Positions 1 to 64,000 of a stretch of 64,000 bases of DNA are shown piece by piece. The stretch is taken from the NCBI RefSeq assembly GCF_003386195.1, contig NZ_QRDX01000009.1, forward strand, positions 1-64,000, read 5' to 3'. The notes under the pieces are model-generated. The model was not told the DNA's origin. It searched no databases and saw nothing but the letters and a program-made list of their open reading frames with translations. Each line of letters opens with the position of its first letter. Positions within the stretch are counted from its first letter, which is position 1. Origin of the DNA: Seonamhaeicola aphaedonensis (GTDB lineage Bacteria; Bacteroidota; Bacteroidia; Flavobacteriales; Flavobacteriaceae). The position numbers and the translations under genes were made by a program.

Positions 1-147
1 GGGTTATATTTTGATAAAGATTGGACCTTCTTTGAAGAGTTCCTTATTGTAGAGCGCATTTGTGAGTATCCTAAACACTATTGGTTGCCTTTTGAGGCAA
101 ACCAAACACAGTTCTATGAAGGATTCCCACAAAACCCAGGGTGGTAA
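1..147 (+). CDS. C-terminal end of an unrecognised protein (cut by window edge)
   Basis: An open frame runs from the first base to a TAA at 145-147 and gives 48 residues, ending in the aromatic, proline-rich tail FYEGFPQNPGW. The composition is plausible for a globular protein, and a strong terminator follows 26 bases later, so this is very likely the real end of a gene. I do not recognise the family from this fragment. Confidence 0.6.
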   Translation, partial: GLYFDKDWTFFEEFLIVERICEYPKHYWLPFEANQTQFYEGFPQNPGW

Positions 148-173
148 GCTTTAATTTTACAAGTAATATTAAA

Positions 174-210
174 ATGGTCTTCTAAAAATACTTTTAGAAG
201 ACCATTTTTT
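174..210 (+). terminator. Rho-independent terminator of the partial gene
   Basis: A perfect 14-bp stem (174-187 with 192-205) with a 4-base loop is followed by a run of T to 210. It lies just after the stop at 147. Confidence 0.85.
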
Positions 211-248
211 ATAACACCTTTGCTAACAAACAAATCTTATAAGCATAA

Positions 249-276
249 AAAAATCCCGCAAGCAGGCGGGATTTTT
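249..276 (-). terminator. Terminator downstream of the porin gene
   Basis: TCCCGC (254-259) pairs with GCGGGA (266-271), extended by A/T pairs. Read on the minus strand the stem is followed by seven T. It lies about 50 bases past the porin stop, so it closes the nrt/porin transcript; it could also work on the plus strand. Confidence 0.8.
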
Positions 277-324
277 AAAACTAGTCATGAAAAACCCGAA
301 CTCATTCAGGCTTTATTTTTAGTA

Positions 325-1566
325 TTATTGAGCTGTATTTAAAAATTTCGGCTTGATTACTAACATAGCCCAAGCCCAATTTTGAGTATCCTTAACCCCT
401 GGTAAATCTGCTACAGCACTTGGCTCAAAAAAGTGAGAATAACCACCAACTAATGAAAATTCTTTGAATTTCTTAGCTAACACTAAATCTATTTCAGAAC
501 CTAGATTGTTACCCATACCATCAATATCAGATTGTTCAGTAAAGTAGTGTCCAGCAATTGAAACAGCTACCCCAGAAATTTTGGTTGCATAAGATAATTG
601 AAAATCGTTTAATCCACCTGCATTTGCATGGTTACCAACATAGAATCTATCAATTAATCCATTAAAGGCGTGGTTTGTACCATATAATGGAAAGAATGCT
701 GCCGACTCAGAATTTCTACCTGAAATACGCTCTACTGTACCCGTAAGAGAGCTTTTATCACTCAATTTTAAGTTTGCCGCTAAACTTGCTAAATAAGCAC
801 CCTTAACATCAACTCCACCTATTCTCTGTCCTTCTTGTACAAATAAGTTTGTTGTTAACTTAACACCCCCTAAATTATAATCTGCATGAATACCAGCAGT
901 TATTAAACTAGATTTATTTGATCCGTCTACATTTGAATCTTGGAATGTATTCACTAAACCCAAGAAAGTAAAATTCAGTTTCTCCCCTTTACTATTTGCT
1001 CTTGCAAAAACCATATCTCTATATGAAAACAGGTTTGAAACATTATATACTTCATCAGTAGTAGTATTTAAAGACCCACCTAAATCAAGGCTAAATTTTT
1101 CTTTTTTATACTTATATACAGCGGCATCATGTGTACGTGCTTGTTGTGCCCATCCTAAACCACCAAGAATTCTTTGATCATCGTAAGATAATTGTTGACG
1201 ACCAAGTTTTAAACTAGAAAATTCACCTAATTTTAAATCTGCCCAAGCTTCTTGTACTCTAAAGTTGCCATTTCCATTTGTTGCAATCTGTGGTCGATCA
1301 CCAAATGCAAAAACTTCTTGAAAACTTGTATAAACAGTATAGGTTTCTGCTTTATACTTGGCATTTAATGCTGCTCTTACCGTTGTTCTAATGAATCCTT
1401 CATCTGCATCGGTAGCCGTTTGAGCTGGAAATGTGCCTCCTGTAAAGTTACCACCATTACCAAAATATTCTGAACGTGGTCTAAATTCACCATCTAAAGT
1501 AAATTGTGCTTGTGCAAATTGTATTGCAAGAGCAAAAATTGCCAAAAATACGTATTGTTTCTTCAT
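325..1566 (-). CDS. Outer-membrane beta-barrel porin, alginate-export-like
   Basis: 413 residues. An N-terminal signal peptide (about residues 1-20, MKKQYVFLAIFALAIQFAQA) is followed by alternating amphipathic strands rich in Gly, Asn and aromatics, typical of a monomeric outer-membrane barrel. The pattern (FRPRSEY near the start, then KLGRQQLSYDDQRILG) resembles the alginate-export/porin family of Bacteroidetes. It lies directly downstream of the nitrate ABC importer but has its own promoter-like box. Inference: it lets nitrate or nitrite cross the outer membrane for the importer and the periplasmic reductase. Family identity is moderately sure; the substrate is a guess from context. Confidence 0.75.
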   Translation of the reverse strand: MKKQYVFLAIFALAIQFAQAQFTLDGEFRPRSEYFGNGGNFTGGTFPAQTATDADEGFIRTTVRAALNAKYKAETYTVYTSFQEVFAFGDRPQIATNGNGNFRVQEAWADLKLGEFSSLKLGRQQLSYDDQRILGGLGWAQQARTHDAAVYKYKKEKFSLDLGGSLNTTTDEVYNVSNLFSYRDMVFARANSKGEKLNFTFLGLVNTFQDSNVDGSNKSSLITAGIHADYNLGGVKLTTNLFVQEGQRIGGVDVKGAYLASLAANLKLSDKSSLTGTVERISGRNSESAAFFPLYGTNHAFNGLIDRFYVGNHANAGGLNDFQLSYATKISGVAVSIAGHYFTEQSDIDGMGNNLGSEIDLVLAKKFKEFSLVGGYSHFFEPSAVADLPGVKDTQNWAWAMLVIKPKFLNTAQ

Positions 1567-1658
1567 GTTTTCTGATTTTAAATTTTCTTTGTTGAATTAG
1601 TTATTAATTATTGAATTGAATTAGTTATTTATTTTATTCATTGTTTGAAACATCGAAG

Positions 1659-1666
1659 CAAATATA
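1659..1666 (-). promoter_or_regulatory. Putative -7 box of the porin gene
   Basis: On the minus strand this reads TATATTTG, an exact match to the Bacteroidetes TAnnTTTG element, 93 bases upstream of the porin ATG. A TTTTG lies about 26 bases further upstream, longer than usual for a -33 element, so the full promoter is uncertain. No palindrome of the nitrate-regulon type is present here. Confidence 0.5.
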
Positions 1667-1731
1667 AAAAGACCTAAATATCTCTTTTATGACAAAACTC
1701 ATGTTTCTAACTGCTTTTTTTCTTTTAAAAT

Positions 1732-2562
1732 TTAATGTTCTAAGAAATCGATAAGGTGTTTTCTATACTTATAATAATCGTCGTGTTCAAGAACCGCTTT
1801 TCGTGTTCTTGGGCGTTCAAAATCAATTTCTAAAACATCCCCGATTTTTGCTCTTGGACCACTCGTCATCATGACCACTCTATCAGCTAAAAAAATGGCT
1901 TCATCAACATCGTGGGTAATCATAACTGCTGTAATTTTTTCTTTGTTCCAAATATCAATTAAAGTGTCTTGAAGTTCCCCTCTTGTTAGAGAGTCTAACA
2001 TCCCAAAAGGCTCGTCTAATAACAACACTTTTGGCTTTATTGCAAAGGCTCTAGCAATACCAACACGTTGCTGCATACCTTGCGATAGATCTGACGCCTT
2101 TTTATGAAATGCATCTTCTAAACCAACTTTTTGTAAATAATATTTTGCAATATCATTACGTTGGACTTTGGTAGCATCTGGAAACACTTGGTTAACACCC
2201 AACAATACATTTTGTAGTGATGTCATCCAGGGCATTAAACTAGGTGCTTGAAAAATAACACCTCTATCAGGTCCTGGCCCCTTAATATGTCTTCCTAACA
2301 CCGAAATATTCCCTCCAGAAATTGGATTCAATCCCGCAATCATAGAAAGCATCGTAGTTTTACCACATCCAGAATGCCCAATAATAGTAACAAACTCTTC
2401 TTTTTTAATTTGAAGGTTCAAGTCTTCTAGAACCACATAATCGCCTTTTGGTGTTGGATAAACTTTCTTTAGCTGCTTTAAATCTAACATCACTTCATTT
2501 GAAGGAAACAATCCGTTCTCCTCCAACCCAGTTGTTTTTTTATCTTTTATAATTGTACTCAT
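1732..2562 (-). CDS. nrtD: Nitrate ABC transporter ATP-binding protein (NrtD-like)
   Basis: 276 residues. Visible ABC ATPase motifs are Walker A GHSGCGKTT (about residue 62), signature LSQGMQQRVGIARAF and Walker B VLLLDEPFGMLD, then an H-loop MITHDVDEA. The sequence is of the NrtC/NrtD-SsuB-TauB group that powers import of nitrate, sulfonates and related compounds. It is last in the run nrtA-B-C-D; the gap to the preceding ATPase gene is 9 bases. Two separate single-domain ATPases are encoded, so the transporter is probably a heterodimer of ATPases; the NrtC here lacks the solute-binding-like C-terminal domain found in cyanobacterial NrtC. Substrate is assigned from the neighbouring NrtA. Confidence 0.88.
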   Translation of the reverse strand: MSTIIKDKKTTGLEENGLFPSNEVMLDLKQLKKVYPTPKGDYVVLEDLNLQIKKEEFVTIIGHSGCGKTTMLSMIAGLNPISGGNISVLGRHIKGPGPDRGVIFQAPSLMPWMTSLQNVLLGVNQVFPDATKVQRNDIAKYYLQKVGLEDAFHKKASDLSQGMQQRVGIARAFAIKPKVLLLDEPFGMLDSLTRGELQDTLIDIWNKEKITAVMITHDVDEAIFLADRVVMMTSGPRAKIGDVLEIDFERPRTRKAVLEHDDYYKYRKHLIDFLEH

Positions 2563-2571
2563 TTGATGTTA

Positions 2572-3420
2572 TTATTTAAATTGATAAACAAAATCTTTTG
2601 GAGTTAAATCTGGTAGTTCATATTCTTCTGTAGCCTCAGATTTTCTTTCATTTCCTATATCCATTAAATACTCTATAATGGCATTACGCGTTTTTTTGTA
2701 ACTTTCATTATCATTCATCTCGGTTTTATCACGAGGTCTTTCAATGTCAATATTAAACTCTGGTCCCAAAGTTGCTCTTGGACCTGGCTTTAAAGGAATA
2801 ATTCTATCCGCCATGTAAATACCTTCATCAACATCATTGGTAATCAATAAAGCGGTACGTTTATCCTTTCCCCAAATATTTAAAATCTGATCCTGAAGTG
2901 TGCCTCTTGTTAAAGCATCTAAGGCTCCTAGAGGCTCATCCATAATAATCATATCTGGTTTCATAGACAAAGCCCTTGCAACTGCAACACGTTGACGCAT
3001 TCCTCCCGATAATTCTCTAGGTAACTTATTTATAGCTGGTGTTAAACCTACCATGTCGATATAGTGAGCTGCTTTACGCTTATAAACCGCTTTTTCTCGT
3101 TTAGGAAAAGCTTCTTTAACAGCCATTAAAACATTTTGCTCTACAGTTAACCAAGGTAATAATGAGTAATTTTGAAAGATTACCCCTCTTTCGTGACTTG
3201 TTCCCGAAACAGGTTTTCCTTTAAACAAAACCTCTCCACTTGTTGGCTCTAATAAACCGTTTATCAAGTTAACCAGAGTTGTTTTTCCACTTCCTGTAAA
3301 ACCTACGATGGCTACAAATTCTCCCTCTTCGATAGACAAGTTGATATTTGATAGTACTTCAGTAGCGTGATCACCTTGACCGTAAGTTTTACTGATATTA
3401 TTTAATTCTAAATATGCCAT
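2572..3420 (-). CDS. nrtC: Nitrate ABC transporter ATP-binding protein (NrtC-like)
   Basis: 282 residues with Walker A GFTGSGKTT, signature LSGGMRQRVAVARAL and Walker B MIIMDEPLGALD. It is a single ATPase domain ending in an acidic tail (about residues 255-282), without the NrtA-like domain of cyanobacterial NrtC. It sits between the permease gene (88 bases upstream) and the second ATPase gene. The H-loop position reads TNDVDEG instead of the usual TxDxxEA with His, in contrast to its partner, which has THDVDEA. This suggests an asymmetric ATPase pair in which this subunit has a degenerate catalytic His. Confidence 0.87.
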   Translation of the reverse strand: MAYLELNNISKTYGQGDHATEVLSNINLSIEEGEFVAIVGFTGSGKTTLVNLINGLLEPTSGEVLFKGKPVSGTSHERGVIFQNYSLLPWLTVEQNVLMAVKEAFPKREKAVYKRKAAHYIDMVGLTPAINKLPRELSGGMRQRVAVARALSMKPDMIIMDEPLGALDALTRGTLQDQILNIWGKDKRTALLITNDVDEGIYMADRIIPLKPGPRATLGPEFNIDIERPRDKTEMNDNESYKKTRNAIIEYLMDIGNERKSEATEEYELPDLTPKDFVYQFK

Positions 3421-3508
3421 AATCTTAATTGTTTATTTGCTGTGTTGTTTATTTGTTAAGTTGTTTTTTTGGGCTAAACGTATAAACAACTGCACAACTC
3501 CATATAAT

Positions 3509-4615
3509 TTATATTGCATCCGTCTTTTCAAATGACACTGAATTTTGAACAAATAACATCAAGCGATCTAACAAGAATCCTATAATCCCAATGACAAACA
3601 TGGCAACAATAATCTTTGCATTAGAATCATTAGCGCCGTTTTGGAATTCCTCCCATACAAATGTTCCTAAACCTGGACTTTGTGCTAATAACTCAATAGC
3701 AATAAGTACCATCCAACCTACTGACATTGTAATCTTTAAACCTGTAAAGATTAATGGTAAAGATGATGGTAAAATCACTTTAAATATTTTTTGAAAAGTT
3801 CCCAACTTTAATACTTTAGCAACATTGATGTAATCTTTATCTACAGCAGAAACTCCCATAGCCGTATTTACTAAAGTGGCCCACATAGAACATAATCCTA
3901 CACTAATAAATGAAATGGTAAATGAACTATCTTCACTAGAGTCAATTAATAAGGTCTTCACAATCATGAAAACTAACAAGTACCATACTACTGGTGACAC
4001 TGGTTTGAAAATTTGAATAAACCAGTTAAAGGCACTCTTTAAAGTAGGACTTAATCCTATAAATATTCCAAGCGGCACAGCTATTAAAAGTGCTAATAAG
4101 AACCCTGCAAATACCGTTTTTAAACTTCTAAAAATTTGATCCACAAATGATGGTCTACCAGTATAAACAATAGGTTCTTTACCTTCTGCAACACGCTTTT
4201 CGTTTAAAGCTGCAGTTTTCTCTGCGAATGCAGCCTTATCTGCGCTAATAATTTGGTGGTCTTTTAATAAAGATTGATACGAATCCCAAACTTTTGCCGG
4301 AGATGGCAACGTATTTGGTTGACAACTGATGTCTCCCGACGCAATACATTCGCGCATTGCTTCGGCAGCCTCAGGACCTTGATCGTTAAGAGCTTTTTCA
4401 ATTTTAAATTCTGCTTCTGTGTTGTACAAAGACTTAGCGCCTAAGTGCCACAGACCTAAAAATAATAGTATGGAAGCAAGCGGTACGACTACTTTACGAA
4501 GAAAACTTTTTAAATCTTCTTTTTCTAACTTCCCTGTAAATAAGTCTTTTAATGTGCTTAAAAAACCTAACCCCATAAACTTAGTTACTTTTCCTAATGT
4601 TATACTTTGCTTCAT
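3509..4615 (-). CDS. nrtB: Nitrate ABC transporter permease (NrtB-like)
   Basis: 368 residues. A first membrane helix (about residues 45-62, VPLASILLFLGLWHLGA) is followed by a long polar stretch (about 65-165) before the standard binding-protein-dependent permease core of five helices. The EAA-type loop is in the later part (LPSSLPLIFTGLKITMSVGW). The core matches the NrtB/SsuC/TauC family. The polar segment after helix 1 is longer than in typical NrtB (about 270-280 residues), making this protein unusually large; it contains two Cys (ECIASGDISCQ) that could form a disulfide. The gene follows nrtA by 33 bases and is probably co-transcribed. Confidence 0.88.
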   Translation of the reverse strand: MKQSITLGKVTKFMGLGFLSTLKDLFTGKLEKEDLKSFLRKVVVPLASILLFLGLWHLGAKSLYNTEAEFKIEKALNDQGPEAAEAMRECIASGDISCQPNTLPSPAKVWDSYQSLLKDHQIISADKAAFAEKTAALNEKRVAEGKEPIVYTGRPSFVDQIFRSLKTVFAGFLLALLIAVPLGIFIGLSPTLKSAFNWFIQIFKPVSPVVWYLLVFMIVKTLLIDSSEDSSFTISFISVGLCSMWATLVNTAMGVSAVDKDYINVAKVLKLGTFQKIFKVILPSSLPLIFTGLKITMSVGWMVLIAIELLAQSPGLGTFVWEEFQNGANDSNAKIIVAMFVIGIIGFLLDRLMLFVQNSVSFEKTDAI

Positions 4616-4648
4616 GACTAATCAAACTATTTTATTAAGTGATTTTTT

Positions 4649-6049
4649 TTATTTTACAGCTTCGTCTTTGTTTCCTATTTTGAAACTATTAATGTATCCT
4701 ATAGGATCTTTTGCATCATACGTTGTACCATCAATAAAATCTGCAGTAGCTGGCTTATAACCATCTGTTTTTGGAATATCACCTGCTGGAATATTTCCCT
4801 CTTCCACTAAAAGATTAGCAGCTTTAGTCCAGATATCAGGTCTGTAAATGTTTTTAATAGTTTCTTCATACCAACCAGCTGGTTTAGCCTCAGGAATTTG
4901 CCCCCATCGTCTCATTTGAGTTAAGAACCATATACCATCAGAGTAAAATGGATACGTAGCATTGTACTTGTAGAATACATTGAAATCAGGCATCTCTCTT
5001 TTATCGCCTTTTTCAAATTCAAAAGTACCAGTCATTGAGTTAGCTAATACAGCTTCATCTGCACCAACATATTGAGACATTGAAAGGATTTTTACAGCTT
5101 CTGCTCTGTTTCCTGGTTCATCTAACCATTTACCAGCTCTTATTAAAGCTTTTGTAACAGCGACAGCAGTATTTGGATAATCATCTACAAATTTCTTTGT
5201 CATTACAAATACTTTCTCTGGGTTATTTTTCCAAATATCATAGTTGGTGGTTACTGGCACTCCAATACCTTTAAATACTGCTTGCTGATTCCATGGCTCA
5301 CCTACACAGTATCCGTAAATGGTTCCTGCTTCAAGAGTTGCTGGCATTTGTGGCGGAGGTGTTACTGATAATAAAACCTCAGCATCAATTTGTCCTTGTA
5401 CATTTTCAGCAGTATACATTCCTGGATGAATACCAGCAGCAGCCAACCAATATCTAATCTCATAGTTGTGTGTAGATACTGGGAATACCATACCCATTTT
5501 AAAAGCTTTACCACTGGCTTTGTAGTCAGCAATTACAGGCTTTAGTGCATCTGCTTTTATAGGATGAATTGGCTTGCCATCTGGACCTGCAGGCACATTT
5601 GGCTTCATTTTAGACCATACATCATTTGAAACCGTAATACCATTACCGTTTAAGTCCATAGAGAATGGTGTAACCAACTCTGCTTGACGACCAAAACCAG
5701 CACCAGCAGCAATTGGCTGACCTGCTAACATGTGAGAACCATCCAACTGACCATCTATAACTCTATCTAATACATTTTTCCAGTTTGATTGAGCTTCAAC
5801 TGATACAAATAGCCCCTCGTCTTCAAAGAATCCTTTTTCTTTTGCAATGGCTAAAGGTGCCATATCAGTTAATTTGATAAAACCAAAAGTTAACTGTGGC
5901 TTTTCAATTTCTAATGTTTTTGTTTTTGTAGTTTCTGTTGAAACATTTTCTGCTATGGCAGCATCCTTTTTCTTGTTACCGCAAGAAAATAATAGAACAG
6001 CCACTGGCAGAATGAAGATTGATTTTTTAATTAGTGCTTTCATATTCAT
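4649..6049 (-). CDS. nrtA: Nitrate-binding lipoprotein (NrtA-like)
   Basis: 466 residues. A lipoprotein signal ends in LLFSC (Cys23), as expected for a membrane-tethered solute-binding protein. The mature part opens with [20 protein letters not shown], typical of the NrtA/CmpA family, and later carries [11 protein letters not shown] and an aromatic-rich C-terminal half. Family members bind nitrate or nitrite in the periplasm and deliver it to NrtBCD. Two Met codons lie two codons apart (6049 and 6043); either could be the start. A 16-bp palindrome shared with other nitrate genes lies 17-32 bases upstream, and a TATATTTG box lies just before that. First gene of the nrtABCD unit. Confidence 0.9.
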
Positions 6050-6065
6050 TGTTTTAATTAATTTC

Positions 6066-6081
6066 TAAGTAGTATTACTTA
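6066..6081. promoter_or_regulatory. Nitrate-regulon palindrome upstream of nrtA
   Basis: TAAGTAGTATTACTTA: perfect 6-bp arms with N4 between. Unlike the other copies it lies downstream of the best -7 candidate (6091-6098), so it would sit at the transcript start or in the leader, a position more typical of repression. Confidence 0.65.
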
Positions 6082-6090
6082 ATTTTAAGA

Positions 6091-6098
6091 CAAATATA
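6091..6098 (-). promoter_or_regulatory. Putative -7 box of nrtA
   Basis: Minus strand reads TATATTTG, an exact TAnnTTTG match, 42-49 bases upstream of the nrtA ATG. No convincing -33 TTTG is visible at the usual distance. Confidence 0.5.
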
Positions 6099-6157
6099 TA
6101 AGTAGACTGGTTTCTATTTCATGACTAACACCATACACAAAACACTTTTTACGCCAT

Positions 6158-6181
6158 AAAAAAACCTGCTATAAAGCAGGT
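6158..6181 (-). terminator. Terminator after the pentahaem cytochrome gene
   Basis: ACCTGCT (6164-6170) pairs with AGCAGGT (6175-6181) with a 4-base loop; on the minus strand a T run follows (6163-6158). It separates the globin-cytochrome operon from nrtA. Confidence 0.85.
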
Positions 6182-6259
6182 ATTTATTTTAAATAATTGA
6201 CTTTAAGGCGTTTTATATAAATATTTTATACTTATTTGCTAATTAACAATACTTAGATT

Positions 6260-6273
6260 TAAGTACGTACTTA
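6260..6273. repeat. 14-bp palindrome overlapping the cytochrome stop codon
   Basis: TAAGTACGTACTTA uses the same half-sites as the nitrate-regulon operators but with N2 instead of N4 spacing. It covers the stop codon of the pentahaem cytochrome gene and is about 210 bases upstream of nrtA with a terminator in between. It may be a relic or a weak auxiliary site. Confidence 0.4.
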
Positions 6274-6984
6274 GTTTTTATTTAATTTTTTAAGCCATTC
6301 TTCTTGAGAAAGTGCAATATACTTCTTGTCTGTACCGTATGGATCAGTTCCTCCTTCAAAATATTTTTTAACTTCAAGTAAAGGAATGGTATCTTTCATC
6401 TGTTCAGGAACCTCATATCGATGATTACCATGAAAATCATGACATTGAATACAGGTAGTCCACTGCTGGTTAGAGATCAAATCTTCATGCGATATATCTA
6501 AAGGATCATTTTCTACTACTAATTTTTGATGGCAATTCATACAGTAATCAGCTGTTTTAAGAGATACACGTTCTTTATCATGATGCTCTGTATGACAAGT
6601 AATACAAGTAGTAGCATTAATTACCTTGATAGCATCCTTAAATCTCGGTTCTGAAAATCGGTATGTTGGGTGTCTGTCATTGGCTCTGTCATGGCATTCT
6701 AAACAATTGTCTACAGTTACATCTTGCGTTCCGAAATCTACGCCCTCACTCCTAGCTCCAAAAGCATGGGAGATATTTGACTGAATTTGTTGCATTAAAT
6801 TTCCTTTAGCATCTGCATGACATGCAAAACAGGACAAATCTTGATGACCTGTATTCATTGGACCTATGGAAACATATGCTTCTGTGGAATCTAACGTCAA
6901 TATATAAAACAAGGAACTACCAAGTACTAAACCAATAACTCCTCCAATAACTTGCCGTTTTCGCAAAGGGCTTACTTTAAACAT
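6271..6984 (-). CDS. Membrane-anchored pentahaem cytochrome c
   Basis: 237 residues. An N-terminal membrane anchor (about residues 12-30) is followed by five CXXCH haem-binding motifs at residues 52-56, 94-98, 127-131, 148-152 and 178-182, with several extra His available as distal ligands (for example HTEHH and FHGNHRY). The architecture recalls the NapC/NrfH and cytochrome c3-like groups, but the motif spacing does not let me place it in either. It is the last gene of an operon with globin, a haem lipoprotein, a di-haem b membrane protein and a flavin reductase. Inference: it accepts electrons on the periplasmic side of the membrane. The exact redox partner is unknown. Confidence 0.85.
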   Translation of the reverse strand: MFKVSPLRKRQVIGGVIGLVLGSSLFYILTLDSTEAYVSIGPMNTGHQDLSCFACHADAKGNLMQQIQSNISHAFGARSEGVDFGTQDVTVDNCLECHDRANDRHPTYRFSEPRFKDAIKVINATTCITCHTEHHDKERVSLKTADYCMNCHQKLVVENDPLDISHEDLISNQQWTTCIQCHDFHGNHRYEVPEQMKDTIPLLEVKKYFEGGTDPYGTDKKYIALSQEEWLKKLNKN

Positions 6985-6999
6985 AGACTATGTATTTAT

Positions 7000-8031
7000 C
7001 TAAATTTCTATAACAACTTTTTCACTCAAAGGATACGTAATACAGGTAAGTATACTTCCAGAAGCAACATCCTCGTCTGTTAGCAAATGGCCATTGGTCA
7101 TTTTTACTTCACCTTCCAAACATTTAGCTTTACATGTAGAACACATACCTGATCTACATGAATATGGTAAAACAATATTATCAGACAAAGCCTGGTTAAG
7201 TATAGATTTATCACCTCTAACTTGTAATTGATGCTCCTCTCCTTTATACTTTAGCGTAACATCACTTAACAAATTTTTACCAGAAACCTTAACCTCTGGC
7301 GCCTTGAAAACCTCTAGCTTAATTTTATCTCTTGTGATACCGTTATCCTTTAAAATTTCCTTTATTTTTTCCATATAACCAAAAGGGCCACATATCATAT
7401 AAGCATGATCACTGTTATAAGTAATATTATGTTTTACAAAGATTTCATCAATGAGTTTATGCGTTGCTAAACCAACATGGTAATTGTTATTTGACCCTTC
7501 ATAAACCGAAACAATATGCTCTACGGAAAACTTATTTGGATACTCCTTTTCTAATGCTTTAATTTCCTCATGAAAAATAATAGATTCTAAATTTTGATTG
7601 GCGTATAACAAGAGAATCTTGGAATCTTTTTCTTCAGTTAGAACAGACTTTATTATTGAAAACATAGGCGTCACCCCACTACCTCCAGCAAATAATACAT
7701 ATTGCTTTTGGGATTTACTATTGGGATTAATATAAAATGAACCCGCTGGGTCATCTACCTCTAATTTATCTCCTATTTTAAGATTATCATGTACGTAGTT
7801 AGAAACCAACCCCTTTTCAACTCGTTTTATAGTTATTTTTAAATCCTTATCTGTATAAGGGTTACTACTGAATGAGTAAGCACGCTTATGAACCTTATTG
7901 TCAATTGGCACATGGATAGTTAAAAACTGACCAGGCTTATACTTTAGCTTCTTGAAGAAATTACCATTTTTAAAAGATAAGCTTACAGCTTCATTAGTTT
8001 CCTTTATAATATCTTTTACTACTAATTTCAT
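7000..8031 (-). CDS. FAD/NAD(P)H oxidoreductase with C-terminal [2Fe-2S] ferredoxin domain
   Basis: 343 residues, ferredoxin-NADP reductase fold fused to a plant-type ferredoxin, as in PaaE/Hcr-type reductases. The FAD motif RAYSFSS is at about residue 50, the nucleotide-binding motifs are GGSGVTPMFS (about 115) and CGPFGYME (about 212), and the ferredoxin Cys cluster is CRSGMCSTC with a later LTC (about residues 292-335). No membrane segment, so it is cytoplasmic. It begins 4 bases after the stop of the di-haem b membrane gene. Inference: it passes electrons from NAD(P)H through FAD and [2Fe-2S] to that membrane protein, a split version of a ferric reductase/NOX-type system. Confidence 0.85.
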   Translation of the reverse strand: MKLVVKDIIKETNEAVSLSFKNGNFFKKLKYKPGQFLTIHVPIDNKVHKRAYSFSSNPYTDKDLKITIKRVEKGLVSNYVHDNLKIGDKLEVDDPAGSFYINPNSKSQKQYVLFAGGSGVTPMFSIIKSVLTEEKDSKILLLYANQNLESIIFHEEIKALEKEYPNKFSVEHIVSVYEGSNNNYHVGLATHKLIDEIFVKHNITYNSDHAYMICGPFGYMEKIKEILKDNGITRDKIKLEVFKAPEVKVSGKNLLSDVTLKYKGEEHQLQVRGDKSILNQALSDNIVLPYSCRSGMCSTCKAKCLEGEVKMTNGHLLTDEDVASGSILTCITYPLSEKVVIEI

Positions 8032-8035
8032 AGGT

Positions 8036-8518
8036 CTATTTGTAATAAAAAACCATTACAATATGGAATACCATAAGAATGGTAATGATTAATGATAATG
8101 CCACGTGGCTCACCATCCAGCCTTTAAAGAGAGCATCACTATTATTTTTAATAACGTCTAAATTGAAATATCCCAAAATGGTATTTGAAAAGAATATATA
8201 AGATAACAACAATAAATAACCATAACCCATATCCATACTATGCACATAAAAAATCAACGGGCTTATAGCCCCTAACCATTTATGGAAATTTTGCATAGAC
8301 ATTGCATACCTTCTCAATTTTTTACTTGTTCTTACAAGAGAAAGTAACCATTGAAAAGCTATTAAAAGCCCCAAAAATAAACCAGACCATCTTTTATACA
8401 TTTCATCTTGCTGCAATTCTGATAGCCAAAGCCATTCTATTTTCAGAAAAAATTGTACAAAAAATGCTACGAAAAACAACAAGCCTATAAGCGTAGATTT
8501 ATTATTACCTAATACCAT
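8036..8518 (-). CDS. Five-helix membrane protein with two H-x13-H pairs (di-haem b, ferric-reductase-like)
   Basis: 160 residues with about five hydrophobic helices (roughly 9-25, 44-62, 79-95, 100-118, 134-157). His79/His93 and His138/His152 form two pairs, each 14 apart, on two helices. This is the arrangement that binds two b haems across the membrane in ferric reductases and NADPH oxidases. The protein is shorter than those families and has no flavin domain, but the next gene encodes one. I assign it by the His pattern and hydropathy rather than by overall sequence recognition. It is probably the transmembrane electron wire of this operon. Confidence 0.7.
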   Translation of the reverse strand: MVLGNNKSTLIGLLFFVAFFVQFFLKIEWLWLSELQQDEMYKRWSGLFLGLLIAFQWLLSLVRTSKKLRRYAMSMQNFHKWLGAISPLIFYVHSMDMGYGYLLLLSYIFFSNTILGYFNLDVIKNNSDALFKGWMVSHVALSLIITILMVFHIVMVFYYK

Positions 8519-8611
8519 TATAGATATAAAACATTAAATAACATTACAATCAAAGGCCCATATTATATACACAATGAGCCTGATTGCAACATTCATTAAC
8601 ACTAAAATTAT

Positions 8612-9433
8612 TTATTTAGAAGCCACTAATTGCTTCATAGTTTCATAAGACGCTAGTTTTCTAACACTATCTAAGAAAACTTCGGCAGTTGGTAGATAGT
8701 TACCTTCTTCTGGCCATTTATTACCAATTTCAGGTTTTTCACTTTCTTTGAAAGCTTCTATTTCATCCAAATACTCCATATAAATATCTACAGTTCCTTT
8801 GGCATAAGAATTTAAAACAGCTACGGTTTCCTTGTACGTTAGAGAATCTTTTGGATACTGCCATGTCGTTGCCCCCATAACGTCCCCCAATTTCCAGTCT
8901 GACTTTGTTGTTTGCGGATGGTCATTATGACAAGATACACAGGCACCTGCACTTGCTAGGTCTGCAAACATAGCTGTGTGTAATTTTTGATCTTCGTCAT
9001 AAAAAAATTGAGGTTTTTGATCTTTTTTAATCTGATCGAATAATTCGGCTTGTTTTCCTTCAAATTTATTTGCTGCATTTACTGGAAAATCTGAACCTAA
9101 ATACAGACCTAACGGAACTGGTCCTTTTCTAATACTTGTGGCTACACCTCTAAGAAACAGTGCAGGAAGTGGACCTGCCTCTACATCATCTTTTCTCCAG
9201 TCTTCATCAAACTTCATTCCTTGCTTTTTACCCTTTCCTACAATAGCTTTTGTATAAAGCGTTCTAGTTACATCATTTTCTTTTGCTACCATCTCAAGAA
9301 CTTCTTCCACCGAAAAAGCCTTTTCTTCAGTTGCTGTTGCGGACTTTTCTTCTGGCACACCACCACAAGAGACTAATGCTATTCCTAATACATTAAATGC
9401 AATTATTTGTTTTTTAATTTTAGTTAATTCCAT
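8612..9433 (-). CDS. Haem-binding lipoprotein, DUF3365/Tll0287-like
   Basis: 273 residues. A lipoprotein signal ends in ALVSC (Cys23). A single c-type haem motif, CVSCHNDHP, lies in the central part (about residue 167), preceded by a sensor-like region (FFYDEDQKLHTAMFADLASAGA). The layout matches DUF3365 (Tll0287-like) proteins, periplasmic haem proteins thought to be redox or gas sensors or carriers. It lies between globin and the di-haem b gene. Inference: a periplasmic electron carrier or sensor in the same chain. Function is not established. Confidence 0.75.
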   Translation of the reverse strand: MELTKIKKQIIAFNVLGIALVSCGGVPEEKSATATEEKAFSVEEVLEMVAKENDVTRTLYTKAIVGKGKKQGMKFDEDWRKDDVEAGPLPALFLRGVATSIRKGPVPLGLYLGSDFPVNAANKFEGKQAELFDQIKKDQKPQFFYDEDQKLHTAMFADLASAGACVSCHNDHPQTTKSDWKLGDVMGATTWQYPKDSLTYKETVAVLNSYAKGTVDIYMEYLDEIEAFKESEKPEIGNKWPEEGNYLPTAEVFLDSVRKLASYETMKQLVASK

Positions 9434-9454
9434 AATTCTTTCTTTATATGTTAA

Positions 9455-9871
9455 TTATTTATATGCTGCTTCTATCATAACATCTGCCATGATTCCATAA
9501 ACCGATGCCCAAGCATCTTTAACCTCTGGAGTAAAATCATCACCCAGACCTGCTTCAAGTGTGCCTAGTAAAGCCGCTCCTACCGTATCATAATGAAAAG
9601 CTTCAACCTTATACTCAACATGTCGTTTACCTAAATCTTGTAAAATAGGAATTAAAGCCTCAAGATTACTTAGGCCAGCCACAGCTGCAGCTAGCATCGA
9701 CATCAATTTATTTCCTTGCTCTTTCATAGCATCATCACTACTAGGAAAGAGAGGCTTTAATTTTGGATCTAATTCAAATAGTTTACCGTAAAAAATCTCT
9801 GCAGCGGCAGGGGCTATTGGTTTTACTTTTTCAAAAGACTCTTGTACAAGTGTCACTGTTTTTTGTTCCAT
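9455..9871 (-). CDS. Single-domain globin (flavohaemoglobin-type haem domain)
   Basis: 138 residues, the length of one globin fold. FYGKLFELDPKLKPLF gives the B-C helices with Tyr at B10; a Gln follows in the E helix (KEQGNKL); the proximal His is in LGKRHVEYKV. These residues match the haem domain of Hmp flavohaemoglobin and Vitreoscilla haemoglobin, which detoxify nitric oxide or bind oxygen. No reductase domain is fused, but a separate FAD/[2Fe-2S] reductase is encoded three genes downstream. It is the first gene of the operon, with the TAAGTA-N4-TACTTA palindrome 43-58 bases upstream. Inference: NO dioxygenase or NO/O2 buffer used when nitrate is reduced. Confidence 0.9.
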   Translation of the reverse strand: MEQKTVTLVQESFEKVKPIAPAAAEIFYGKLFELDPKLKPLFPSSDDAMKEQGNKLMSMLAAAVAGLSNLEALIPILQDLGKRHVEYKVEAFHYDTVGAALLGTLEAGLGDDFTPEVKDAWASVYGIMADVMIEAAYK

Positions 9872-9913
9872 AATATTTGTTATTAAAAGTCTGTTTTAAC
9901 TCCGAAAAAATAT

Positions 9914-9929
9914 TAAGTATTAATACTTA
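9914..9929. promoter_or_regulatory. Nitrate-regulon palindrome upstream of the globin operon
   Basis: TAAGTATTAATACTTA, a perfect 16-bp palindrome centred about 50 bases upstream of the globin ATG. A -7-like TATTTTTT follows a few bases downstream on the minus strand (one mismatch to TAnnTTTG). Confidence 0.75.
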
Positions 9930-10153
9930 TTTCTGAAACAAAACTAACATGAGAGTTTTAAAATAAATATGGATAAGCGTAGTAATAAATATGTTTTTAC
10001 CCCTAATTTTAAAACAAGATATAACAGTAAAAAAACTGATTTTACAACATAAATTTTATTGACTAAAACCAAGGATTTGGATACAAAAAGATGAAAACAC
10101 TTATCTACAATTAAAGCTAAAGATTGTTAAAAAAAGATATTTTTGATAAATGT

Positions 10154-10903
10154 TTATGAATCCAAAAAGAAATTATGTTCGCTTATCTCTTTCCTGAGAA
10201 GTTCAATATCAGAGATACCTATTTTTTTTCCGTTAGCCTTAATCAAACCTTCTTTCTTAAGTGTTGAAAACACCCTGATTACCTGCTCTTCAGATGTACC
10301 AGCATAATCAGCATACTCTTTTCTACTTAAAGGCAAGTTTAAAAAGCCATTTACCTCACCAAACTTCCTATTTATATATAAAATAGTATCTACAACACGT
10401 TCTCGCACAGTCATTTGAGAGATGGATTTCACTTTATTTTCACTCCTATTCAGCTCATTAGCATAAAAAAGCATCATAGCATAAGTAAAATCAGGGTTAT
10501 TAATTAAAACTTCTTGCAAAAACTCTTTAGAGAAATAGTGTAATTCGACGTTTTGAAGAGCTATAGCTCCAATTGAATAATATTCTTGTGTTCCAAAACC
10601 TCTGTGACCAACAATCTCACAAGCTCTAGCAAAACGAACAATTTGCTCCCTACCATTTATACCTGTTCTAAATACTTTTACAGTGCCACTTTTTATAAAA
10701 AAAAGTCCATTAACAGGCGCTCCTTCTATGATAAATTGCTGTCCTTTTTTACATTTTAAAACAGTACTTCTAGAAGACAACTCTGAATTAAAAAGTATCT
10801 CTGAATAGTTATGAATTAAACAATTTGCGCTACCACAAATATTACACTCCGTGCTAGAGGACAAGTTAAAGTTATTTTTTGTTTGTGATACTATTGCTAA
10901 CAT
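10154..10903 (-). CDS. Crp/Fnr-family transcription regulator with FNR-like cysteines
   Basis: 249 residues from the ATG at 10903. A longer frame from a TTG at 10924 is rejected because that codon lies inside the predicted -7 box. The N-terminus holds Cys20, Cys23 and Cys28 (ECNICGSANC), nearly the spacing of the [4Fe-4S] ligands of E. coli FNR (20, 23, 29); Cys51 or Cys95 could be the fourth. A cyclic-nucleotide-fold effector domain follows (about 40-150) and a winged helix with recognition helix SEEQVIRVFSTLKKEG. The E-x3-R of that helix corresponds to the E209/R213 pair that reads the half-site G in FNR. Probable oxygen- or NO-responsive regulator of the nitrate genes, and autoregulated. 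The Fe-S cluster is inferred. Confidence 0.88.
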   Translation of the reverse strand: MLAIVSQTKNNFNLSSSTECNICGSANCLIHNYSEILFNSELSSRSTVLKCKKGQQFIIEGAPVNGLFFIKSGTVKVFRTGINGREQIVRFARACEIVGHRGFGTQEYYSIGAIALQNVELHYFSKEFLQEVLINNPDFTYAMMLFYANELNRSENKVKSISQMTVRERVVDTILYINRKFGEVNGFLNLPLSRKEYADYAGTSEEQVIRVFSTLKKEGLIKANGKKIGISDIELLRKEISEHNFFLDS

Positions 10904-10921
10904 AATTAATTTACAACACGA

Positions 10922-10943
10922 CAAACTTACGTAATAATACTTA
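10922..10943 (-). promoter_or_regulatory. Promoter and operator of the Crp/Fnr gene
   Basis: The palindrome occupies 10928-10943 (plus strand TACGTA-ATAA-TACTTA). On the minus strand its last TA starts a perfect TAnnTTTG box, TAAGTTTG (10929-10922). Transcription would begin near 10915, about 12 bases before the ATG at 10903, supporting both that start codon and autoregulation. Confidence 0.75.
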
Positions 10944-11182
10944 GTTTTTTAGGTAGAAAACAAATTTTTAAGAAGCTAATAATTTAAGCTGCTTCATTTT
11001 TAATAACAAAAAAAATAAGGGCTCTAAAATTATCAAATGCTCAATATTAACCTACTTAGCTAAAAAAATCGCTAATCAAAATGATTTAGCAAATTTTTAA
11101 TAGAGCACAATTAATTTTAACATTTACAAAATTCAAGAACAAAAAAATCATCGTAAATTAGTTGGTTAAGTCTGTGTGTTAT
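10944..11182. other. Intergenic region between divergent Crp/Fnr and PorP genes
   Basis: About 240 bases of AT-rich sequence. Apart from the operator at its left edge there is only a loose inverted repeat, GCTAATCA/TGATTTAGC, near 11070-11090, which I do not consider significant. No clear promoter box for the plus-strand gene was found. Confidence 0.4.
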
Positions 11183-12190
11183 ATGACCATTGTGAATGTA
11201 TCTTTTTTAAGCATAGTTATATCTCTTAGCATCAAGTACTATAAATTAATAGGCACTCTTATATTTTATTTTATTATACTAAATAACTCAACCTTAACAG
11301 CTCAACAAAACCCTCAATTTTCTCAGTATCTGCAAAACCCATTTGTTATAAACCCTGCAATGACTGGAGTTGAAAATTACGTTGATATAAATATTGCTTA
11401 CAGAAACCAATGGACAGGTTTTAACGGTGCTCCCAAAACAGCAACACTAAGTATAAATGGTGCTTTATATCCATCTAAAATTGGTTATTTACCTGAAGAA
11501 GGAACACATCAAGGTGTAGGAGCTTTTATATACAATGATGGAGCTGGCCCTATTTCGCAAAGTGGATTTTATGGGAGTTATGCTTATCATATACAGCTAT
11601 CGGAAAATTGGTTTTTGTCTTTAGGAACTTTCATAGGTGTTAAACAGTTTAAATTTGATACTAGTGAGGTTATAATATTCGACTCTCCCATAGATCCATT
11701 GATACAAAATATATCTGATTTTAATTTTGATTTGAGTTTAGGTCTTTATACCTATTCTAGAAACATGTTTTTTGGGTTGGCAGCAAACCAAATTCTAAAC
11801 AAGCAAATTAGTTTTTCTGATTCTTATGATGGAAATTCTATAGTATCAAATTATAATTTTTTAGCAGGAGGCAGAATAAATATTCGTGAAGAAATACAGC
11901 TTGTATCTTTTACCTTGCTTAAATTTTCAGAAAACACCCCTGTGAGTTGGGATGCAGGAGCTAAATTAATTTACAATAATAAATTTTGGGGCGGTGCAGC
12001 CTACCGTGACCAAGAAGCGATAGTCGGTTTCTTTGGTTTACGTATTACTGATAATCTCTTGTTTAGTTACTCTTATGATTGGGTAACTACCCAATTCAAT
12101 AACCAACAATCTGGTTCCCATGAAATCATTATTGGCTATAGATTTAGTCTTGATAAATTGAATTGTGCTTGCCCTCAATATTCCTTATAA
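11183..12190 (+). CDS. Type IX secretion PorP/SprF-family membrane protein
   Basis: 335 residues from the ATG at 11183 (an in-frame TTG at 11162 also exists). A hydrophobic leader ends near TAQQNPQFSQY; the mature protein begins QNPFVINPAMTGVENYVDINIAYRNQW, where PQFSQY, NPA.TG and YRNQW are the signature of the PorP/SprF family. These are outer-membrane barrels that work with type IX secretion, usually as dedicated partners of large substrates carrying the gliding-motility (type B) C-terminal domain. The next gene encodes such a substrate and starts at the stop codon (TAATG overlap). The leader is longer than usual, so the true start is uncertain. Confidence 0.85.
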   Translation: MTIVNVSFLSIVISLSIKYYKLIGTLIFYFIILNNSTLTAQQNPQFSQYLQNPFVINPAMTGVENYVDINIAYRNQWTGFNGAPKTATLSINGALYPSKIGYLPEEGTHQGVGAFIYNDGAGPISQSGFYGSYAYHIQLSENWFLSLGTFIGVKQFKFDTSEVIIFDSPIDPLIQNISDFNFDLSLGLYTYSRNMFFGLAANQILNKQISFSDSYDGNSIVSNYNFLAGGRINIREEIQLVSFTLLKFSENTPVSWDAGAKLIYNNKFWGGAAYRDQEAIVGFFGLRITDNLLFSYSYDWVTTQFNNQQSGSHEIIIGYRFSLDKLNCACPQYSL

Positions 12191-15100
12191 TGATAAAGCA
12201 ACTAAAAATATTCATATTATGTGTTCTTAGTTTCCTAGGACTATCTGTAACCTCTGCTCAAATTGAAAATATGAATTTTGAGTTTGGTAATTTTGACAAT
12301 TGGATTTTAGACACAGGGGTGAGGTCTGATACTGGTGATGTTGATTGGAATGCTAGACCTGCTAGTGATTTAGGGCTTCAAATAAAATTAACCAGTCCTT
12401 CTAGTCCACGTTATGACCAAAATGCTTTAAACTGTTTACCAGCATCTCTCAACATTCCAACTGTTTTATCTGGCGGAAGGTTTTCTGCACGCATAGGCAA
12501 TCTAGATGGTGGCAATAAGGCGGCTAGAATAAGCCATACATTTAGAGTAACACCAACCGCTACTTTACTAAAGTATAGTTATGCCATAGTTTTAGAAGAT
12601 CCAGGACATAAAAGCCATGAGCAACCAAAATTTGTAGTCAACATCAAAGACTCCAAAGGCAACCTTCTACCCTGCGGAAAGTATGAGGCTTTTTCTGGGC
12701 TTAATGCACTAGACAAAGGTTTTATAAATTGTGGTAAATTTCAAATATTACCTTGGAAAACTGAAAGCGCAGACTTAACGCCACTTATAGGTCAAGATAT
12801 TACTATAGAATTTATAGCCTTAGATTGTACCCTAGGGCAACATGGAGGATATGCTTATATAGACGCTTCTCTAGAACCTCTAAAAATACAAGTTGAAAAC
12901 TTGTGTAATAATAGAGACACTGTAACACTGCATGCTCCTGGAGGATTCTCTAGTTACGATTGGTCTAATGGAGAAGGCTCACCTAGCATTACTGTCACCA
13001 ATGCCCAATACGGTGAAACCTACGAGGTTGAATTTACCTCCAACACAGGATGTTTAAGTACATTATTCATTACCCTAGAACCTAAACCTCGAGCAAATAT
13101 AGATGAGATACCAGACGAAGAAATTTGTTTAGGTGGTAGTATTTTAGTACAACCTACAGGAGGTAATGTAGGGGATTTTCGGTATACAAGACCAGACCCT
13201 ACAAATCCTGGTAAATTTATTGATATAGCACCTAGCGGGACTTCAGCAATATTAAGTCCAAGACAAAACACAACGTATACCATAATTGCTAGAGATGAAA
13301 ATGGTTGTGATGGCCCATCCACAAGATTCAACGTAAAGGTTATTAATTCTGGTGGCCCACCATTTCCTAAAGCAGATTTTAAAATTGAACCATCAACTTC
13401 AATGGATAATAATATATGCTATACCATACGACTAAAAAACTTGTCTGACTACTGTAAGGGTGGGCTTACCTACTTTTGGGATTTTGGAGATGGCACTACT
13501 AGTACCGAAACAAATCCTTTACACAGTTTTCCTGTTACTAATGAAAACACAACCTATATTATTACATTAACTGTAAGGTCAGAAGATGGCTTAGTTGAAT
13601 CTAAGTCTTTTGAATACAATGCTTTTATAACTGCTCAATTTTCAACTTCTATTTCAAACTGTGAAACTATAACGGTAACAAATACCAGTAAGATTTGTGA
13701 TACTCCAGTAGAAAATTTTTCAGATCTTGTTTACAATTGGAATTATGGAGATGGTAGTCCAACTGTAAGCACTAATAATAATGAACTTTCCTTAACACAC
13801 GTTTATAACGCTTCTGGCACCTACAATATTACACTACACATTACCAATGTAAACAATCCAGGAATAGTCATATCAACCTATACAGAACCCATTAGTATTA
13901 ATATTGAAACTAATACAGATTTCAGCTTTATAATTAATTGTCTTGATGTTACATTTGAAGATGAGTCCGCACCATGCTCAACTATAAAAAGTTATCTTTG
14001 GGATTTTGGTGACGGTAGTCCAACTAGTAATGAACTAAGGCCTAGGCATACATATGCATCATCTGGGTCATTCACTGTAACCTTAACAATTAATGATGGA
14101 GTTCAAAACTTTACTCAAAGCAAAGAAGTTACGGTAAATACTACTGAAACTATTCCTGATTTTGAATTCGAAATAAATTGTGATATTGTAAATTTCACAA
14201 ACTTATCAAATAGTTGCGACGACCTAGCATACCTATGGGATTTTGGTGATAATACTTCTTTTAGTACCAATAAAAATCCCATCCATAGGTATGATTTAAA
14301 CAAAACCTATAATGTTACGCTTACGGTCAATGATGGAACCAGAGATTTTATCATAACAAAATCTTTTACCATAGGTAACGGCATCATTGGTTATAATATA
14401 CCGCAAAATATGGTACTATGCACTAATCCTGGCTCTACCAATACACCTGTATTTGATTTAGCTGACCAAAAAGATTATATTCTACAAGGTTTAGCAGCCA
14501 ACAATCTTGAATTACCAACCGTTAGTTTTCATTTAACTTCTCCTGAAGCGTTTAATGGATTGCGGGCCCTACCTTTACAATTTAGTAACCTCACAAATCC
14601 ACAACCAATTTATGCTAGAATTGCAAACCAGAATGGCTGTGTTGAAGTCTTTATGTTTTCTCTTGCTATTTTAAACACACCAACAGTTAATAACATTGAA
14701 AACATTCATCTCTGTTATTTAAATGAGAACACTGTTAGGTATGATTTAACTCAAATAAACGCGCATATTTTTGAAAATATGAACCAAGACGAAATTAATC
14801 TAAGCTATTATCTTTTTGAAGACGATGCTCTGCAAGATTTAAATAGTATAACAGAATTAAACCTTAATGCAGGCGTAGACATTACAGTTTATGTCCGTTT
14901 CGAAAGTACTATTGATAGTAGATGCTTTACATTAAGCTCATTTGAAATTAGAATGGACAATGACAATACAGATACAGATAAACGTTGTATACCATTTTTT
15001 TCCAATACTATGACACCGAACGGAGATGGCCTTAATGACACCTTTTTTATTAAAAACGTAGAAGCCTTCCCTAATAATGAGTTAACCATATACAACCGTT

Positions 15101-15255
15101 GGGGGAATGTTGTTTACAAAGCTACAGGTTATAACAATTCTTGGGATGGTACTTATAAAGGTTCTCCGCTTCCTATTGGAAATTATTATTTTTTTATTGA
15201 ATTAAATGATGAAGCCAATAGATCTCATTCAGGATACATTACGATTTTAAGATAG
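12190..15255 (+). CDS. Large secreted PKD-repeat protein with gliding-motility C-terminal (type B T9SS) domain
   Basis: 1021 residues from the ATG at 12190, overlapping the PorP stop by one base; upstream in-frame codons do not add a sensible signal. Signal peptide about 1-23 (ends SVTSAQ). The N-terminal region (about 25-230) looks like a carbohydrate-binding jelly roll; then come at least four PKD domains, recognised by W(D/N)(F/Y)GD(G/N) (WDFGDGTTS, WNYGDGSP, WDFGDGSP, WDFGDNTS). The last 90 residues (FFSNTMTPNGDGLNDTF to a GYITILR end) are the CHU_C/gliding motility-associated C-terminal domain that directs type IX secretion. Surface adhesin or polymer-binding protein exported with the PorP-type partner upstream. 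Confidence 0.88.
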   Translation: MIKQLKIFILCVLSFLGLSVTSAQIENMNFEFGNFDNWILDTGVRSDTGDVDWNARPASDLGLQIKLTSPSSPRYDQNALNCLPASLNIPTVLSGGRFSARIGNLDGGNKAARISHTFRVTPTATLLKYSYAIVLEDPGHKSHEQPKFVVNIKDSKGNLLPCGKYEAFSGLNALDKGFINCGKFQILPWKTESADLTPLIGQDITIEFIALDCTLGQHGGYAYIDASLEPLKIQVENLCNNRDTVTLHAPGGFSSYDWSNGEGSPSITVTNAQYGETYEVEFTSNTGCLSTLFITLEPKPRANIDEIPDEEICLGGSILVQPTGGNVGDFRYTRPDPTNPGKFIDIAPSGTSAILSPRQNTTYTIIARDENGCDGPSTRFNVKVINSGGPPFPKADFKIEPSTSMDNNICYTIRLKNLSDYCKGGLTYFWDFGDGTTSTETNPLHSFPVTNENTTYIITLTVRSEDGLVESKSFEYNAFITAQFSTSISNCETITVTNTSKICDTPVENFSDLVYNWNYGDGSPTVSTNNNELSLTHVYNASGTYNITLHITNVNNPGIVISTYTEPISINIETNTDFSFIINCLDVTFEDESAPCSTIKSYLWDFGDGSPTSNELRPRHTYASSGSFTVTLTINDGVQNFTQSKEVTVNTTETIPDFEFEINCDIVNFTNLSNSCDDLAYLWDFGDNTSFSTNKNPIHRYDLNKTYNVTLTVNDGTRDFIITKSFTIGNGIIGYNIPQNMVLCTNPGSTNTPVFDLADQKDYILQGLAANNLELPTVSFHLTSPEAFNGLRALPLQFSNLTNPQPIYARIANQNGCVEVFMFSLAILNTPTVNNIENIHLCYLNENTVRYDLTQINAHIFENMNQDEINLSYYLFEDDALQDLNSITELNLNAGVDITVYVRFESTIDSRCFTLSSFEIRMDNDNTDTDKRCIPFFSNTMTPNGDGLNDTFFIKNVEAFPNNELTIYNRWGNVVYKATGYNNSWDGTYKGSPLPIGNYYFFIELNDEANRSHSGYITILR

Positions 15256-15314
15256 ACTGCATCTCAATAAAAGTTTGGCGAAATCAATAATTAACTTGAT
15301 GAATAATTGACAAG

Positions 15315-16532
15315 TTACTTCTTATAACGAAGTTTACCTATTTCAATGCCTATAGCTGTTTTAGCCAAAATAGTAAAAACAAAGGCTCCTAAAGCCCAAA
15401 TACCTAGCGTAACCCCAATTTCAATTCCTGTAGGTATATATTCAGCTATTTTTCCGTATGGACCAGGGATAAAACCAGGAACTATTAAACCAAAACCTTT
15501 TTCAATCCAAATGGCTATAAATAAAATAAAGCAAGCAAAATATAATACCTTGAAATTATTCCTTAGTTTATGGAATGTCAATATCACCGTAGCTAAAATA
15601 TTTAAGGGTATAGCTGTCCAAATCCAAGGCAACAGAGCATCTTTACCATGTAAACCAAAGAAAAGATAATAGGCACTTTCACTATGGTGAGTTGGTGCAT
15701 AAAACTCCTTAAATAATTCTGAAATAAGCATAATTAAATTAATCTGAGCCGCCACAGTAACCACCATTGCTATTTTCTTGATAGTTTTATCTTGAATTTT
15801 GAAAGACGTGCTCGAACGTATTACTGCCAAAACTAAAATAATTAAGGCTGGTCCAGCAGCAAATGCAGAGGCTAAAAAACGAGGTCCTAACAAGGCATTA
15901 TTCCAGAAAGGTCTTGCCTGTAAACCTTGATATAAAAATGCCGTAACCAAATGAATCGCCACTGCCCAAAATACCGATATAAACGCTCCTGGGATATAAA
16001 CTTTCGATTTTGCTTCTTTTCCTTGGTAGTGCCTGAAAAGAATATACAGCGGTATGGTAATGTTAATAAATAAGTACCCATTAAGCACCAAGACATCCCA
16101 GGTTAACATAGAATTTGGAAAATTAAAAACACCTATTTCTGGTATCATATGCCATAAAACAGAAGGCCCACCCATATCAGCAATTACAAAAGCTAAACAC
16201 ATCACTAATGCGGCTACTGCCAAACCTTCACCTATTAAAACAGCTTGTTTAAAATCAATATCTTTTAATACATAGGTTGGCATAACAAGCATTACTGCCG
16301 CAGCTGCAACCCCTACCAAAAAAGTGAAATTTGAAATATATAATCCCCAGCTAACCCTATCTGTCATTCCAGTTACGCTTAGCCCTTCATCTAGCTGAAT
16401 GGAATAACAATACATACCCACCAACATCATGAAGGTTAATGCCGCCATCCATAAATGGTACTTTCTAGAACCTTGCGTTATGGTATCTAAACTATCTCTT
16501 ACTAAACTTTTAAAAACTTTAAATCGTCTCAT
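15315..16532 (-). CDS. NrfD/polysulfide-reductase-type quinol-oxidising membrane subunit
   Basis: 405 residues with about ten hydrophobic helices. The overall pattern matches the NrfD/PsrC family, including ALLGPRFLASAFAAGPALI and long hydrophobic segments throughout. Such subunits exchange electrons with the quinone pool and pass them to a partner ferredoxin subunit, encoded by the preceding gene (gap 15 bases). It is last in the nap operon. Because no NapC-type tetrahaem quinol dehydrogenase or NapGH pair is encoded here, this subunit is the likely quinol oxidation site for nitrate reduction. Confidence 0.85.
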   Translation of the reverse strand: MRRFKVFKSLVRDSLDTITQGSRKYHLWMAALTFMMLVGMYCYSIQLDEGLSVTGMTDRVSWGLYISNFTFLVGVAAAAVMLVMPTYVLKDIDFKQAVLIGEGLAVAALVMCLAFVIADMGGPSVLWHMIPEIGVFNFPNSMLTWDVLVLNGYLFINITIPLYILFRHYQGKEAKSKVYIPGAFISVFWAVAIHLVTAFLYQGLQARPFWNNALLGPRFLASAFAAGPALIILVLAVIRSSTSFKIQDKTIKKIAMVVTVAAQINLIMLISELFKEFYAPTHHSESAYYLFFGLHGKDALLPWIWTAIPLNILATVILTFHKLRNNFKVLYFACFILFIAIWIEKGFGLIVPGFIPGPYGKIAEYIPTGIEIGVTLGIWALGAFVFTILAKTAIGIEIGKLRYKK

Positions 16533-16547
16533 CTCATTAACTGATTA

Positions 16548-17633
16548 TTAGTCCATAAAATACCAAAACTTAGGCTCGGTTCCTAGGTCTTCTCTTAATC
16601 TAAATACTTTCTTGTTTTCCAATACCCATCTAATGGTACTGTTTGGGTCTAGTAAATTTCCGAAGATACGAGCACCCGTTGGGCAAGCCTCTACACAGGC
16701 TGGATTTTTTCCTGCTCTAGAACGCTGAACACAGAATGTACATTTCTCCATAACCCCTTTTTTACGAAGGCGATTACCTAAGTAATGCTGATTCTTATTG
16801 ATTTCTTCTTCTGGCACCTCTGGTTTACTCCAATTAAAACGGCGTCCGTCATATGGACAGGCAGCCATACAGTACCTACAACCTACACACCAGTCATAAT
16901 CCACAACAACTAATCCATCATCTTCGCGCCATGTGGCTTGGACTGGACATACATTTACGCATGGTGGATTATCACAATGGAAACACTGTGTTCCCATATA
17001 AAAATGGCCCTCAGCAGGTACTTCGTGATAGTAATTATCATCAGACTCGTTGAAGTTGAAGCCATTTCCATCTTTCATTTCATGAATACGGATATACTGC
17101 ATCTGCGAATTTCTGTCTTGGTTATTCTCCTCAACACAAGCACTCACACAATCCATATAACCCTGACACTTGGAAATATTGAAAGCATAACCAAATAGTA
17201 CATTTTCTTCAGCATTTTTAGAAGACATACTTATGGTCTTTCCAGTTCGTAATTGATACGAACGTACCAACCTATCAACTGTGGCTTTCTTTTCTTCATC
17301 GGTCATTAACTTGTAGTTCCCTTTAAACTGCTCTTCCCAATCTATTTGGGCTTTTTCCTTGCTTTCATCATCAGAAAACATACTACAAGATGTACTTACC
17401 GCCCCTGCTCCAATAGCTAAACTTGCGGCTAATTGTTTAAATGCGGAGCGACGGTTCATTTTTACATCGAACACTTGTTCAAAACCGTCTTTTCTTTCTT
17501 CTATATGTTTTATTTCCTCATGGTCATGTCCACCACAACCACCAGATTGTTTACCACAACTGCAACTACTCGAAGTTTCTTGGTTCTTGCGACCAATATT
17601 TAAGGAAAACCATTTTTTGTTATCACTGCTCAT
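16548..17633 (-). CDS. Four-cluster [4Fe-4S] ferredoxin subunit (NrfC/DmsB-like) with Cys/His-rich N-terminus
   Basis: 361 residues. The C-terminal part carries the four Cys groups of the NrfC/DmsB family (CQGYMDCVSAC, CFHCDNPPCVNVC, CVGCRYCMAAC, CTFCVQRSRAGKNPAC). A Tat-like signal begins at Arg61-Arg62 (NRRSAFKQLAASLAIGAGAV) and is followed by Cys83 (STSC). Unusually, residues 24-43 before the twin arginines form a Cys/His-rich segment (Cys24, 26, 33; His36, 38, 43). The gene lies 2 bases after the tetrahaem cytochrome gene and 15 bases before NrfD. Role: relay electrons from NrfD to the cytochromes and NapA in the periplasm. Confidence 0.85.
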   Translation of the reverse strand: MSSDNKKWFSLNIGRKNQETSSSCSCGKQSGGCGGHDHEEIKHIEERKDGFEQVFDVKMNRRSAFKQLAASLAIGAGAVSTSCSMFSDDESKEKAQIDWEEQFKGNYKLMTDEEKKATVDRLVRSYQLRTGKTISMSSKNAEENVLFGYAFNISKCQGYMDCVSACVEENNQDRNSQMQYIRIHEMKDGNGFNFNESDDNYYHEVPAEGHFYMGTQCFHCDNPPCVNVCPVQATWREDDGLVVVDYDWCVGCRYCMAACPYDGRRFNWSKPEVPEEEINKNQHYLGNRLRKKGVMEKCTFCVQRSRAGKNPACVEACPTGARIFGNLLDPNSTIRWVLENKKVFRLREDLGTEPKFWYFMD

Positions 17634-17635
17634 AC

Positions 17636-18259
17636 CTATTCTCTTTCTTTTATTATTTGTGTGTTAAACCGTGCAGGCCATCTCGTCTCAAAATGAGGTT
17701 TGTGTGGATTATGACAATTCACACAAGTCATGGACGCTCTTGGTGGTGCCCAACCTCCAATACGTTTCCCATGTGCACCACCTTTCCAATCTTCAAATTG
17801 CTTGGTATGACATTGGTTACACAAATTATAACTGTTATTAAAATCGATACTGTTACCTGTTAAACTTTTAAGGTTATTCATATCATTTCCATCGTGGCAA
17901 GTAACACAATTCATGGTATTTTCATTGGCATGGTGCAACTTAATATCCCAATGCGCTTTCTTACCATCTTTACTTTGTAGTTGCGATAATGGTTTAGAAT
18001 GACACTCTGTACAAGCAAATGATTTAATTTGACTCTTTCTTTCAGGAATTAAAAAACTATGCTCTCCTTCAGTAATCTCAATGGTTTCAACACCTTCTAA
18101 ATAGGGCTCTGAAGACAAGGATGTACCATGATAATTCTCGCTTTTAGCTTTGATTTTGTCTGTTACTCCGTGGTACTCTCCATCACCATGTTTACATGAA
18201 AAAAACAATAGCACTATAAACGAAATACAAACGACTCTATGTATACTATGGTTATTCAT
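17636..18259 (-). CDS. Periplasmic tetrahaem cytochrome c lipoprotein
   Basis: 207 residues. A hydrophobic leader ends at LFFSC (Cys22), a probable though non-ideal lipobox. Four CXXCH motifs are present: CTECH, CVTCH, CNQCH and CVNCH, with extra His for bis-His ligation. It overlaps the napB-like gene by 8 bases and precedes the ferredoxin gene by 2, so it is firmly in the nap operon. Inference: it links the ferredoxin/NrfD module to the NapB-like subunit. I cannot assign it to NapC, which has a transmembrane helix and a different motif layout. Confidence 0.83.
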   Translation of the reverse strand: MNNHSIHRVVCISFIVLLFFSCKHGDGEYHGVTDKIKAKSENYHGTSLSSEPYLEGVETIEITEGEHSFLIPERKSQIKSFACTECHSKPLSQLQSKDGKKAHWDIKLHHANENTMNCVTCHDGNDMNNLKSLTGNSIDFNNSYNLCNQCHTKQFEDWKGGAHGKRIGGWAPPRASMTCVNCHNPHKPHFETRWPARFNTQIIKERE

Positions 18260-18947
18260 TGCTAATTGCTCTTTTAAAGGTTCCTATATCGGTCATTTCT
18301 TTATTATTCGGAACATGACATTGTCTACAATTGATGCGCTCTGGATGCGTTACCCTAATTTCCTTCGGCGCACTTGGTCCGGCATGACAGGACAAACAAT
18401 TTTCGTGCATCTGAATTTGATGCGGAATAATTGGTGGGCTTCCAGCCAAGGCATTATTAATTCCTGCTTTGGGTGCAACAACACTTCTATGCTCAAAAGG
18501 CCTAAATACCCCACTCGCATTTGTTGGCACATGACATTGCCTACAATTAACCAATTCCGGATGCGGCACTACAGGCGCGTAAGCATTAAATTTTTCAGTA
18601 AAACCACCATTTTCATGGCATTTCAAACAAGTATTTGCCCCAATAGTCATTTCATCTTTTATAGGATGCGGAATACTTGGTGGTGCCCCGTGATAAGCTC
18701 TGTTATCATAATAATGTTTCAAAGATCTTTGATGATTTTCATCTACGGGCATATTAGCGTAATCCAACGCATGTTCAGACCGCTCAAAAACCCCTTTCTC
18801 TGATGGAATAATAGAAGACACTTCTGTACTTCTTTCAAAAGGAATATAAGCTTCTTCTTTTCCAATTTGATAGCTAAAATTCCAAACAGCGATAAACGCA
18901 ATAAATAGAATAATAAATAATGAAATGATACCCAGTCGTTTTTTCAT
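18252..18947 (-). CDS. napB: NapB-like nitrate reductase cytochrome subunit, duplicated (tetrahaem)
   Basis: 231 residues with an N-terminal membrane or signal segment (about 5-23). Four CXXCH motifs occur at 107-111, 135-139, 184-188 and 207-211. The two halves look like tandem copies of a NapB module: GAPPSIPHPI (87-96) against GSPPIIPHQI (169-178), and NCRQCHVP (134-141) against NCRQCHVP (206-213). Ordinary NapB is a di-haem protein of about 150 residues. It follows napA by 3 bases. Role: electron donor to NapA in the periplasm. Confidence 0.85.
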   Translation of the reverse strand: MKKRLGIISLFIILFIAFIAVWNFSYQIGKEEAYIPFERSTEVSSIIPSEKGVFERSEHALDYANMPVDENHQRSLKHYYDNRAYHGAPPSIPHPIKDEMTIGANTCLKCHENGGFTEKFNAYAPVVPHPELVNCRQCHVPTNASGVFRPFEHRSVVAPKAGINNALAGSPPIIPHQIQMHENCLSCHAGPSAPKEIRVTHPERINCRQCHVPNNKEMTDIGTFKRAISNE

Positions 18948-18950
18948 AAC

Positions 18951-21275
18951 CTATGCCTTTTCTATTTTAACAGCGCATTTTTTAAAGTCAGGTTCTTTTG
19001 AAATTGGGCAAAAAGCATCCAAAGTCACATCATTAATCAGCATGTTTTCATCAAAGAATGGTACAAAAACCTGTCCTTGTGTTGGTAACCCCCTTTCGTT
19101 TATAGAAGCTGGTAATACACAAGATCCGCGTCTTGAAGATACTTTTACCTTTTCTCCATTTCTTATACCTAGAGCTTTAGCATCTTTTGGATGAAACTCT
19201 ACATAACTATGAGGCATAGCTTTGTGTAAAACAGATATTCTACGTGTCATAGAACCCGTATGCCAGTGCTCTATGACACGACCTGTATTTAACCAGAACG
19301 GATACTCTTCATCTGGTGATTCTGCAGCTGGTTCATAAGGACGCTGCCAGATTACTGCCTTTCCATCAGGTTTTCCGTAGAAATGAAAATCTTCTCCGTT
19401 ACTACAAGCAGGATCAAACTTTGCATTAAATCGCCATTGCGTTGATTTCCCATCTACATATGGCCAAATTACTCCAGACTCTTTTTTCAGAACTTCTAGT
19501 GGAGCCATACCATGTTTTTTACCTTCATGGAACTGACGGTATTCGTTGTATATCTCTTCTACGTGGTTTTCTTCAGAATAAGGAAACAAATCACCATAGC
19601 CCATACGTTTAGCAACTTGAATGGTCATCCACGCATCTGGTGTGGTTTCTCCTGGACCTTCAATCATTTTATCCCAGTGTTGTGTACGGCGTTCTGAATT
19701 TCCATATAAACCAGATTTTTCAATATGCCATGATGCTGGTAAAATTACATCAGCCACATCTGTTGTTGGTGTTGGGAACACATCAGAAACAACCACAAAG
19801 CAAGAATCTTTTTCCATTCCAGGACGGAATCTACTAGTTCTAGGGAGAGACACTAATGGATTGACTACCTGAGTCCATATGAATTTAATATCGCCTCTAT
19901 CTACCGCTCTAAACATTTCAGTAGTATGATAGGTTGGTTTAGCAGGAATTCTTTCTACCGGCACTTTCCAAATTTTTGCAGCTAATTCTCTATGCTCAGG
20001 ATTCATTACCACACCTTTTGGTAATTTATGCGTAAAAGTACCCACCTCGCGAGCCGTTCCACAAGCAGAAGGTTGCCCCGTTAAAGAAAAAGGACCATTA
20101 CCTGGTTGTGAAATTTTACCAGTTAATAAGTGGATGTTATAAATAATATTATTCATCCATGTTCCTCTAGTATGTTGGTTGACGCCCATACACCAAAGTG
20201 ACATTACTTTTTTATTAGGATCCCCAAAAATTGATGCCAAGTACTTAATATCCTTTACAGATACTCTAGAAATTTTTGCTACTTTTTCTGGGGTATAATC
20301 CTCTAAAAATGCCTTATACTCCTCAAAATTTATTTTTTCTGGCTTGTCAGTAAAACTATAGTTATCCTCTAAACCGTATCCCATATTAGTAAGACCCTTA
20401 CTTAAGTTACAGTGCTTTTCTACAAAAGTTTTATTTACCCAGCCATTTTTTATTATTTCATAACAAATAGCATTACCAACTGCTAAATCGGTTTGAGGTT
20501 CGAAAAGAATGGATTTATCGGAAGCTGCACTGGAACGAGATGTTCTTGTTGCAAAGTCTATTATTTTAGAGCCTCTTTTATTTTTTTGCTCTAACATTCT
20601 TGAGAATAATACCGGATGCATTTCTGCCATATTATTTCCCCAAGTCACATAGTAATCGGCATAATCAAAATCTTCATAACACCCCATAGGTTCATCCGCC
20701 CCAAAAGTTGTTAAAAAACCAGCGACAGCACTTGCCATACATAAACGGGCATTACAATCTAAATTATTAGTACCTATAGCTCCTTTCATTAATTTTGACG
20801 CTACATAACCTTCAGGAATTGTAGATTGCCCAGACGTATACATAGCTACAGAATCTTTACCATGTTTTTCTATGGTTTCTTTCATTTTACTCGCTACTAA
20901 ATCCAGAGCCTCATTTAATGGTGTTTTAACATAAGTCCCATTCTTTTTCACCAAAGCATGTTCTAATCTGTCTTTAGCTTGAATACACATTGTTTGATGA
21001 TATCCTTTTACACAAAGCAATCCTTTATTAACTGAAGAATTTGGATCACCTTTTACGGCTACTGCTTTACCATTTTCAACACCAACCAAAATACCGCAAC
21101 CCACACCGCAAAAACGACAAGGTCCTTTTTTCCAATCTAAATTTCCGCTAGGAATTCCAGCCTCTTGTTCCTTTGCAAAAACAATACCTGGAAACATGGT
21201 GGCCGCTGCAGTCATCGCTGCCGCTGCTGCCATTTTTTTAATAAAACTTCTTCTGTTTGTTAAAGAGGTATACAT
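18951..21275 (-). CDS. napA: Periplasmic nitrate reductase catalytic subunit
   Basis: 774 residues. Tat signal with NRRSFIKK (residues 7-14) and an Ala-rich hydrophobic stretch. The [4Fe-4S] ligands are Cys53, Cys56, Cys60 (CRFCGVGC) and Cys88 (LLCVKG); the Mo-ligand Cys lies in DCNARLCMASAV. The rest is a typical Mo-bis-MGD fold of the NapA/NasA type. Placement right after a NapD-like chaperone and before a NapB-like cytochrome identifies it as NapA rather than an assimilatory enzyme. It reduces nitrate to nitrite in the periplasm. Confidence 0.95.
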   Translation of the reverse strand: MYTSLTNRRSFIKKMAAAAAMTAAATMFPGIVFAKEQEAGIPSGNLDWKKGPCRFCGVGCGILVGVENGKAVAVKGDPNSSVNKGLLCVKGYHQTMCIQAKDRLEHALVKKNGTYVKTPLNEALDLVASKMKETIEKHGKDSVAMYTSGQSTIPEGYVASKLMKGAIGTNNLDCNARLCMASAVAGFLTTFGADEPMGCYEDFDYADYYVTWGNNMAEMHPVLFSRMLEQKNKRGSKIIDFATRTSRSSAASDKSILFEPQTDLAVGNAICYEIIKNGWVNKTFVEKHCNLSKGLTNMGYGLEDNYSFTDKPEKINFEEYKAFLEDYTPEKVAKISRVSVKDIKYLASIFGDPNKKVMSLWCMGVNQHTRGTWMNNIIYNIHLLTGKISQPGNGPFSLTGQPSACGTAREVGTFTHKLPKGVVMNPEHRELAAKIWKVPVERIPAKPTYHTTEMFRAVDRGDIKFIWTQVVNPLVSLPRTSRFRPGMEKDSCFVVVSDVFPTPTTDVADVILPASWHIEKSGLYGNSERRTQHWDKMIEGPGETTPDAWMTIQVAKRMGYGDLFPYSEENHVEEIYNEYRQFHEGKKHGMAPLEVLKKESGVIWPYVDGKSTQWRFNAKFDPACSNGEDFHFYGKPDGKAVIWQRPYEPAAESPDEEYPFWLNTGRVIEHWHTGSMTRRISVLHKAMPHSYVEFHPKDAKALGIRNGEKVKVSSRRGSCVLPASINERGLPTQGQVFVPFFDENMLINDVTLDAFCPISKEPDFKKCAVKIEKA

Positions 21276-21278
21276 AAG

Positions 21279-21518
21279 TTAATTGTTTTTTGGTGTGTCA
21301 AATCCTGAAACCATTGCCAGTAACTTTAAACTGTCTAGAGCTTCTATCTTTTCTTTTAATTGTTCGTCTTCTTCTTTGTTGTTGGTATCGGTAACGACTA
21401 TGAGCAAGTCTTTGTTTTCGGCAGGAATCACCTCACAGTTAGAGAGTTGCGAAATTTCATTTATTAATGACTCCTTCTTTCCATCCTGAGGATGAGCTAA
21501 ATAACTTATTATCGGCAT
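21279..21518 (-). CDS. napD: NapD-like chaperone
   Basis: 79 residues, a small cytoplasmic protein opening MPIISYLAHPQDGKKESLINE with a ferredoxin-like beta-alpha-beta pattern and an EVIPAENKDLLIVV strand, as in NapD. NapD binds the Tat signal of NapA and controls its export until the cofactor is inserted. It is 3 bases upstream of napA and first in the operon. Confidence 0.8.
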   Translation of the reverse strand: MPIISYLAHPQDGKKESLINEISQLSNCEVIPAENKDLLIVVTDTNNKEEDEQLKEKIEALDSLKLLAMVSGFDTPKNN

Positions 21519-21549
21519 TTTTGAGTTATTATAATTCGGACATAAATAT

Positions 21550-21565
21550 CCTGTTTAATAACAGG
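21550..21565. promoter_or_regulatory. Inverted repeat in the nap promoter region
   Basis: CCTGTT-N4-AACAGG, 32-47 bases upstream of the napD ATG. It has the same 6-4-6 geometry and the same G position as the TAAGTA-N4-TACTTA sites, and on the minus strand it is followed one base later by TATTTATG, a one-mismatch -7 box. Confidence 0.5.
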
Positions 21566-21587
21566 AAAAAAACTGACTTTTGTCATG

Positions 21588-21617
21588 TTTGTTTAAAAAA
21601 TCTATTCGCTATATTTG
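21588..21617 (+). promoter_or_regulatory. Promoter of the molybdenum-cofactor operon
   Basis: TTTG (21588-21591), an 18-base spacer and TATATTTG (21610-21617) match the Bacteroidetes -33/-7 consensus. It lies 24 bases upstream of the moeA ATG. Confidence 0.75.
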
Positions 21618-21640
21618 CATGGATATAACGAAAAAGAAAT

Positions 21641-22819
21641 ATGATTTCTATTGAGGACGCTTTATTTAAAGTAAAAAGAAACGTTAATCCACTTTTAAAA
21701 GAAGATGTCAAGGCTATTGAAAAAGCGAATGGATATCATCTTTCTAAAGATGTGATTTCTCCCATTAACATGCCACCTTTTAGGCAATCGGCCATGGATG
21801 GTTATGCTTTAAATTTGCACGATGACTTAAACTATAGGTTAATTGATGAAGTGAAAGCCGGTGATGGCCATCAACCCAACCTAAAACCAGGAGAGGCTGT
21901 TAGAATCTTTACTGGTGCTCCAGTACCAGACTCAGCCAATGCTATCATGATGCAGGAAAAGGTTATTACCAATAATGATACCATCACTATTGATCATCAA
22001 ATTAATTTGGAGCAAAATATTCGACCTTTGGGAGAACAAGTGAAGCAAGGTGATATTGCACTAAAAAGAGGCACTAAATTAACACCAGCTGGAATTGGAT
22101 ATTTGACTTCCTTAGGTATTACAAAAGTTTCCGTTTACAAAAAACCTACCCTTGCTATAGTAACAACAGGCAACGAACTTATTGAGCCTGGACAAGAATT
22201 ACAATACGGTCAGATTTATGAAAGTAACTCTAAAATGTTGCAAAGTGTTTTATATAGTCTGAAGTTTTATGATGTCTCTATTTACAAGGTTGCCGATGAT
22301 TATCCAAAGACCGTTGATTTACTCAAATCGGTAATTAACAAAAATGATTTGGTGCTTATTACTGGCGGAATATCGGTTGGAGACTATGATTATGTTGGTA
22401 AAGCTCTAAACGAATTACAAGTTGAAGAAATATTTTATAAAGTAAATCAAAAACCAGGTAAGCCTTTATTCTTTGGGAAAAAAGCGAATACCTCCATTTT
22501 TGCATTACCCGGAAATCCCGCCGCTGCCTTAACCTGTTTTTATGTTTACGTTTATATCGCGCTACAGAATATGATGGATAGAACTGATACAGAATTACCC
22601 AGAATTCAGGCAACATCCCTTTCAAAATTCGTGAAAAGAGGAGATAGACCTCAGTTTTTAAAGGCGATTTATAATAATGGTAATGTAGAACTTTTAGAAG
22701 GACAAAACTCTTCTATGTTACAGACTTTTGCTTTGTCAAATGCTTTGGTTTTCGTTCCTGCTGAAATATCTGAAGTTAATATTGGTGATGCATTAGAAAC
22801 TATTGTTTTACCAGTTTAA
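21641..22819 (+). CDS. moeA: Molybdopterin molybdenumtransferase MoeA
   Basis: 392 residues. Recognisable MoeA motifs: PPFRQSAMDGYA near the N-terminus, VRIFTGAPVPDSANAIMMQEK, the VTTGNEL and TGGISVGDYD motifs of the MogA-like domain, and the FALPGNPAAALTCF stretch. MoeA inserts molybdate into adenylylated molybdopterin. First gene of the plus-strand Moco operon, with its own promoter, divergent from nap. Confidence 0.95.
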   Translation: MISIEDALFKVKRNVNPLLKEDVKAIEKANGYHLSKDVISPINMPPFRQSAMDGYALNLHDDLNYRLIDEVKAGDGHQPNLKPGEAVRIFTGAPVPDSANAIMMQEKVITNNDTITIDHQINLEQNIRPLGEQVKQGDIALKRGTKLTPAGIGYLTSLGITKVSVYKKPTLAIVTTGNELIEPGQELQYGQIYESNSKMLQSVLYSLKFYDVSIYKVADDYPKTVDLLKSVINKNDLVLITGGISVGDYDYVGKALNELQVEEIFYKVNQKPGKPLFFGKKANTSIFALPGNPAAALTCFYVYVYIALQNMMDRTDTELPRIQATSLSKFVKRGDRPQFLKAIYNNGNVELLEGQNSSMLQTFALSNALVFVPAEISEVNIGDALETIVLPV

Positions 22820-22830
22820 AGAACAAGCCC

Positions 22831-23169
22831 ATGAGTTACAAAATTAAAAGCCGTATTTGGATTGAATCTGATAACAATGTTTTATTAGGCGAAGGACGCG
22901 TTCATTTACTAAAGGCCATACAAGAAACTGGTTCCTTGTCTAAAGCAGCAAAATCGCTAAATATATCCTATAAGAAAGCATGGCAATTATTAGATTCTGT
23001 AAACAAATCGGCTAAAAAACCAGTCACCATTAATAGTATTGGAGGCAAAGGTGGTGGCGGTGCTGAATTAACGGAGTATGGACAATCTTTAATAAACGCT
23101 TTCGATGAAATTAATAGAAATTGTTGGAAGTTTTTGGATGTCCAACTTCAAAAAATTGAAGAACTATAA
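22831..23169 (+). CDS. ModE-type winged-helix DNA-binding protein lacking the molybdate-binding domain
   Basis: 112 residues. LLKAIQETGSLSKAAKSLN and ISYKKAWQLLDSVN are the ModE winged helix, followed by the wing GGKGGGGAELTEYG. The C-terminal TOBE molybdate-binding region of full-length ModE (about 260 residues) is absent, so the protein would need another way to sense molybdate or would act without it. It is 11 bases downstream of moeA. Probable regulator of molybdenum genes. Confidence 0.82.
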   Translation: MSYKIKSRIWIESDNNVLLGEGRVHLLKAIQETGSLSKAAKSLNISYKKAWQLLDSVNKSAKKPVTINSIGGKGGGGAELTEYGQSLINAFDEINRNCWKFLDVQLQKIEEL

Positions 23170-23180
23170 GTGTCTAAAGT
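23168..23180. repeat. Left inverted repeat flanking the first four-helix-bundle gene
   Basis: AAGTGTCTAAAGT; its exact reverse complement is at 23577-23589 on the other side of the gene. Further imperfect repeat sequence follows on each side. Confidence 0.7.
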
Positions 23181-23214
23181 TTTGAGTACTTAGAGTGCCT
23201 AAAATTTACAAAAA

Positions 23215-23568
23215 ATGGATAACAAGGAATTTGCAAAAAAATTAGAATACAGAACGAGGCAATTTGGAATAACCATAATCAAATTATCTTCTTCTTTACC
23301 TAATTCAATTGAGGGAAAAGTCATTCGAAATCAAATTGCAAAATCAGGGACAAGTGTTGGCGCAAATTATAGAGAAGCTAATAGATCAAGAAGCAAAAGG
23401 GATTTTAAAAATAAAATTCAAATTTCAGAAAGTGAAGCAAGTGAAACTGAATATTGGTTAGAAATCATTAACGATTTGAACTGGTCTAAAAAAGATGTAC
23501 TTGTACCATTTATAAAAGAGACAAAAGAATTACTTGCAATTTTCACTTCAATAACAAACAAGCTGTAA
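23215..23568 (+). CDS. Four-helix bundle protein (23S rRNA intervening-sequence family)
   Basis: 117 residues. The motifs AKSGTSVGANYREANRSRSKRDFKNK and SEASETEYWLE are characteristic of the four-helix-bundle family first found in rRNA intervening sequences. The wider function is unknown. It interrupts the Moco operon and is bracketed by inverted repeats. Confidence 0.85.
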   Translation: MDNKEFAKKLEYRTRQFGITIIKLSSSLPNSIEGKVIRNQIAKSGTSVGANYREANRSRSKRDFKNKIQISESEASETEYWLEIINDLNWSKKDVLVPFIKETKELLAIFTSITNKL

Positions 23569-23576
23569 CTTTAAAT

Positions 23577-23589
23577 ACTTTAGACACTT
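23577..23589. repeat. Right inverted repeat flanking the first four-helix-bundle gene
   Basis: ACTTTAGACACTT, the exact reverse complement of 23168-23180. An adjoining block, TTTATACACTTTAAGTACT, matches the left flank with about three mismatches. Confidence 0.7.
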
Positions 23590-23616
23590 TATACACTTTA
23601 AGTACTTATAACTTTT

Positions 23617-24357
23617 ATGCTACAAACCGAAAACATATATTATTTTCTACTAATACTACCAATAGTATCGTTTCTATACTCCAGCGTAGGACATGGAGGT
23701 GCTAGTGGTTACTTAGCCTTGATGGCATTATTTTCGTTTGCACCAGAGACCATGAAACCCACTGCTCTATTGCTTAATTTGTTTGTAGCGGGCATTTCGT
23801 TTTATTACTATTATAAGGAAGGGTATTTTAATAAGAAGTTATTCATATCATTCGCCATTGCTTCCATTCCCCTAGCCTTTTTAGGCGGACGTATTGAAGT
23901 AGATGCTTCAATTTATAAAAAGATATTGGCCGTTCTTTTAATATTTGCCATTCTTAAAATGTTAAATGTTTTTGGAAAGGAAAGAAACGCCATAAAACCG
24001 GTAAAAATATGGCAAGGGCTTATGGTTGGAGGCGTCATAGGATTCTTTTCTGGATTAATAGGCATTGGTGGTGGCATTATTTTAACACCCATAATTTTAT
24101 TGCTCCATTGGGGTAAAATGAAAGAAGCTGCCGCTGTTTCTGCTTTATTCATTTGGGTAAATTCGGCTTCTGGTCTAATAGGTCAATTAAGTAGTGGTGT
24201 TAAAATAGAAATGGCATCTTTTGTATTGGTGGCTATCGCTTTAATCGGCGGTATTTTAGGCGGCTACTATGGAAGTAAAAAGATTAATAACAAAAACTTA
24301 AGATACATATTAGCATTTGTACTAATCATTGCAAGTGCTAAATTAATGTTTACTTAA
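23617..24357 (+). CDS. TauE/SafE-family anion permease
   Basis: 246 residues with about eight hydrophobic helices. The family signature is visible as SSVGHGGASGYLALMAL in helix 1 and GFFSGLIGIGGGIILTPIIL in the middle, the two half-repeats of TauE/SafE permeases. The family moves sulfite, sulfonates and related anions. Its place inside a Moco operon, next to a ModE-type regulator and 1 base before mobA, suggests a molybdate- or sulfur-oxyanion-related substrate. No ModABC importer is present in the window. Substrate is inferred. Confidence 0.82.
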   Translation: MLQTENIYYFLLILPIVSFLYSSVGHGGASGYLALMALFSFAPETMKPTALLLNLFVAGISFYYYYKEGYFNKKLFISFAIASIPLAFLGGRIEVDASIYKKILAVLLIFAILKMLNVFGKERNAIKPVKIWQGLMVGGVIGFFSGLIGIGGGIILTPIILLLHWGKMKEAAAVSALFIWVNSASGLIGQLSSGVKIEMASFVLVAIALIGGILGGYYGSKKINNKNLRYILAFVLIIASAKLMFT

Positions 24358-24358
24358 A

Positions 24359-24943
24359 ATGACCGACAAAAAAGACATAACAGGCATTATTCTAGCCGGG
24401 GGTAAAAGCTCCAGAATGGGTTCTGATAAAGGTCTTATTAAACTGAACGATGAAAGCTTTATTGAATATAGCATCAAAGCTATGAAGCCTTTAGTCAATG
24501 ATATTTTGATTGTTTCGGATAATCCTGATTATGATGTTTTTGGATACAAAAGAATAGAAGACGACATAAAAGATGCTGGTCCCGTAGCAGGTATATGTTC
24601 AGGCTTAAACGCCTCAGAAACCGAAAACAACTTAATTCTAAGCTGCGATATTCCATTAATAAAAACAAACATCTTAGAAAAGTTGATTAATTCTAGTGAT
24701 GAACATTCTGAAATCATTCAAATTGAAAGTAATGGAAAGACCATGCCCTTAATTGCCATGTATAAGAAGCAATGCGCACCAACTTTTTTAAAGGCTTTGA
24801 AAAATGATGAACGGCGTTTACGACAAGTTATAAGTACCATGAAAACAAAAAACGTTGTATTGACTATCGAAGAACAAAGCACAACCATGAATGTGAATAC
24901 ACAGGAAGAACTTAAAACTATTGAACATGTATATAACGGTTAA
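24359..24943 (+). CDS. mobA: Molybdenum cofactor guanylyltransferase MobA
   Basis: 194 residues. The nucleotidyltransferase signature GIILAGGKSSRMGSDKGL is at the N-terminus, followed by LILSCDIPLI for the metal-binding Asp. MobA attaches GMP to molybdopterin to make the MGD form used by NapA and NasA. Its end overlaps moaD by 17 bases. Confidence 0.93.
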   Translation: MTDKKDITGIILAGGKSSRMGSDKGLIKLNDESFIEYSIKAMKPLVNDILIVSDNPDYDVFGYKRIEDDIKDAGPVAGICSGLNASETENNLILSCDIPLIKTNILEKLINSSDEHSEIIQIESNGKTMPLIAMYKKQCAPTFLKALKNDERRLRQVISTMKTKNVVLTIEEQSTTMNVNTQEELKTIEHVYNG

Positions 24944-25160
24944 ATATTTTGGACAAATAGTTGAAGTAACCAATACTCAAGAAGAGACTATTGAAGTTGC
25001 AGGTGGTCATGTCTCGGATTTAGTAGAGGTTCTCAATTCTAAATATGACCAACTAGAGAACAAGGATTTTCAAATAGCACAAAATCAAGAATTAGTTTCA
25101 TTGGAAACTGAATTGACCGGATTAGAAATTGCATTATTACCTCCTTTTGCAGGCGGATAA
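24927..25160 (+). CDS. moaD: Molybdopterin synthase small subunit MoaD
   Basis: 77 residues from the ATG at 24927 (MYITVKYFGQIVE); a TTG two codons earlier is less likely. A ubiquitin-like fold ends in LLPPFAGG, the double Gly that is adenylylated and converted to thiocarboxylate by the MoeB-type protein encoded next. Overlaps mobA. Confidence 0.93.
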   Translation: MYITVKYFGQIVEVTNTQEETIEVAGGHVSDLVEVLNSKYDQLENKDFQIAQNQELVSLETELTGLEIALLPPFAGG

Positions 25161-25164
25161 AAAT

Positions 25165-26259
25165 ATGAGCAGATATAACAGACATATAATTTTATCAGAA
25201 ATTGGTCCAGAGGGTCAGGATAAGCTCTCCAAAGCCAAAGTATTGGTTATAGGAGCTGGTGGTTTAGGTTGCCCTATATTACAATATTTAACAGCTGCAG
25301 GAGTTGGCACTATTGGTATTATTGATTTTGATAAAGTGGAATTATCTAATCTTCAACGCCAAGTGTTGTTTGGAACTTCATCTTTGGGCGAAAATAAAGC
25401 AATAGCTGCTAAAAACAGATTAGAAGATTTAAACTCAGATATTGAAATTGAAGCGTATCCTGAAGCGCTTACCTATCAAAATGCACTTGAGTTATTTAAC
25501 CAATATGATATTATTGTGGATGGTTCCGATAATTTTGAAACCCGTTATTTGGTAAACGATGCTTGTATCATAACAAAAAAACCATTGGTGTTTGGAGCGA
25601 TTTATAAATTTGAAGGTCAAGTTTCTGTTTTCAATTATAACAACGGACCAAGCTATAGATGCCTATTCCCTAAACCACCTAAAAAAGATGCCGTTCCAAA
25701 CTGCTCAGAAATTGGTGTTTTAGGAGTGTTACCAGGGATTATAGGAAGTATGCAAGCCAATGAAATTATCAAGTTAATTCTAGGAATTGGTGATGTGTTA
25801 TCTGGTAAATTTTTATGCTATAATGCCTTATTAAACCAAACATCCACTTTAAAAATTAATAGGAATGATGCTGTTATAAGCGAGGTCCTAAATCGACAAT
25901 CAACTTTTGGGAAAAGAACGCTCAAAATTAATTGTGAGACCAATGATATTGTTTCTATTCAAGACATAATTAATAATGAGAATATTCAGTTTATTGACAT
26001 ACGTGAGACCCATGAAGCACCGAAAGTTGATGAATTGTCTGTTAAAAACATTCCTCTCAGCTCAATCCAAAACCATTTAGAGCAATTAAATAATGACAAA
26101 GCAAAGTACTTTTTTTGTCAGTCCGGAACGCGAAGTAAAAGAGCTGTAGTCTATTTAAAAGAACAAGGCATCATCAACTGTTACAGTATAGAAGAAGGTG
26201 CTTTAGAAATAAAAAACTATCTAAAAGAACAATTTAAAGAAAAGACTAATGTCAGATAA
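25165..26259 (+). CDS. moeB: MoaD/ThiS adenylyltransferase with rhodanese domain (MoeB/ThiF family)
   Basis: 364 residues from the ATG at 25165 (MSRYNRHIILSEIGPEGQ). The ATP-binding VLVIGAGGLGCPI and the DGSDNFETRY motif are of the MoeB/ThiF family. The C-terminal part (about 265-360) is a rhodanese domain with IDIRETHE and active-site FCQSGTRS. It activates the MoaD C-terminus and probably transfers sulfur to it. The start is 4 bases after the moaD stop. Confidence 0.92.
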   Translation: MSRYNRHIILSEIGPEGQDKLSKAKVLVIGAGGLGCPILQYLTAAGVGTIGIIDFDKVELSNLQRQVLFGTSSLGENKAIAAKNRLEDLNSDIEIEAYPEALTYQNALELFNQYDIIVDGSDNFETRYLVNDACIITKKPLVFGAIYKFEGQVSVFNYNNGPSYRCLFPKPPKKDAVPNCSEIGVLGVLPGIIGSMQANEIIKLILGIGDVLSGKFLCYNALLNQTSTLKINRNDAVISEVLNRQSTFGKRTLKINCETNDIVSIQDIINNENIQFIDIRETHEAPKVDELSVKNIPLSSIQNHLEQLNNDKAKYFFCQSGTRSKRAVVYLKEQGIINCYSIEEGALEIKNYLKEQFKEKTNVR

Positions 26260-26692
26260 AAAACCAAAAAACGCATTTAGACAAGGCGCCATTTCCTCAG
26301 ATTTTATAGGGAATTCCATTTACAAACACCAAACCAAAACAAGTATTGGTGCTCATAACATTTTCCTAGGTCAAGTAAGAGCCGATGAGATTAATGGAAA
26401 AATAGTTTCGGCCATTGAATATACAGCATATGAAGATATGGCAAATCAGAAGTTTCATGATATAAGAGAAGCTGCTTTTGAAAAATTCGAGCTTACCTGT
26501 ATGCATATATATCATAGTTTGGGCACTGTAAAAGCTGGTGAAATCTGTTTATTCGTTTTTGTGTCTTCACCAAGACGTAAAGTAGTTTTTGAAGCTTTGG
26601 AATATATAGTCGAGGCTATTAAAGACGAGGTTCCAGTTTTTGGTAAAGAGATTTTTGAAGACAGTTCTCACCAGTGGAAAGTGAATAATTGA
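26249..26692 (+). CDS. moaE: Molybdopterin synthase catalytic subunit MoaE
   Basis: 147 residues. Motifs include HNIFLGQVRADEINGK, AIEYTAYEDMANQKF, HSLGTVKAGE and SPRRKVVFEALEYIVEAIKDEVPVFGKE, the last providing the active-site Lys residues. With MoaD it converts precursor Z to molybdopterin. Overlaps moeB by 11 bases. Confidence 0.93.
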   Translation: MSDKKPKNAFRQGAISSDFIGNSIYKHQTKTSIGAHNIFLGQVRADEINGKIVSAIEYTAYEDMANQKFHDIREAAFEKFELTCMHIYHSLGTVKAGEICLFVFVSSPRRKVVFEALEYIVEAIKDEVPVFGKEIFEDSSHQWKVNN

Positions 26693-26718
26693 TTATTGAC
26701 AATTTATTATTGATTATT

Positions 26719-27018
26719 ATGAAGGAACAACTCAAAAAAAGTACTAAATTATTTGCTCATGATTGTGTAAAGTTCACTGAATTACTTCCAAGTACTTATT
26801 TAGGTAATCATATAAAAGGACAACTAATCAGGTGCTCAACTTCAGTTGTAGCCAATTATAGAGCAACTTGTATGACCCAATCCAAAGCCAGTTTTGTTGC
26901 CAATATTAGTATTGTAATAGAAGAAGTGTACGAATCGAACTTTTGGCTTGAATTTGCCCTCGATGAAAACTTAATTCAAAAAGAAAAAGCAGAATATCTA
27001 CTGAAAGAGTCAAGCTAA
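26719..27018 (+). CDS. Four-helix bundle protein, second copy
   Basis: 99 residues from the ATG at 26719 (a TTG at 26689 is less likely). IRCSTSVVANYRATCMTQSKASFVANISI and EVYESNFWLEFA are the family signature, but the conserved acidic and basic residues of the other copies are partly changed and the end is short. Together with the divergence from 23215-23568 this suggests a decaying or separate acquisition. It interrupts the Moco operon between moaE and moaC. Confidence 0.75.
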   Translation: MKEQLKKSTKLFAHDCVKFTELLPSTYLGNHIKGQLIRCSTSVVANYRATCMTQSKASFVANISIVIEEVYESNFWLEFALDENLIQKEKAEYLLKESS

Positions 27019-27090
27019 TTAACTGCCATTTTTGTTGCTTCAAGAAAAACCGCAAATAATAAATAATTAATTGAAAATAATAAATCCGAA

Positions 27091-28002
27091 ATGGTTGATA
27101 TCACACATAAAAATACAACGCTAAGAACCGCCGTAGCACAAGCTGTAGTTTCAGTAAGCAAACCCGAAACTATAGAGGCCATCAAAAATGACACCGTACC
27201 AAAGGGTAACGTCTTTGCCATGAGTAAGGCCGCTGGATTATTAGGCGTTAAACGGACTCCTGACATTTTACCTGATTGTCATCCCTTACCTATTGAATTC
27301 ACCGGTGTTGAATATGAAATCAACGGACTTGAAATCACCATATTGTTCACGGTAAAAACTATCTACAAAACAGGGGTTGAAGTAGAAGCTATGCATGGTG
27401 CTAGTGTTGTTGCGCTCAATATGTATGACATGTTAAAGCCTATTGATAAAGGCATTGAAATACATGCCATCAAAATGCTGAATAAAAAAGGTGGTAAATC
27501 CGATTTTAAGGACAATTTTAGAAAAGATTTAAAAGCCGCTGTGGTTGTTTGTTCTGACACTATTTCGGCTGGACATAAAGAAGACAAAGCGGGTAAGGCT
27601 ATCATTGAAAAACTAAAATCCTGCGATGTTTCCATTGCAGAATATGTTATCATTCCGGATGAAACTGATGCTATTCAAGATAAGGCTAAAACCTATCAGG
27701 AACAGAGTATTGATATGGTAATTTATACTGGAGGCACAGGGCTTTCAGGTAGAGATGTGACGCCAGAAGCTTTAATTCCAATTTTAGACCGACGTATCCC
27801 GGGAATAGAGGAAGCCATTAGAAATTATGGCCAAGATAGAACACCATATTCTATGTTGTCTAGAAGTGTTGCCGGAACAATAGAAAATACCTTAGTATTA
27901 GCATTACCGGGTTCAACAAATGGTGCTAAGGAATCTATGGATGCCATTTTTCCATCGGTATTACACGTTTTTAGGATATTAAAAGGGGCTAGACACGATT
28001 AA
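27091..28002 (+). CDS. Fused MoaC and MoaB/Mog protein
   Basis: 303 residues. Residues 1-150 are MoaC (VPKGNVFAMSKAAGLLGVK, LPDCHPLPIEF, EVEAMHGASVVALNMYDM), which makes cyclic pyranopterin phosphate from the MoaA product. Residues 155-303 are a MoaB/Mog domain (VVVCSDTISAG, YTGGTGLSGRDVTPEA, LPGSTNGAKESMDAI), which adenylylates molybdopterin. The fusion combines an early and a late step of the pathway. Confidence 0.92.
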   Translation: MVDITHKNTTLRTAVAQAVVSVSKPETIEAIKNDTVPKGNVFAMSKAAGLLGVKRTPDILPDCHPLPIEFTGVEYEINGLEITILFTVKTIYKTGVEVEAMHGASVVALNMYDMLKPIDKGIEIHAIKMLNKKGGKSDFKDNFRKDLKAAVVVCSDTISAGHKEDKAGKAIIEKLKSCDVSIAEYVIIPDETDAIQDKAKTYQEQSIDMVIYTGGTGLSGRDVTPEALIPILDRRIPGIEEAIRNYGQDRTPYSMLSRSVAGTIENTLVLALPGSTNGAKESMDAIFPSVLHVFRILKGARHD

Positions 28003-28012
28003 AACAATCAAT

Positions 28013-28043
28013 GACCTGCAAGGTTTTTGCAATCTGGTAGGTC
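28013..28043. repeat. Imperfect palindrome, degraded interspersed hairpin
   Basis: GACCT at 28013-28017 and AGGTC at 28039-28043 form the ends of an imperfect palindrome in the gap before moaA. It resembles dispersed hairpin repeats of Flavobacteriaceae genomes, in decayed form. Confidence 0.45.
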
Positions 28044-28072
28044 TAAACTAAAATAAAACATGGCGGGAAGAG

Positions 28073-28092
28073 ATTCCTGCCTTCGCAGGAAT
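28073..28092. repeat. Short interspersed hairpin overlapping the moaA start
   Basis: ATTCCTGC (28073-28080), loop CTTC, GCAGGAAT (28085-28092). This type of hairpin is common in intergenic regions of Flavobacteriaceae (established knowledge from memory). Its right arm contains the first two bases of the moaA ATG. Confidence 0.65.
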
Positions 28093-29089
28093 GACAAAAA
28101 TATTACAAGACAAATTTGGTAGAGAACACACCTACCTTCGCATTTCGCTTACCGAAAGATGTAATTTAAGGTGCTCCTATTGTATGCCCGAAGAAGGTGT
28201 TCAATTATCTCCTAAAAGTCATATTATGACCTACGAAGAAGTTTACGACATTGCCAAAACTTTTGTAGATAATGGCGTTACAAAAATAAGACTTACAGGA
28301 GGCGAACCTTTTGTTAGAAAAGACATTCCGGTAATTCTTGAAAAATTAGCCTCACTTCCTGTAGAATTGTCAATTACTTCCAACGCTGTCATTATTAATA
28401 GGTTTATTGATGTTTTAAAAGCTAACCAAATCAAGAAAATCAATGTGAGTTTAGATTCGCTTGATAAGGATAAATTCACACATATTACCCGTAGAAATCA
28501 ATTTGATAAGGTATATAACAATATTCTACTATTGGTTAAGGAAGGATTTACCGTTAAGGTCAATGCCGTATTGATGAAAGATTTCAACGAAGATGAAATC
28601 ATAGATTTTATAGAACTCACTAAAGATTTACCTGTATCCATCCGCTTTATAGAGTTTATGCCTTTTGATGGAAATAAGTGGGATCTAAGTAAAATGGTTG
28701 CGTATAAAGAAATCTTGGAAAAAGTAAATCAACATTTCCCAAAAGGTACTGTTGAACGCTTACAAGACGCTCCAAACGATACTGCCAAGAACTATAAAAT
28801 AAAAGGGTACAGAGGAAGTTTTGCTATAATCAGTTCCGTGACTAATCCATTTTGTGATTCTTGTAATAGATTGCGTTTAACCGCTAATGGACATTTAAAA
28901 AATTGTTTGTTTTCTGCAACAGAATCTGACTTATTAACTGCACTTCGCGCTAAAAAACCCATTGAACCTATTATTCAAAAGGCAATTCAAGCCAAACTTA
29001 AAATGCGTGGTGGGATGGATACTTTAGAAAAATTGCAACAACCAGATTTACATCTAAAGAATCGTAGTATGATTACAATTGGAGGGTAA
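28091..29089 (+). CDS. moaA: GTP 3',8-cyclase MoaA
   Basis: 332 residues. A radical-SAM motif CNLRCSYC (in RISLTERCNLRCSYCMPEEG) near the N-terminus, TGGEPFVRKD, and a C-terminal second cluster (FCDSCNRLRLTANGHLKNC) identify MoaA. The only reasonable ATG (28091) lies in the right arm of a hairpin repeat. Final gene of the Moco operon; its stop is 3 bases from the end of the convergent gene. Confidence 0.94.
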   Translation: MTKILQDKFGREHTYLRISLTERCNLRCSYCMPEEGVQLSPKSHIMTYEEVYDIAKTFVDNGVTKIRLTGGEPFVRKDIPVILEKLASLPVELSITSNAVIINRFIDVLKANQIKKINVSLDSLDKDKFTHITRRNQFDKVYNNILLLVKEGFTVKVNAVLMKDFNEDEIIDFIELTKDLPVSIRFIEFMPFDGNKWDLSKMVAYKEILEKVNQHFPKGTVERLQDAPNDTAKNYKIKGYRGSFAIISSVTNPFCDSCNRLRLTANGHLKNCLFSATESDLLTALRAKKPIEPIIQKAIQAKLKMRGGMDTLEKLQQPDLHLKNRSMITIGG

Positions 29090-29092
29090 AGA

Positions 29093-29521
29093 TTACAATT
29101 TATATAAAATGAAATACAATGTTTCATTTTCATAATTGACTGTTATGCGCTTTTCTATAGGTTTATTAGGTAGCGGAATTATTCTTTTAAAATAGGCTGA
29201 AGGATAACAATAAGAATGTTTTGAACGATTAACCTCATCTGGTAACATACATTTGCTTTTATCAGTAGTTAGAACAAGGTGGTTTCCGCTTATATAAAAA
29301 TTGAAATCTTCTTTTATGTAACCCGGTATTTTTAGTTCATAATGAAAACCAGAATCCGACTCCTCAACTTTTATTTCATTTTTTAATGATTTAGAATACA
29401 AACCAATCTTATTTAGCTGTGTACTTCTTTTTTTATTTTTTCTGCTGGTTATTGAAGATTCCATGTAATGAGGAAAATTAAATAGATGGTAAAAAAGTAA
29501 TAGAGTAGAATAAAATTCCAT
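29093..29521 (-). CDS. Small Hsp20/alpha-crystallin-like domain protein
   Basis: 142 residues. FHYELKIPGYIKEDFNFYIS, then NHLVLTT and YFKRIIPLP, resemble the strands of an alpha-crystallin domain; sequence identity is loose. A second Met at residue 20 (29464) is an alternative start that would remove a hydrophobic N-terminal stretch. The I-x-I type tail of true small heat-shock proteins is not obvious. Possible relative of the Hsp20 family; function unknown. Confidence 0.55.
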   Translation of the reverse strand: MEFYSTLLLFYHLFNFPHYMESSITSRKNKKRSTQLNKIGLYSKSLKNEIKVEESDSGFHYELKIPGYIKEDFNFYISGNHLVLTTDKSKCMLPDEVNRSKHSYCYPSAYFKRIIPLPNKPIEKRITVNYENETLYFILYKL

Positions 29522-29672
29522 CTAGCAGAAGAACTCTTAAATTTACATGAAATATTTGAGCTAGCAAACAAGACCTCCTTGTTTATTTTGTCTTACAATA
29601 AAATTTAACGTACTCAGTACATTGCTTTTAAGAAATAGATTTAAATACAAATACCCTAAATAATTTATTTCT

Positions 29673-31109
29673 CTATGCTTGCCTAATCAAAACCTTTTTT
29701 TTAAAACTACTTTTTGGAGCTTCACAAAGTGAACAAGTATAAGTATCTGGTAGATTCTCAAAAGGAGTGTTAGGTAGTACGTCTTGAGTAACATCGCCAT
29801 AAACTTCACTATAAACGGTTAAACAATCTGAACATTGGTAAACATCTTCTTCACTTAGTTCCTTTTTTATATCCTGCTCTGTTTCTCCTTCTGTTTCATT
29901 CCCTAATTGCTCAAAATATAATTTGCTCAACTCCATTAACAAACCAGGAAGCTCCACCTTATCAACATCTTGAACATGCATAATGTATTGTCTGGTGTTG
30001 GGGTCAAAATTTTTAGCGTATAACAGATTGTAGGTATCTCGTATGATGAAGTCTCCAATATTTTGAGGTTGCCTATTCTTTTCAATAACAATAGATGTAA
30101 AATTATAAGTGTCACTATCATAGCTTGTTATTCCAAAAGTTAATCCATAGGTACTTATATCATTTTGATCAAAGTTTGTAACTAAATACTTTTTTAGGTT
30201 TAAAGCTTCTGCATCATTTACTGGAACATGCCAATTCATCTCCAACATGGAGTGCCTTACATTAATTCCATACTTTCCTAAAAGCTTTTCCCATTGCAAT
30301 CTGTTTTTTTCTGGTATGCCCTTAACAATGAATGATTTCCAAGGGGTAATAGATATTTTTCCTATTTTGTTCTCGGAACACAAGTCACACATAGCTTTTA
30401 AAAAGGCTAAATCATAACGGTTATTCCTCCAATACAATCCTAGCCAGTATCTATCTGTACCAATACGATTCATACCCTCGTAATACGGAAAAGGGTAAAA
30501 CGGAACATCTAGTGGCTTATCTACAGTTCTATTGTTGGTGTCAACAGCATCACTAACAAGCTCAAAAACAGTCTCAACATCTTCAGGTTCTTCAATTAAA
30601 ATTGCTTCTATTGCCATTTCAATTTTATCCATATCCCAGCTAAAAATTAATGCAGGATACATTATTGTTTTTTTCCATCCTGGAAGCCTTAAATATAAAT
30701 ACCAGTAATCTTCATGTTCAGAAGCAATAAAATTTACATTGCCAGTAAAAAGGGGCACAAGTTTTTGCTTTGGGTCGGTAACATTGATACGAAGTTTTGG
30801 CTTGTACTTAAACTGTTCTAAAATATATAAATATTTATCACTGGTGAGCCACGATGTACTTGATAAAATTTCGGCAGAGACATAAGAGGATGCGATATTT
30901 TCAACACCATCTCGTTTAGGTTTTACAAACTTAATCTTATCAAACTGATTAAATTTAGCCTCATCAATTTTTTCAGGAAAGATAATGTCCTGTCTAGACC
31001 CAAAGGATATCGCATCTAAACCTAAACCTTCGGCGGCTTCACAAATATATTTTAGTTCTCCTGGAGACAAAACACCTCCGTTAATCATTAGTCTATATCG
31101 CTCTTCCAT
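29673..31109 (-). CDS. Rubredoxin-containing protein with nitrite/sulfite-reductase-like body
   Basis: 478 residues. The C-terminus is a rubredoxin domain (about 425-472: YQCSDCLTVYSEVYGD and TYTCSLCEAP, two CxxC groups for one Fe). The body (about 1-400) has the look of the ferredoxin-like half domains of nitrite/sulfite reductases (NGGVLSPGELKYICEAAEG and related) but lacks the Cys groups that hold the siroheme-[4Fe-4S] centre. The start overlaps the stop of the NasA-NasB fusion by one base, so the two are translationally coupled. Probable electron carrier or accessory for assimilatory nitrate reduction. Confidence 0.78.
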   Translation of the reverse strand: MEERYRLMINGGVLSPGELKYICEAAEGLGLDAISFGSRQDIIFPEKIDEAKFNQFDKIKFVKPKRDGVENIASSYVSAEILSSTSWLTSDKYLYILEQFKYKPKLRINVTDPKQKLVPLFTGNVNFIASEHEDYWYLYLRLPGWKKTIMYPALIFSWDMDKIEMAIEAILIEEPEDVETVFELVSDAVDTNNRTVDKPLDVPFYPFPYYEGMNRIGTDRYWLGLYWRNNRYDLAFLKAMCDLCSENKIGKISITPWKSFIVKGIPEKNRLQWEKLLGKYGINVRHSMLEMNWHVPVNDAEALNLKKYLVTNFDQNDISTYGLTFGITSYDSDTYNFTSIVIEKNRQPQNIGDFIIRDTYNLLYAKNFDPNTRQYIMHVQDVDKVELPGLLMELSKLYFEQLGNETEGETEQDIKKELSEEDVYQCSDCLTVYSEVYGDVTQDVLPNTPFENLPDTYTCSLCEAPKSSFKKKVLIRQA

Positions 31110-34100
31110 TATGCTAACACTTTAGAATTTTGAAGTATTTCTCTAACCTCTGTTTTACAGCTACCACAACCCAAACCAGCTCCTGTTTGTTTACAAAGTT
31201 CAGTAAAATCTGTACAGCCTTTTACTATAGCTTCCTCTACATTACCTGCACCTACTTGACTACATGAGCAGATTAGTTTCCCTATAACCGGTTTATCATT
31301 AGAAGTTCCCCTAAGTAAGGTATCTCGCTTTTCAGACATTTCAATTTTACTCTCAATCAAGGTCTTAAATTCCGCAAACTCATTTTTATCTCCCATCAAA
31401 ACAGCTCCAACCAATAAGTCATCTTTTACAATACACTTTTTATAATAGCGTTTTGAAATATCTGTAAATACTACTTCCTCATAACTCGAATCATTTTCAG
31501 GCACATTAATATCTCCAATACTGCACAAGTTCAAATCATTGAATTTTAGAATATTCATTAAAACAGAACCATTATAGGCACTACTAATATCTCCAGCGAT
31601 AAAGTTTGCTAAAATAGTTGCTTGCTCCTCTGCCGCCGATGTGATTCCAAAAAGTTGGTTATTATACTCAGCTATTTCTCCAATTGCGAAAATATCGGGG
31701 TGAGAGGATTGTAAATGCTGATTTACAACCACACCACGTCCACATTTAAGGCCACTTTCCTTGGCTATTTCAATGTTTGGGATGGTGCCAATGGCATATA
31801 CAATAGCATTGGCAGTGAAGAGTTTGCCGCTCTTTAAATTAATATTCAATTCACCAGTGTCTTCATCATCAAAAACTGTACTCACCTCATTATCAAAATA
31901 AATTTGAATCCCACGCTCCTGAACATCTAAAGCCAATAATTTACTTGAAATTTTGTCTAACTGACGTTCCATTAAACGTGATCCACGTTGCACAATGGTT
32001 ACTTTTACATTTTTATGCTTTAAAGCTGCAGCTAATTCTAAACCTAAAAGTCCGCCACCAACAATAGCCACATGTTGTTCTTCAGGAGGTAAACCTGTAT
32101 CATCTAAATAACTTTTAAATCTATCGGCATCTGATTTATTACGCATAGTAAATCTCCCAGGAAGATCAATTTGAACATCTCTAGGTATGAAAGCTCTACT
32201 ACCCGTTGCCAAAATTAATTTATCAAATACATGGGTATCACCCTTACTATCTGTTACTACCTTTTCCGTGGAATCTATTTTTGTTATCAATGTTTCTGGA
32301 TGCAAATGGACATTAAGCTTATCCAACTCTATCTTTTTGATTTTAAGCAGTTGCTCCCATGTTAATTCTTCAGTTACATACTCTGGTAATAACACTCTAT
32401 TATAAAACAAGTTAGGTTCCTTTGAGAACACATGTATTTCATCCTTTTCATTATACTCCCTATAATTCTGAATAAACCTGAACGAGGCGGCACCAGCGCC
32501 TGCTATTAGGATTTTTTCTTTTGGCTTTTCATACTTTTTAACAGATACCCTGGTAAACTTAAAATCGGGTTCTTTAGATATGGGATCTACATGGGTATTA
32601 GTTAAGTTATTTGCTCGATTTAAATCGTTTTGCAATTGTTTACCCCAATGCATTGGTAAAAACACCACGCCCTTTTTAATAGATTCTGTGACCTTAGCAC
32701 GTACGCGTGCTTTTCCGTTTTCCCCTATAATATCAGTAATATCTCCGTCTTTTATTCTATTTAAATAAGCATCAACGGGATTGATTTCTAATACAGGCTT
32801 TGGATAATGCGTTTTCAAACGCGACACTTTACCCGTTTTAGTCATAGTGTGCCATTGGTCCCTAATTCGTCCTGTTGTTAATATTAAAGGATAATCAGGA
32901 TTTGGTTGCACCGATATATTTTCTAAAGTTGTAGCCACATTAAAAATAGCCTTTCTTGAGGGTGTGTAAAATACTTTATCTTGAAATAACCTAGGCGTAC
33001 CTCCATGTCTATATTCATTTACAGGCCATTGAAAAGTACCCTCACTTTTTAATCTATCATAATTAAGGTAAGATATATCAATATTAGTCCCTTTGGTCAT
33101 GGAACAATATTCATCATAAATCTCTTCGGTAGAAGCATAATTAAAGCTACGAAAGCCCATACGTTGTGCAAAATCGCAAAATATTTCAACATCTGGTCTA
33201 GCTTCACCTGGTGGATCAATTTCTTTAGGCAAATATGAAATTCGACGCTCTGAATTGGTCATGGTGCCTTCCTTTTCTAGCCAACCCGCTGCGGGGAGCA
33301 ATAAATCTGCAAAAGCCGCCGTATCAGAACGATGTGATATATCCTGAACTACCACAAATTTGGCATTTTTCATGGCTTTTTCAATACGATTGGTATTTGG
33401 TAGGCTCACTAGAGGATTGGTACAAGCAATCCATACGGCTTTTAAGTCTCCAGATTCTAAGGCATCAAACATTTCAGTAGCCGTCAACCCTGGTTTCGGG
33501 TTGATCTTTTCAACACCCCAAAACTGTGCAACTTCTCTCCTATGTTCTTCGTTCATCAAATCTTTATGAACCGCTAAAAGATTTGCCATGCCTCCTACTT
33601 CTCTACCTCCCATGGCATTTGGCTGTCCGGTAAGTGAAAAAGGGCCCGATCCAGGTTTACCAACTTGACCAGTAATAAGTGATAAATTCAAAAGTGCTAC
33701 ATTCTTATTAACCCCTACCATACTTTGGTTGAGCCCCATAGCCCACATACTAATAAAGCCTTTAGATAACCCAATAATGTCTGCAGCTTTTTTGATATCC
33801 TTCTCATGGATACCACAAATTTTAGCTGCTTTACTAATTCTAGTATTAAATATTTGTTCTTTATAGGCAGCAAAACCTTCGGTATGATTTTTTATAAAAT
33901 CCTCGTCTACAAGTCCGCGTTCATACAAGTGTCTACCAATAGCGTTATATAAAACAACATCGGTTCCTGGAAGAATTTGTAAATGCAAGTCGGCAAAACG
34001 TGCGGTGTCCGTCTCTCTTGGGTCAACTACTATAATTTGAATATCAGGATTTTCTTCCTTGTGCTTTTCTAATCTTTGAAATAGAATAGGATGACACCAT

Positions 34101-34630
34101 GCAGGGTTAGCACCTGTAATTAAAAAGCTATCTGCTAACTCTATATCAGCATACGAAATCGGGACACTATCCTCTCCAAACGTTTTTTTATACCCCACTA
34201 CTGCAGAACTCATACACAACCTTGAGTTGGTATCAATATTGTTAGTTCCTAAAAACCCTTTGGTGAGTTTATTGGCTATGTAATATTCTTCGGTTAAACT
34301 CTGTCCAGACACATAAAAACCAACGCTATCTGGACCATGCTTTTTTATAATAGATTTAAAAACGTTCGCTGCCCTATCTAAAGCATCATCCCAACTAACA
34401 CGTTCACGAGGGTGTGATCTGCTCCAACGCATTTCTGGATATAATATCCTATCGGAAGTATCATTAACAACATAATGCAAATTTCTACCCTTAGAACAAA
34501 GCATTCCTTTATTTACTGGGTGGTCTATATCACCTTCAACAATAACCTTATCATTACTATCTTTTTTCACGATAATTCCGCAACCTACTCCGCAATACGA
34601 ACATGTTGTTTTTACCTCACTTTTAATCAT
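31109..34630 (-). CDS. Fused assimilatory nitrate reductase: NasA catalytic part, FAD/NAD(P)H module and [2Fe-2S] domain
   Basis: 1173 residues. Part 1 (about 1-690) is a Mo-bis-MGD reductase with Cys10, Cys13, Cys17 (CSYCGVGC), a later LCSKG Cys, and Mo-ligand Cys in NSRLCMSSAV. Part 2 (about 700-1080) is an FAD/NAD(P) pyridine nucleotide oxidoreductase of the NasB/NirB type (LIAGAGAASFRF, VAIVGGGLLGLELAAALK). Part 3 (about 1110-1165) is a BFD-type [2Fe-2S] domain (ICSCSQVGAG, GLGCGSC). There is no signal peptide, so it is cytoplasmic. The fusion would take electrons from NAD(P)H to nitrate in one polypeptide. Confidence 0.92.
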   Translation of the reverse strand: MIKSEVKTTCSYCGVGCGIIVKKDSNDKVIVEGDIDHPVNKGMLCSKGRNLHYVVNDTSDRILYPEMRWSRSHPRERVSWDDALDRAANVFKSIIKKHGPDSVGFYVSGQSLTEEYYIANKLTKGFLGTNNIDTNSRLCMSSAVVGYKKTFGEDSVPISYADIELADSFLITGANPAWCHPILFQRLEKHKEENPDIQIIVVDPRETDTARFADLHLQILPGTDVVLYNAIGRHLYERGLVDEDFIKNHTEGFAAYKEQIFNTRISKAAKICGIHEKDIKKAADIIGLSKGFISMWAMGLNQSMVGVNKNVALLNLSLITGQVGKPGSGPFSLTGQPNAMGGREVGGMANLLAVHKDLMNEEHRREVAQFWGVEKINPKPGLTATEMFDALESGDLKAVWIACTNPLVSLPNTNRIEKAMKNAKFVVVQDISHRSDTAAFADLLLPAAGWLEKEGTMTNSERRISYLPKEIDPPGEARPDVEIFCDFAQRMGFRSFNYASTEEIYDEYCSMTKGTNIDISYLNYDRLKSEGTFQWPVNEYRHGGTPRLFQDKVFYTPSRKAIFNVATTLENISVQPNPDYPLILTTGRIRDQWHTMTKTGKVSRLKTHYPKPVLEINPVDAYLNRIKDGDITDIIGENGKARVRAKVTESIKKGVVFLPMHWGKQLQNDLNRANNLTNTHVDPISKEPDFKFTRVSVKKYEKPKEKILIAGAGAASFRFIQNYREYNEKDEIHVFSKEPNLFYNRVLLPEYVTEELTWEQLLKIKKIELDKLNVHLHPETLITKIDSTEKVVTDSKGDTHVFDKLILATGSRAFIPRDVQIDLPGRFTMRNKSDADRFKSYLDDTGLPPEEQHVAIVGGGLLGLELAAALKHKNVKVTIVQRGSRLMERQLDKISSKLLALDVQERGIQIYFDNEVSTVFDDEDTGELNINLKSGKLFTANAIVYAIGTIPNIEIAKESGLKCGRGVVVNQHLQSSHPDIFAIGEIAEYNNQLFGITSAAEEQATILANFIAGDISSAYNGSVLMNILKFNDLNLCSIGDINVPENDSSYEEVVFTDISKRYYKKCIVKDDLLVGAVLMGDKNEFAEFKTLIESKIEMSEKRDTLLRGTSNDKPVIGKLICSCSQVGAGNVEEAIVKGCTDFTELCKQTGAGLGCGSCKTEVREILQNSKVLA

Positions 34631-35017
34631 TTACAGCAGTGCTTTAATACGAATTAAACCCTTTTTTTATTACGAAACAAGGGTTGATTTCATTATTAAT
34701 AATCCCTTAAAAAAGACTTCATTTATCATGAAATTGATAAAATTAGACTTCCGAAATTTAAAATTTGGTTTCGGTTAAATATTTTATTGTTATTCCCGAT
34801 TTACCGAATGAAATCGGTAAATCACTCGGGAATAACCTTCTTAAAGAAAACCCCAAAACTTGAAGTTTAAGGAAAACTTTTAGAACTTAACTTTCATAAT
34901 CAAAAGTTCTCCACTTATACTTCTAATAGACGCTTCAGGAAATATCTATTCTTCAGCTTTTTAAAAACTAAATTGTCTTTTTTCCTTTTAGGCAAAAAAA
35001 ATACTTAATCATTTCTA
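34631..35017 (-). other. Long structured leader of the nitrate reductase gene
   Basis: Between the predicted promoter (-7 box at 35018-35025) and the ATG at 34630. Three hairpins are visible: arms 34789-34799/34826-34836 with a nested inner stem 34800-34807/34814-34821; CCGAAA/TTTCGG at 34751-34774; and AACCCTT/AAGGGTT at 34657-34685, about 30 bases before the ATG. The CCCTT of the last one could instead pair with the complement of 34704-34708. None is followed by a clear T run. No ORF is evident. Confidence 0.5.
34789..34836. repeat. Strong nested hairpin
   Basis: An 11-bp outer stem (34789-34799 with 34826-34836) and an 8-bp inner stem (34800-34807 with 34814-34821), with a 4-base bulge at 34822-34825. 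It may be an interspersed hairpin repeat or a functional leader element. Confidence 0.75.
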
Positions 35018-35039
35018 CAAAACTAAGTATTTATACGTA
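35018..35039 (-). promoter_or_regulatory. Promoter and operator of the NasA-NasB gene
   Basis: Palindrome at 35024-35039 (plus strand TAAGTA-TTTA-TACGTA). On the minus strand its terminal TA opens a perfect -7 box, TAGTTTTG (35025-35018), identical to that of nirB. No -33 TTTG is visible at the usual spacing, which suggests activator dependence. Confidence 0.7.
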
Positions 35040-35167
35040 ATTAATTGTATTAAAATTAAGTATTAAAGAATTATTGTGAGATTAATAAATTAGGAAAGAC
35101 GATTTTACAGATTTCATAAAAAACAAATAAATTTCAAATACCATTCAAAGGAAACTGTAAAAAACAA

Positions 35168-35830
35168 CTATATCAAATGATAGTCACGAGCTTTGTCAGT
35201 CAATTCCTTTAAATTAGAAACCTCAAGTTTTTTCATAAGGTTAAAACGGTGTACCTCAGCAGTGCGCTTACTTATTTCAAGTTCTTCCGCAATATCTTTA
35301 TTATTTTTCAACTCTAGAACTAAACTTAGTATTTGCTTTTCACGTTTAGTTAATTTGAAAGGTAATTGTACAGGTTCTTTCTTTGTTTCTGAAGTAGAAG
35401 AAGAACCATTAACAAAATTATTCATAATAATAGCTGAAACATCACCAGTAAAATATTTGCCTCCGGAAGCCACTTTATTAAGAGCTTTTATAAATTCGTC
35501 TTTACTGGCTCCTTTTAACAAATAACCATCAGCTCCAGCTTGAATAGATTGTACCACATACTCTTCAGAATCATGCATAGATAATACCAAAGTACGCACA
35601 TCTTTATGATTAGTACTCATTTCTTTTACAACCTCAATACCGTTCATTTCGGGCATTCTAATATCAACAATTAGTACTGTTGGTTTATTTCTATTAATCA
35701 CTTCTAAAGCTTCTTTACCATTGGAAGCTTCGTCTATAACTTCAATTCCTGATTGATCTTCTAGAAGTGCTTTGATACCATCTCTAACTAATTCGTGATC
35801 ATCAGCAAGTACAACTTTAATTTTACTCAT
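35168..35830 (-). CDS. NarL/LuxR-family response regulator
   Basis: 220 residues. Receiver domain (1-125) with acidic pair Asp10-Asp11, phospho-acceptor Asp56 (VDIRMPEMNG) and the KA segment later. C-terminal LuxR helix-turn-helix (about 155-215) with LTKREKQILSLVLE and NKDIAEELEISKRTAEVHR. Its own palindrome lies 34-49 bases upstream. Partner of the NarX-like kinase two genes upstream; probable nitrate/nitrite-responsive regulator. Confidence 0.9.
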   Translation of the reverse strand: MSKIKVVLADDHELVRDGIKALLEDQSGIEVIDEASNGKEALEVINRNKPTVLIVDIRMPEMNGIEVVKEMSTNHKDVRTLVLSMHDSEEYVVQSIQAGADGYLLKGASKDEFIKALNKVASGGKYFTGDVSAIIMNNFVNGSSSTSETKKEPVQLPFKLTKREKQILSLVLELKNNKDIAEELEISKRTAEVHRFNLMKKLEVSNLKELTDKARDYHLI

Positions 35831-35863
35831 AAAATACTATTATCAATGCAAAAATAATAAAAT

Positions 35864-35879
35864 TAAGTACTCCTACGTA
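35864..35879. promoter_or_regulatory. Nitrate-regulon palindrome upstream of the response regulator
   Basis: TAAGTA-CTCC-TACGTA on the plus strand, in the 50-base gap after the RidA-like gene. On the minus strand TAATTTTA follows directly (one mismatch to TAnnTTTG), and an exact TATTTTTG lies about 10 bases further on. An overlapping half-site TACTTA sits at 35882-35887. Confidence 0.65.
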
Positions 35880-35880
35880 T

Positions 35881-36264
35881 TTACTTAGTTTTTAATGCCG
35901 TAACTTCAATTTCAATTTTCATTTTTTCATTGGCTAAACCCGCAGATATCATAGTTGCTGCTGGTTTTACATGACCTAAATATTTTTTAAAAACCGGCCA
36001 ACATAATTCAAAATCTGATGGATTTGGTAAAATATACGTAACTCTAACAATATCAGACATAGAAGCTTGTGCCTTCTCTAAAGTCGATTTAATATTAATT
36101 AGACATTGTTCGGCTTGTTGAACAACATCCTCACTAATGAACATGATTTTATAATTATAACCCGTTGTACCAGAAACAAATATCCAGTTGTCTTGTATAA
36201 CGGCTCTGGAATACCCTATTTGTGTTTCGAAAGTAGAACCTGAACTAATAAGTTTTTTTGTCAT
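35881..36264 (-). CDS. RidA/YjgF-family protein lacking the catalytic arginine
   Basis: 127 residues of the YjgF/YER057c fold (GYSRAVIQDNWIFVSGTTGYN, then KIEIEVTAL). In RidA imine deaminases a PAR segment supplies the catalytic Arg (Arg105 in E. coli TdcF/RidA); here the corresponding segment reads KPAATMISAGLAN, with Ala in place of Arg. This suggests a binding or signalling role rather than deaminase activity. It lies 6 bases after the kinase gene, between kinase and regulator. Confidence 0.82.
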   Translation of the reverse strand: MTKKLISSGSTFETQIGYSRAVIQDNWIFVSGTTGYNYKIMFISEDVVQQAEQCLINIKSTLEKAQASMSDIVRVTYILPNPSDFELCWPVFKKYLGHVKPAATMISAGLANEKMKIEIEVTALKTK

Positions 36265-36270
36265 ATTTGG

Positions 36271-38091
36271 TTAAACTTCTTTCAATGGAATATTAAGTGT
36301 TACTCTCGTACCTTTCCCGAGTTCAGAATTTAAAAACAATCTACCATCAATGTATTTAATGCGTTCACGCATAAAAGTCATTCCCATACCACCATCCCCA
36401 GTTTTTATTTTCGCCACATTATCTGGATCAAAACCTTTCCCATCATCGTCAATTACGATACTTAATATGTCTTTACTATTTGATAAGGACACTAAAATAT
36501 GGTTAGAATCTGCATATTTGATGGCATTATTTATGGCTTCTTGTGTAATCCTATAAATGTTGATTTCTGTAAGGGAATCCAAACGCCCATTAAATCCAGT
36601 TTTGTTAATAAATAGTATTTCCTTTGCTGTAAGTTTAGATAACTCTTTGGTAAGCTTAATCAATGCTGGAACAATACCATGATCTGCTAATTCAGGCGGT
36701 GTTAAATTGAAAGTAGCTGTCCTAACCCCTTTGATAATATTAGCCGTTAATTCTTTTAAATGTTCAATCTTTGATGCCGTTCTATCTATATCCGTAATAT
36801 CAATACTTTCTAAATTATACTTCAATCCTGTAAGCATTTGCCCAATACCATCATGAACATCTTTGGCTATACGATTTTGTTCTTTTTCCTGGTTCTCAAT
36901 AATTTTACTTGAAACAATTTTCTGTTGACTCATTTTCTCTTCAAAGCTTTCTTTGGTCAATCGTTCTATTTCTAACTGGCCTTCTTTCCGCTTTGTAATA
37001 TCTGAAGCTATAATAAGTAACTCGAAACGTTCATTGGTGGGATTGTATGGTATCATTGATAACTCTAACCAAATATTTTCTTTGTTTTTATTAGTTGCCT
37101 TTACCTCTCCCTGCCATCCTGTTTTCTTGTGTTTAGAAATTAAGTTATTTATATGCTCCTGTTCACTATCATTCGGTGAAATTACTTTAGAAAAATTAGT
37201 AGCCTTATTAAATTTGTTAACCTTAAATAGCTTTGAAAACTTTTTACCCATGTGCAGTACCATACCCTCTGGGGAAATTCTAGCAAACAAAAGTGTCTCA
37301 TCCATAGCATGAGTTAAAGCTCTCAACTCTTTAATAGATTTCTCTTTAGCTTCACTTAAAACATCAGCATTATAAGCCATTTCCTTAGCCTTTTTCTCGG
37401 CCAGAATTAATTCTGCTAGACTGTTTTTTACTGTTTTAGCTGTGGGCCAGAAAATGAAAAGGAATTCAGCAAGCAGAAGCAAAAGTGTAAATGCCATTAA
37501 AAATAACTCTAACTTCCTTAACCAAGCCACTCTTTCTTCAGCCTCTAAGTCGTATTGATTAACAATACCATCCATTTTTTTTAAAAAGACAGACTCATTT
37601 TGCTTTACAATATTTATTTCATCTGTAAAACTTTCAATAGGAATATTCGATGCATCTTCTATAATTTTTATGATAGATTCAGAAGCATTTTTAATAGCCG
37701 TAAATGCAGGATTTACATCATTAAACATTTTAGAAACAACCCTACTGTTATTTCCAGGTAAGCCTAAACTATCACTTCCTTTTTGTAATGCATTATGAGA
37801 TATTACCCACATTGATAAAGTGTGTTTCAAATTATCTTTGATAGCAATTTGCTTATTATAATCATTTTCAGTAGATAGCGATAATATCTCTTTAGTGAGC
37901 TTCTGACTTAACATACGCTGTCTACCTGCAATGTTAATAACGCCAGAGTCACTCTCTTGACTTTTTAAATGTTTTCTTATTAATATCTGACTAACAATGA
38001 CCGAAAGAGCTATGGTACTTAGCGCAATAATATATAAACGACGTAACCGTTCAAAAGTACTCTGGTCTAATGAATTACGTTTTACAACCAT
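36271..38091 (-). CDS. NarX-like sensor histidine kinase with PAS domain
   Basis: 606 residues. First membrane helix about 19-38, a periplasmic sensor region (about 45-190) opening with INIAGRQRMLSQKLTKEIL, which resembles the NarX/NarQ P-box and PilJ sensor family, second helix about 192-212, PAS domain (about 260-365), HisKA_3 dimerisation domain with phosphoacceptor His in AKDVHDGIGQML, and HATPase_c (ITQEAINNAIKYAD, DDGKGFD, GGMGMTFMRERI). It probably detects nitrate or nitrite in the periplasm and phosphorylates the response regulator two genes downstream. Confidence 0.87.
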   Translation of the reverse strand: MVVKRNSLDQSTFERLRRLYIIALSTIALSVIVSQILIRKHLKSQESDSGVINIAGRQRMLSQKLTKEILSLSTENDYNKQIAIKDNLKHTLSMWVISHNALQKGSDSLGLPGNNSRVVSKMFNDVNPAFTAIKNASESIIKIIEDASNIPIESFTDEINIVKQNESVFLKKMDGIVNQYDLEAEERVAWLRKLELFLMAFTLLLLLAEFLFIFWPTAKTVKNSLAELILAEKKAKEMAYNADVLSEAKEKSIKELRALTHAMDETLLFARISPEGMVLHMGKKFSKLFKVNKFNKATNFSKVISPNDSEQEHINNLISKHKKTGWQGEVKATNKNKENIWLELSMIPYNPTNERFELLIIASDITKRKEGQLEIERLTKESFEEKMSQQKIVSSKIIENQEKEQNRIAKDVHDGIGQMLTGLKYNLESIDITDIDRTASKIEHLKELTANIIKGVRTATFNLTPPELADHGIVPALIKLTKELSKLTAKEILFINKTGFNGRLDSLTEINIYRITQEAINNAIKYADSNHILVSLSNSKDILSIVIDDDGKGFDPDNVAKIKTGDGGMGMTFMRERIKYIDGRLFLNSELGKGTRVTLNIPLKEV

Positions 38092-38102
38092 TTTTGCTTA
38101 GT

Positions 38103-38690
38103 TTATCCCTGAATTGCTTGTTTAATTAAAGCTATATTTTTATCGGAATAATTTAATTGTAAGGCAGCTTCATGCCCTTTATCAGACATTTTTTTCCAAG
38201 TCTTTTTAAGAATATCAATTACTTTTTCATCAGCATGTTTAGCTGCGAACTCCTCAAAATAATAATCAAGAAATACCAAACAAACTGTGTCTTCTAAGGT
38301 TTGAGATTCTTCATTTTTTTTGATAAGTTTTTTGGTAATTAGTTGCGAAACCCTTTCAATGTATTGATTGTCATAACCTACTTGTCTCAAAATATCGGCT
38401 GTAATTTCGGCATGCATTTTTTTAAGGGTTTCACGCCATTTTAAATATCCAACTCTATCCATTGTATATTCATCTCTTGCTATTTGCCATCTACAAATAT
38501 GTTGCGCACGGGCTGCGATTTGTAGGGCTTTAGACGCATTAGGTTCAAACTGCAAAAGTTTTCGCGTCATGCGTTGCGAATACAGTAATTCCTTGGGGTA
38601 TTCCATGCCAGAAACTTGGTATGTATTTATGTCTTCTGAGTTTTTTCTATCTATTAAAGCTATGGCTGTTTCAAATCTGGTTGGCTTCAT
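38103..38690 (-). CDS. DUF4202 family protein
   Basis: 195 residues, mostly helical and acidic/basic, with ALQIAARAQHICRWQIARDEYTM and HAEITADIL, the DUF4202 pattern with His residues that could bind metal (HD-like). Function is unknown. It sits between nirD (12 bases) and the sensor kinase (11 bases). Confidence 0.72.
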   Translation of the reverse strand: MKPTRFETAIALIDRKNSEDINTYQVSGMEYPKELLYSQRMTRKLLQFEPNASKALQIAARAQHICRWQIARDEYTMDRVGYLKWRETLKKMHAEITADILRQVGYDNQYIERVSQLITKKLIKKNEESQTLEDTVCLVFLDYYFEEFAAKHADEKVIDILKKTWKKMSDKGHEAALQLNYSDKNIALIKQAIQG

Positions 38691-38702
38691 TTTATGAGTA
38701 TA

Positions 38703-39080
38703 TTAGTCTAAAAAGCCAATATACACATTTTCTCCTTCAATTTTTACTGGGTAGGTTGCAATAGCCTCTAAATCGCCATTTAAATTTTCACCACTCTCTA
38801 ATGAAAAGGTTTTTTTATGTAGAGGACACGCCACTTTAGGAGTGCCTTTTTCATCACCAATCATACCACGTGACAAAACCATTTCCATCTTGTGCGGACA
38901 AACATTTTGACAGGCATACCATTTGTTTATTCTCGCAAAATTAAACACTGCTATTTGCTTATCTTTATACTTTACGCAAGCGCCACCATCAGCAGGAAAA
39001 TCATGTACTGACGCTGCCTTGAACCAAACTTTTACTTCCTCTAATTTTGTTGCTCTGTATTTTTCTAAAACTTCCTCCAT
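38703..39080 (-). CDS. nirD: Nitrite reductase small subunit NirD (Rieske-type)
   Basis: 125 residues. A Rieske fold with CPH (in QNVCPHKMEM) and CPLHKKTF, both pairs of Fe ligands intact, as in Rieske-type NirD. Many NirD proteins lack these ligands, so this one probably binds a [2Fe-2S] cluster. It follows nirB by 21 bases. Confidence 0.88.
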   Translation of the reverse strand: MEEVLEKYRATKLEEVKVWFKAASVHDFPADGGACVKYKDKQIAVFNFARINKWYACQNVCPHKMEMVLSRGMIGDEKGTPKVACPLHKKTFSLESGENLNGDLEAIATYPVKIEGENVYIGFLD

Positions 39081-39101
39081 ATGCTTTAAATTTTAGTGCT
39101 A

Positions 39102-41621
39102 TTAATTACTCCAAGGTTCTGGCATTTTTTGTTCTCTCATCGGAACAAACACCAAGTTATCATCTTCTTCCTCACTGTTTACAAAGTGACTGAAACGTTT
39201 CATCATTTCAGGGTTGTTTACGGCTTGTGTCCACTCACATTCAAACTTATTTACCAAGGTTTGCATTTCTTTTTCTAAATCTTCTGCAATACCTAACTTA
39301 TCATCAATAATCACCTCTTTCAAATAATCTAATCCTCCTTCAAGCCTTTCTTGCCACGCAGCCGTACGCTGTAAAGGCTTTGCTGTACGCATATATAGCA
39401 TTAAATAACGATCCAGGTATTTTATAACAGTTTCATTATCTATTTGTTCAGCGAATAGTTCTGCATGACGAGGATTAGCACCTCCGTTACCTCCAAGATA
39501 AAGGTTCCATCCGCCTTCAACAGCTATCAACCCAAAATCTTTACCACGTGCTTCTGCGCATTCTCTAATACAACCTGATACACCTCCTTTAATTTTATGA
39601 GGAGCCCGGATTCCTCTATAACGGTTCTCTAGTTCAATACCAAAACTCACACTTTCATCCATACCGTAACGACACCAGGTTGAACCAACACATGTCTTAA
39701 CAGTTCTTAAAGATTTACCGTATGCATGACCACTCTCAAAACCATGACTAATCAATTCTTTCCAAATTAGAGGTAATTGTCTTAAAGTAGCACCAAATAA
39801 ATCGATACGGACTCCACCTGTAATTTTTGTATATAAATCATATTTCTTAGCTATTTCACCTAGTGCAATTAACTTATCAGGTGTTATTTCGCCCCCTGGT
39901 ACACGTGGCACCACTGAATAAGTTCCGTTACGCTGTATGTTTGCTAAAAATCTATCGTTTGAATCTTGAATAGCATATTCTTTATTAGCAGTATCAGCGT
40001 GAATGGATGCCATTAATGATGCCACTACTGGTTTACACAATTCACATCCATGCCCTCCGTTACCATGATTGTCAAGCACTTCATTAAACTTGGTATACCC
40101 TTTTACTTGAATGATTTGATATAAATCCTGTCTGTTATAATCAAAATGCTCACAAATGGTATCCTTCACTTCAATACCCAAAGATTTCAGCTTCGCATTA
40201 GTTAAATCAGCTACCATAGGTTTACACCCACCACAACCAGTACCAGCTTTAGTACAATTAACAACATCTCCTAAATCTTTAGCTTCTCCGCTCTCAATTA
40301 CACCACAGATTTGTCCTTTGGTTACGCTTTCACAAGAACATATTTGAGCTTCATCTGGTAAGTCCATAACATCTCCAAAAGCTGCACCACCCTCACTAGC
40401 TGGTAATATCAATTGTGCAGCATTTTCAGGGATTGCCATTCCGTTTAAATAGATTTGATGCAGCATACTATAGTCCGTAGCGTCACCAACTAAAATTCCA
40501 CCTAGTAATTTCTTGCCATCTAAACTTACATTTATTCTTTTGTATAAATATTCTGTTTTATTTTCAAAAATGATGGAATGTCCTTTGGATGCAGGCATAA
40601 ATGGTTCTCCAAAACTAGCCACATCTACTCCAATTAGTTTTAGTTTAGTAGACATATCAATAGACTCTGGCATTATAGCTTCTGTCTCACCTAAAATCTG
40701 TCTTACAGCAATGTCAGCCATATCATACCCTGGTGCAACCAATCCATAAATCATTTGGTTATATAGGGCAATTTCTCCTATGGCATAAATATTCTCATCC
40801 GAGGTTTTCATAGTGTTATCAACCACAATACCTCCTCTTACACCCACTTCTAAACCACAAGCTTTAGCAAGTTCATCTCTGGGTCTTATTCCTGCCGATA
40901 CAATTAGCATATCAACGTCTAAAACATCATCTTCTCCAAACTCCATCCCCGTAATTTTACCATCACCTAAAATCTGATTGGTCGCCTTACTTAAGTGAAT
41001 ATTTAATCCTATAGACTCTAATTTAAGCTTTAAGACCTGAGAACTCCTAGAGTCTAGTTGCCTCGGCATTAATTTCGATGCAAACTCTACAATATGAGGT
41101 TCTAATCCCATATCTAAAACAGCCTTTCCAGCTTCTAAACCTAATAACCCACCTCCAAGAACAGCAGCCCTTGCATTTGGTTTTTCTTCCTTAAGTTTAG
41201 CTGCGTAGGCTAACATACCTTCAAGGTCTTCAATTGTTCTATATACAAAAACACCTTCCTTTTCAACACCTTTAATTGGTGGTACAAAAGGAGATGACCC
41301 CGTTGCCATTATTAAATAATCATATGAAAATTCTCGATCTTTAGCAGTTGTTATTTTCTTTCCAGACCTATTTATATCTGAAACACGTTCACCAGTAATT
41401 AATTCGATGCCATTTTCAGAATACCACTCTGCAGGAGCCATTTCCAAGGCCTTGGCATCTTGATTATCAAAAAACTCACTTAAATGAACCCTATCATAAG
41501 CAGGTCTTGGCTCTTCTCCAAAAACGATAATTTGAAAATTTTTAGCGGTTTCTTGTGCCACAAACTTTTCACAAAATTTGTAACCTACCATACCATTACC
41601 AACTACAATGATTTTTTTCAT
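39102..41621 (-). CDS. nirB: NAD(P)H nitrite reductase large subunit NirB
   Basis: 839 residues from the ATG at 41621 (MKKIIVVGNGMVGYKF); an in-frame TTG at 41642 lies inside the -7 box and is rejected. Domains: FAD/NAD(P) oxidoreductase (about 1-400), two BFD-like [2Fe-2S] segments (ICSCESVTKG and GTGCGGC, then HGCELCKP), ferredoxin-like half domain, and the siroheme/[4Fe-4S] domain with TCVGSTWC and GCIRECAEA. It reduces nitrite to ammonium in the cytoplasm with NirD. Confidence 0.95.
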   Translation of the reverse strand: MKKIIVVGNGMVGYKFCEKFVAQETAKNFQIIVFGEEPRPAYDRVHLSEFFDNQDAKALEMAPAEWYSENGIELITGERVSDINRSGKKITTAKDREFSYDYLIMATGSSPFVPPIKGVEKEGVFVYRTIEDLEGMLAYAAKLKEEKPNARAAVLGGGLLGLEAGKAVLDMGLEPHIVEFASKLMPRQLDSRSSQVLKLKLESIGLNIHLSKATNQILGDGKITGMEFGEDDVLDVDMLIVSAGIRPRDELAKACGLEVGVRGGIVVDNTMKTSDENIYAIGEIALYNQMIYGLVAPGYDMADIAVRQILGETEAIMPESIDMSTKLKLIGVDVASFGEPFMPASKGHSIIFENKTEYLYKRINVSLDGKKLLGGILVGDATDYSMLHQIYLNGMAIPENAAQLILPASEGGAAFGDVMDLPDEAQICSCESVTKGQICGVIESGEAKDLGDVVNCTKAGTGCGGCKPMVADLTNAKLKSLGIEVKDTICEHFDYNRQDLYQIIQVKGYTKFNEVLDNHGNGGHGCELCKPVVASLMASIHADTANKEYAIQDSNDRFLANIQRNGTYSVVPRVPGGEITPDKLIALGEIAKKYDLYTKITGGVRIDLFGATLRQLPLIWKELISHGFESGHAYGKSLRTVKTCVGSTWCRYGMDESVSFGIELENRYRGIRAPHKIKGGVSGCIRECAEARGKDFGLIAVEGGWNLYLGGNGGANPRHAELFAEQIDNETVIKYLDRYLMLYMRTAKPLQRTAAWQERLEGGLDYLKEVIIDDKLGIAEDLEKEMQTLVNKFECEWTQAVNNPEMMKRFSHFVNSEEEDDNLVFVPMREQKMPEPWSN

Positions 41622-41639
41622 ATCTACGTATTTTATGTG

Positions 41640-41661
41640 CAAAACTAAGTAATTATACTTA
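41640..41661 (-). promoter_or_regulatory. Promoter and operator of nirB
   Basis: Perfect palindrome TAAGTA-ATTA-TACTTA at 41646-41661; on the minus strand its terminal TA opens TAGTTTTG (41647-41640), an exact -7 box. A TTTG lies 23 bases upstream. The transcript would start about 12 bases before the ATG at 41621. Confidence 0.78.
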
Positions 41662-41890
41662 ATTTACATTCAAACAATACATAGTAAATTGACTATAATT
41701 TAAATTATTATAGATTTCGCAAATTGATATGTGGATAATTAATTAAACAACAAAAATTGGCTGTTAGAATTATATTATAATTGATAAATTAATAGGACGT
41801 GTGCCCTAAAATAATTTATATACAAAAGATGTTTTAAGAGATTCGTTAGCTATCTCAATATCTTAAAAAAACTAAAGACCATATTCTGGA

Positions 41891-44185
41891 CTAAGCCTTA
41901 AAAACTTTGATAATTATACTTTTTGAAGCAGGGGTTTTAGCGGTATGTGCATAACTACTTAAAGGTACGAGTACATTTGTTTCAGGAAAATAGGTAGCGC
42001 AGCATTTTTTTGGTATATCATAACCCACTACTTTGAATTTGTTAGCCCTTCGAACAACGCCATGATACTCGGAATGTAAATTTACAACTTGCAGATCTCT
42101 AATACCTCTTTCTTTCATGTCTTCACGATTCATCATGATAACACGACGCTCATTAAAAATACCTCTGTAGCGATCATTTAAGCCATAAATAGTGGTATTG
42201 AATTGATCATGACTCCTAACAGTCATCATTATTAATTCATCCTTTTTAAGTTTCCATTCTGGAAGTTTATTAATTGTAAAATGTGCCTTTCCAGATTTGG
42301 TTTTAAATTCCCTGATTCGTGCCCCATTGGGTAAATAAAAGCCAGATGGTTGCTTTAAACGTTTATTATAATCAGCAAAGCCATCTACTACTTCTTCAAT
42401 ATCATTTCTCACTAAACTATAATCATCTTTATATGCTAACCAATTAATTTTAGTACGCTCCTTTAAAGTGGCATTCGCAATACCACAAACCACGGAAACT
42501 TCACTTATTATGTTTTTCGAACAAGGTTCTAATATTCCTTTTGTTGAAGACACTACACCCATAGAGTTTTCTACACTTTGCAATTGGATACCTGTTTTTT
42601 GATAGTCTTTTTCTGCTCTTCCTAGGCAAGGTAGAATAAGCGCTTCTTTTCCGGTAACTAAATGAGAACGGTTGAGTTTTGTGCTCACATGCACCGTTAA
42701 ATTACAATTTGCCAAAGCCTGTGCTGAATAATTAGTATCTGGAACTGCCGAAATAAAATTTCCACCTAAACCAAAAAACACTTTAGCCTTCTGTTTGTAC
42801 ATGGCTTCTATAGCCTCGATAACAGAATAGCCATGCTTTGCTGTAGGCTTAAAACCATATTTAGTTTCAATTTTATTTAAAAAAGCTTGAGGTGCTGCCT
42901 CCCAAATACCAACGGTTCTATCGCCTTGAACATTAGAATGCCCGCGTACCGGACAGGTACCAGCTCCTTCTTTACCAACACTCCCTTTTAGCAATAAAAG
43001 ATTTACTAGCTCACGAATATTATCAACTGCATTTTCGTGTTGGGTCAGTCCCATAGCCCAACAAATAATAATTCTATTGTTTTTTAGAATCAATTCGAAT
43101 ACCTCATCAAATATTGCTTTAGAAACACCAGAAAGCTTCAGACATTCCTCAAAATCAAATCGTTTTAAGTCGGCAATAAAGGCGTCGTAACCAGAAGTGT
43201 GAGTTTCAATAAACTGTTTATCAAATACGTTTCCTTGTTCTGCTTCTTTCTCTAGTAACTTTAAAAGAATGGCCTTAAAAAAAGCTACATCGCCATTAAT
43301 TGTTACGGGTACAAAAACATCGGCTAAATCTGTTCCTCCAGTTAACATTTTAATAGGATTTTGAGGATTAGTAAACTTCATAAAACCAACCTCCTGCAAA
43401 GGATTCACAGCAATAATTTTACCACCATTCTTTTTACATTTTTCTAAAGCCACTAACATTCTGGGGTGATTGGTTCCTGGATTCTGCCCAACGACCATAA
43501 CCACATCTGCCTTATACAAATCATCTAAAGTAACCGACCCTTTTCCAATACCAAGGGTTTCTGTCAACGCCTTACCACTAGCCTCATGACACATATTTGA
43601 ACAATCTGGTAAATTAGAAGTTCCAAATTCGCGCACAAATAATTGATATAAAAAGGCGGCTTCATTGGTGGTTCTACCAGAAGTGTAAAAGATAGCTTCA
43701 TCAGGCGAGTTTAAAGCATTTAAATGTGTACTTACTTTCTTAAAGGCCTCTTCCCAAGAAATAGATTGATAATGTGTTGCGCCCTCTGGTAAATACAAAG
43801 GCTCTGCTAAGCGACCCGATTTACCAATTTCAAAATCAGATAATTGTGCTAATTGATCAACAGAATGTTTTTTAAAAAAATTAGCGCCAATAGTCTTTTT
43901 TTGCGCTTCCTCAGCCATAGCTTTAATACCATTTTCACAGTATTCTCCCAAAATTGAACGATCATCATCGGGGTCTGGCCACGCACAACCAGGACAATCA
44001 AAGCCCCCTTTTTGATTTATTTTTGAGGAAATTTTGAGTGCATCTAAAGGCTTCATATACTTCAAAACCATATTTGAGGCCGATTTTAAAGCACTAAACC
44101 CCACACTATTTTTAGGAGGTTCTGTGATTTTTAAACCAGTAAACTGCTCTGGCGTTGCTGCCTTTTGTTGTGGTGTCTTGCTCAT
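41891..44185 (-). CDS. FdhF/YdeP-family molybdopterin oxidoreductase
   Basis: 764 residues. FDCPGCAWPDPDDD at the N-terminus, YTSGRTTNEAAFLYQLF and DCSNMCHEASGKAL with the probable Mo-ligand Cys, and GHSNVQGDRTVGI identify the YdeP subfamily of Mo-bis-MGD enzymes (formate dehydrogenase-like, physiological substrate unknown). No twin-arginine signal. It lies 269 bases upstream of nirB and is a single gene unit. Confidence 0.87.
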   Translation of the reverse strand: MSKTPQQKAATPEQFTGLKITEPPKNSVGFSALKSASNMVLKYMKPLDALKISSKINQKGGFDCPGCAWPDPDDDRSILGEYCENGIKAMAEEAQKKTIGANFFKKHSVDQLAQLSDFEIGKSGRLAEPLYLPEGATHYQSISWEEAFKKVSTHLNALNSPDEAIFYTSGRTTNEAAFLYQLFVREFGTSNLPDCSNMCHEASGKALTETLGIGKGSVTLDDLYKADVVMVVGQNPGTNHPRMLVALEKCKKNGGKIIAVNPLQEVGFMKFTNPQNPIKMLTGGTDLADVFVPVTINGDVAFFKAILLKLLEKEAEQGNVFDKQFIETHTSGYDAFIADLKRFDFEECLKLSGVSKAIFDEVFELILKNNRIIICWAMGLTQHENAVDNIRELVNLLLLKGSVGKEGAGTCPVRGHSNVQGDRTVGIWEAAPQAFLNKIETKYGFKPTAKHGYSVIEAIEAMYKQKAKVFFGLGGNFISAVPDTNYSAQALANCNLTVHVSTKLNRSHLVTGKEALILPCLGRAEKDYQKTGIQLQSVENSMGVVSSTKGILEPCSKNIISEVSVVCGIANATLKERTKINWLAYKDDYSLVRNDIEEVVDGFADYNKRLKQPSGFYLPNGARIREFKTKSGKAHFTINKLPEWKLKKDELIMMTVRSHDQFNTTIYGLNDRYRGIFNERRVIMMNREDMKERGIRDLQVVNLHSEYHGVVRRANKFKVVGYDIPKKCCATYFPETNVLVPLSSYAHTAKTPASKSIIIKVFKA

Positions 44186-44302
44186 ACTATCATTAGCTGT
44201 GTCTTACCAAAAATGGTAAATTATTTATTATAAAACCCCAACTGACATCAATTTTCATTTTATTAACACCTACTATTTTAGTAAACTTAGGTAAAATGTA
44301 CA

Positions 44303-44330
44303 TAAAAAAAGCGAGCATAACTACTCGCTT
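44303..44330 (-). terminator. Terminator of the IorAB-type operon
   Basis: AAGCGAG (44309-44315) pairs with CTCGCTT (44324-44330) with an 8-base loop; read on the minus strand a T run follows, 28 bases after the stop of the large subunit gene. Confidence 0.8.
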
Positions 44331-44357
44331 AAATATATAAATTTTATGTTATCTAAA

Positions 44358-46574
44358 TTACCCTACAACTTCTTTACTTTGTAAATTATTCATAAAGGGT
44401 AATTTATATAAACGTTGCCCTGTTGCCTTATAAATAGCATTGGCAACAGCGCCCCCAACAGGTGGTAATGTTGGCTCTCCTAAGCCTGTTGGCGCAATAT
44501 CACTTTTAGCAAAATGAACATCTACTTCTGGTGTTTGACCCATTCTTATTAATTGATAGCTACTAAAATTATTGGCCGAGGGTACACCGTCTTTGAAGCT
44601 AAAATCTGCATACATGGCATGCCCTATACCATCCAAAACACCACCTTTAGCTTGATTTAGTGCACCTAGAGGATTCACCACAATACCACAATCTATAGCG
44701 CAAGTAACCTTTTTAATAACTGGCATGCCGTTATCTAAAATCACATCTGCTACTTCAGCAACATGTGTGTTATGACAATAATATACTGATAAGCCTTGGT
44801 AAACACCTTCTGTAGTCTTTCCGTAATTAGATTTTTCAACTACCATTTGTAAAACACCTTGTAATCTTTCTGGACTATAATCTATTTTTGGATTAGGATT
44901 CTTTTTTACGTTATCTAACAAGTCCATGTGTAATTGTACTCGGTCTACCTCCATTTCTTCAGCTAATTCATCAAAAAAACTTTGCTCTGCAATGGCTAAG
45001 AAATTAGTATATGGGGCTCTCCACGCACCTGTTGTTATATTACTTCTTAAAGGAACACTATCTACTTGATAATTTGCAATGGCACCCGCTGGAAAAAAGT
45101 TAGGTACCAAACCATACATATTTCCATTAACACAAGCTTCTTTAAGATGATATCCTGTAAGTTTTCCGTCCTTTATTGATGCCGCAATTTTGTATTTACA
45201 GGCTGGACGATATACTCCAGTAGTCATATCGTCTTCTCTAGTAGATACCATTTTTACTGGCATTTTAATTTTATCGGCAATTTCGACTGCTTCCATAACA
45301 TAATCGTTATATAAACGCCTTCCAAAACCTCCACCCATTCTAGTAAGATCAACATGAATATCCTCTAAGGGTCTACCCAACAAACTTGCCACAGCATTAG
45401 CAGCGGATTCTGGAGTTTGAGTAGGACCTACTAGATGTACTTTTTCTGGAGTAACATTAGCGAAAAAATTCATAGGTTCCATGGGATTATGAGGTAAGAA
45501 TGTTGATTCATATATACGTTCAACAACCTTATCAGCCTCAGCAAAAGCTTTTTCAACATCGCCATCCTTACGTCTGGTTCTAAACTTTTTGCCATTTAAG
45601 AGACCTAATAATTTTTCATCGTGTTCTTTTGTACTTTCTAAATCAGAATCAGTTTTCCAAGTGGTTTTGACAGCCTTTGCTCCTTTAATAGCATCCCAAG
45701 TTGTTTTACCTACTACAACAACCTTATCTGTTGTACTTAACTTAACACTCCAGTTTGGTTTGGCTTCACTCAACATGTTTCTTGCTTTTTCGCCAATTGT
45801 AATCACATCGATTACTCCGGGCATTCCTTTGGCTTTTGTGGCATCAAAAGATTCTAAAACTTGACCAAATGCTGGCGGACGTATAACTGAAGCATACACC
45901 ATGCCTTCTTCTTTATAATCTAATCCAAATAATGGTTTTCCTGTAATAATTTTATCAATATCAACATTGGCTGTTTTTGTACCGATAATAGTGAAATCTT
46001 GAGGGTCTTTTAAACTTACATTTTCTGGAACTTCTAACTGAGCTGCCTCTAAAACCACTTCGCCATAGCCTAAAGTGTCTCCATTAGCATTTGTAATGAA
46101 ACCTTGTTTTGCCTTACATGTTGAGGCATCTACCCCCCATCTTGCTGCTGCTGCATTGACTAACATTTGTTTTGCAGTAGCTCCTGTTTGACGTAAAGGT
46201 TCCCAATTCCTTCTTAAAGACTGACTACCTCCTGCCGTTTGGTTTCTATAATTTTCAGTATCTAATGGCGCTTGAACCACATATACATCGTCCCAAGGCA
46301 CATCCAACTCCTCTGCTATGAGCATTGGCATTGAGGTTTTTACTCCTTGACCAATCTCCGGATTCGTTGCAAAAATTGTTACTTTACCTTCCTCTGAAAT
46401 TTTTATAAAAGCGTTGAAATCGTTGTAATTTAATTGACTTAAATCAATAGGCATTTTAACATTTTCCTTACAAGCATTAAATAAGTTAAAACCTATTAAA
46501 ATACCGCCACTAGCCAAAGCAGAGGTTTTTAAAAATGATCGTCTACTAAATAGTATTTTATTTGAAGTTTTCAT
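44358..46574 (-). CDS. Molybdenum hydroxylase large subunit (isoquinoline 1-oxidoreductase IorB-like)
   Basis: 738 residues. The N-terminal RRSFLKTSALASGGILIGF (twin-Arg motif) followed by Cys suggests Tat export and lipid or other anchoring. The body has the two xanthine-oxidase-type Mo domains (GGSQSLRRNWEPLRQTGA, LTRMGGGFGRRLYNDYV, GEPTLPPVGGAVANAI). It belongs to the IorB/aldehyde-oxidase-like group of periplasmic Mo enzymes that oxidise aldehydes or N-heterocycles with a partner [2Fe-2S] subunit encoded 16 bases upstream. Substrate unknown. Confidence 0.85.
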   Translation of the reverse strand: MKTSNKILFSRRSFLKTSALASGGILIGFNLFNACKENVKMPIDLSQLNYNDFNAFIKISEEGKVTIFATNPEIGQGVKTSMPMLIAEELDVPWDDVYVVQAPLDTENYRNQTAGGSQSLRRNWEPLRQTGATAKQMLVNAAAARWGVDASTCKAKQGFITNANGDTLGYGEVVLEAAQLEVPENVSLKDPQDFTIIGTKTANVDIDKIITGKPLFGLDYKEEGMVYASVIRPPAFGQVLESFDATKAKGMPGVIDVITIGEKARNMLSEAKPNWSVKLSTTDKVVVVGKTTWDAIKGAKAVKTTWKTDSDLESTKEHDEKLLGLLNGKKFRTRRKDGDVEKAFAEADKVVERIYESTFLPHNPMEPMNFFANVTPEKVHLVGPTQTPESAANAVASLLGRPLEDIHVDLTRMGGGFGRRLYNDYVMEAVEIADKIKMPVKMVSTREDDMTTGVYRPACKYKIAASIKDGKLTGYHLKEACVNGNMYGLVPNFFPAGAIANYQVDSVPLRSNITTGAWRAPYTNFLAIAEQSFFDELAEEMEVDRVQLHMDLLDNVKKNPNPKIDYSPERLQGVLQMVVEKSNYGKTTEGVYQGLSVYYCHNTHVAEVADVILDNGMPVIKKVTCAIDCGIVVNPLGALNQAKGGVLDGIGHAMYADFSFKDGVPSANNFSSYQLIRMGQTPEVDVHFAKSDIAPTGLGEPTLPPVGGAVANAIYKATGQRLYKLPFMNNLQSKEVVG

Positions 46575-46590
46575 GATTAGTATAGGTTGG

Positions 46591-47052
46591 TTAACTCATT
46601 TTTTTTGCTGCCACTTTTACGGCTTCCTCAATGCTCCTGTATGATGCGCATCTGCAAATATTTCCGTTCATTGCATTTCTTATCGCTTCACTAGAAGGGT
46701 TTGTGTTTTTTTCTAGAAAGGCCGCGGCTGTCATAATTTGCCCGCTTTGACAATAACCACATTGTGGTACATCAATAGCTTTCCAAGCCTCTTGAACGGG
46801 ATGATCTCCATGTTCTGAAAGTCCTTCAATGGTAGTTATATTCATGCCTTCGGCTTGAGACACCTGAAGCAAACAACTTCTATTAGCTATACCATCGGTG
46901 TGAACAGTACAAGCACCGCATTGCCCAATACCGCAGCTATATTTAGTACCTAAAAGATTTAGTTGATCTCTTAACACCCAAAGCAAAGGGGTATCCATAT
47001 CGGCCTCTACCGTATAGCTTTTATTGTTGATTTTTAAGTTGAAAGTTGGCAT
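46591..47052 (-). CDS. Molybdenum hydroxylase [2Fe-2S] subunit (IorA-like)
   Basis: 153 residues. First cluster YSCGIGQCGACTVHTDG with a later C (NRSC), second cluster QCGYCQSGQI and GNICRCASY: the two [2Fe-2S] domains of the xanthine-oxidase family small subunit. It has no signal peptide and could be carried out with the Tat signal of the large subunit. First gene of the pair; an inverted repeat overlaps its probable promoter. Confidence 0.92.
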   Translation of the reverse strand: MPTFNLKINNKSYTVEADMDTPLLWVLRDQLNLLGTKYSCGIGQCGACTVHTDGIANRSCLLQVSQAEGMNITTIEGLSEHGDHPVQEAWKAIDVPQCGYCQSGQIMTAAAFLEKNTNPSSEAIRNAMNGNICRCASYRSIEEAVKVAAKKMS

Positions 47053-47071
47053 AATTTAGAATTTGGATAAA

Positions 47072-47090
47072 AGTTACTAAAATTGTAACT
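47072..47090. promoter_or_regulatory. Inverted repeat at the iorA-like promoter
   Basis: AGTTAC-N7-GTAACT, 20-38 bases upstream of the start. On the minus strand the right arm runs into TAACTTTT, a one-mismatch TAnnTTTG box, so a bound protein would cover the promoter. Confidence 0.4.
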
Positions 47091-47166
47091 AAACCTAGTA
47101 CTAAACTTATGATTTTAACAGTGGCTTAACTAAACAAAAATTAATCCAGAGGGTGCTTGTGTTACC

Positions 47167-48129
47167 CTAATCATTAGAATTTATAAATTCTAATGCACGA
47201 CGCTCATTATAGTAAATATTCTTTTTGTCAATAAAAGCCACATGCCCGCCATGAGTAGGCATTTCTAAAAAGATATTAGATTGCTCTTTAGCCTCTTTAA
47301 CGGGATAACATTCTGGCGATAAAAAAGAATCGTTTAACGCGTTAATTATAAGGGTTGGGATTTTTATGTTGGGGATAAACTGTAAGCCACTACATTTTTG
47401 ATAATAGTCTGAGGCATCTTTGAAACCGTGTACTTTGGAGGTGTAAACATTATCAAAATCTCTTAACGTTTTAATAGTATTCAAAACCTCTTTAGGAATC
47501 GTCTCAGGGTACTTTTCTAATTTAGTTTTTAATCGTCCTTTTAAATGATTTAAAAACCTTACAGCATAAGGTAAATTTTTAATCTTGTGAAGTTCTATGC
47601 ATGAGCCATTTAAATCACATGGTACAGAAATACAAACAGCAGCTTTAATTTCAGTTGGTAAACTATTTCCCTCTCCTAAAAATTTGAGAATCATATTTGC
47701 ACCAAGACTTATACCTTTTAAATAAATACTTGCGTAACTTTTTGTTGAAATTATATTCTGAACGACCTCATACAAATCTTCTGTTGCTCCAGAATGGTAA
47801 CTTCTTAGTTTTAGGTTATCTTCTCCGCTGCAACCTCTAAAATTCACGGAGACAGTATCAATATTATTGTTGTTAAAATGTTTAGCTGCACCTAACATAT
47901 AGGGACGCTTACTATCACCTTCTAAACCGTGTAAAAGAATTACGAGTTTGTCTGTTTTTTGCATTGAATAACTCCAATCTAAATCCAAAAAATCACCATC
48001 AGACAATATAATGCGTTCACGATCCTGCACTACATTATTAACCCTTCTAAACAGCCCAGAATAAACTGTGGCTATAAAACCATTTTTAAATAAAATTGGA
48101 GCTTTGTAATTAGATTGTAATACAGGCAT
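47167..48129 (-). CDS. YheT-family alpha/beta hydrolase
   Basis: 320 residues. LLHGLEGDSKRPY for the oxyanion region, nucleophile elbow KGISLGANM, later catalytic Asp (NALNDSFLSPEC) and His (PTHGGHVAF) complete the triad of the YheT/EMB8 family. Overlaps the adenine deaminase stop by one base. Substrate unknown; probably esterase. Confidence 0.87.
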   Translation of the reverse strand: MPVLQSNYKAPILFKNGFIATVYSGLFRRVNNVVQDRERIILSDGDFLDLDWSYSMQKTDKLVILLHGLEGDSKRPYMLGAAKHFNNNNIDTVSVNFRGCSGEDNLKLRSYHSGATEDLYEVVQNIISTKSYASIYLKGISLGANMILKFLGEGNSLPTEIKAAVCISVPCDLNGSCIELHKIKNLPYAVRFLNHLKGRLKTKLEKYPETIPKEVLNTIKTLRDFDNVYTSKVHGFKDASDYYQKCSGLQFIPNIKIPTLIINALNDSFLSPECYPVKEAKEQSNIFLEMPTHGGHVAFIDKKNIYYNERRALEFINSND

Positions 48130-49772
48130 TAATTAACTTCTAAAGAGGTAAATTTAAAATCAGTTCCATTAAACAAGCCTTTATCACTCAATTTTAACGA
48201 TGGAATAACTAATAATGCCATAAAAGAAAGGGTCATGTAAGGAGCGTTTAGCTTACTACCCAGTTCTTTAGTCATTACATCTAATTTTTGATAAGTCTCA
48301 GCCACTTCTTCTGCACTTCTATCACTCATAATTCCAGCTACAGGTAGCGGTAAAATTTTTTCTTCGGAATTACTCACAGCGCAAATTCCACCTTTATTTT
48401 CAATTATAAGATTAACGGCTTTACAAATAGCTTCATCGGAAACACCAACCGCAATAATATTATGTGAGTCATGACCAACAGATGATGCTATAGCACCTTC
48501 TTTTAATCCAAAATTTTTAATAAATGCTATGGCAGGCTTATCTTCATTATCATTAGAATGATAACGATTCACTACAGTCATTTTTAAAATATCTTCATCA
48601 ATATTTGAAACTATATTTCCATTATCTATGTTGGAGTTTGCAATAATTTCATTAGTAACTAATTGACCTTCTAAGGCTTCAATGACCCTAATTTGTTTTG
48701 TCTCTGATTCTATTCTAAAATCGGAAACCTGTTTTGTTTTACATTTAAAATTATTGATTGGTTTTACAAGTTCGGTTTGAATAAATGTCAACCCTTTATC
48801 GTAGACCAATTTACCATTTATAAATGTTTGAATTGTTTTGAAATTAACCAAATCTTCAACAACTATAAAATCAGCAAAGTCTCCTTCTTTAAGTAATCCA
48901 ACATCCAAATTATAATGTTCAACAGGATTTATGCAAGCTACTTGCAGTATCTTGAAAATATCGATTCCTTTCGAAACCGCCCTTGCACACAGATTATTTA
49001 TATGACTTAGCATTAAATCATCTGGATGCTTATCATCACTGCAGAACATCAAACGCTCATAATACTTTGGCAACAAACTAATTAAGGCCTCAAAATTTTT
49101 AGCAGCACTACCCTCTCTTATTAGTACTTTCATACCTTTTTGAAGTTTTTCTAAGGCCTCATCATAAGTAAAACATTCATGGTCTGTAGATATACCTGCT
49201 GAAATGTATTTTGTTAAATTATCACCAACCAAACCTGGTGCATGACCATCAATAGGTTTATTGAAATGTTTAGCCCAATGCAATTTTTTTAAAACCTCAT
49301 CATCATCAAAAATTACCCCCGGGTAATTCATCATTTCTGTTAAATATTTGATATTTGGATTTTGAAGAAGTTCTTTAACATCGTTGGAGTTGATGGTAGC
49401 ACCTGCCGATTCAAAAGTTGTAGCAGGCACACAAGAGGGAGCCCCAAAATTAAATTTTAAAGGCACCTGTTTTCCGCTTTCAATCATGAAGTGTACACCC
49501 TCTAATCCACAGACATTGGCAATCTCATGGGGATCTGATACGGTGGCAACTGTACCATGTTTTACTGCTATTTTTGCAAACTCACTAGGCACCAACATGG
49601 AACTTTCAATATGAATATGAGCATCTATAAAGCCAGGTAAAATATAGGTTTCAACATCATGATACTTTTCTTTAATAGAAACAATTCTATCATGTTTAAC
49701 GGTTATTTCTCCTTTAAAGATGCGTTTGTTTTGTATGTCTACTATATTTCCTTGAAGTTTCAAAAGGCTCAT
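48129..49772 (-). CDS. ade: Adenine deaminase
   Basis: 547 residues. Amidohydrolase metal motif DAHIHIESS at about residue 60, [17 protein letters not shown] and [12 protein letters not shown], then the C-terminal domain typical of Ade (NGGICAVSN-like region). Converts adenine to hypoxanthine in purine salvage. Full-length. Confidence 0.93.
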
Positions 49773-49816
49773 GCTTTACATGTAAAATAATTCAAATCTG
49801 CTTTATTATATGTACC

Positions 49817-51139
49817 CTATTTTAATTCGATTTTGAGAATTTCTTTTGTCTCTTTTGTTACCCTATACCGATTATCGGCTCTTCGGTTTATAATCCAAAC
49901 AATATTATTATCTGAACACAATAACAAAGTACTTTCTTTATCTAAAAGTGACAGTTTTTCGTCCTTGAAATATTTACTTACTTTTTTTCTTCCCTTCATT
50001 CCAAATGGGTAAAATAGATCACCCACCTTCCACTGCCTTATTAACAATGGAAATTTCAATAGAGCTCTATCTACATAAATAGATGTTGCACTATTATCAG
50101 AAATTTCATCAATTGAAGAAAAACATATAAGCCCAAAAGGCGTTTCAATTTCTTCACTAATATCATTTACAAGAATTTCAACGAGTTCACTGGGAATAAT
50201 TTCACTTAATAAAAGATTATTTCGATGTTTAATTAACCTGTGTGTATTAGATAATATATACTTACCAGATTGTGCATCTAACAGATTTAAAGCATCATTC
50301 CATTCTGTAAACCCATAATCTTTGAATGTTTCGAACAAATAGGCCCTTGGGTTGTTTTGCTTTTTAAATTCAGATATCTTGAAGACCATTTTATTTTCTT
50401 CCATACTAACTACAGCCTCTTGAAAAAACTGCTCTAAATGATCCTCTACAATATCAGTGGCATCACTAAGATTATTAATAGTACTTTGATAACTTTGAAG
50501 TAAACTTGGGTTTATTTCTTTCAAAATAGGAATCACCTCATGCCGTAATTTATTCCGCAAATATTTGGTTGATGCGTTACTACTATCTACCCGCCACACT
50601 AATTCATTGGCTTTGGCATAATCTACTATTTGCTCTCTTGAAAACGGTAATAAAGGACGGACAAATTTATTATTAATAGGTGGTATTCCTGTTAAACCAT
50701 CCAATCCTGTTCCTCTGGAAAAATTAATTAAAAACGTTTCCAAATTATCATCAGCATGGTGCGCTGTTAAAATGTAATCGAATTTTAGTTGTTGCGCCAG
50801 TTCATCAAACCAAAAATAACGCAATTCACGTGCCGCCATTTGTACAGATATTTTATACTGATTGGCATATCCTTGGGTATCAAAACTTTCTGTAAACGCC
50901 TCAATATCTAAGCTATCAGCCAATTGAATTACGAAATCTTCATCACCATCACTCTCCTTTCCGCGTAAGTTAAAATTACAGTGAGCTAAGGCCATATTTA
51001 AACTTAATTCATGACACAAATGCACAAGTACCACACTGTCAATACCTCCAGAAATAGCAATTAACAGCCTGCTTTCTTTTAAAAAAGCAAGATTATTACT
51101 TATGTGATTTTTGAAAATATTAAACAAGTCTTTAGTCAT
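49817..51139 (-). CDS. tilS: tRNA(Ile)-lysidine synthase
   Basis: 440 residues. P-loop LLIAISGGIDSVVLVHL (SGGxDS) at the N-terminus, LTAHHADDNLETFLI and GTGLDGLTGIPP, then a C-terminal TilS domain (GRKKVSKYFKDEKL). It attaches lysine to C34 of tRNA(Ile) CAU. Essential housekeeping gene. Confidence 0.94.
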   Translation of the reverse strand: MTKDLFNIFKNHISNNLAFLKESRLLIAISGGIDSVVLVHLCHELSLNMALAHCNFNLRGKESDGDEDFVIQLADSLDIEAFTESFDTQGYANQYKISVQMAARELRYFWFDELAQQLKFDYILTAHHADDNLETFLINFSRGTGLDGLTGIPPINNKFVRPLLPFSREQIVDYAKANELVWRVDSSNASTKYLRNKLRHEVIPILKEINPSLLQSYQSTINNLSDATDIVEDHLEQFFQEAVVSMEENKMVFKISEFKKQNNPRAYLFETFKDYGFTEWNDALNLLDAQSGKYILSNTHRLIKHRNNLLLSEIIPSELVEILVNDISEEIETPFGLICFSSIDEISDNSATSIYVDRALLKFPLLIRQWKVGDLFYPFGMKGRKKVSKYFKDEKLSLLDKESTLLLCSDNNIVWIINRRADNRYRVTKETKEILKIELK

Positions 51140-51152
51140 TAGGCACTAGGGA

Positions 51153-51506
51153 TTAGTTAGCTAACTTTTTTATCAAAACATTTAACATTTTTTCTATTTC
51201 AACTGATAAATTAACCACATCAATTAAATCATCCTTATCAATAAATTCAAGATTTACAGCAATTTGAAGTTGAGTTTGCATTTCAAATAAAGACCCCCTG
51301 GAAATTTGTAGAAATCTTGCATAATCGTTTGTGTATTTTCTACCATAACCTTCGGCAATGTTGGAAGGAATTGAAATTGAACTCCTTTTCAATTGAGAAA
51401 TCAAACTATATTTTTCATCCTCTGGAAATTGCTTTACAAGCTTATAAACAAGAGTAACTAAATCTATCGATTTTTGCCAGACTATTAAATCTCTGTAACT
51501 CTTCAT
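51153..51506 (-). CDS. Four-helix bundle protein, third copy
   Basis: 117 residues. MKSYRDLIVWQKSIDLVTLVY, LKRSSISIPSNIAEGYGRK and ISRGSLFEMQTQLQIA are the canonical S23/four-helix-bundle form, better conserved than the copy at 26719. It sits between tilS (13 bases) and the pabB-like gene, with degenerate repetitive flanks (GGCACTAGGGATTAG type). Confidence 0.87.
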   Translation of the reverse strand: MKSYRDLIVWQKSIDLVTLVYKLVKQFPEDEKYSLISQLKRSSISIPSNIAEGYGRKYTNDYARFLQISRGSLFEMQTQLQIAVNLEFIDKDDLIDVVNLSVEIEKMLNVLIKKLAN

Positions 51507-51560
51507 ACTACAAACTTACAACTTTTGCTTATGCCTTTTGCCTTTTTTCTTCTGACCATA

Positions 51561-52883
51561 TTAGTTTTCCAACACCTCTCGCATCGCTTTAGCTTTTACC
51601 AAACACTCTTCGTATTCCTTTAAAGGATTACTTTTAGAGGTTATAGCACTTCCCACTGAGTAGGACACGAATTTTTTTGAAGCATTGTAAAGTATACTCC
51701 TGATAACCACATTAAAATCGAAATCGCTGGTAGGTGTAAAATATCCAATAGCTCCAGAGTACAAACCGCGCTTTGTTTCTTCTAATTTTTCAATGATTTG
51801 CATGGCTGAAATTTTAGGAGCACCCGTCATACTTCCCATTGGGAATGTACTCTTTATAATATCTACAGCATGTGTTACAGGGTCTACCACTGAAACTACC
51901 GTTGATATCATTTGGTGAACCTGCTCAAATGTGTAAACTTTACAAAGTTCTTCTACTTTTACACTGCCCTTTAATGCCATTCTTGATAAATCATTACGAA
52001 CCAAATCTACAATCATGATATTTTCACTACGTTCTTTTAAGTCGTTTTCTAAATTGATTTTTAATGTTTGGTCCTCCGCGGCATTATCGGACCGTTTCGC
52101 GGTTCCTTTTATAGGTTGTGATACAATGGTCTTACCCTGCTTTTGCAAATAGCGCTCAGGAGACGCACTTAAAACATATTTATCATGAAACTTAATGTAC
52201 GAGGCAAATGGTGGTTTAGATATTTCATTGAGTTTGAAATATGTTTCCAACGGATTAATTTGAGTGTTTTCAGCATAAAACTCCTGACAAAAATTAGCTT
52301 CGTAAATGTCTCCTCGGTGAATATGATTCAACATGGTGTTCACTTTTTCGAAATATTCATCTTTATGAATGCGAAGCTTAATTTTTATCTCTTCTGGGAT
52401 TCTTCGCCTTTCGACTGTACTTGAGATAATATACTTAGGGTGACATTCATCTTCTTTTTCAATATCCCTTAAGTCTTCTTCAAACTCATCAGCAATAAAA
52501 TTTAAATATTGAACTTCAACAGAATCATTCTTGATTAAAAAAAGTTTTTTAGGTTGAAAAAAATATAAATCTGGAAAACCTAAGCCATCAAAATTATTCG
52601 AAGATAACTTTTCAACATCATTTTTCAAATCGTAGGTCAAATAACCAAAAATCCAATCTTTAGTAGCGGATTGATACTCCTTCAATTTATTAAAAGCATC
52701 CTCATAATTCGATTGAATACTTGTAAATCCATCAACTGCAAGAATAGCATCGTAATTAGAATAATTATGATGGTAGTTATTAGAATCTAGCCAAACAACA
52801 TCGTTAAATTGTTGTGCCCAATGCAATAATTGTTTCTTAAAACTAATAACGTTTTTTGGCTGGTATGTTGCTATGGTTCTCAA
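51561..52883 (-). CDS. pabB: Aminodeoxychorismate/anthranilate synthase component I
   Basis: 440 residues. Chorismate-binding motifs: DIYEANFCQEFYAE, YVLSASPERYL, QPIKGTAKR, IMIVDLVRNDLSRM, FPMGSMTGAPKISAMQII, LYSGAIGYF and a final DEYEE-like ECLVKA segment. The start codon is TTG (no ATG in frame near the expected N-terminus). Either PabB (folate) or TrpE; absence of trp neighbours and the overall sequence favour PabB. Confidence 0.88.
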   Translation of the reverse strand: MRTIATYQPKNVISFKKQLLHWAQQFNDVVWLDSNNYHHNYSNYDAILAVDGFTSIQSNYEDAFNKLKEYQSATKDWIFGYLTYDLKNDVEKLSSNNFDGLGFPDLYFFQPKKLFLIKNDSVEVQYLNFIADEFEEDLRDIEKEDECHPKYIISSTVERRRIPEEIKIKLRIHKDEYFEKVNTMLNHIHRGDIYEANFCQEFYAENTQINPLETYFKLNEISKPPFASYIKFHDKYVLSASPERYLQKQGKTIVSQPIKGTAKRSDNAAEDQTLKINLENDLKERSENIMIVDLVRNDLSRMALKGSVKVEELCKVYTFEQVHQMISTVVSVVDPVTHAVDIIKSTFPMGSMTGAPKISAMQIIEKLEETKRGLYSGAIGYFTPTSDFDFNVVIRSILYNASKKFVSYSVGSAITSKSNPLKEYEECLVKAKAMREVLEN

Positions 52884-52994
52884 AAGGATTGCAAATTACC
52901 GAAATTTAATGTTGAAATAAAACAAGATCTTTACTATACTTTGCACCGCAAAAGAATTCTTTCTATAATTAAGAATGTCCAATTTTAAAACACA

Positions 52995-53002
52995 TATCTT
53001 TG
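52995..53002 (+). promoter_or_regulatory. -7 box of the helicase gene
   Basis: TATCTTTG, exact TAnnTTTG, 20 bases upstream of the GTG start. No clear -33. Confidence 0.55.
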
Positions 53003-53021
53003 CGGCAATTAAACTTTTAAC

Positions 53022-54377
53022 GTGACCTTTCAAGATTTAAACCTAAATACGCCACTTTACAATGCCTTAGACGATTTGGGCTTTACCGTACCAACCCCTA
53101 TTCAGGAACAAGCTTTTAATGTGGTTAGCTCTGGTAGAGATGTTGTTGGAATAGCCCAAACTGGAACTGGAAAGACTTTTGCATACATGTTACCCATTCT
53201 TAAAAACTTGAAATTCTCAAAACAAGAAAATCCAAGAGTTTTGATTTTGGTTCCAACACGCGAATTAGTGGTACAAGTAGTTGAAGAAATTGAAAAACTT
53301 TCAAAGTACATCAACAACAGGGTTTTAGGGGTTTACGGAGGTACAAACATCAATACCCAAAAACAAGCAATTGCTGAAGGTTTAGACATTTTGGTGGCAA
53401 CTCCAGGTAGATTATATGATCTCGCTTTGAGTAGAGTTTTGCAATTAAAATCTATCCAGAAATTGGTTATAGATGAAGTTGATGTTATGTTGGACTTAGG
53501 GTTTAGACATCAATTAATTAACATCTTTGATTTACTTCCTGAGCGACGTCAAAATATCATGTTTTCAGCTACCATGACTCACGATGTTGATATTTTAATC
53601 AATGAATTTTTTAGAAACCCCATACGTGTTTCTGTGGCTGTTTCTGGAACACCGTTAGATAACATTTCTCAAAACAGATATAGCGTACCTAATTTCAATA
53701 CCAAAGTTAATTTATTGACCCATTTATTAAATAACTATGAAACTTTCAATAAGGTTTTAATTTTTGTGGCGTATAAACGAATGGCAGATCGTTTATTTGA
53801 AAATCTAAATACCATATTTAGAGACGAAGTTTGCGTAATTCACTCTAATAAAACTCAGAATTATCGCTTACGAAGCATTGAGGCTTTTAATGAAGGTGAA
53901 CATAGGATTTTAATTGCAACTGATGTGATGGCACGTGGACTTGATATTGATAACGTGTCTCATGTGATTAATTTTGACACCCCTGAGTATCCCGAAAACT
54001 ATATGCACCGTATTGGTAGAACGGGTCGTGCAAAACGTAAAGGGCGTTCATTAGTGTTTTCTACCGAAAAGGAACAAGAAGCCATTGAAGCTATTGAACG
54101 ATTAATGGATATGAAAATTCCATTATTAGAATTACCAGACGTAGTTGAAATCTCAACAGAACTCATTGAGGAGGAACGACCTGAAACAAAAGAACATTAC
54201 AACCCTTTAAAAAGAAGGCAAGACGAAGATGCTCCCGGTCCTGCATTCCATGAAAAGAAAGAAAAGAACAAAAAAGTAAACCAAGGCGGGTCCTATCGTA
54301 GAGAAATAGCTAAAAAGTATAAAAAACCGAAAACTAGAGGCGATAAGAATGCTAATAGGCGTAAAAACAGAAAATAG
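53022..54377 (+). CDS. DEAD-box ATP-dependent RNA helicase
   Basis: 451 residues, GTG start. Q motif (FTVPTPIQEQAF), motif I AQTGTGKT, motif Ia PTRELV, motif II written DEVD, motif III SAT, and HRIGRTGR near residue 325. The DEAD position reads DEVD, a common variant. A lysine/arginine-rich tail (about 385-451) probably binds RNA. Housekeeping; cold or ribosome-assembly helicase. Confidence 0.93.
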   Translation: MTFQDLNLNTPLYNALDDLGFTVPTPIQEQAFNVVSSGRDVVGIAQTGTGKTFAYMLPILKNLKFSKQENPRVLILVPTRELVVQVVEEIEKLSKYINNRVLGVYGGTNINTQKQAIAEGLDILVATPGRLYDLALSRVLQLKSIQKLVIDEVDVMLDLGFRHQLINIFDLLPERRQNIMFSATMTHDVDILINEFFRNPIRVSVAVSGTPLDNISQNRYSVPNFNTKVNLLTHLLNNYETFNKVLIFVAYKRMADRLFENLNTIFRDEVCVIHSNKTQNYRLRSIEAFNEGEHRILIATDVMARGLDIDNVSHVINFDTPEYPENYMHRIGRTGRAKRKGRSLVFSTEKEQEAIEAIERLMDMKIPLLELPDVVEISTELIEEERPETKEHYNPLKRRQDEDAPGPAFHEKKEKNKKVNQGGSYRREIAKKYKKPKTRGDKNANRRKNRK

Positions 54378-54528
54378 TTAATTCATACCAAAAGTTAATT
54401 ATAAAGAAGAACCTATTTCATAAAACAAATCGTTTTGGAATTATATGTTTTGTGAAAAACATTTAAAAATAAGAAAGCATATCAAATAATAAATATTTCT
54501 GTTTTTAATTTCAATAAAGTAATTTCAC

Positions 54529-54562
54529 AAAAAAAGACTGACTAAATTTAGACAGTCTTTTC
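54529..54562 (-). terminator. Terminator downstream of the small secreted-protein gene
   Basis: AAAGACTG (54533-54540) pairs with CAGTCTTT (54553-54560). On the minus strand a T run follows. It may also stop the convergent helicase transcript. Confidence 0.75.
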
Positions 54563-54589
54563 GATTTAACCTTTATGTTAGAAATTTAT

Positions 54590-54892
54590 TTAAGCTTTCT
54601 TTGCCTTATTGATTGTAGGGAATAACAATTTAATATTTTCAACATTTCTCTCTCTGTTAAAATATGTTCTTATATCGCTAGCAGTTCGAGCTATAGATGC
54701 CCTTAAATCTTCTTCACTAATTATTAATACTTCTTGATTAGTTTTTAGAGTATCATTAACAACCTTTACATTCTCTTTTGAAACAGAAACAGTTTTATTA
54801 GTTTCAATGTTTACCTCTATAGTAGTACTCTGAGCATGAGCAAAAGCAAAACTTAAAACTAACACTAATAACATGTAAACTCTTTTATTCAT
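54590..54892 (-). CDS. Small secreted protein of unknown function
   Basis: 100 residues from the ATG at 54892; a TTG 18 codons earlier gives an implausible N-terminus. Signal peptide MNKRVYMLLVLVLSFAFAHAQ. The mature part is short, with VEVNIET-like strands and a C-terminal helix region (DLRASIARTASDIRTYFN). No family recognised. Confidence 0.7.
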   Translation of the reverse strand: MNKRVYMLLVLVLSFAFAHAQSTTIEVNIETNKTVSVSKENVKVVNDTLKTNQEVLIISEEDLRASIARTASDIRTYFNRERNVENIKLLFPTINKAKKA

Positions 54893-54913
54893 GACTTGGG
54901 TTGTTTGTTGGTT

Positions 54914-54921
54914 CAAATATA
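54914..54921 (-). promoter_or_regulatory. -7 box of the small secreted-protein gene
   Basis: Minus strand TATATTTG, exact TAnnTTTG, 22 bases upstream of the ATG at 54892; a TTTTTTG lies 22 bases further upstream as a possible -33 element. Confidence 0.65.
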
Positions 54922-55284
54922 TTATCGATTTATAGGTAGAATGCAAAAAATTAGTTGTAAAACCCAGAATTTTCGTTTATTAGAAAATGTGTTCAAAACC
55001 CCAGATTAACTGATAAAACACATGTTTTTTTCGGTTAAAATACATTTAGAATGCATTTTGTCGATATTTTTATTTATTTACTGGAAAATCAAAAAAAAGA
55101 ACTCTTTTAAATACGTTTTTATCAGACAAAAAACATGCTATTTTAGTCAATATTAAGGTCAATGGATACCCATTATATTTCTTCATACAAAAACAAAATC
55201 TCAACATAATAAACCATACAAAACTTAGTTTCAATTAAGTAAGTACTATACTAGCAGTAGACTTTTTAAATAAAAAAAATCATG
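54922..55284. other. Intergenic AT-rich region
   Basis: About 360 bases between divergent genes. I see no ORF, palindrome of the nitrate type, or stable hairpin beyond the promoters at either end. A stretch near 55225-55245 contains TAAGTA but no matching second half-site. Confidence 0.4.
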
Positions 55285-55292
55285 TACTTTTG
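55285..55292 (+). promoter_or_regulatory. -7 box of dapD
   Basis: TACTTTTG, exact TAnnTTTG, 18 bases upstream of the dapD ATG. Confidence 0.6.
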
Positions 55293-55309
55293 CCTGAAAT
55301 TAAATATCA

Positions 55310-56125
55310 ATGACAGAATTACAACAAATAATAGAAGCCGCTTGGGACAATAGAGCCCTCTTAAAAGAAGAAAAAACAACCACAGCCATAAGAACCGTTA
55401 TAGATTTACTTGATAAAGGTGAATTACGAGTAGCCGAACCTACAGAAGGTGGTTGGCAAGTTAACGAATGGGTTAAAAAAGGCGTTGTGCTTTATTTTCC
55501 AATTCAAAAAATGGAAACTATTGAAGCTGGCCCATTAGAGTTTCATGATAAAATACCTTTAAAAACTGGATACAAAGAAAAAGGCATTAGAGTGGTTCCA
55601 CACGCAGTAGCAAGACATGGCGCCTTTATTTCTCCTGGCACAATATTAATGCCTAGTTATGTTAACATAGGTGCTTATGTAGATGAAGGCACTATGGTAG
55701 ATACTTGGGCAACTGTTGGTAGTTGTGCTCAAATAGGCAAAAATGTACACTTATCTGGTGGTGTAGGTATTGGAGGAGTTTTAGAACCTCTACAAGCTGC
55801 TCCGGTTATTATTGAAGACAATGTATTTGTAGGCTCAAGATGTATTGTTGTTGAAGGTGTTCATGTGGAGAAAGAAGCTGTTTTAGGAGCTGGTGTAGTT
55901 TTAACCATGAGTACTAAAATTATTGATGTTACAGGTGATGCTCCTATAGAGTTGAGAGGCAAAGTACCGGCGCGTTCTGTGGTTATTCCTGGTAGTTACA
56001 CTAAAAAGTTTACTGCTGGTAAATATCAAGTGCCTTGTGCCTTGATTATTGGCAAACGTAAAGAAAGTACCGATAAGAAAACATCGTTAAACGATGCGCT
56101 TCGTGATAACGATGTTGCTGTTTAA
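55310..56125 (+). CDS. dapD: Tetrahydrodipicolinate N-succinyltransferase
   Basis: 271 residues. Left-handed beta-helix hexapeptide pattern (VNIGAYVDEGTMVDTWATVGSCAQIG, GGVGIGGVLEPLQAAPVIIEDN) with the family residues for succinyl-CoA transfer. It belongs to the succinylase branch of the lysine/diaminopimelate pathway. Stand-alone gene with its own promoter and terminator. Confidence 0.95.
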   Translation: MTELQQIIEAAWDNRALLKEEKTTTAIRTVIDLLDKGELRVAEPTEGGWQVNEWVKKGVVLYFPIQKMETIEAGPLEFHDKIPLKTGYKEKGIRVVPHAVARHGAFISPGTILMPSYVNIGAYVDEGTMVDTWATVGSCAQIGKNVHLSGGVGIGGVLEPLQAAPVIIEDNVFVGSRCIVVEGVHVEKEAVLGAGVVLTMSTKIIDVTGDAPIELRGKVPARSVVIPGSYTKKFTAGKYQVPCALIIGKRKESTDKKTSLNDALRDNDVAV

Positions 56126-56142
56126 AAAATTTACCACATAAA

Positions 56143-56176
56143 ATAAAGCGTTAAGAGATTAACGCTTTATTTTTTT
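56143..56176 (+). terminator. dapD terminator overlapping the convergent gene end
   Basis: A 12-bp stem (56143-56154 with 56159-56170), loop GAGA, then six T. The right arm and T run (56167-56176) also encode the last codons of the glycosyltransferase on the other strand. Confidence 0.85.
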
Positions 56177-56916
56177 ACCCTTTGTAACTTTAAAAGCTTA
56201 GCATATTTCATATAGGAAAAAAAAGCTTGAATTAATGCTATTGATATACCATCTATTCCATTAAAAACACCCTTCTTAAGAAAATAACATCTTAAAAAAG
56301 CTACTGTTCCATTAATTATTGGCTTAAGCTTACTAACTCGAATTCCTTGATTAAAAAGTTGATTAGCATGCCAGGTGGAATATTGATTCTTTTTTGAAAT
56401 TATTTGCTCGAAAGAATCCCAACCATAGTGCAGTATATGAACGTTAACCTTCTTCTCATTGGTTGTTAATATTCGTTGATGCACCTTTGAATCGGATGGC
56501 GTTGCTGTTTTTTTGTTAAAAAACCTAACCTTATGGTCTGGATACCAACCTGAAAAATCAATTAACTCATCACCTAAATAATTCTTTACTCTAAAAGAAA
56601 AAGCATCAAAATTTCCATTAAAATATTTTTTATTTAAAATAAAATCTATTGCATCAGCATCTAAAAATTCATCAGCATCGAGATTTAAAATCCAATCATT
56701 TTTACAAAACTGAAGCCCATGGGTTCTTTGAGGCCCATCTCCTAAAAATTCTTGAGTATAAACCTTGGCTCCCTTTTCTTTGGCTATTGCTAAAGTATTG
56801 TCCTTACTCAAAGAATCTATTACAATAACTTCATCACAAACTTTAAATAATGCTTCAATACATTTCCCTATGTTTTTCTCTTCATTATATGTTATTACCA
56901 ACCCACTTATACCCAT
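56167..56916 (-). CDS. Glycosyltransferase family 2 (WaaE/KdtX-like)
   Basis: 249 residues. GISGLVITYNEEKNIGKCIEAL and VIVIDSLSKDNT at the N-terminus, DXD-type NLDADEFL, DFSGWYPDHKVRFFNKK and a basic C-terminus LLKLQRVKK: the WaaE/lipooligosaccharide glycosyltransferase type found in LPS core synthesis. Single helix-like C-terminal stretch, probably membrane-associated. Confidence 0.88.
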   Translation of the reverse strand: MGISGLVITYNEEKNIGKCIEALFKVCDEVIVIDSLSKDNTLAIAKEKGAKVYTQEFLGDGPQRTHGLQFCKNDWILNLDADEFLDADAIDFILNKKYFNGNFDAFSFRVKNYLGDELIDFSGWYPDHKVRFFNKKTATPSDSKVHQRILTTNEKKVNVHILHYGWDSFEQIISKKNQYSTWHANQLFNQGIRVSKLKPIINGTVAFLRCYFLKKGVFNGIDGISIALIQAFFSYMKYAKLLKLQRVKK

Positions 56917-56980
56917 TATAGTTTTTTTAAAGATTTATTTAAATTATGTTTGTACAGTCAAAATTAATACTTAATTGAGT

Positions 56981-57766
56981 ATGATTCCAAAAAAAATTCA
57001 TTTCTGTTGGTACGGCAAGGGAAGTTATAATAGTACTATTGAAAAGTGTATAGCTTCATGGAAAGAACAATTACCTGATTATGAAATAAAAAAATGGGAC
57101 GAAACTAATACTCCTTTTAATGAACTTCCTTTTTTAAAACTACTATATAAACAAAAAAAGTGGTCTTTTATTACCGATTATATTAGGTTGTACTCAATAT
57201 ATTTAGAAGGTGGCATTTATTTAGATACCGATATAGAAATTATAAAACCGTTTGGAAGTCTACATGAGGAATCTGCATTTATTGGATTTCAAACAAAATC
57301 AATACAAGGGAAATACCCGTTAAATTCGGCGGTGATTGGCTCTAGCAAACAAAATCCTTTTGTTTTGGATTGCATTAAAGCTACCGAGATTAAGCAACGT
57401 TTAAATTTCAATGCAATGGGAGGCCCACCAATTGTTAGCAGTATTTTAAGAGGTTACGGTTTAACAAACACTAACAAACAACACTTAAACAATATATTAT
57501 TACTCCCATACGATTATTTTTACCCTTTTTCTTGGGAAGAAACATATAGCCCAGAATGTATCACAGAAAATACCATTTGCATACATTGGTGGGAAGATTC
57601 GTGGAAAAATAAGCATAAAGGAATTAAGTATTATTTGGAAAGCACCAAAAGAAAATTACAAAAATTACCACTTGTGGTAGCTAATAGATTTCAATACGCA
57701 GTTAATAAAAATAATTTTTATCTTATCGAAAAATTGATACAAAAAGATTATCAGAATTTTTCATAA
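56981..57766 (+). CDS. Glycosyltransferase family 32-like (DXD sugar transferase)
   Basis: 261 residues from the ATG at 56981 (MIPKKIHFCWYG); a TTG two codons earlier is unlikely. The DXD motif is in GGIYLDTDIEII, preceded by WSFITDYIRLYSIYLEG, the pattern of GT32/capsular polysaccharide mannosyl-type transferases. Divergent from the GT2 gene. Confidence 0.87.
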   Translation: MIPKKIHFCWYGKGSYNSTIEKCIASWKEQLPDYEIKKWDETNTPFNELPFLKLLYKQKKWSFITDYIRLYSIYLEGGIYLDTDIEIIKPFGSLHEESAFIGFQTKSIQGKYPLNSAVIGSSKQNPFVLDCIKATEIKQRLNFNAMGGPPIVSSILRGYGLTNTNKQHLNNILLLPYDYFYPFSWEETYSPECITENTICIHWWEDSWKNKHKGIKYYLESTKRKLQKLPLVVANRFQYAVNKNNFYLIEKLIQKDYQNFS

Positions 57767-57800
57767 TAAAAATCTTTAAAAAACAACCCTAATTTATACT

Positions 57801-58232
57801 TTGAATAGTTCTTTAAAAATATCAGCTGTAATCATAACTTATAATGAAGAAGAACATCTTGAAAAACGCCTAAGCTCTTTAATAGGTATTGCTGATGAAA
57901 TTGTTGTGGTAGATTCATTTTCAACTGATAAAACCCCCGAGATTTGCAAATCATTCAATGTGACATTTTATCAACATGCCTTTGAGGGCTATATTGAACA
58001 AAAAAACTATGCTGTTACCTTGGCTAGGCACAATTACATTTTATCACTAGATGGTGATGAAGCACTATCTGAAACTTTAAAGCAAAGTATTTTAAAAGTA
58101 AAATTACATTGGGCTTATGATGGCTATTATTGCAACCGTTTAAACAATTACTGCGGACAATGGATTAAGCATTCTGATTGGTATCCTGATAAAAAGCTTC
58201 GTTTGTTTAAAAAAGAAATTTATCATTATTAA
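57801..58232 (+). pseudogene. Truncated glycosyltransferase family 2 gene
   Basis: 143 residues from a TTG start. ISAVIITYNEEEHLEKRL, EIVVVDSFSTDKT and LSLDGDEALSETL are a normal GT2 start, reaching WYPDKKLRLFKKEIYHY and then a stop; relatives in this window are about 250 residues. After the stop the next 50 bases in another frame read LRRLKIYKIFGSPIKK, like a GT2 C-terminus, so roughly 100 codons appear to have been lost with a frame change. Probably non-functional. Confidence 0.68.
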
Positions 58233-58282
58233 GAAGGCTGAAAATATATAAAATCTTTGGTAGTCCAATAAAAAAGTAATCT

Positions 58283-59038
58283 ATGACAAAGCTTACTGCA
58301 CTTATCCCTACAGGAAACGAGATCCATAATATTGAAGCAGTTATTAAATCTGTTGATTTTGCAGATGAAATTTTGGTTGTTGATAGTAATAGTACTGATG
58401 GTACTTATGAAAAAGCTCAAAAACTAGCAACAAAAGTTATACAAAGAGACTACAAATATTCTGCATCCCAAAAAAACTGGGCCATTCCGCAAGCAGAATT
58501 TGAATGGATTTTATTGGTTGATGCCGATGAGCGTGTTACTCCTGAACTTAAAAGTGAAATTAAAGACATTCTAAACAATCCACCTTCAGATGTGGTAGCG
58601 TTTTGGATCGGACGCAACAACCACTTTATGGGGGAAAGAGTTCATTATAGTGGTTGGAGAAATGATAAGGTCATCAGGCTTTTTAAACGCGATTATTGCA
58701 AATATGAAGACAAACATGTTCATGCAGAAATTATCACAAATGGTAACGTTGGTAAATTGAACAACAAACTGTACCACAATACTTATATTAGTTTTGACAA
58801 GTATATTGAAAAAATGAATCGGTACGCTTGGTGGCAGGCCAAAGATTACGACAAAAAAACAGGAAGATTAACGCCCTATCACTTTGTAATAAAACCTTTT
58901 TGGGGGTTTTTTAAACATTACATAATTCAAAGTGGCTTTAGAGATGGAGTTGTAGGGTTTACTATAGGATATATACAGGCATACGTTATTTTCATGAGGT
59001 ATGTAAAACTTTGGCTATTACGCAAAAACAGAACATAG
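58283..59038 (+). CDS. Glycosyltransferase family 2
   Basis: 251 residues, full length. LTALIPTGNEIHNIEAVIKSV, EILVVDSNSTDGT, LLVDADERVTPEL with the DXD, and NHFMGERVHYSGWRNDKVIRLFKRD. Same WaaE-like group as the gene at 56167 and the truncated neighbour. A DKK...LTPYHFVIKPFWGFFKHYI stretch near the C-terminus may anchor it in the membrane. Confidence 0.88.
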   Translation: MTKLTALIPTGNEIHNIEAVIKSVDFADEILVVDSNSTDGTYEKAQKLATKVIQRDYKYSASQKNWAIPQAEFEWILLVDADERVTPELKSEIKDILNNPPSDVVAFWIGRNNHFMGERVHYSGWRNDKVIRLFKRDYCKYEDKHVHAEIITNGNVGKLNNKLYHNTYISFDKYIEKMNRYAWWQAKDYDKKTGRLTPYHFVIKPFWGFFKHYIIQSGFRDGVVGFTIGYIQAYVIFMRYVKLWLLRKNRT

Positions 59039-59809
59039 TTACTTTTTCCAAAACTTAAGTTTCTTTTTCCATCTTTTTTTTCTATTAAACCTTTCTTGGA
59101 AAGCCTGAGTTTCTCTCCACATTAAACTAAAAACTTTGCTATAATTTACATTAGAACATTTGGCATACTCATCGCTCATAACCTCAACCATAGACTTGTG
59201 CTTAGTTAACCTTGCAAAGTTTTTAATTCTAGTTTCAAAATCCATGGCACCAAAATTCATTCGGTTTAAGTCTACTAAATAAAAATCGTATTTGTCACCA
59301 TTTTTTTTAATAAGCGTATTTCCTGGTGAATGGTCTAAAAAATGAATTCCTTTTTCATGTAACGAAAAGGTAAACCGTGTAAATAGCCTTAGTATTTTAT
59401 CGTAATCTGGGATATTAAAATCATGTGTAAGTTCTCTATAAGTAAAATCATAATCTAACTGTTCACTTACATAAAAACTTTTATTGAATAAAAACAACGA
59501 CTCATATTCAAAATAGGCTATTGGTTTAGGAGTACCTACCTCTAACTCAATTAACTTTTTGGCATACTCAAATGATCTTTGAGCTTTACTTTTCCTAAAA
59601 AATTTGTAGGCAATTTGATTGAAAATATTGGGGATCTTAAAAGATTTGATATTTAAATTAACTCCATCTACATTAACAATTTTAATAATATTACGTTCCC
59701 CTACACCACCTTCAATACTGCTAAAATTACAAATTACCTCGGTTAATTTTTTTTTACACTTAACATTATCGTTAAAAACCTTTTTCTCTTTTAGTTTTAT
59801 GGAAATCAA
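59039..59809 (-). CDS. Kdo/LPS core kinase-type protein
   Basis: 256 residues from a TTG start; a stop lies three codons upstream and no ATG is suitable. A protein-kinase-like fold with catalytic HFLDHSPGNTLI and metal-binding FYLVDLNRMNFG, as in the lipopolysaccharide kinase (Kdo/WaaP) family. It probably phosphorylates the LPS core. Convergent with the GT2 gene, immediately adjacent. Confidence 0.82.
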   Translation of the reverse strand: MISIKLKEKKVFNDNVKCKKKLTEVICNFSSIEGGVGERNIIKIVNVDGVNLNIKSFKIPNIFNQIAYKFFRKSKAQRSFEYAKKLIELEVGTPKPIAYFEYESLFLFNKSFYVSEQLDYDFTYRELTHDFNIPDYDKILRLFTRFTFSLHEKGIHFLDHSPGNTLIKKNGDKYDFYLVDLNRMNFGAMDFETRIKNFARLTKHKSMVEVMSDEYAKCSNVNYSKVFSLMWRETQAFQERFNRKKRWKKKLKFWKK

Positions 59810-59874
59810 AATAAACTATGTTTTAATTTTTTGCCTTAAACATTTCCTTTTCTATAAATTATTCACTTAACAAA

Positions 59875-60525
59875 TCACTTCATTAACCACTCATTCATAT
59901 TAAAATAAAGATATGTTAATTCGAATAATTTTTTTCCATTAGGAACACTTCTATTTTTTCTATCTATCTCCAAAACTTTGATATGATTTTCTTCTTTCAG
60001 CTCATCGTAATTATGAATTGAAAACGAAATTTTATTTTTGTAGGGTAAATTATGAAATTCAACTAAATCATCTTTAGTTGTTAACTCCCTATCACATATT
60101 TTAAAAAAATATCTGTCTTTATTTTTCACCTTAAGCATTCTATCCCTTCTTCTATCCCATTTTTTCTTAGCCTCTTCGTTACTATTAAAATGCTCGAAAT
60201 GTATTTCAATGTCGTCTAATAAACCTATGGGATACGACTTCCCTATGTCTGGATATTTTGATTTAGGAATAAAAGTTAATTCTTGCTTTATATAATAATC
60301 GAAATTCTTAAGTAATTTCATATAACAAGCGCCGTAAAAAAAAAGCCCCACAAAAGGAGTGTTATATTCACGCTTATACCACTGATATGCACTACCACCC
60401 CAACAATTATTAGAAATAATAACAAATGGTTTATCTCCTAATTCGTTTATGTCCTTTTTAGAATATACCTCCTGAAACGTTTTCCTAATTTTTCTTTTTA
60501 CAAAAACCTTAGTTTTTCTAACCAT
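59875..60525 (-). CDS. DUF1919 family protein
   Basis: 216 residues. FVIISNNCWGGSAYQWYKRE and TPFVGLFFYGACYMKLLKNFDYY match the DUF1919 family, often found with exopolysaccharide or LPS genes. No signal peptide. Catalytic role not established. Confidence 0.82.
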   Translation of the reverse strand: MVRKTKVFVKRKIRKTFQEVYSKKDINELGDKPFVIISNNCWGGSAYQWYKREYNTPFVGLFFYGACYMKLLKNFDYYIKQELTFIPKSKYPDIGKSYPIGLLDDIEIHFEHFNSNEEAKKKWDRRRDRMLKVKNKDRYFFKICDRELTTKDDLVEFHNLPYKNKISFSIHNYDELKEENHIKVLEIDRKNRSVPNGKKLFELTYLYFNMNEWLMK

Positions 60526-60623
60526 AACAACCTAGCATATAGCTACATCCTCAATTATAAGTTTATCCTCGCTTAAATTTTCAGCAATATTACGAAGATT
60601 TAGACTTTCTATAAAACTAATGC

Positions 60624-60631
60624 TAAATTTG
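60624..60631 (+). promoter_or_regulatory. -7 box of the Sua5/YrdC gene
   Basis: TAAATTTG, exact TAnnTTTG, 16 bases upstream of the ATG. Confidence 0.6.
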
Positions 60632-60646
60632 CTCCTATTTTAAAGC

Positions 60647-61207
60647 ATGGAAAAAGAAATTCAAAAAGCTATAAAGGTTTTAAAACAAGGAGGGCTTATA
60701 CTCTACCCAACTGATACTGTTTGGGGTATTGGTTGTGATGCTACTAATGAAGAAGCCATAAGAAAAATTTACAAACTCAAACAAAGAGAAGATAGAAAGG
60801 CGTTAATATGCTTAGTTGCTGATAACAGAATGCTGAAAAAATATGTAAAGCAAATACCCCTTGCAGCTCAAAACATAATCGATATAACAGACAAACCCAC
60901 TACTATTATATATGACGAGGCACAAAATTTAGCACCAAACTTAATTGCAGAAGATAATACCATAGGGATTAGAATCCCTGATGACGATTTCTGTTATTGG
61001 CTTTCAAGAAAATTTAACGGAGGTATTGTTGCAACATCAGCAAATATTAGTGGGCAACCCACCCCAAAATCTTATAAAGAAATAGCGCCAGAGGTTTTAA
61101 AAGGAGTAGACTATGTTGTAAATTTACACCGTGAAAAACGTTGCGTAAAAACGTCTTCTATTATTAAACTAAGTAATAATGGAATCGTAAAAATTATTAG
61201 AGCCTAA
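60647..61207 (+). CDS. L-threonylcarbamoyladenylate synthase (Sua5/YrdC family)
   Basis: 186 residues. [30 protein letters not shown]-like [14 protein letters not shown], and [12 protein letters not shown] are the YrdC/Sua5 motifs. Single-domain form. Makes threonylcarbamoyl-AMP for tRNA t6A modification. Six-base gap to the next gene. Confidence 0.93.
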
Positions 61208-61212
61208 AAAGA

Positions 61213-62667
61213 ATGATTGTGAACAATCACAAAATTATGGCTACAGGAATGAATTACAAAGAAGCTTTACAACACCCCGTTTTTAAAACAATAACAGAAT
61301 CTGCCGATAAACTTCAATTGGAGGTCTACGTTATTGGTGGTTTTGTCCGTGATTTTATTCTCAAAAAAAGAAATGCCAAAGACATTGATATTGTTGCCAT
61401 TGGTAGTGGTATTGCACTAGCTAAGGAAGTTGCAAACAAACTACCTAACAAACCAAAAGTACAGGTTTTTAAAACGTTTGGCACTGCAATGTTGCGGTAT
61501 GAAGATTTAGAAATAGAATTTGTGGGTGCCAGAAAGGAATCATATTCAGAAGATAGCCGAAATCCTGTAGTTGAAAACGGTAGCTTACAAGAGGACCAAA
61601 ATAGACGTGATTTTACAATAAATGCTCTTGCCTTGAGTATTAACTCTAATAATTTTGGAGAGCTATTAGATCCCTTCAATGGCATTAAGGATTTGGAAAG
61701 CGAAATAATTAAAACACCTTTAAATCCAGATGTAACTTACAGTGATGACCCTTTAAGAATGTTGCGCGCCATAAGGTTTGCCGCACAACTAAATTTCACT
61801 ATTGAAGAAGAAAGCTTAAATGCTATCACTCGAAATGCTGACAGAATTGATATAATTACCAAAGAGCGCATCGTCACAGAGCTAAATAAAATTCTGGAAA
61901 GCCCGAAACCTTCGGTTGGTTTTTTACTACTTGAAAAAACAGGACTGCTTGAATTCATCCTACCAGAATTAACCGCTTTAAAAGGCGTAGAAGAAGTGGA
62001 AGGTCAGCGCCATAAAGATAATTTTTACCACACACTTGAAGTGGTGGATAATATTTCTGAACACACCAATAATCTGTGGTTGCGTTGGGCTGCCCTATTG
62101 CACGATATTGGTAAAGCACCAACGAAAAAGTTTCATAAAAAAATTGGCTGGACATTTCACGGACATGAATTTGAAGGTTCAAAAATGGTCTATCGGCTTT
62201 TCAAAAGATTGAAAATGCCCTTGAATGACAAAATGAAGTTTGTACAAAAAATGGTATTAATGAGTTCCAGACCCATTGTTTTAGCCCAAGATATTGTAAC
62301 AGATTCTGCAGTTAGACGTTTGGTTTTCGATGCTGGTGATTATGTAGATGATTTGATGACACTTTGTGAAGCAGACATTACAACTAAAAACCCAAAAAAG
62401 TTTAAAAAGTATCATAATAACTTCAAAATAGTTCGTGAGAAGATTGTTGAAGTTGAAGAACGTGATCATGTTCGAAATTTCCAACCACCCATTTCTGGTG
62501 AAGAAATAATGGAAACATTCCAATTAAAACCTTCTCGTGAAATTGGCGTTATAAAAGAATTTATAAAAGAGGCCATTCTTGATGGCGATATTCCAAACGA
62601 ATACGAAGCAGCATATAAACTTATGCTTGATAAAGGAAAAAAATTAGGTTTAGAAGTTAGAAAGTAG
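61213..62667 (+). CDS. CCA-adding tRNA nucleotidyltransferase with HD domain
   Basis: 484 residues from the ATG at 61213; later Met codons at residues 9 and 13 are possible starts. Nucleotidyltransferase motif [52 protein letters not shown], then an HD phosphohydrolase domain (LHDIGKAPT). Adds or repairs the tRNA 3' CCA. Confidence 0.92.
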
Positions 62668-62688
62668 AATTTAAAAATTTTTGAATTA

Positions 62689-63708
62689 GTGGCAACAAAA
62701 GATAATAAAACAGTCATTTATTGGCTATTAACCGGATGCTTCCTGATTTTTATTATGGTTGTGGTAGGAGGAATTACAAGGCTAACCCATTCAGGACTTT
62801 CAATTTCCAATTATAAACTTATTTCGGGCACTATTCCTCCTATGAATGAGTTGGATTGGCAAGAAGCGTTTGATTTGTACAAGCAATATCCAGAATATCA
62901 AAAACTCAATAGCCATTTTACATTAGAAGATTTCAAAGACATTTACTTTTGGGAATGGTTGCATCGTGTTATTGGCAGACTTATCGGATTAGTTTTCTTT
63001 ATTCCATTCGTTTATTTTTTAATAAGGAATCAACTTTCAAAACCTACAGTTAAAAAAGCAATCATCTTATTGCTCATGGGAGGCTTTCAAGGGTTTTTAG
63101 GTTGGTACATGGTTAAAAGTGGCTTGGTTGACAACCCAGATGTTAGTCATTACAGATTGGCTGCCCATTTAACTACAGCATTTTTAACGTTTGCTTACAC
63201 GTTTTGGGTAGCTCTAGATTTAATATTCCCCAACCCAAAACCTTACAATAAAAAATTCAGGAATTTGTTAAGATGGGGATTAGTGGTTCTACTAATTCAA
63301 ATAATATATGGGGCTTTTGTTGCTGGTTTAGATGCTGGATTTATTCATAATCATTGGCCTATGATGAATGAGGGCAAGTTCATACACCCAACGGTATACA
63401 TAGAACAAGAACCGTTACTAAAAAATTTCATTGAAGGTAAAAGCGGTGTGCAATTTGTACACAGAATGTTAGCCTACATCGTGGTACTTTTTGTTTTTAT
63501 AATTTGGAAAAAATCTAAATCATTAACACTTACGTCATATCAATTAAAAGGAATTAAAATTTTAAATATTTTTGTTTTACTTCAATTTTTACTTGGTGTT
63601 TTTACTATTTTGTTACAAGTTCCTGTTTGGCTAGGTGTAGCTCATCAGGTTGGTGCCTTTTTCTTGTTAAGCGCCATGACATTTACACTACATCGTTTCA
63701 GCAAATAA
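62689..63708 (+). CDS. ctaA: Haem A synthase (CtaA/COX15 family)
   Basis: 339 residues, GTG start (an earlier TTG is followed by a stop). About eight membrane helices, GGITRLTHSGLSIS near the N-terminus, EWLHRVIGRLIG and a late HQVGAFFLL for the haem ligands. Converts haem O to haem A for cytochrome oxidase. 21-base gap from the CCA enzyme gene. Confidence 0.92.
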   Translation: MATKDNKTVIYWLLTGCFLIFIMVVVGGITRLTHSGLSISNYKLISGTIPPMNELDWQEAFDLYKQYPEYQKLNSHFTLEDFKDIYFWEWLHRVIGRLIGLVFFIPFVYFLIRNQLSKPTVKKAIILLLMGGFQGFLGWYMVKSGLVDNPDVSHYRLAAHLTTAFLTFAYTFWVALDLIFPNPKPYNKKFRNLLRWGLVVLLIQIIYGAFVAGLDAGFIHNHWPMMNEGKFIHPTVYIEQEPLLKNFIEGKSGVQFVHRMLAYIVVLFVFIIWKKSKSLTLTSYQLKGIKILNIFVLLQFLLGVFTILLQVPVWLGVAHQVGAFFLLSAMTFTLHRFSK

Positions 63709-63720
63709 AACAAAAAAACG

Positions 63721-63728
63721 TAACTTTG
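63721..63728 (+). promoter_or_regulatory. -7 box of the last gene
   Basis: TAACTTTG, exact TAnnTTTG, 18 bases upstream of the ATG at 63746. Confidence 0.55.
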
Positions 63729-63745
63729 CTTCATAATTATTTACC

Positions 63746-64000
63746 ATGATTTACAGGTTTAGAGTAATACTTGATAATGATACGGAAGAGGATATTTTTC
63801 GTGATTTAGAAATTAGAGAAACTGATTCTTTAGAGGATTTACACAATATTATTACGCAATCTTTTGGGTTTGACGGAACAGAAATGGCTTCGTTTTACTT
63901 AAGTGATGACCAATGGAATCAAGGTGAAGAAATATCGCTCTTCGATTTAAGTGACGATAACTCTGCGCGCCTAATGATTGAGACCACCATAAATGATGTA
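63746..64000 (+). CDS. pRiA4b ORF-3-like protein, N-terminal part (cut by window edge)
   Basis: 85 codons open to the window edge. MIYRFRVILDNDTEEDIFRDLEI, then LHNIITQSFGFDGTEMASFY and SDDQWNQGEEISLFDL, match the plasmid pRiA4b ORF-3/IS1096 TnpR-like fold family. Function unknown. Confidence 0.75.
   Translation, partial: MIYRFRVILDNDTEEDIFRDLEIRETDSLEDLHNIITQSFGFDGTEMASFYLSDDQWNQGEEISLFDLSDDNSARLMIETTINDV

Follow-up and report, generated by a model that had tools for sequence, protein, structure and literature searches.

What would a bacterium gain from setting the genes of a globin, a haem lipoprotein, a small membrane protein, a flavin reductase and a multihaem cytochrome side by side? 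The question is raised by a locus of Seonamhaeicola aphaedonensis, where such a five-gene operon spans positions 6271-9871 on the minus strand of the window (the whole stretch of 64,000 nucleotides analysed, from contig NZ_QRDX01000009.1). Here, we propose that its products form an electron wire that is driven by NAD(P)H and spans the inner membrane, together with an NO-removing globin, and that they are expressed with nitrate assimilation; this would be a split NOX-like conduit with a likely role in NO defence. We give this reading a probability of about 0.5, a shade better than even. The genes and the hairpin beyond them are as follows:

9455-9871, minus strand: single-domain globin of the flavohaemoglobin type, likely an NO dioxygenase (PF00042, 3.4e-19)
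8612-9433, minus strand: Tll0287/DUF3365 haem-c Cache lipoprotein (PF11845, 2.2e-7; one CXXCH)
8036-8518, minus strand: five-helix membrane protein, candidate di-haem b conduit (two H-x13-H pairs; remote Ferric_reduct match)
7000-8031, minus strand: cytosolic FAD/NAD(P)H reductase with a C-terminal plant-type [2Fe-2S] domain (FAD_binding_6, NAD_binding_1, Fer2)
6271-6984, minus strand: periplasmic, membrane-anchored pentahaem cytochrome c (five CXXCH; N-terminal hydrophobic helix)
6164-6181, minus strand: terminator-like hairpin between the pentahaem cytochrome gene and nrtA (7-pair stem and T run)

The initial annotation had named these five gene products; all five reading frames are present and their domain matches agree, and the flavin domain does lie on the gene adjoining that of the membrane protein. 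A single transcript agrees with the shared strand, the short gaps and the constant gene order. The terminator scan gave further minus-strand matches inside operon genes (9178-9162, 8271-8259 and 7752-7740), and promoter-like sites barely exceed the chance level (28 versus 24.5 in shuffles). The co-occurrence search across Bacteroidetes that the annotation had suggested bears the grouping out. The five genes are adjacent and in the same order in all 24 named loci, and among 38 Flavobacteriaceae genomes carrying the membrane protein they are in order in 36, the other two having a fused reductase-cytochrome; the two samples overlap (L007 and G005, for example), so these counts are not summed, and in many short loci of the 38-genome survey the cytochrome or globin gene is truncated where the locus stops. 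The cassette is also found on a Flammeovirga plasmid. No ATG start was found for the Tll0287 gene of L012 or for the membrane protein genes of L006, L016, L020, L024, L025 and L029; these genes still match along their length by tblastn (L012 was rechecked). Beyond the cassette, a search of 392 Bacteroidota genomes with the pentahaem profile gave matches at E <= 0.001 in 38, the source genome included; those in the other 37 are weak multihaem matches (best 6.6e-11).

What ties the operon to nitrate? Its neighbours in the window, and a palindrome common to several of their promoters:

9914-9929: palindrome TAAGTA-N4-TACTTA upstream of the globin gene, candidate operator (exact)
6066-6081: palindrome upstream of nrtA (exact; within one mismatch in 29/33 homologous nrtA promoters)
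41646-41661: palindrome upstream of nirB (exact in the window)
10154-10924, minus strand: Crp/Fnr-family regulator beside the operon (cNMP_binding and HTH_Crp_2)
4649-6049, minus strand: binding protein of a nitrate ABC transporter, NrtA family (NMT1_2, 2.5e-97)
1732-4615: permease and two ATPases of the nitrate ABC transporter
31109-34630, minus strand: assimilatory-type nitrate reductase fused to NirB-like FAD/[2Fe-2S] domains (NasC family 3.3e-160, NirB family over the C-terminal part, both below cut-off)

Several plasmid homologues of the NrtA-family protein are annotated CmpA/NrtA. The three exact palindromes in the window (nrtA, operon, nirB) compare with none in 10 simulated first-order Markov windows. 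Because the motif was chosen after the window had been inspected, homologous promoters are a fairer test. Among 41 globin promoters of homologous operons, which include some genomes fetched twice, the palindrome is present within one mismatch in 33 and exactly in 28, against a background of 143 and 61 of 2000 windows, respectively. The eight remaining promoters are those of L024, L025, L029, L065, L066, L067, L069 and L077, the site taken in L066 and L067 lying between two globin genes. The annotation's view that the operon stands under a nitrate-type palindrome thus holds, with the exact copy at 9914 in common with nrtA. Elsewhere the site is not conserved at NirB-like starts (0/13 exact, 2/13 within one mismatch), and it is found within one mismatch at 25/37 regulator, 8/17 nitrate reductase and 7/13 NapA promoters; the nitrate reductase, NapA and NirB counts are unreliable, as in some loci the gene for nitrate reductase was itself the best NirB or NapA match, and the distances in two rows are impossible. 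In 21 of the 24 named loci, a homologue of the Crp/Fnr regulator is encoded upstream of the globin gene.

Gene content points the same way. Full-length NasA is present in 37/38 operon carriers versus 6/42 operon-free genomes, and NrtA in 37/38 versus 5/42 (raw tallies, kinship ignored), the operon-free set being 42 genomes picked by number from 357. At E <= 1e-60, 13 of these 42 match the nitrate reductase query; seven are partial or weaker molybdoenzyme matches and were not counted as the 1173-residue type. Taken together, promoters and gene content bear out a genuine link between the operon and the nitrate regulon. Periplasmic Nap was considered as the main user of the chain and set aside, NapA (E <= 1e-150) being found in 22/38 carriers versus 37/38 for the assimilatory enzyme. 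NarK, often seen in nas loci of operon-free genomes, was likewise dropped as an alternative to the operon: it occurs in 27/38 carriers and 5/42 non-carriers, so that the two do not exclude each other. In the six nitrate assimilators among the 42, the operon is therefore dispensable; the surroundings of their nas/nrt genes, as far as the stretches reach, show no globin. Conversely, the L063 genome has the wire and neither NasA nor NrtA, and the 16 listed features around the Flammeovirga copy (an incomplete gene table) include no nitrate gene; the wire itself is therefore not nitrate-specific.

A wire of this kind could instead serve assimilatory metal reduction: periplasmic Fe(III) would be reduced so that nitrate and nitrite reductases, both rich in iron, are provided with the metal, and the globin would be an NO defence of its own under the common promoter. 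Candidate relatives of the membrane protein in the ferric reductase domain (FRD) superfamily are ferric reductases, and some bacterial clusters described in PMC8238504 pair an FRD protein with iron transporters; an Nramp-like transporter is also encoded close to the L063 copy, the two being separated by an alpha/beta-hydrolase-like gene on the opposite strand. However, the Nramp gene is at that locus only, the recurrent nameable neighbours are nitrate genes (homologues of window genes being what was searched), and the operon has its palindrome in common with nrtA, so that we consider this job distinctly unlikely. More broadly, the reduction of nitrite or metals as the end reaction, which the annotation had entertained, finds no direct support in the genomic analysis.

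Is the membrane protein a NOX-like core? The 160-residue protein has its two H-x13-H pairs at His79/93 and His138/152, as first described, and a structure model (pLDDT 74.8) predicts helices at 6-25, 30-64, 69-97, 100-126 and 128-159. The protein was found in 80 of 82 stretches searched (the two without a match are two loci of one remote genome), and both pairs are kept in all 52 homologues that are distinct in their last 120 residues; hence the pattern is not chance. In these sequences and the five-helix model the pairs lie on TM3 and TM5, as in the FRD superfamily; His79-His138 are the candidate ligands of an inner b haem and His93-His152 those of an outer one. The mean net charge over 25 sequences is +5.0 for loop 63-78 and only +0.12 for loop 117-134.

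Profile comparisons give a graded picture. Ferric_reduct (PF01794) is the commonest Pfam match of the family (21/23 homologues at E <= 1, best 8.5e-5); the window protein itself scores E 0.032 and 14.7 bits, short of the curated cut-off of 28, and it has no NCBIfam match, while a PF01794 search of the source genome found none. By hhalign, the family aligns with 18 Bacteroidota PF01794 proteins at E 1.4e-4 (probability 53%, 107 columns), with the four His aligned and collinear and a one-column gap in TM5, versus 0.008-0.45 for six polytopic controls; five MsrQ-type proteins alone gave a non-significant 0.29. A combined family of 19 rows reaches 1.7e-7 (probability 94%; controls 0.16-0.64) over just 50 columns, all around the TM3 pair, and this value may owe much to five rows (8.7e-7 alone against part of the FRD set) that are FRD-like membrane proteins from other Bacteroidota loci preceding 10- to 16-haem cytochromes. 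Foldseek returned nothing at E <= 0.001 (best 0.71, NOX5 at 2.9), and the profile matched no solved-structure sequence. The protein thus appears to be remotely related to the ferric reductase domain (NOX/MsrQ), a kinship that neither the family score nor the fold search confirms. The di-haem His pattern claimed by the annotation stands as far as the collinear His and the family-wide matches go, but is not confirmed by the Pfam cut-off or by the fold search.

The reductase is recognised by its domains (FAD_binding_6 4.9e-14, NAD_binding_1 2.3e-17, Fer2 2.2e-15; PaaE-type TIGR02160 5.2e-78, below the family cut-off), with Cys292, 297, 300 and 330 invariant in 12 sequences. In the pentahaem cytochrome, six His beyond the five of the CXXCH motifs are invariant (11 sequences), which would suffice to give each of the five haems two His ligands. 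Its model (pLDDT 43) is useless for structure comparison. The profile's sole match among solved-structure sequences was NrfH at 0.0057, and the sequence hits to chains 6lod (E 0.048) and 6f0k (0.32), which we take to be ActA of alternative complex III, are weak; the likeness to ActA is that of a membrane-anchored pentahaem c, whereas the sequence matches are not significant.

Two kinds of natural fusion, absent from the initial annotation, link the reductase with the cytochrome in one case and with a membrane domain in the other. In L062 and L063, reductase, transmembrane segment and pentahaem cytochrome form one reading frame (571 and 581 residues), beside Tll0287 and membrane protein genes and with no adjacent globin. 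In L136, a locus of a distant Bacteroidota genome, one gene encodes a NirB-like reductase joined to a similar membrane domain that has both H-x13-H pairs, next to a decahaem cytochrome and a Tll0287 gene; membrane domain, decahaem cytochrome and Tll0287 recur in L159, a second genome of the same genus, where the contig ends inside the membrane-domain gene. The L136 domain matches the membrane-protein family weakly (hhalign 0.038; hmmsearch 0.0006-0.001). The membrane domain of genome G318 was matched in 3/114 genomes around it: itself, G843 at 92%, which also carries decahaem and Tll0287 genes, and G840 at 2.4e-4, where none of the partners was seen. Among 31 short loci scanned for partners (L083-L111, L032, L070), Tll0287 was found in one (L083 of G318) and a reductase of the operon's type in none.

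The fusions are our best evidence for an electron path that would run from the reductase through the b-haem membrane protein to periplasmic haems. They also bear on the possibility that the operon holds two units, a globin-reductase NO dioxygenase like Bjgb-Flp and a separate, quinol-fed chain of membrane protein, pentahaem cytochrome and Tll0287 protein. Bjgb-Flp itself is a precedent (PMC4724949), MsrQ is termed a quinone-binding subunit in PMC8238504, and in 4 of 8 further Bacteroidota stretches fetched (L138, L140, L141, L142) the gene of an FRD-like membrane protein is followed by that of a 10- to 16-haem cytochrome, with no reductase of the operon's type found there. Yet the reductase forms one polypeptide with the pentahaem cytochrome in two genomes and with a membrane domain in a third, and in the former two it stays with the cytochromes although the globin is not adjacent. 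A two-unit operon is therefore possible in our view, if unlikely.

At the two ends of the proposed chain stand the globin and the lipoprotein. The globin matches the NCBIfam NO-inducible flavohemoprotein over the haem domain (9.9e-25, below the whole-protein cut-off) and the chains 3s1i (1.6e-27), 1vhb (6.4e-21) and 1gvh (7.7e-16), of which we take 1vhb to be a Vitreoscilla-type haemoglobin and 1gvh a flavohaemoprotein. It is thus a single-domain globin related to the haem domain of Hmp and is likely an NO dioxygenase. The lipoprotein has a lipobox-like start and scores 31.8 bits against PF11845 (cut-off 24.1). All 51 distinct homologues have the CXXCH, and none has a Cys within 125 residues before it or anywhere after it. 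A search of solved-structure sequences gave no match for the profile and chance-level matches only for the single protein.

The lipoprotein resembles Tll0287/sCache_heme proteins in its Cache-type domain with CXXCH. It differs from the stand-alone Tll0287 type in having no Cys available for Cys/His axial ligation, which is accordingly not expected here, and in being a constant member of what is likely an electron chain across the membrane. In a preprint on these proteins (PMC12889525), stand-alone Tll0287 bound NO weakly, also with its Cys ligand removed (C59A), so that the lack of a Cys is not in itself a predictor of NO binding; a fusion of the Tll0287 type to a cytochrome c-like domain is described there as found only in Flavobacteria. 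Could the protein be a sensor, its redox state set or read by the chain, reporting NO or the redox conditions in the periplasm? When fused to signalling modules, haem Cache domains do bind NO like sensors (PMC12889525) and a Crp/Fnr regulator adjoins the operon. However, the protein has no fused signalling module, the same preprint gives stand-alone forms a redox role, and sensing does not need five or more extra haems, which makes a sensor very unlikely.

Under the wire-plus-globin reading, in which we infer haem binding, direction of flow, globin activity and the NO role, the reductase would pass hydride from NAD(P)H to FAD and on to its own [2Fe-2S] centre. From there, electrons could go to the cytosolic globin, which would oxidise NO to nitrate with O2, or, along another branch, to the five-helix protein, crossing by the inner and outer b haems to the anchored pentahaem cytochrome and ending at the haem-c Cache lipoprotein, which would react with, or pass electrons to, a periplasmic acceptor. 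Most likely, the system would protect the cytosolic and the periplasmic side alike from NO that arises as a side product when nitrate and nitrite are reduced. A bolder version has the one reductase power both the cytosolic NO dioxygenase and, via b-haem wire and pentahaem cytochrome, a periplasmic NO- or nitrite-reducing haem-Cache enzyme without a Cys ligand, the wire with its Tll0287 terminus being a general module re-plumbed with different reductases and 5- or 10-haem cytochromes; we offer this tentatively, as rather unlikely in full.

How new is such a system? Parts of the cassette resemble known families, and the whole assembly appears undescribed, as the annotation had supposed; its two main ideas have precedents. 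MsrQ-Fre (YedZ and flavin reductase), described in PMC5676040 as a split NOX-like arrangement, likewise joins an FRD-type haem membrane protein to a flavin reductase on a separate polypeptide and sends electrons to a periplasmic partner. In contrast, the operon's protein has all four His (most short FRD forms have two or three, according to PMC3591440) and five predicted helices instead of six; its reductase is an iron-sulphur protein from within the operon, and in place of a molybdoenzyme it has multihaem and haem-Cache partners. With NOX and bacterial ferric reductases (PF01794) it has in common the two His pairs on TM3 and TM5 and an FAD/NAD(P)H module, while it falls below the family cut-off, shows no TM6 in the model, lacks a fused dehydrogenase, and has c-type haem partners. 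In the Bradyrhizobium narK-bjgb-flp-nasC operon, bjgb and flp are reported to detoxify NO (PMC4724949); there, as probably here, a single-domain globin and a flavoprotein belong to a nitrate-assimilation regulon (here by operon and palindrome). Unlike there, two genes separate globin and reductase in our operon, and the parts of PMC4724949 dealing with that system name no membrane protein, multihaem cytochrome or Tll0287 partner.

If our reading is true, it would describe a modular, quinone-free route from cytosolic NAD(P)H to periplasmic c haems, built on a minimal NOX-like core and used in nitrate assimilation. It would offer a view of NOX with its parts still separate genes, in which natural fusions mark the contacts. 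Stand-alone haem-Cache (Tll0287) proteins, presumed up to now only to act in redox chemistry in some way, would gain a likely electron donor and a testable function. In turn, nitrate-assimilating marine flavobacteria would provide a genetic handle on NO stress.

Here, we propose that the five minus-strand genes at 6271-9871 encode an electron wire, in which electrons would pass from an NAD(P)H reductase through a membrane protein to c haems, and that this wire serves in defence against nitric oxide (NO). We put the probability of this full reading at roughly 0.52. The initial annotation had named these five genes as lying together, and all are found on the minus strand in the order it gave:

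Genes of the proposed wire operon, in transcription order
9455-9871, minus strand: globin (first)
8612-9433, minus strand: Tll0287/DUF3365 haem-c Cache lipoprotein (second)
8036-8518, minus strand: 160-aa membrane protein (third)
7000-8031, minus strand: FAD/NAD(P)H/[2Fe-2S] reductase (fourth)
6271-6984, minus strand: pentahaem cytochrome (fifth)

The initial annotation had also suggested looking for co-occurrence of these families, and they do travel together. In all 24 named-genome loci collected by a scan with the membrane protein (best named match Seonamhaeicola sediminis, membrane protein 90% identical), the five genes lie on one strand in the same order (24/24). Zobellia uliginosa (L020) is among the carriers. 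The membrane protein is carried by 38 of the 395 Flavobacteriaceae genomes surveyed and, every carrier having been examined, 36/38 have the five genes and 2/38 a fused form. Where starts could be placed, 4-21 bases separate the membrane protein from the reductase, and 54-142 bases separate the Tll0287 gene from the membrane protein. A membrane-profile search of 392 genomes across the phylum returned nothing beyond the genome itself and one remote match, and thus, within the sampled genomes, the distribution of the system is scattered and mostly confined to flavobacteria. Flammeovirga kamogawensis, a member of the Cytophagales, also has a complete operon, on its plasmid p1; it is 39-63% identical to the window, has transposase genes downstream, and its membrane protein is annotated as "hypothetical". 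In this plasmid the glutamyl-tRNA reductase gene hemA lies directly upstream of the globin (L158:6125-7387).

Is the membrane protein a member of the ferric reductase domain (FRD) family, as its His pattern had implied? Both H-x13-H pairs (His79/93 and His138/152), noted initially in a single sequence, are conserved in 52/52 distinct homologues (from 80/82 stretches), and the four His are invariant in three alignments (of 23, 12 diverse, and 25 sequences). Pfam Ferric_reduct (PF01794) matches 21/23 homologues (best E 8.5e-5), and hhalign against 18 Bacteroidota PF01794 proteins brought the four His columns into register at E 1.4e-4 (probability 53%), the six polytopic controls falling at 0.008-0.45; against five MsrQ-type proteins alone the value was 0.29. 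For a combined family of 19 rows the alignment spanned 50 columns around TM3, at E 1.7e-7 against 0.16-0.64 for the controls, and the five rows in it of FRD-like proteins found beside 10- to 16-haem cytochromes in other Bacteroidota alone gave 8.7e-7 against part of the same PF01794 set. The window protein itself scores below the Ferric_reduct gathering score, and its five-helix model (pLDDT 74.8) had no significant match in Foldseek. We regard the protein as probably a distant member of the FRD type with four His and five helices, a membership argued from profile homology and the His pattern, not from family score or fold search. The mean net charge of loop 63-78 (+5.0), against that of loop 117-134 (+0.12), would place at least TM3 in the in-to-out orientation; from this, and with five helices assumed, His79-His138 would be the inner pair and His93-His152 the outer, corresponding to the NOX2 pairs 101-209 and 115-222 described in PMC3591440.

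Fused relatives bear on the path of the electrons. In two divergent Flavobacteriaceae genomes (L062 and L063), a single ORF (571 and 581 aa) unites the reductase, a transmembrane segment and the pentahaem domain. Next comes a Tll0287 protein whose N-terminus carries a membrane segment, and after it the membrane protein; globin was not found in the stretches around the fused ORF. This reductase-cytochrome fusion also fixes the sidedness, with the flavin part cytosolic and the CXXCH part periplasmic, since haem c is attached in the periplasm. At a remote Bacteroidota locus (L136), a C-terminal membrane domain that keeps both H-x13-H pairs is fused onto a NirB-like Pyr_redox_2 plus BFD [2Fe-2S] reductase, with a 10-CXXCH cytochrome and then a Tll0287 protein downstream. 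Membrane domain, 10-CXXCH cytochrome and Tll0287 protein recur in a second genome of that genus (L159), where the contig ends inside the membrane-domain gene. The L136 domain scores weakly as kin of the operon protein (0.0006-0.001 in hmmsearch, 0.038 in hhalign); their kinship is suggested by the His pattern and the common partners. Across the fusions, the joints shift while the partners remain, and they are most simply read as one path, from flavin reductase to membrane b haems, multihaem c and haem Cache protein. Together with the His pattern, they make transfer from NAD(P)H reductase through membrane protein to c haems, taken alone, the part of our reading that we would hold with fair assurance.

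Other arrangements were seen nearby or in other Bacteroidota. A MOSC_N/MOSC gene (L063:5470-6261), which we take to be mARC/YcbX-like, lies at least 41 bases upstream of the fused reductase-cytochrome gene. Elsewhere, an FRD-like membrane protein of 190-208 aa ends 4 bases before a 10- to 16-haem cytochrome (L138:8945-10817, L140:9505-10933, L141:8028-9723, L142:5377-6814), and a reductase of the wire-operon type was not found in these four stretches. At L070:7115-11213, a cNMP-binding and 4Fe-4S protein precedes a 329-aa protein terminating in the same H-x13-H helix, and then a 10-haem cytochrome.

The remaining components may be assigned as follows. The reductase belongs to the PaaE/benzoate-dioxygenase-reductase type. 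The cytochrome has five CXXCH and six other invariant His (11 diverse sequences), enough for bis-His ligation of every haem; this would fit a carrier of electrons better than a catalyst. In 51/51 homologues the Tll0287 protein offers no Cys for Cys/His ligation, unlike the stand-alone type, for which a preprint reports such ligation (PMC12889525); since a C59A variant there retained weak NO binding, the missing Cys does not alone predict NO binding by the operon protein. The globin matches single-domain globins and flavohaemoglobin haem domains. Tandem globin copies begin the operon at L066:11301-12216 and L067:7370-8277, the extra copy in the latter being 36% identical and lacking a His aligned to the proximal one.

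How new is the combination? The initial annotation had not recognised it, and in the open-licence literature searched we found no account that joins a split NOX-like pair and a globin to both a multihaem cytochrome and a haem-Cache protein. Its parts, however, have separate precedents: MsrQ with Fre is a known split NOX-like pair (PMC5676040), PMC8238504 catalogues MsrQ-like membrane proteins that, with NAD modules, feed extracytosolic flavoproteins, and a globin with a flavoprotein within a nitrate-assimilation operon is already known.

The operon lies among nitrate genes, with a Crp/Fnr-type regulator upstream and an NrtA-family nitrate-type ABC transporter downstream:

Other nitrate-related features of the window
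15315-21275, minus strand: periplasmic nitrate reductase (Nap) cluster
29673-31109, minus strand: 478-aa protein adjoining the nitrate reductase
31109-34630: assimilatory-type nitrate reductase
35168-38091, minus strand: LuxR-type response regulator (35168-35830) and PilJ-domain histidine kinase
39102-41642: NirB

The Nap cluster (NapA, NapB, a multihaem lipoprotein-like cytochrome, a 4Fe-4S protein and an NrfD/DsrP-type membrane protein) has an unusual quinol-side arrangement. The 478-aa protein combines a nitrite/sulphite reductase ferredoxin-like half domain with a C-terminal rubredoxin, and at E <= 0.001 it has no match to the NIR_SIR 4Fe-4S domain; a 475-480 aa ORF adjoins the nitrate reductase gene in seven further loci.

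The palindrome TAAGTA-N4-TACTTA occurs in exactly three exact copies in the window, at nrtA, the wire operon (9914) and nirB, and in none of 10 simulated windows; with up to one mismatch, its 10-base core has 13 sites against 5.5 expected. At the same tolerance it is found in 33/41 homologous operon promoters and 29/33 nrtA promoters, against a background, real sites included, of 143 in 2000 segments of 303 bases drawn at random from these loci. Conservation does not extend to the NirB-like starts tested (2/13). The LuxR-type regulator and PilJ-domain kinase are perhaps a nitrate-responsive pair, and a candidate binder of the palindrome.

Within the Flavobacteriaceae, 38 carriers were compared with 42 non-carriers: NrtA was present in 37/38 and 5/42, the 1173-aa type of assimilatory reductase in 37/38 and 6/42, and NapA in 22/38 and 3/42, respectively; from the carrier counts, the operon tracks nitrate assimilation more than Nap. 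The exceptional carrier, G739 (source of L063), has none of the three markers, and hence the fused wire can occur without nitrate assimilation. In operon-free nitrate assimilators, globin was not seen around the nas/nrt genes. In G584, a genome in which no globin accompanies the wire genes, the nas cluster holds a 121-aa ORF (L153:6216-6581) with a weak globin-profile match (1.7e-4) and no NCBIfam match, perhaps a truncated haemoglobin.

In light of this, what might the wire act on? In Bradyrhizobium, bjgb and flp are reported to clear NO arising during nitrate assimilation (PMC4724949). By analogy with this precedent, and given the globin and the regulon, NO may be the physiological target, at about even odds; the probability of the full reading stays close to those of its two parts because they are not independent.
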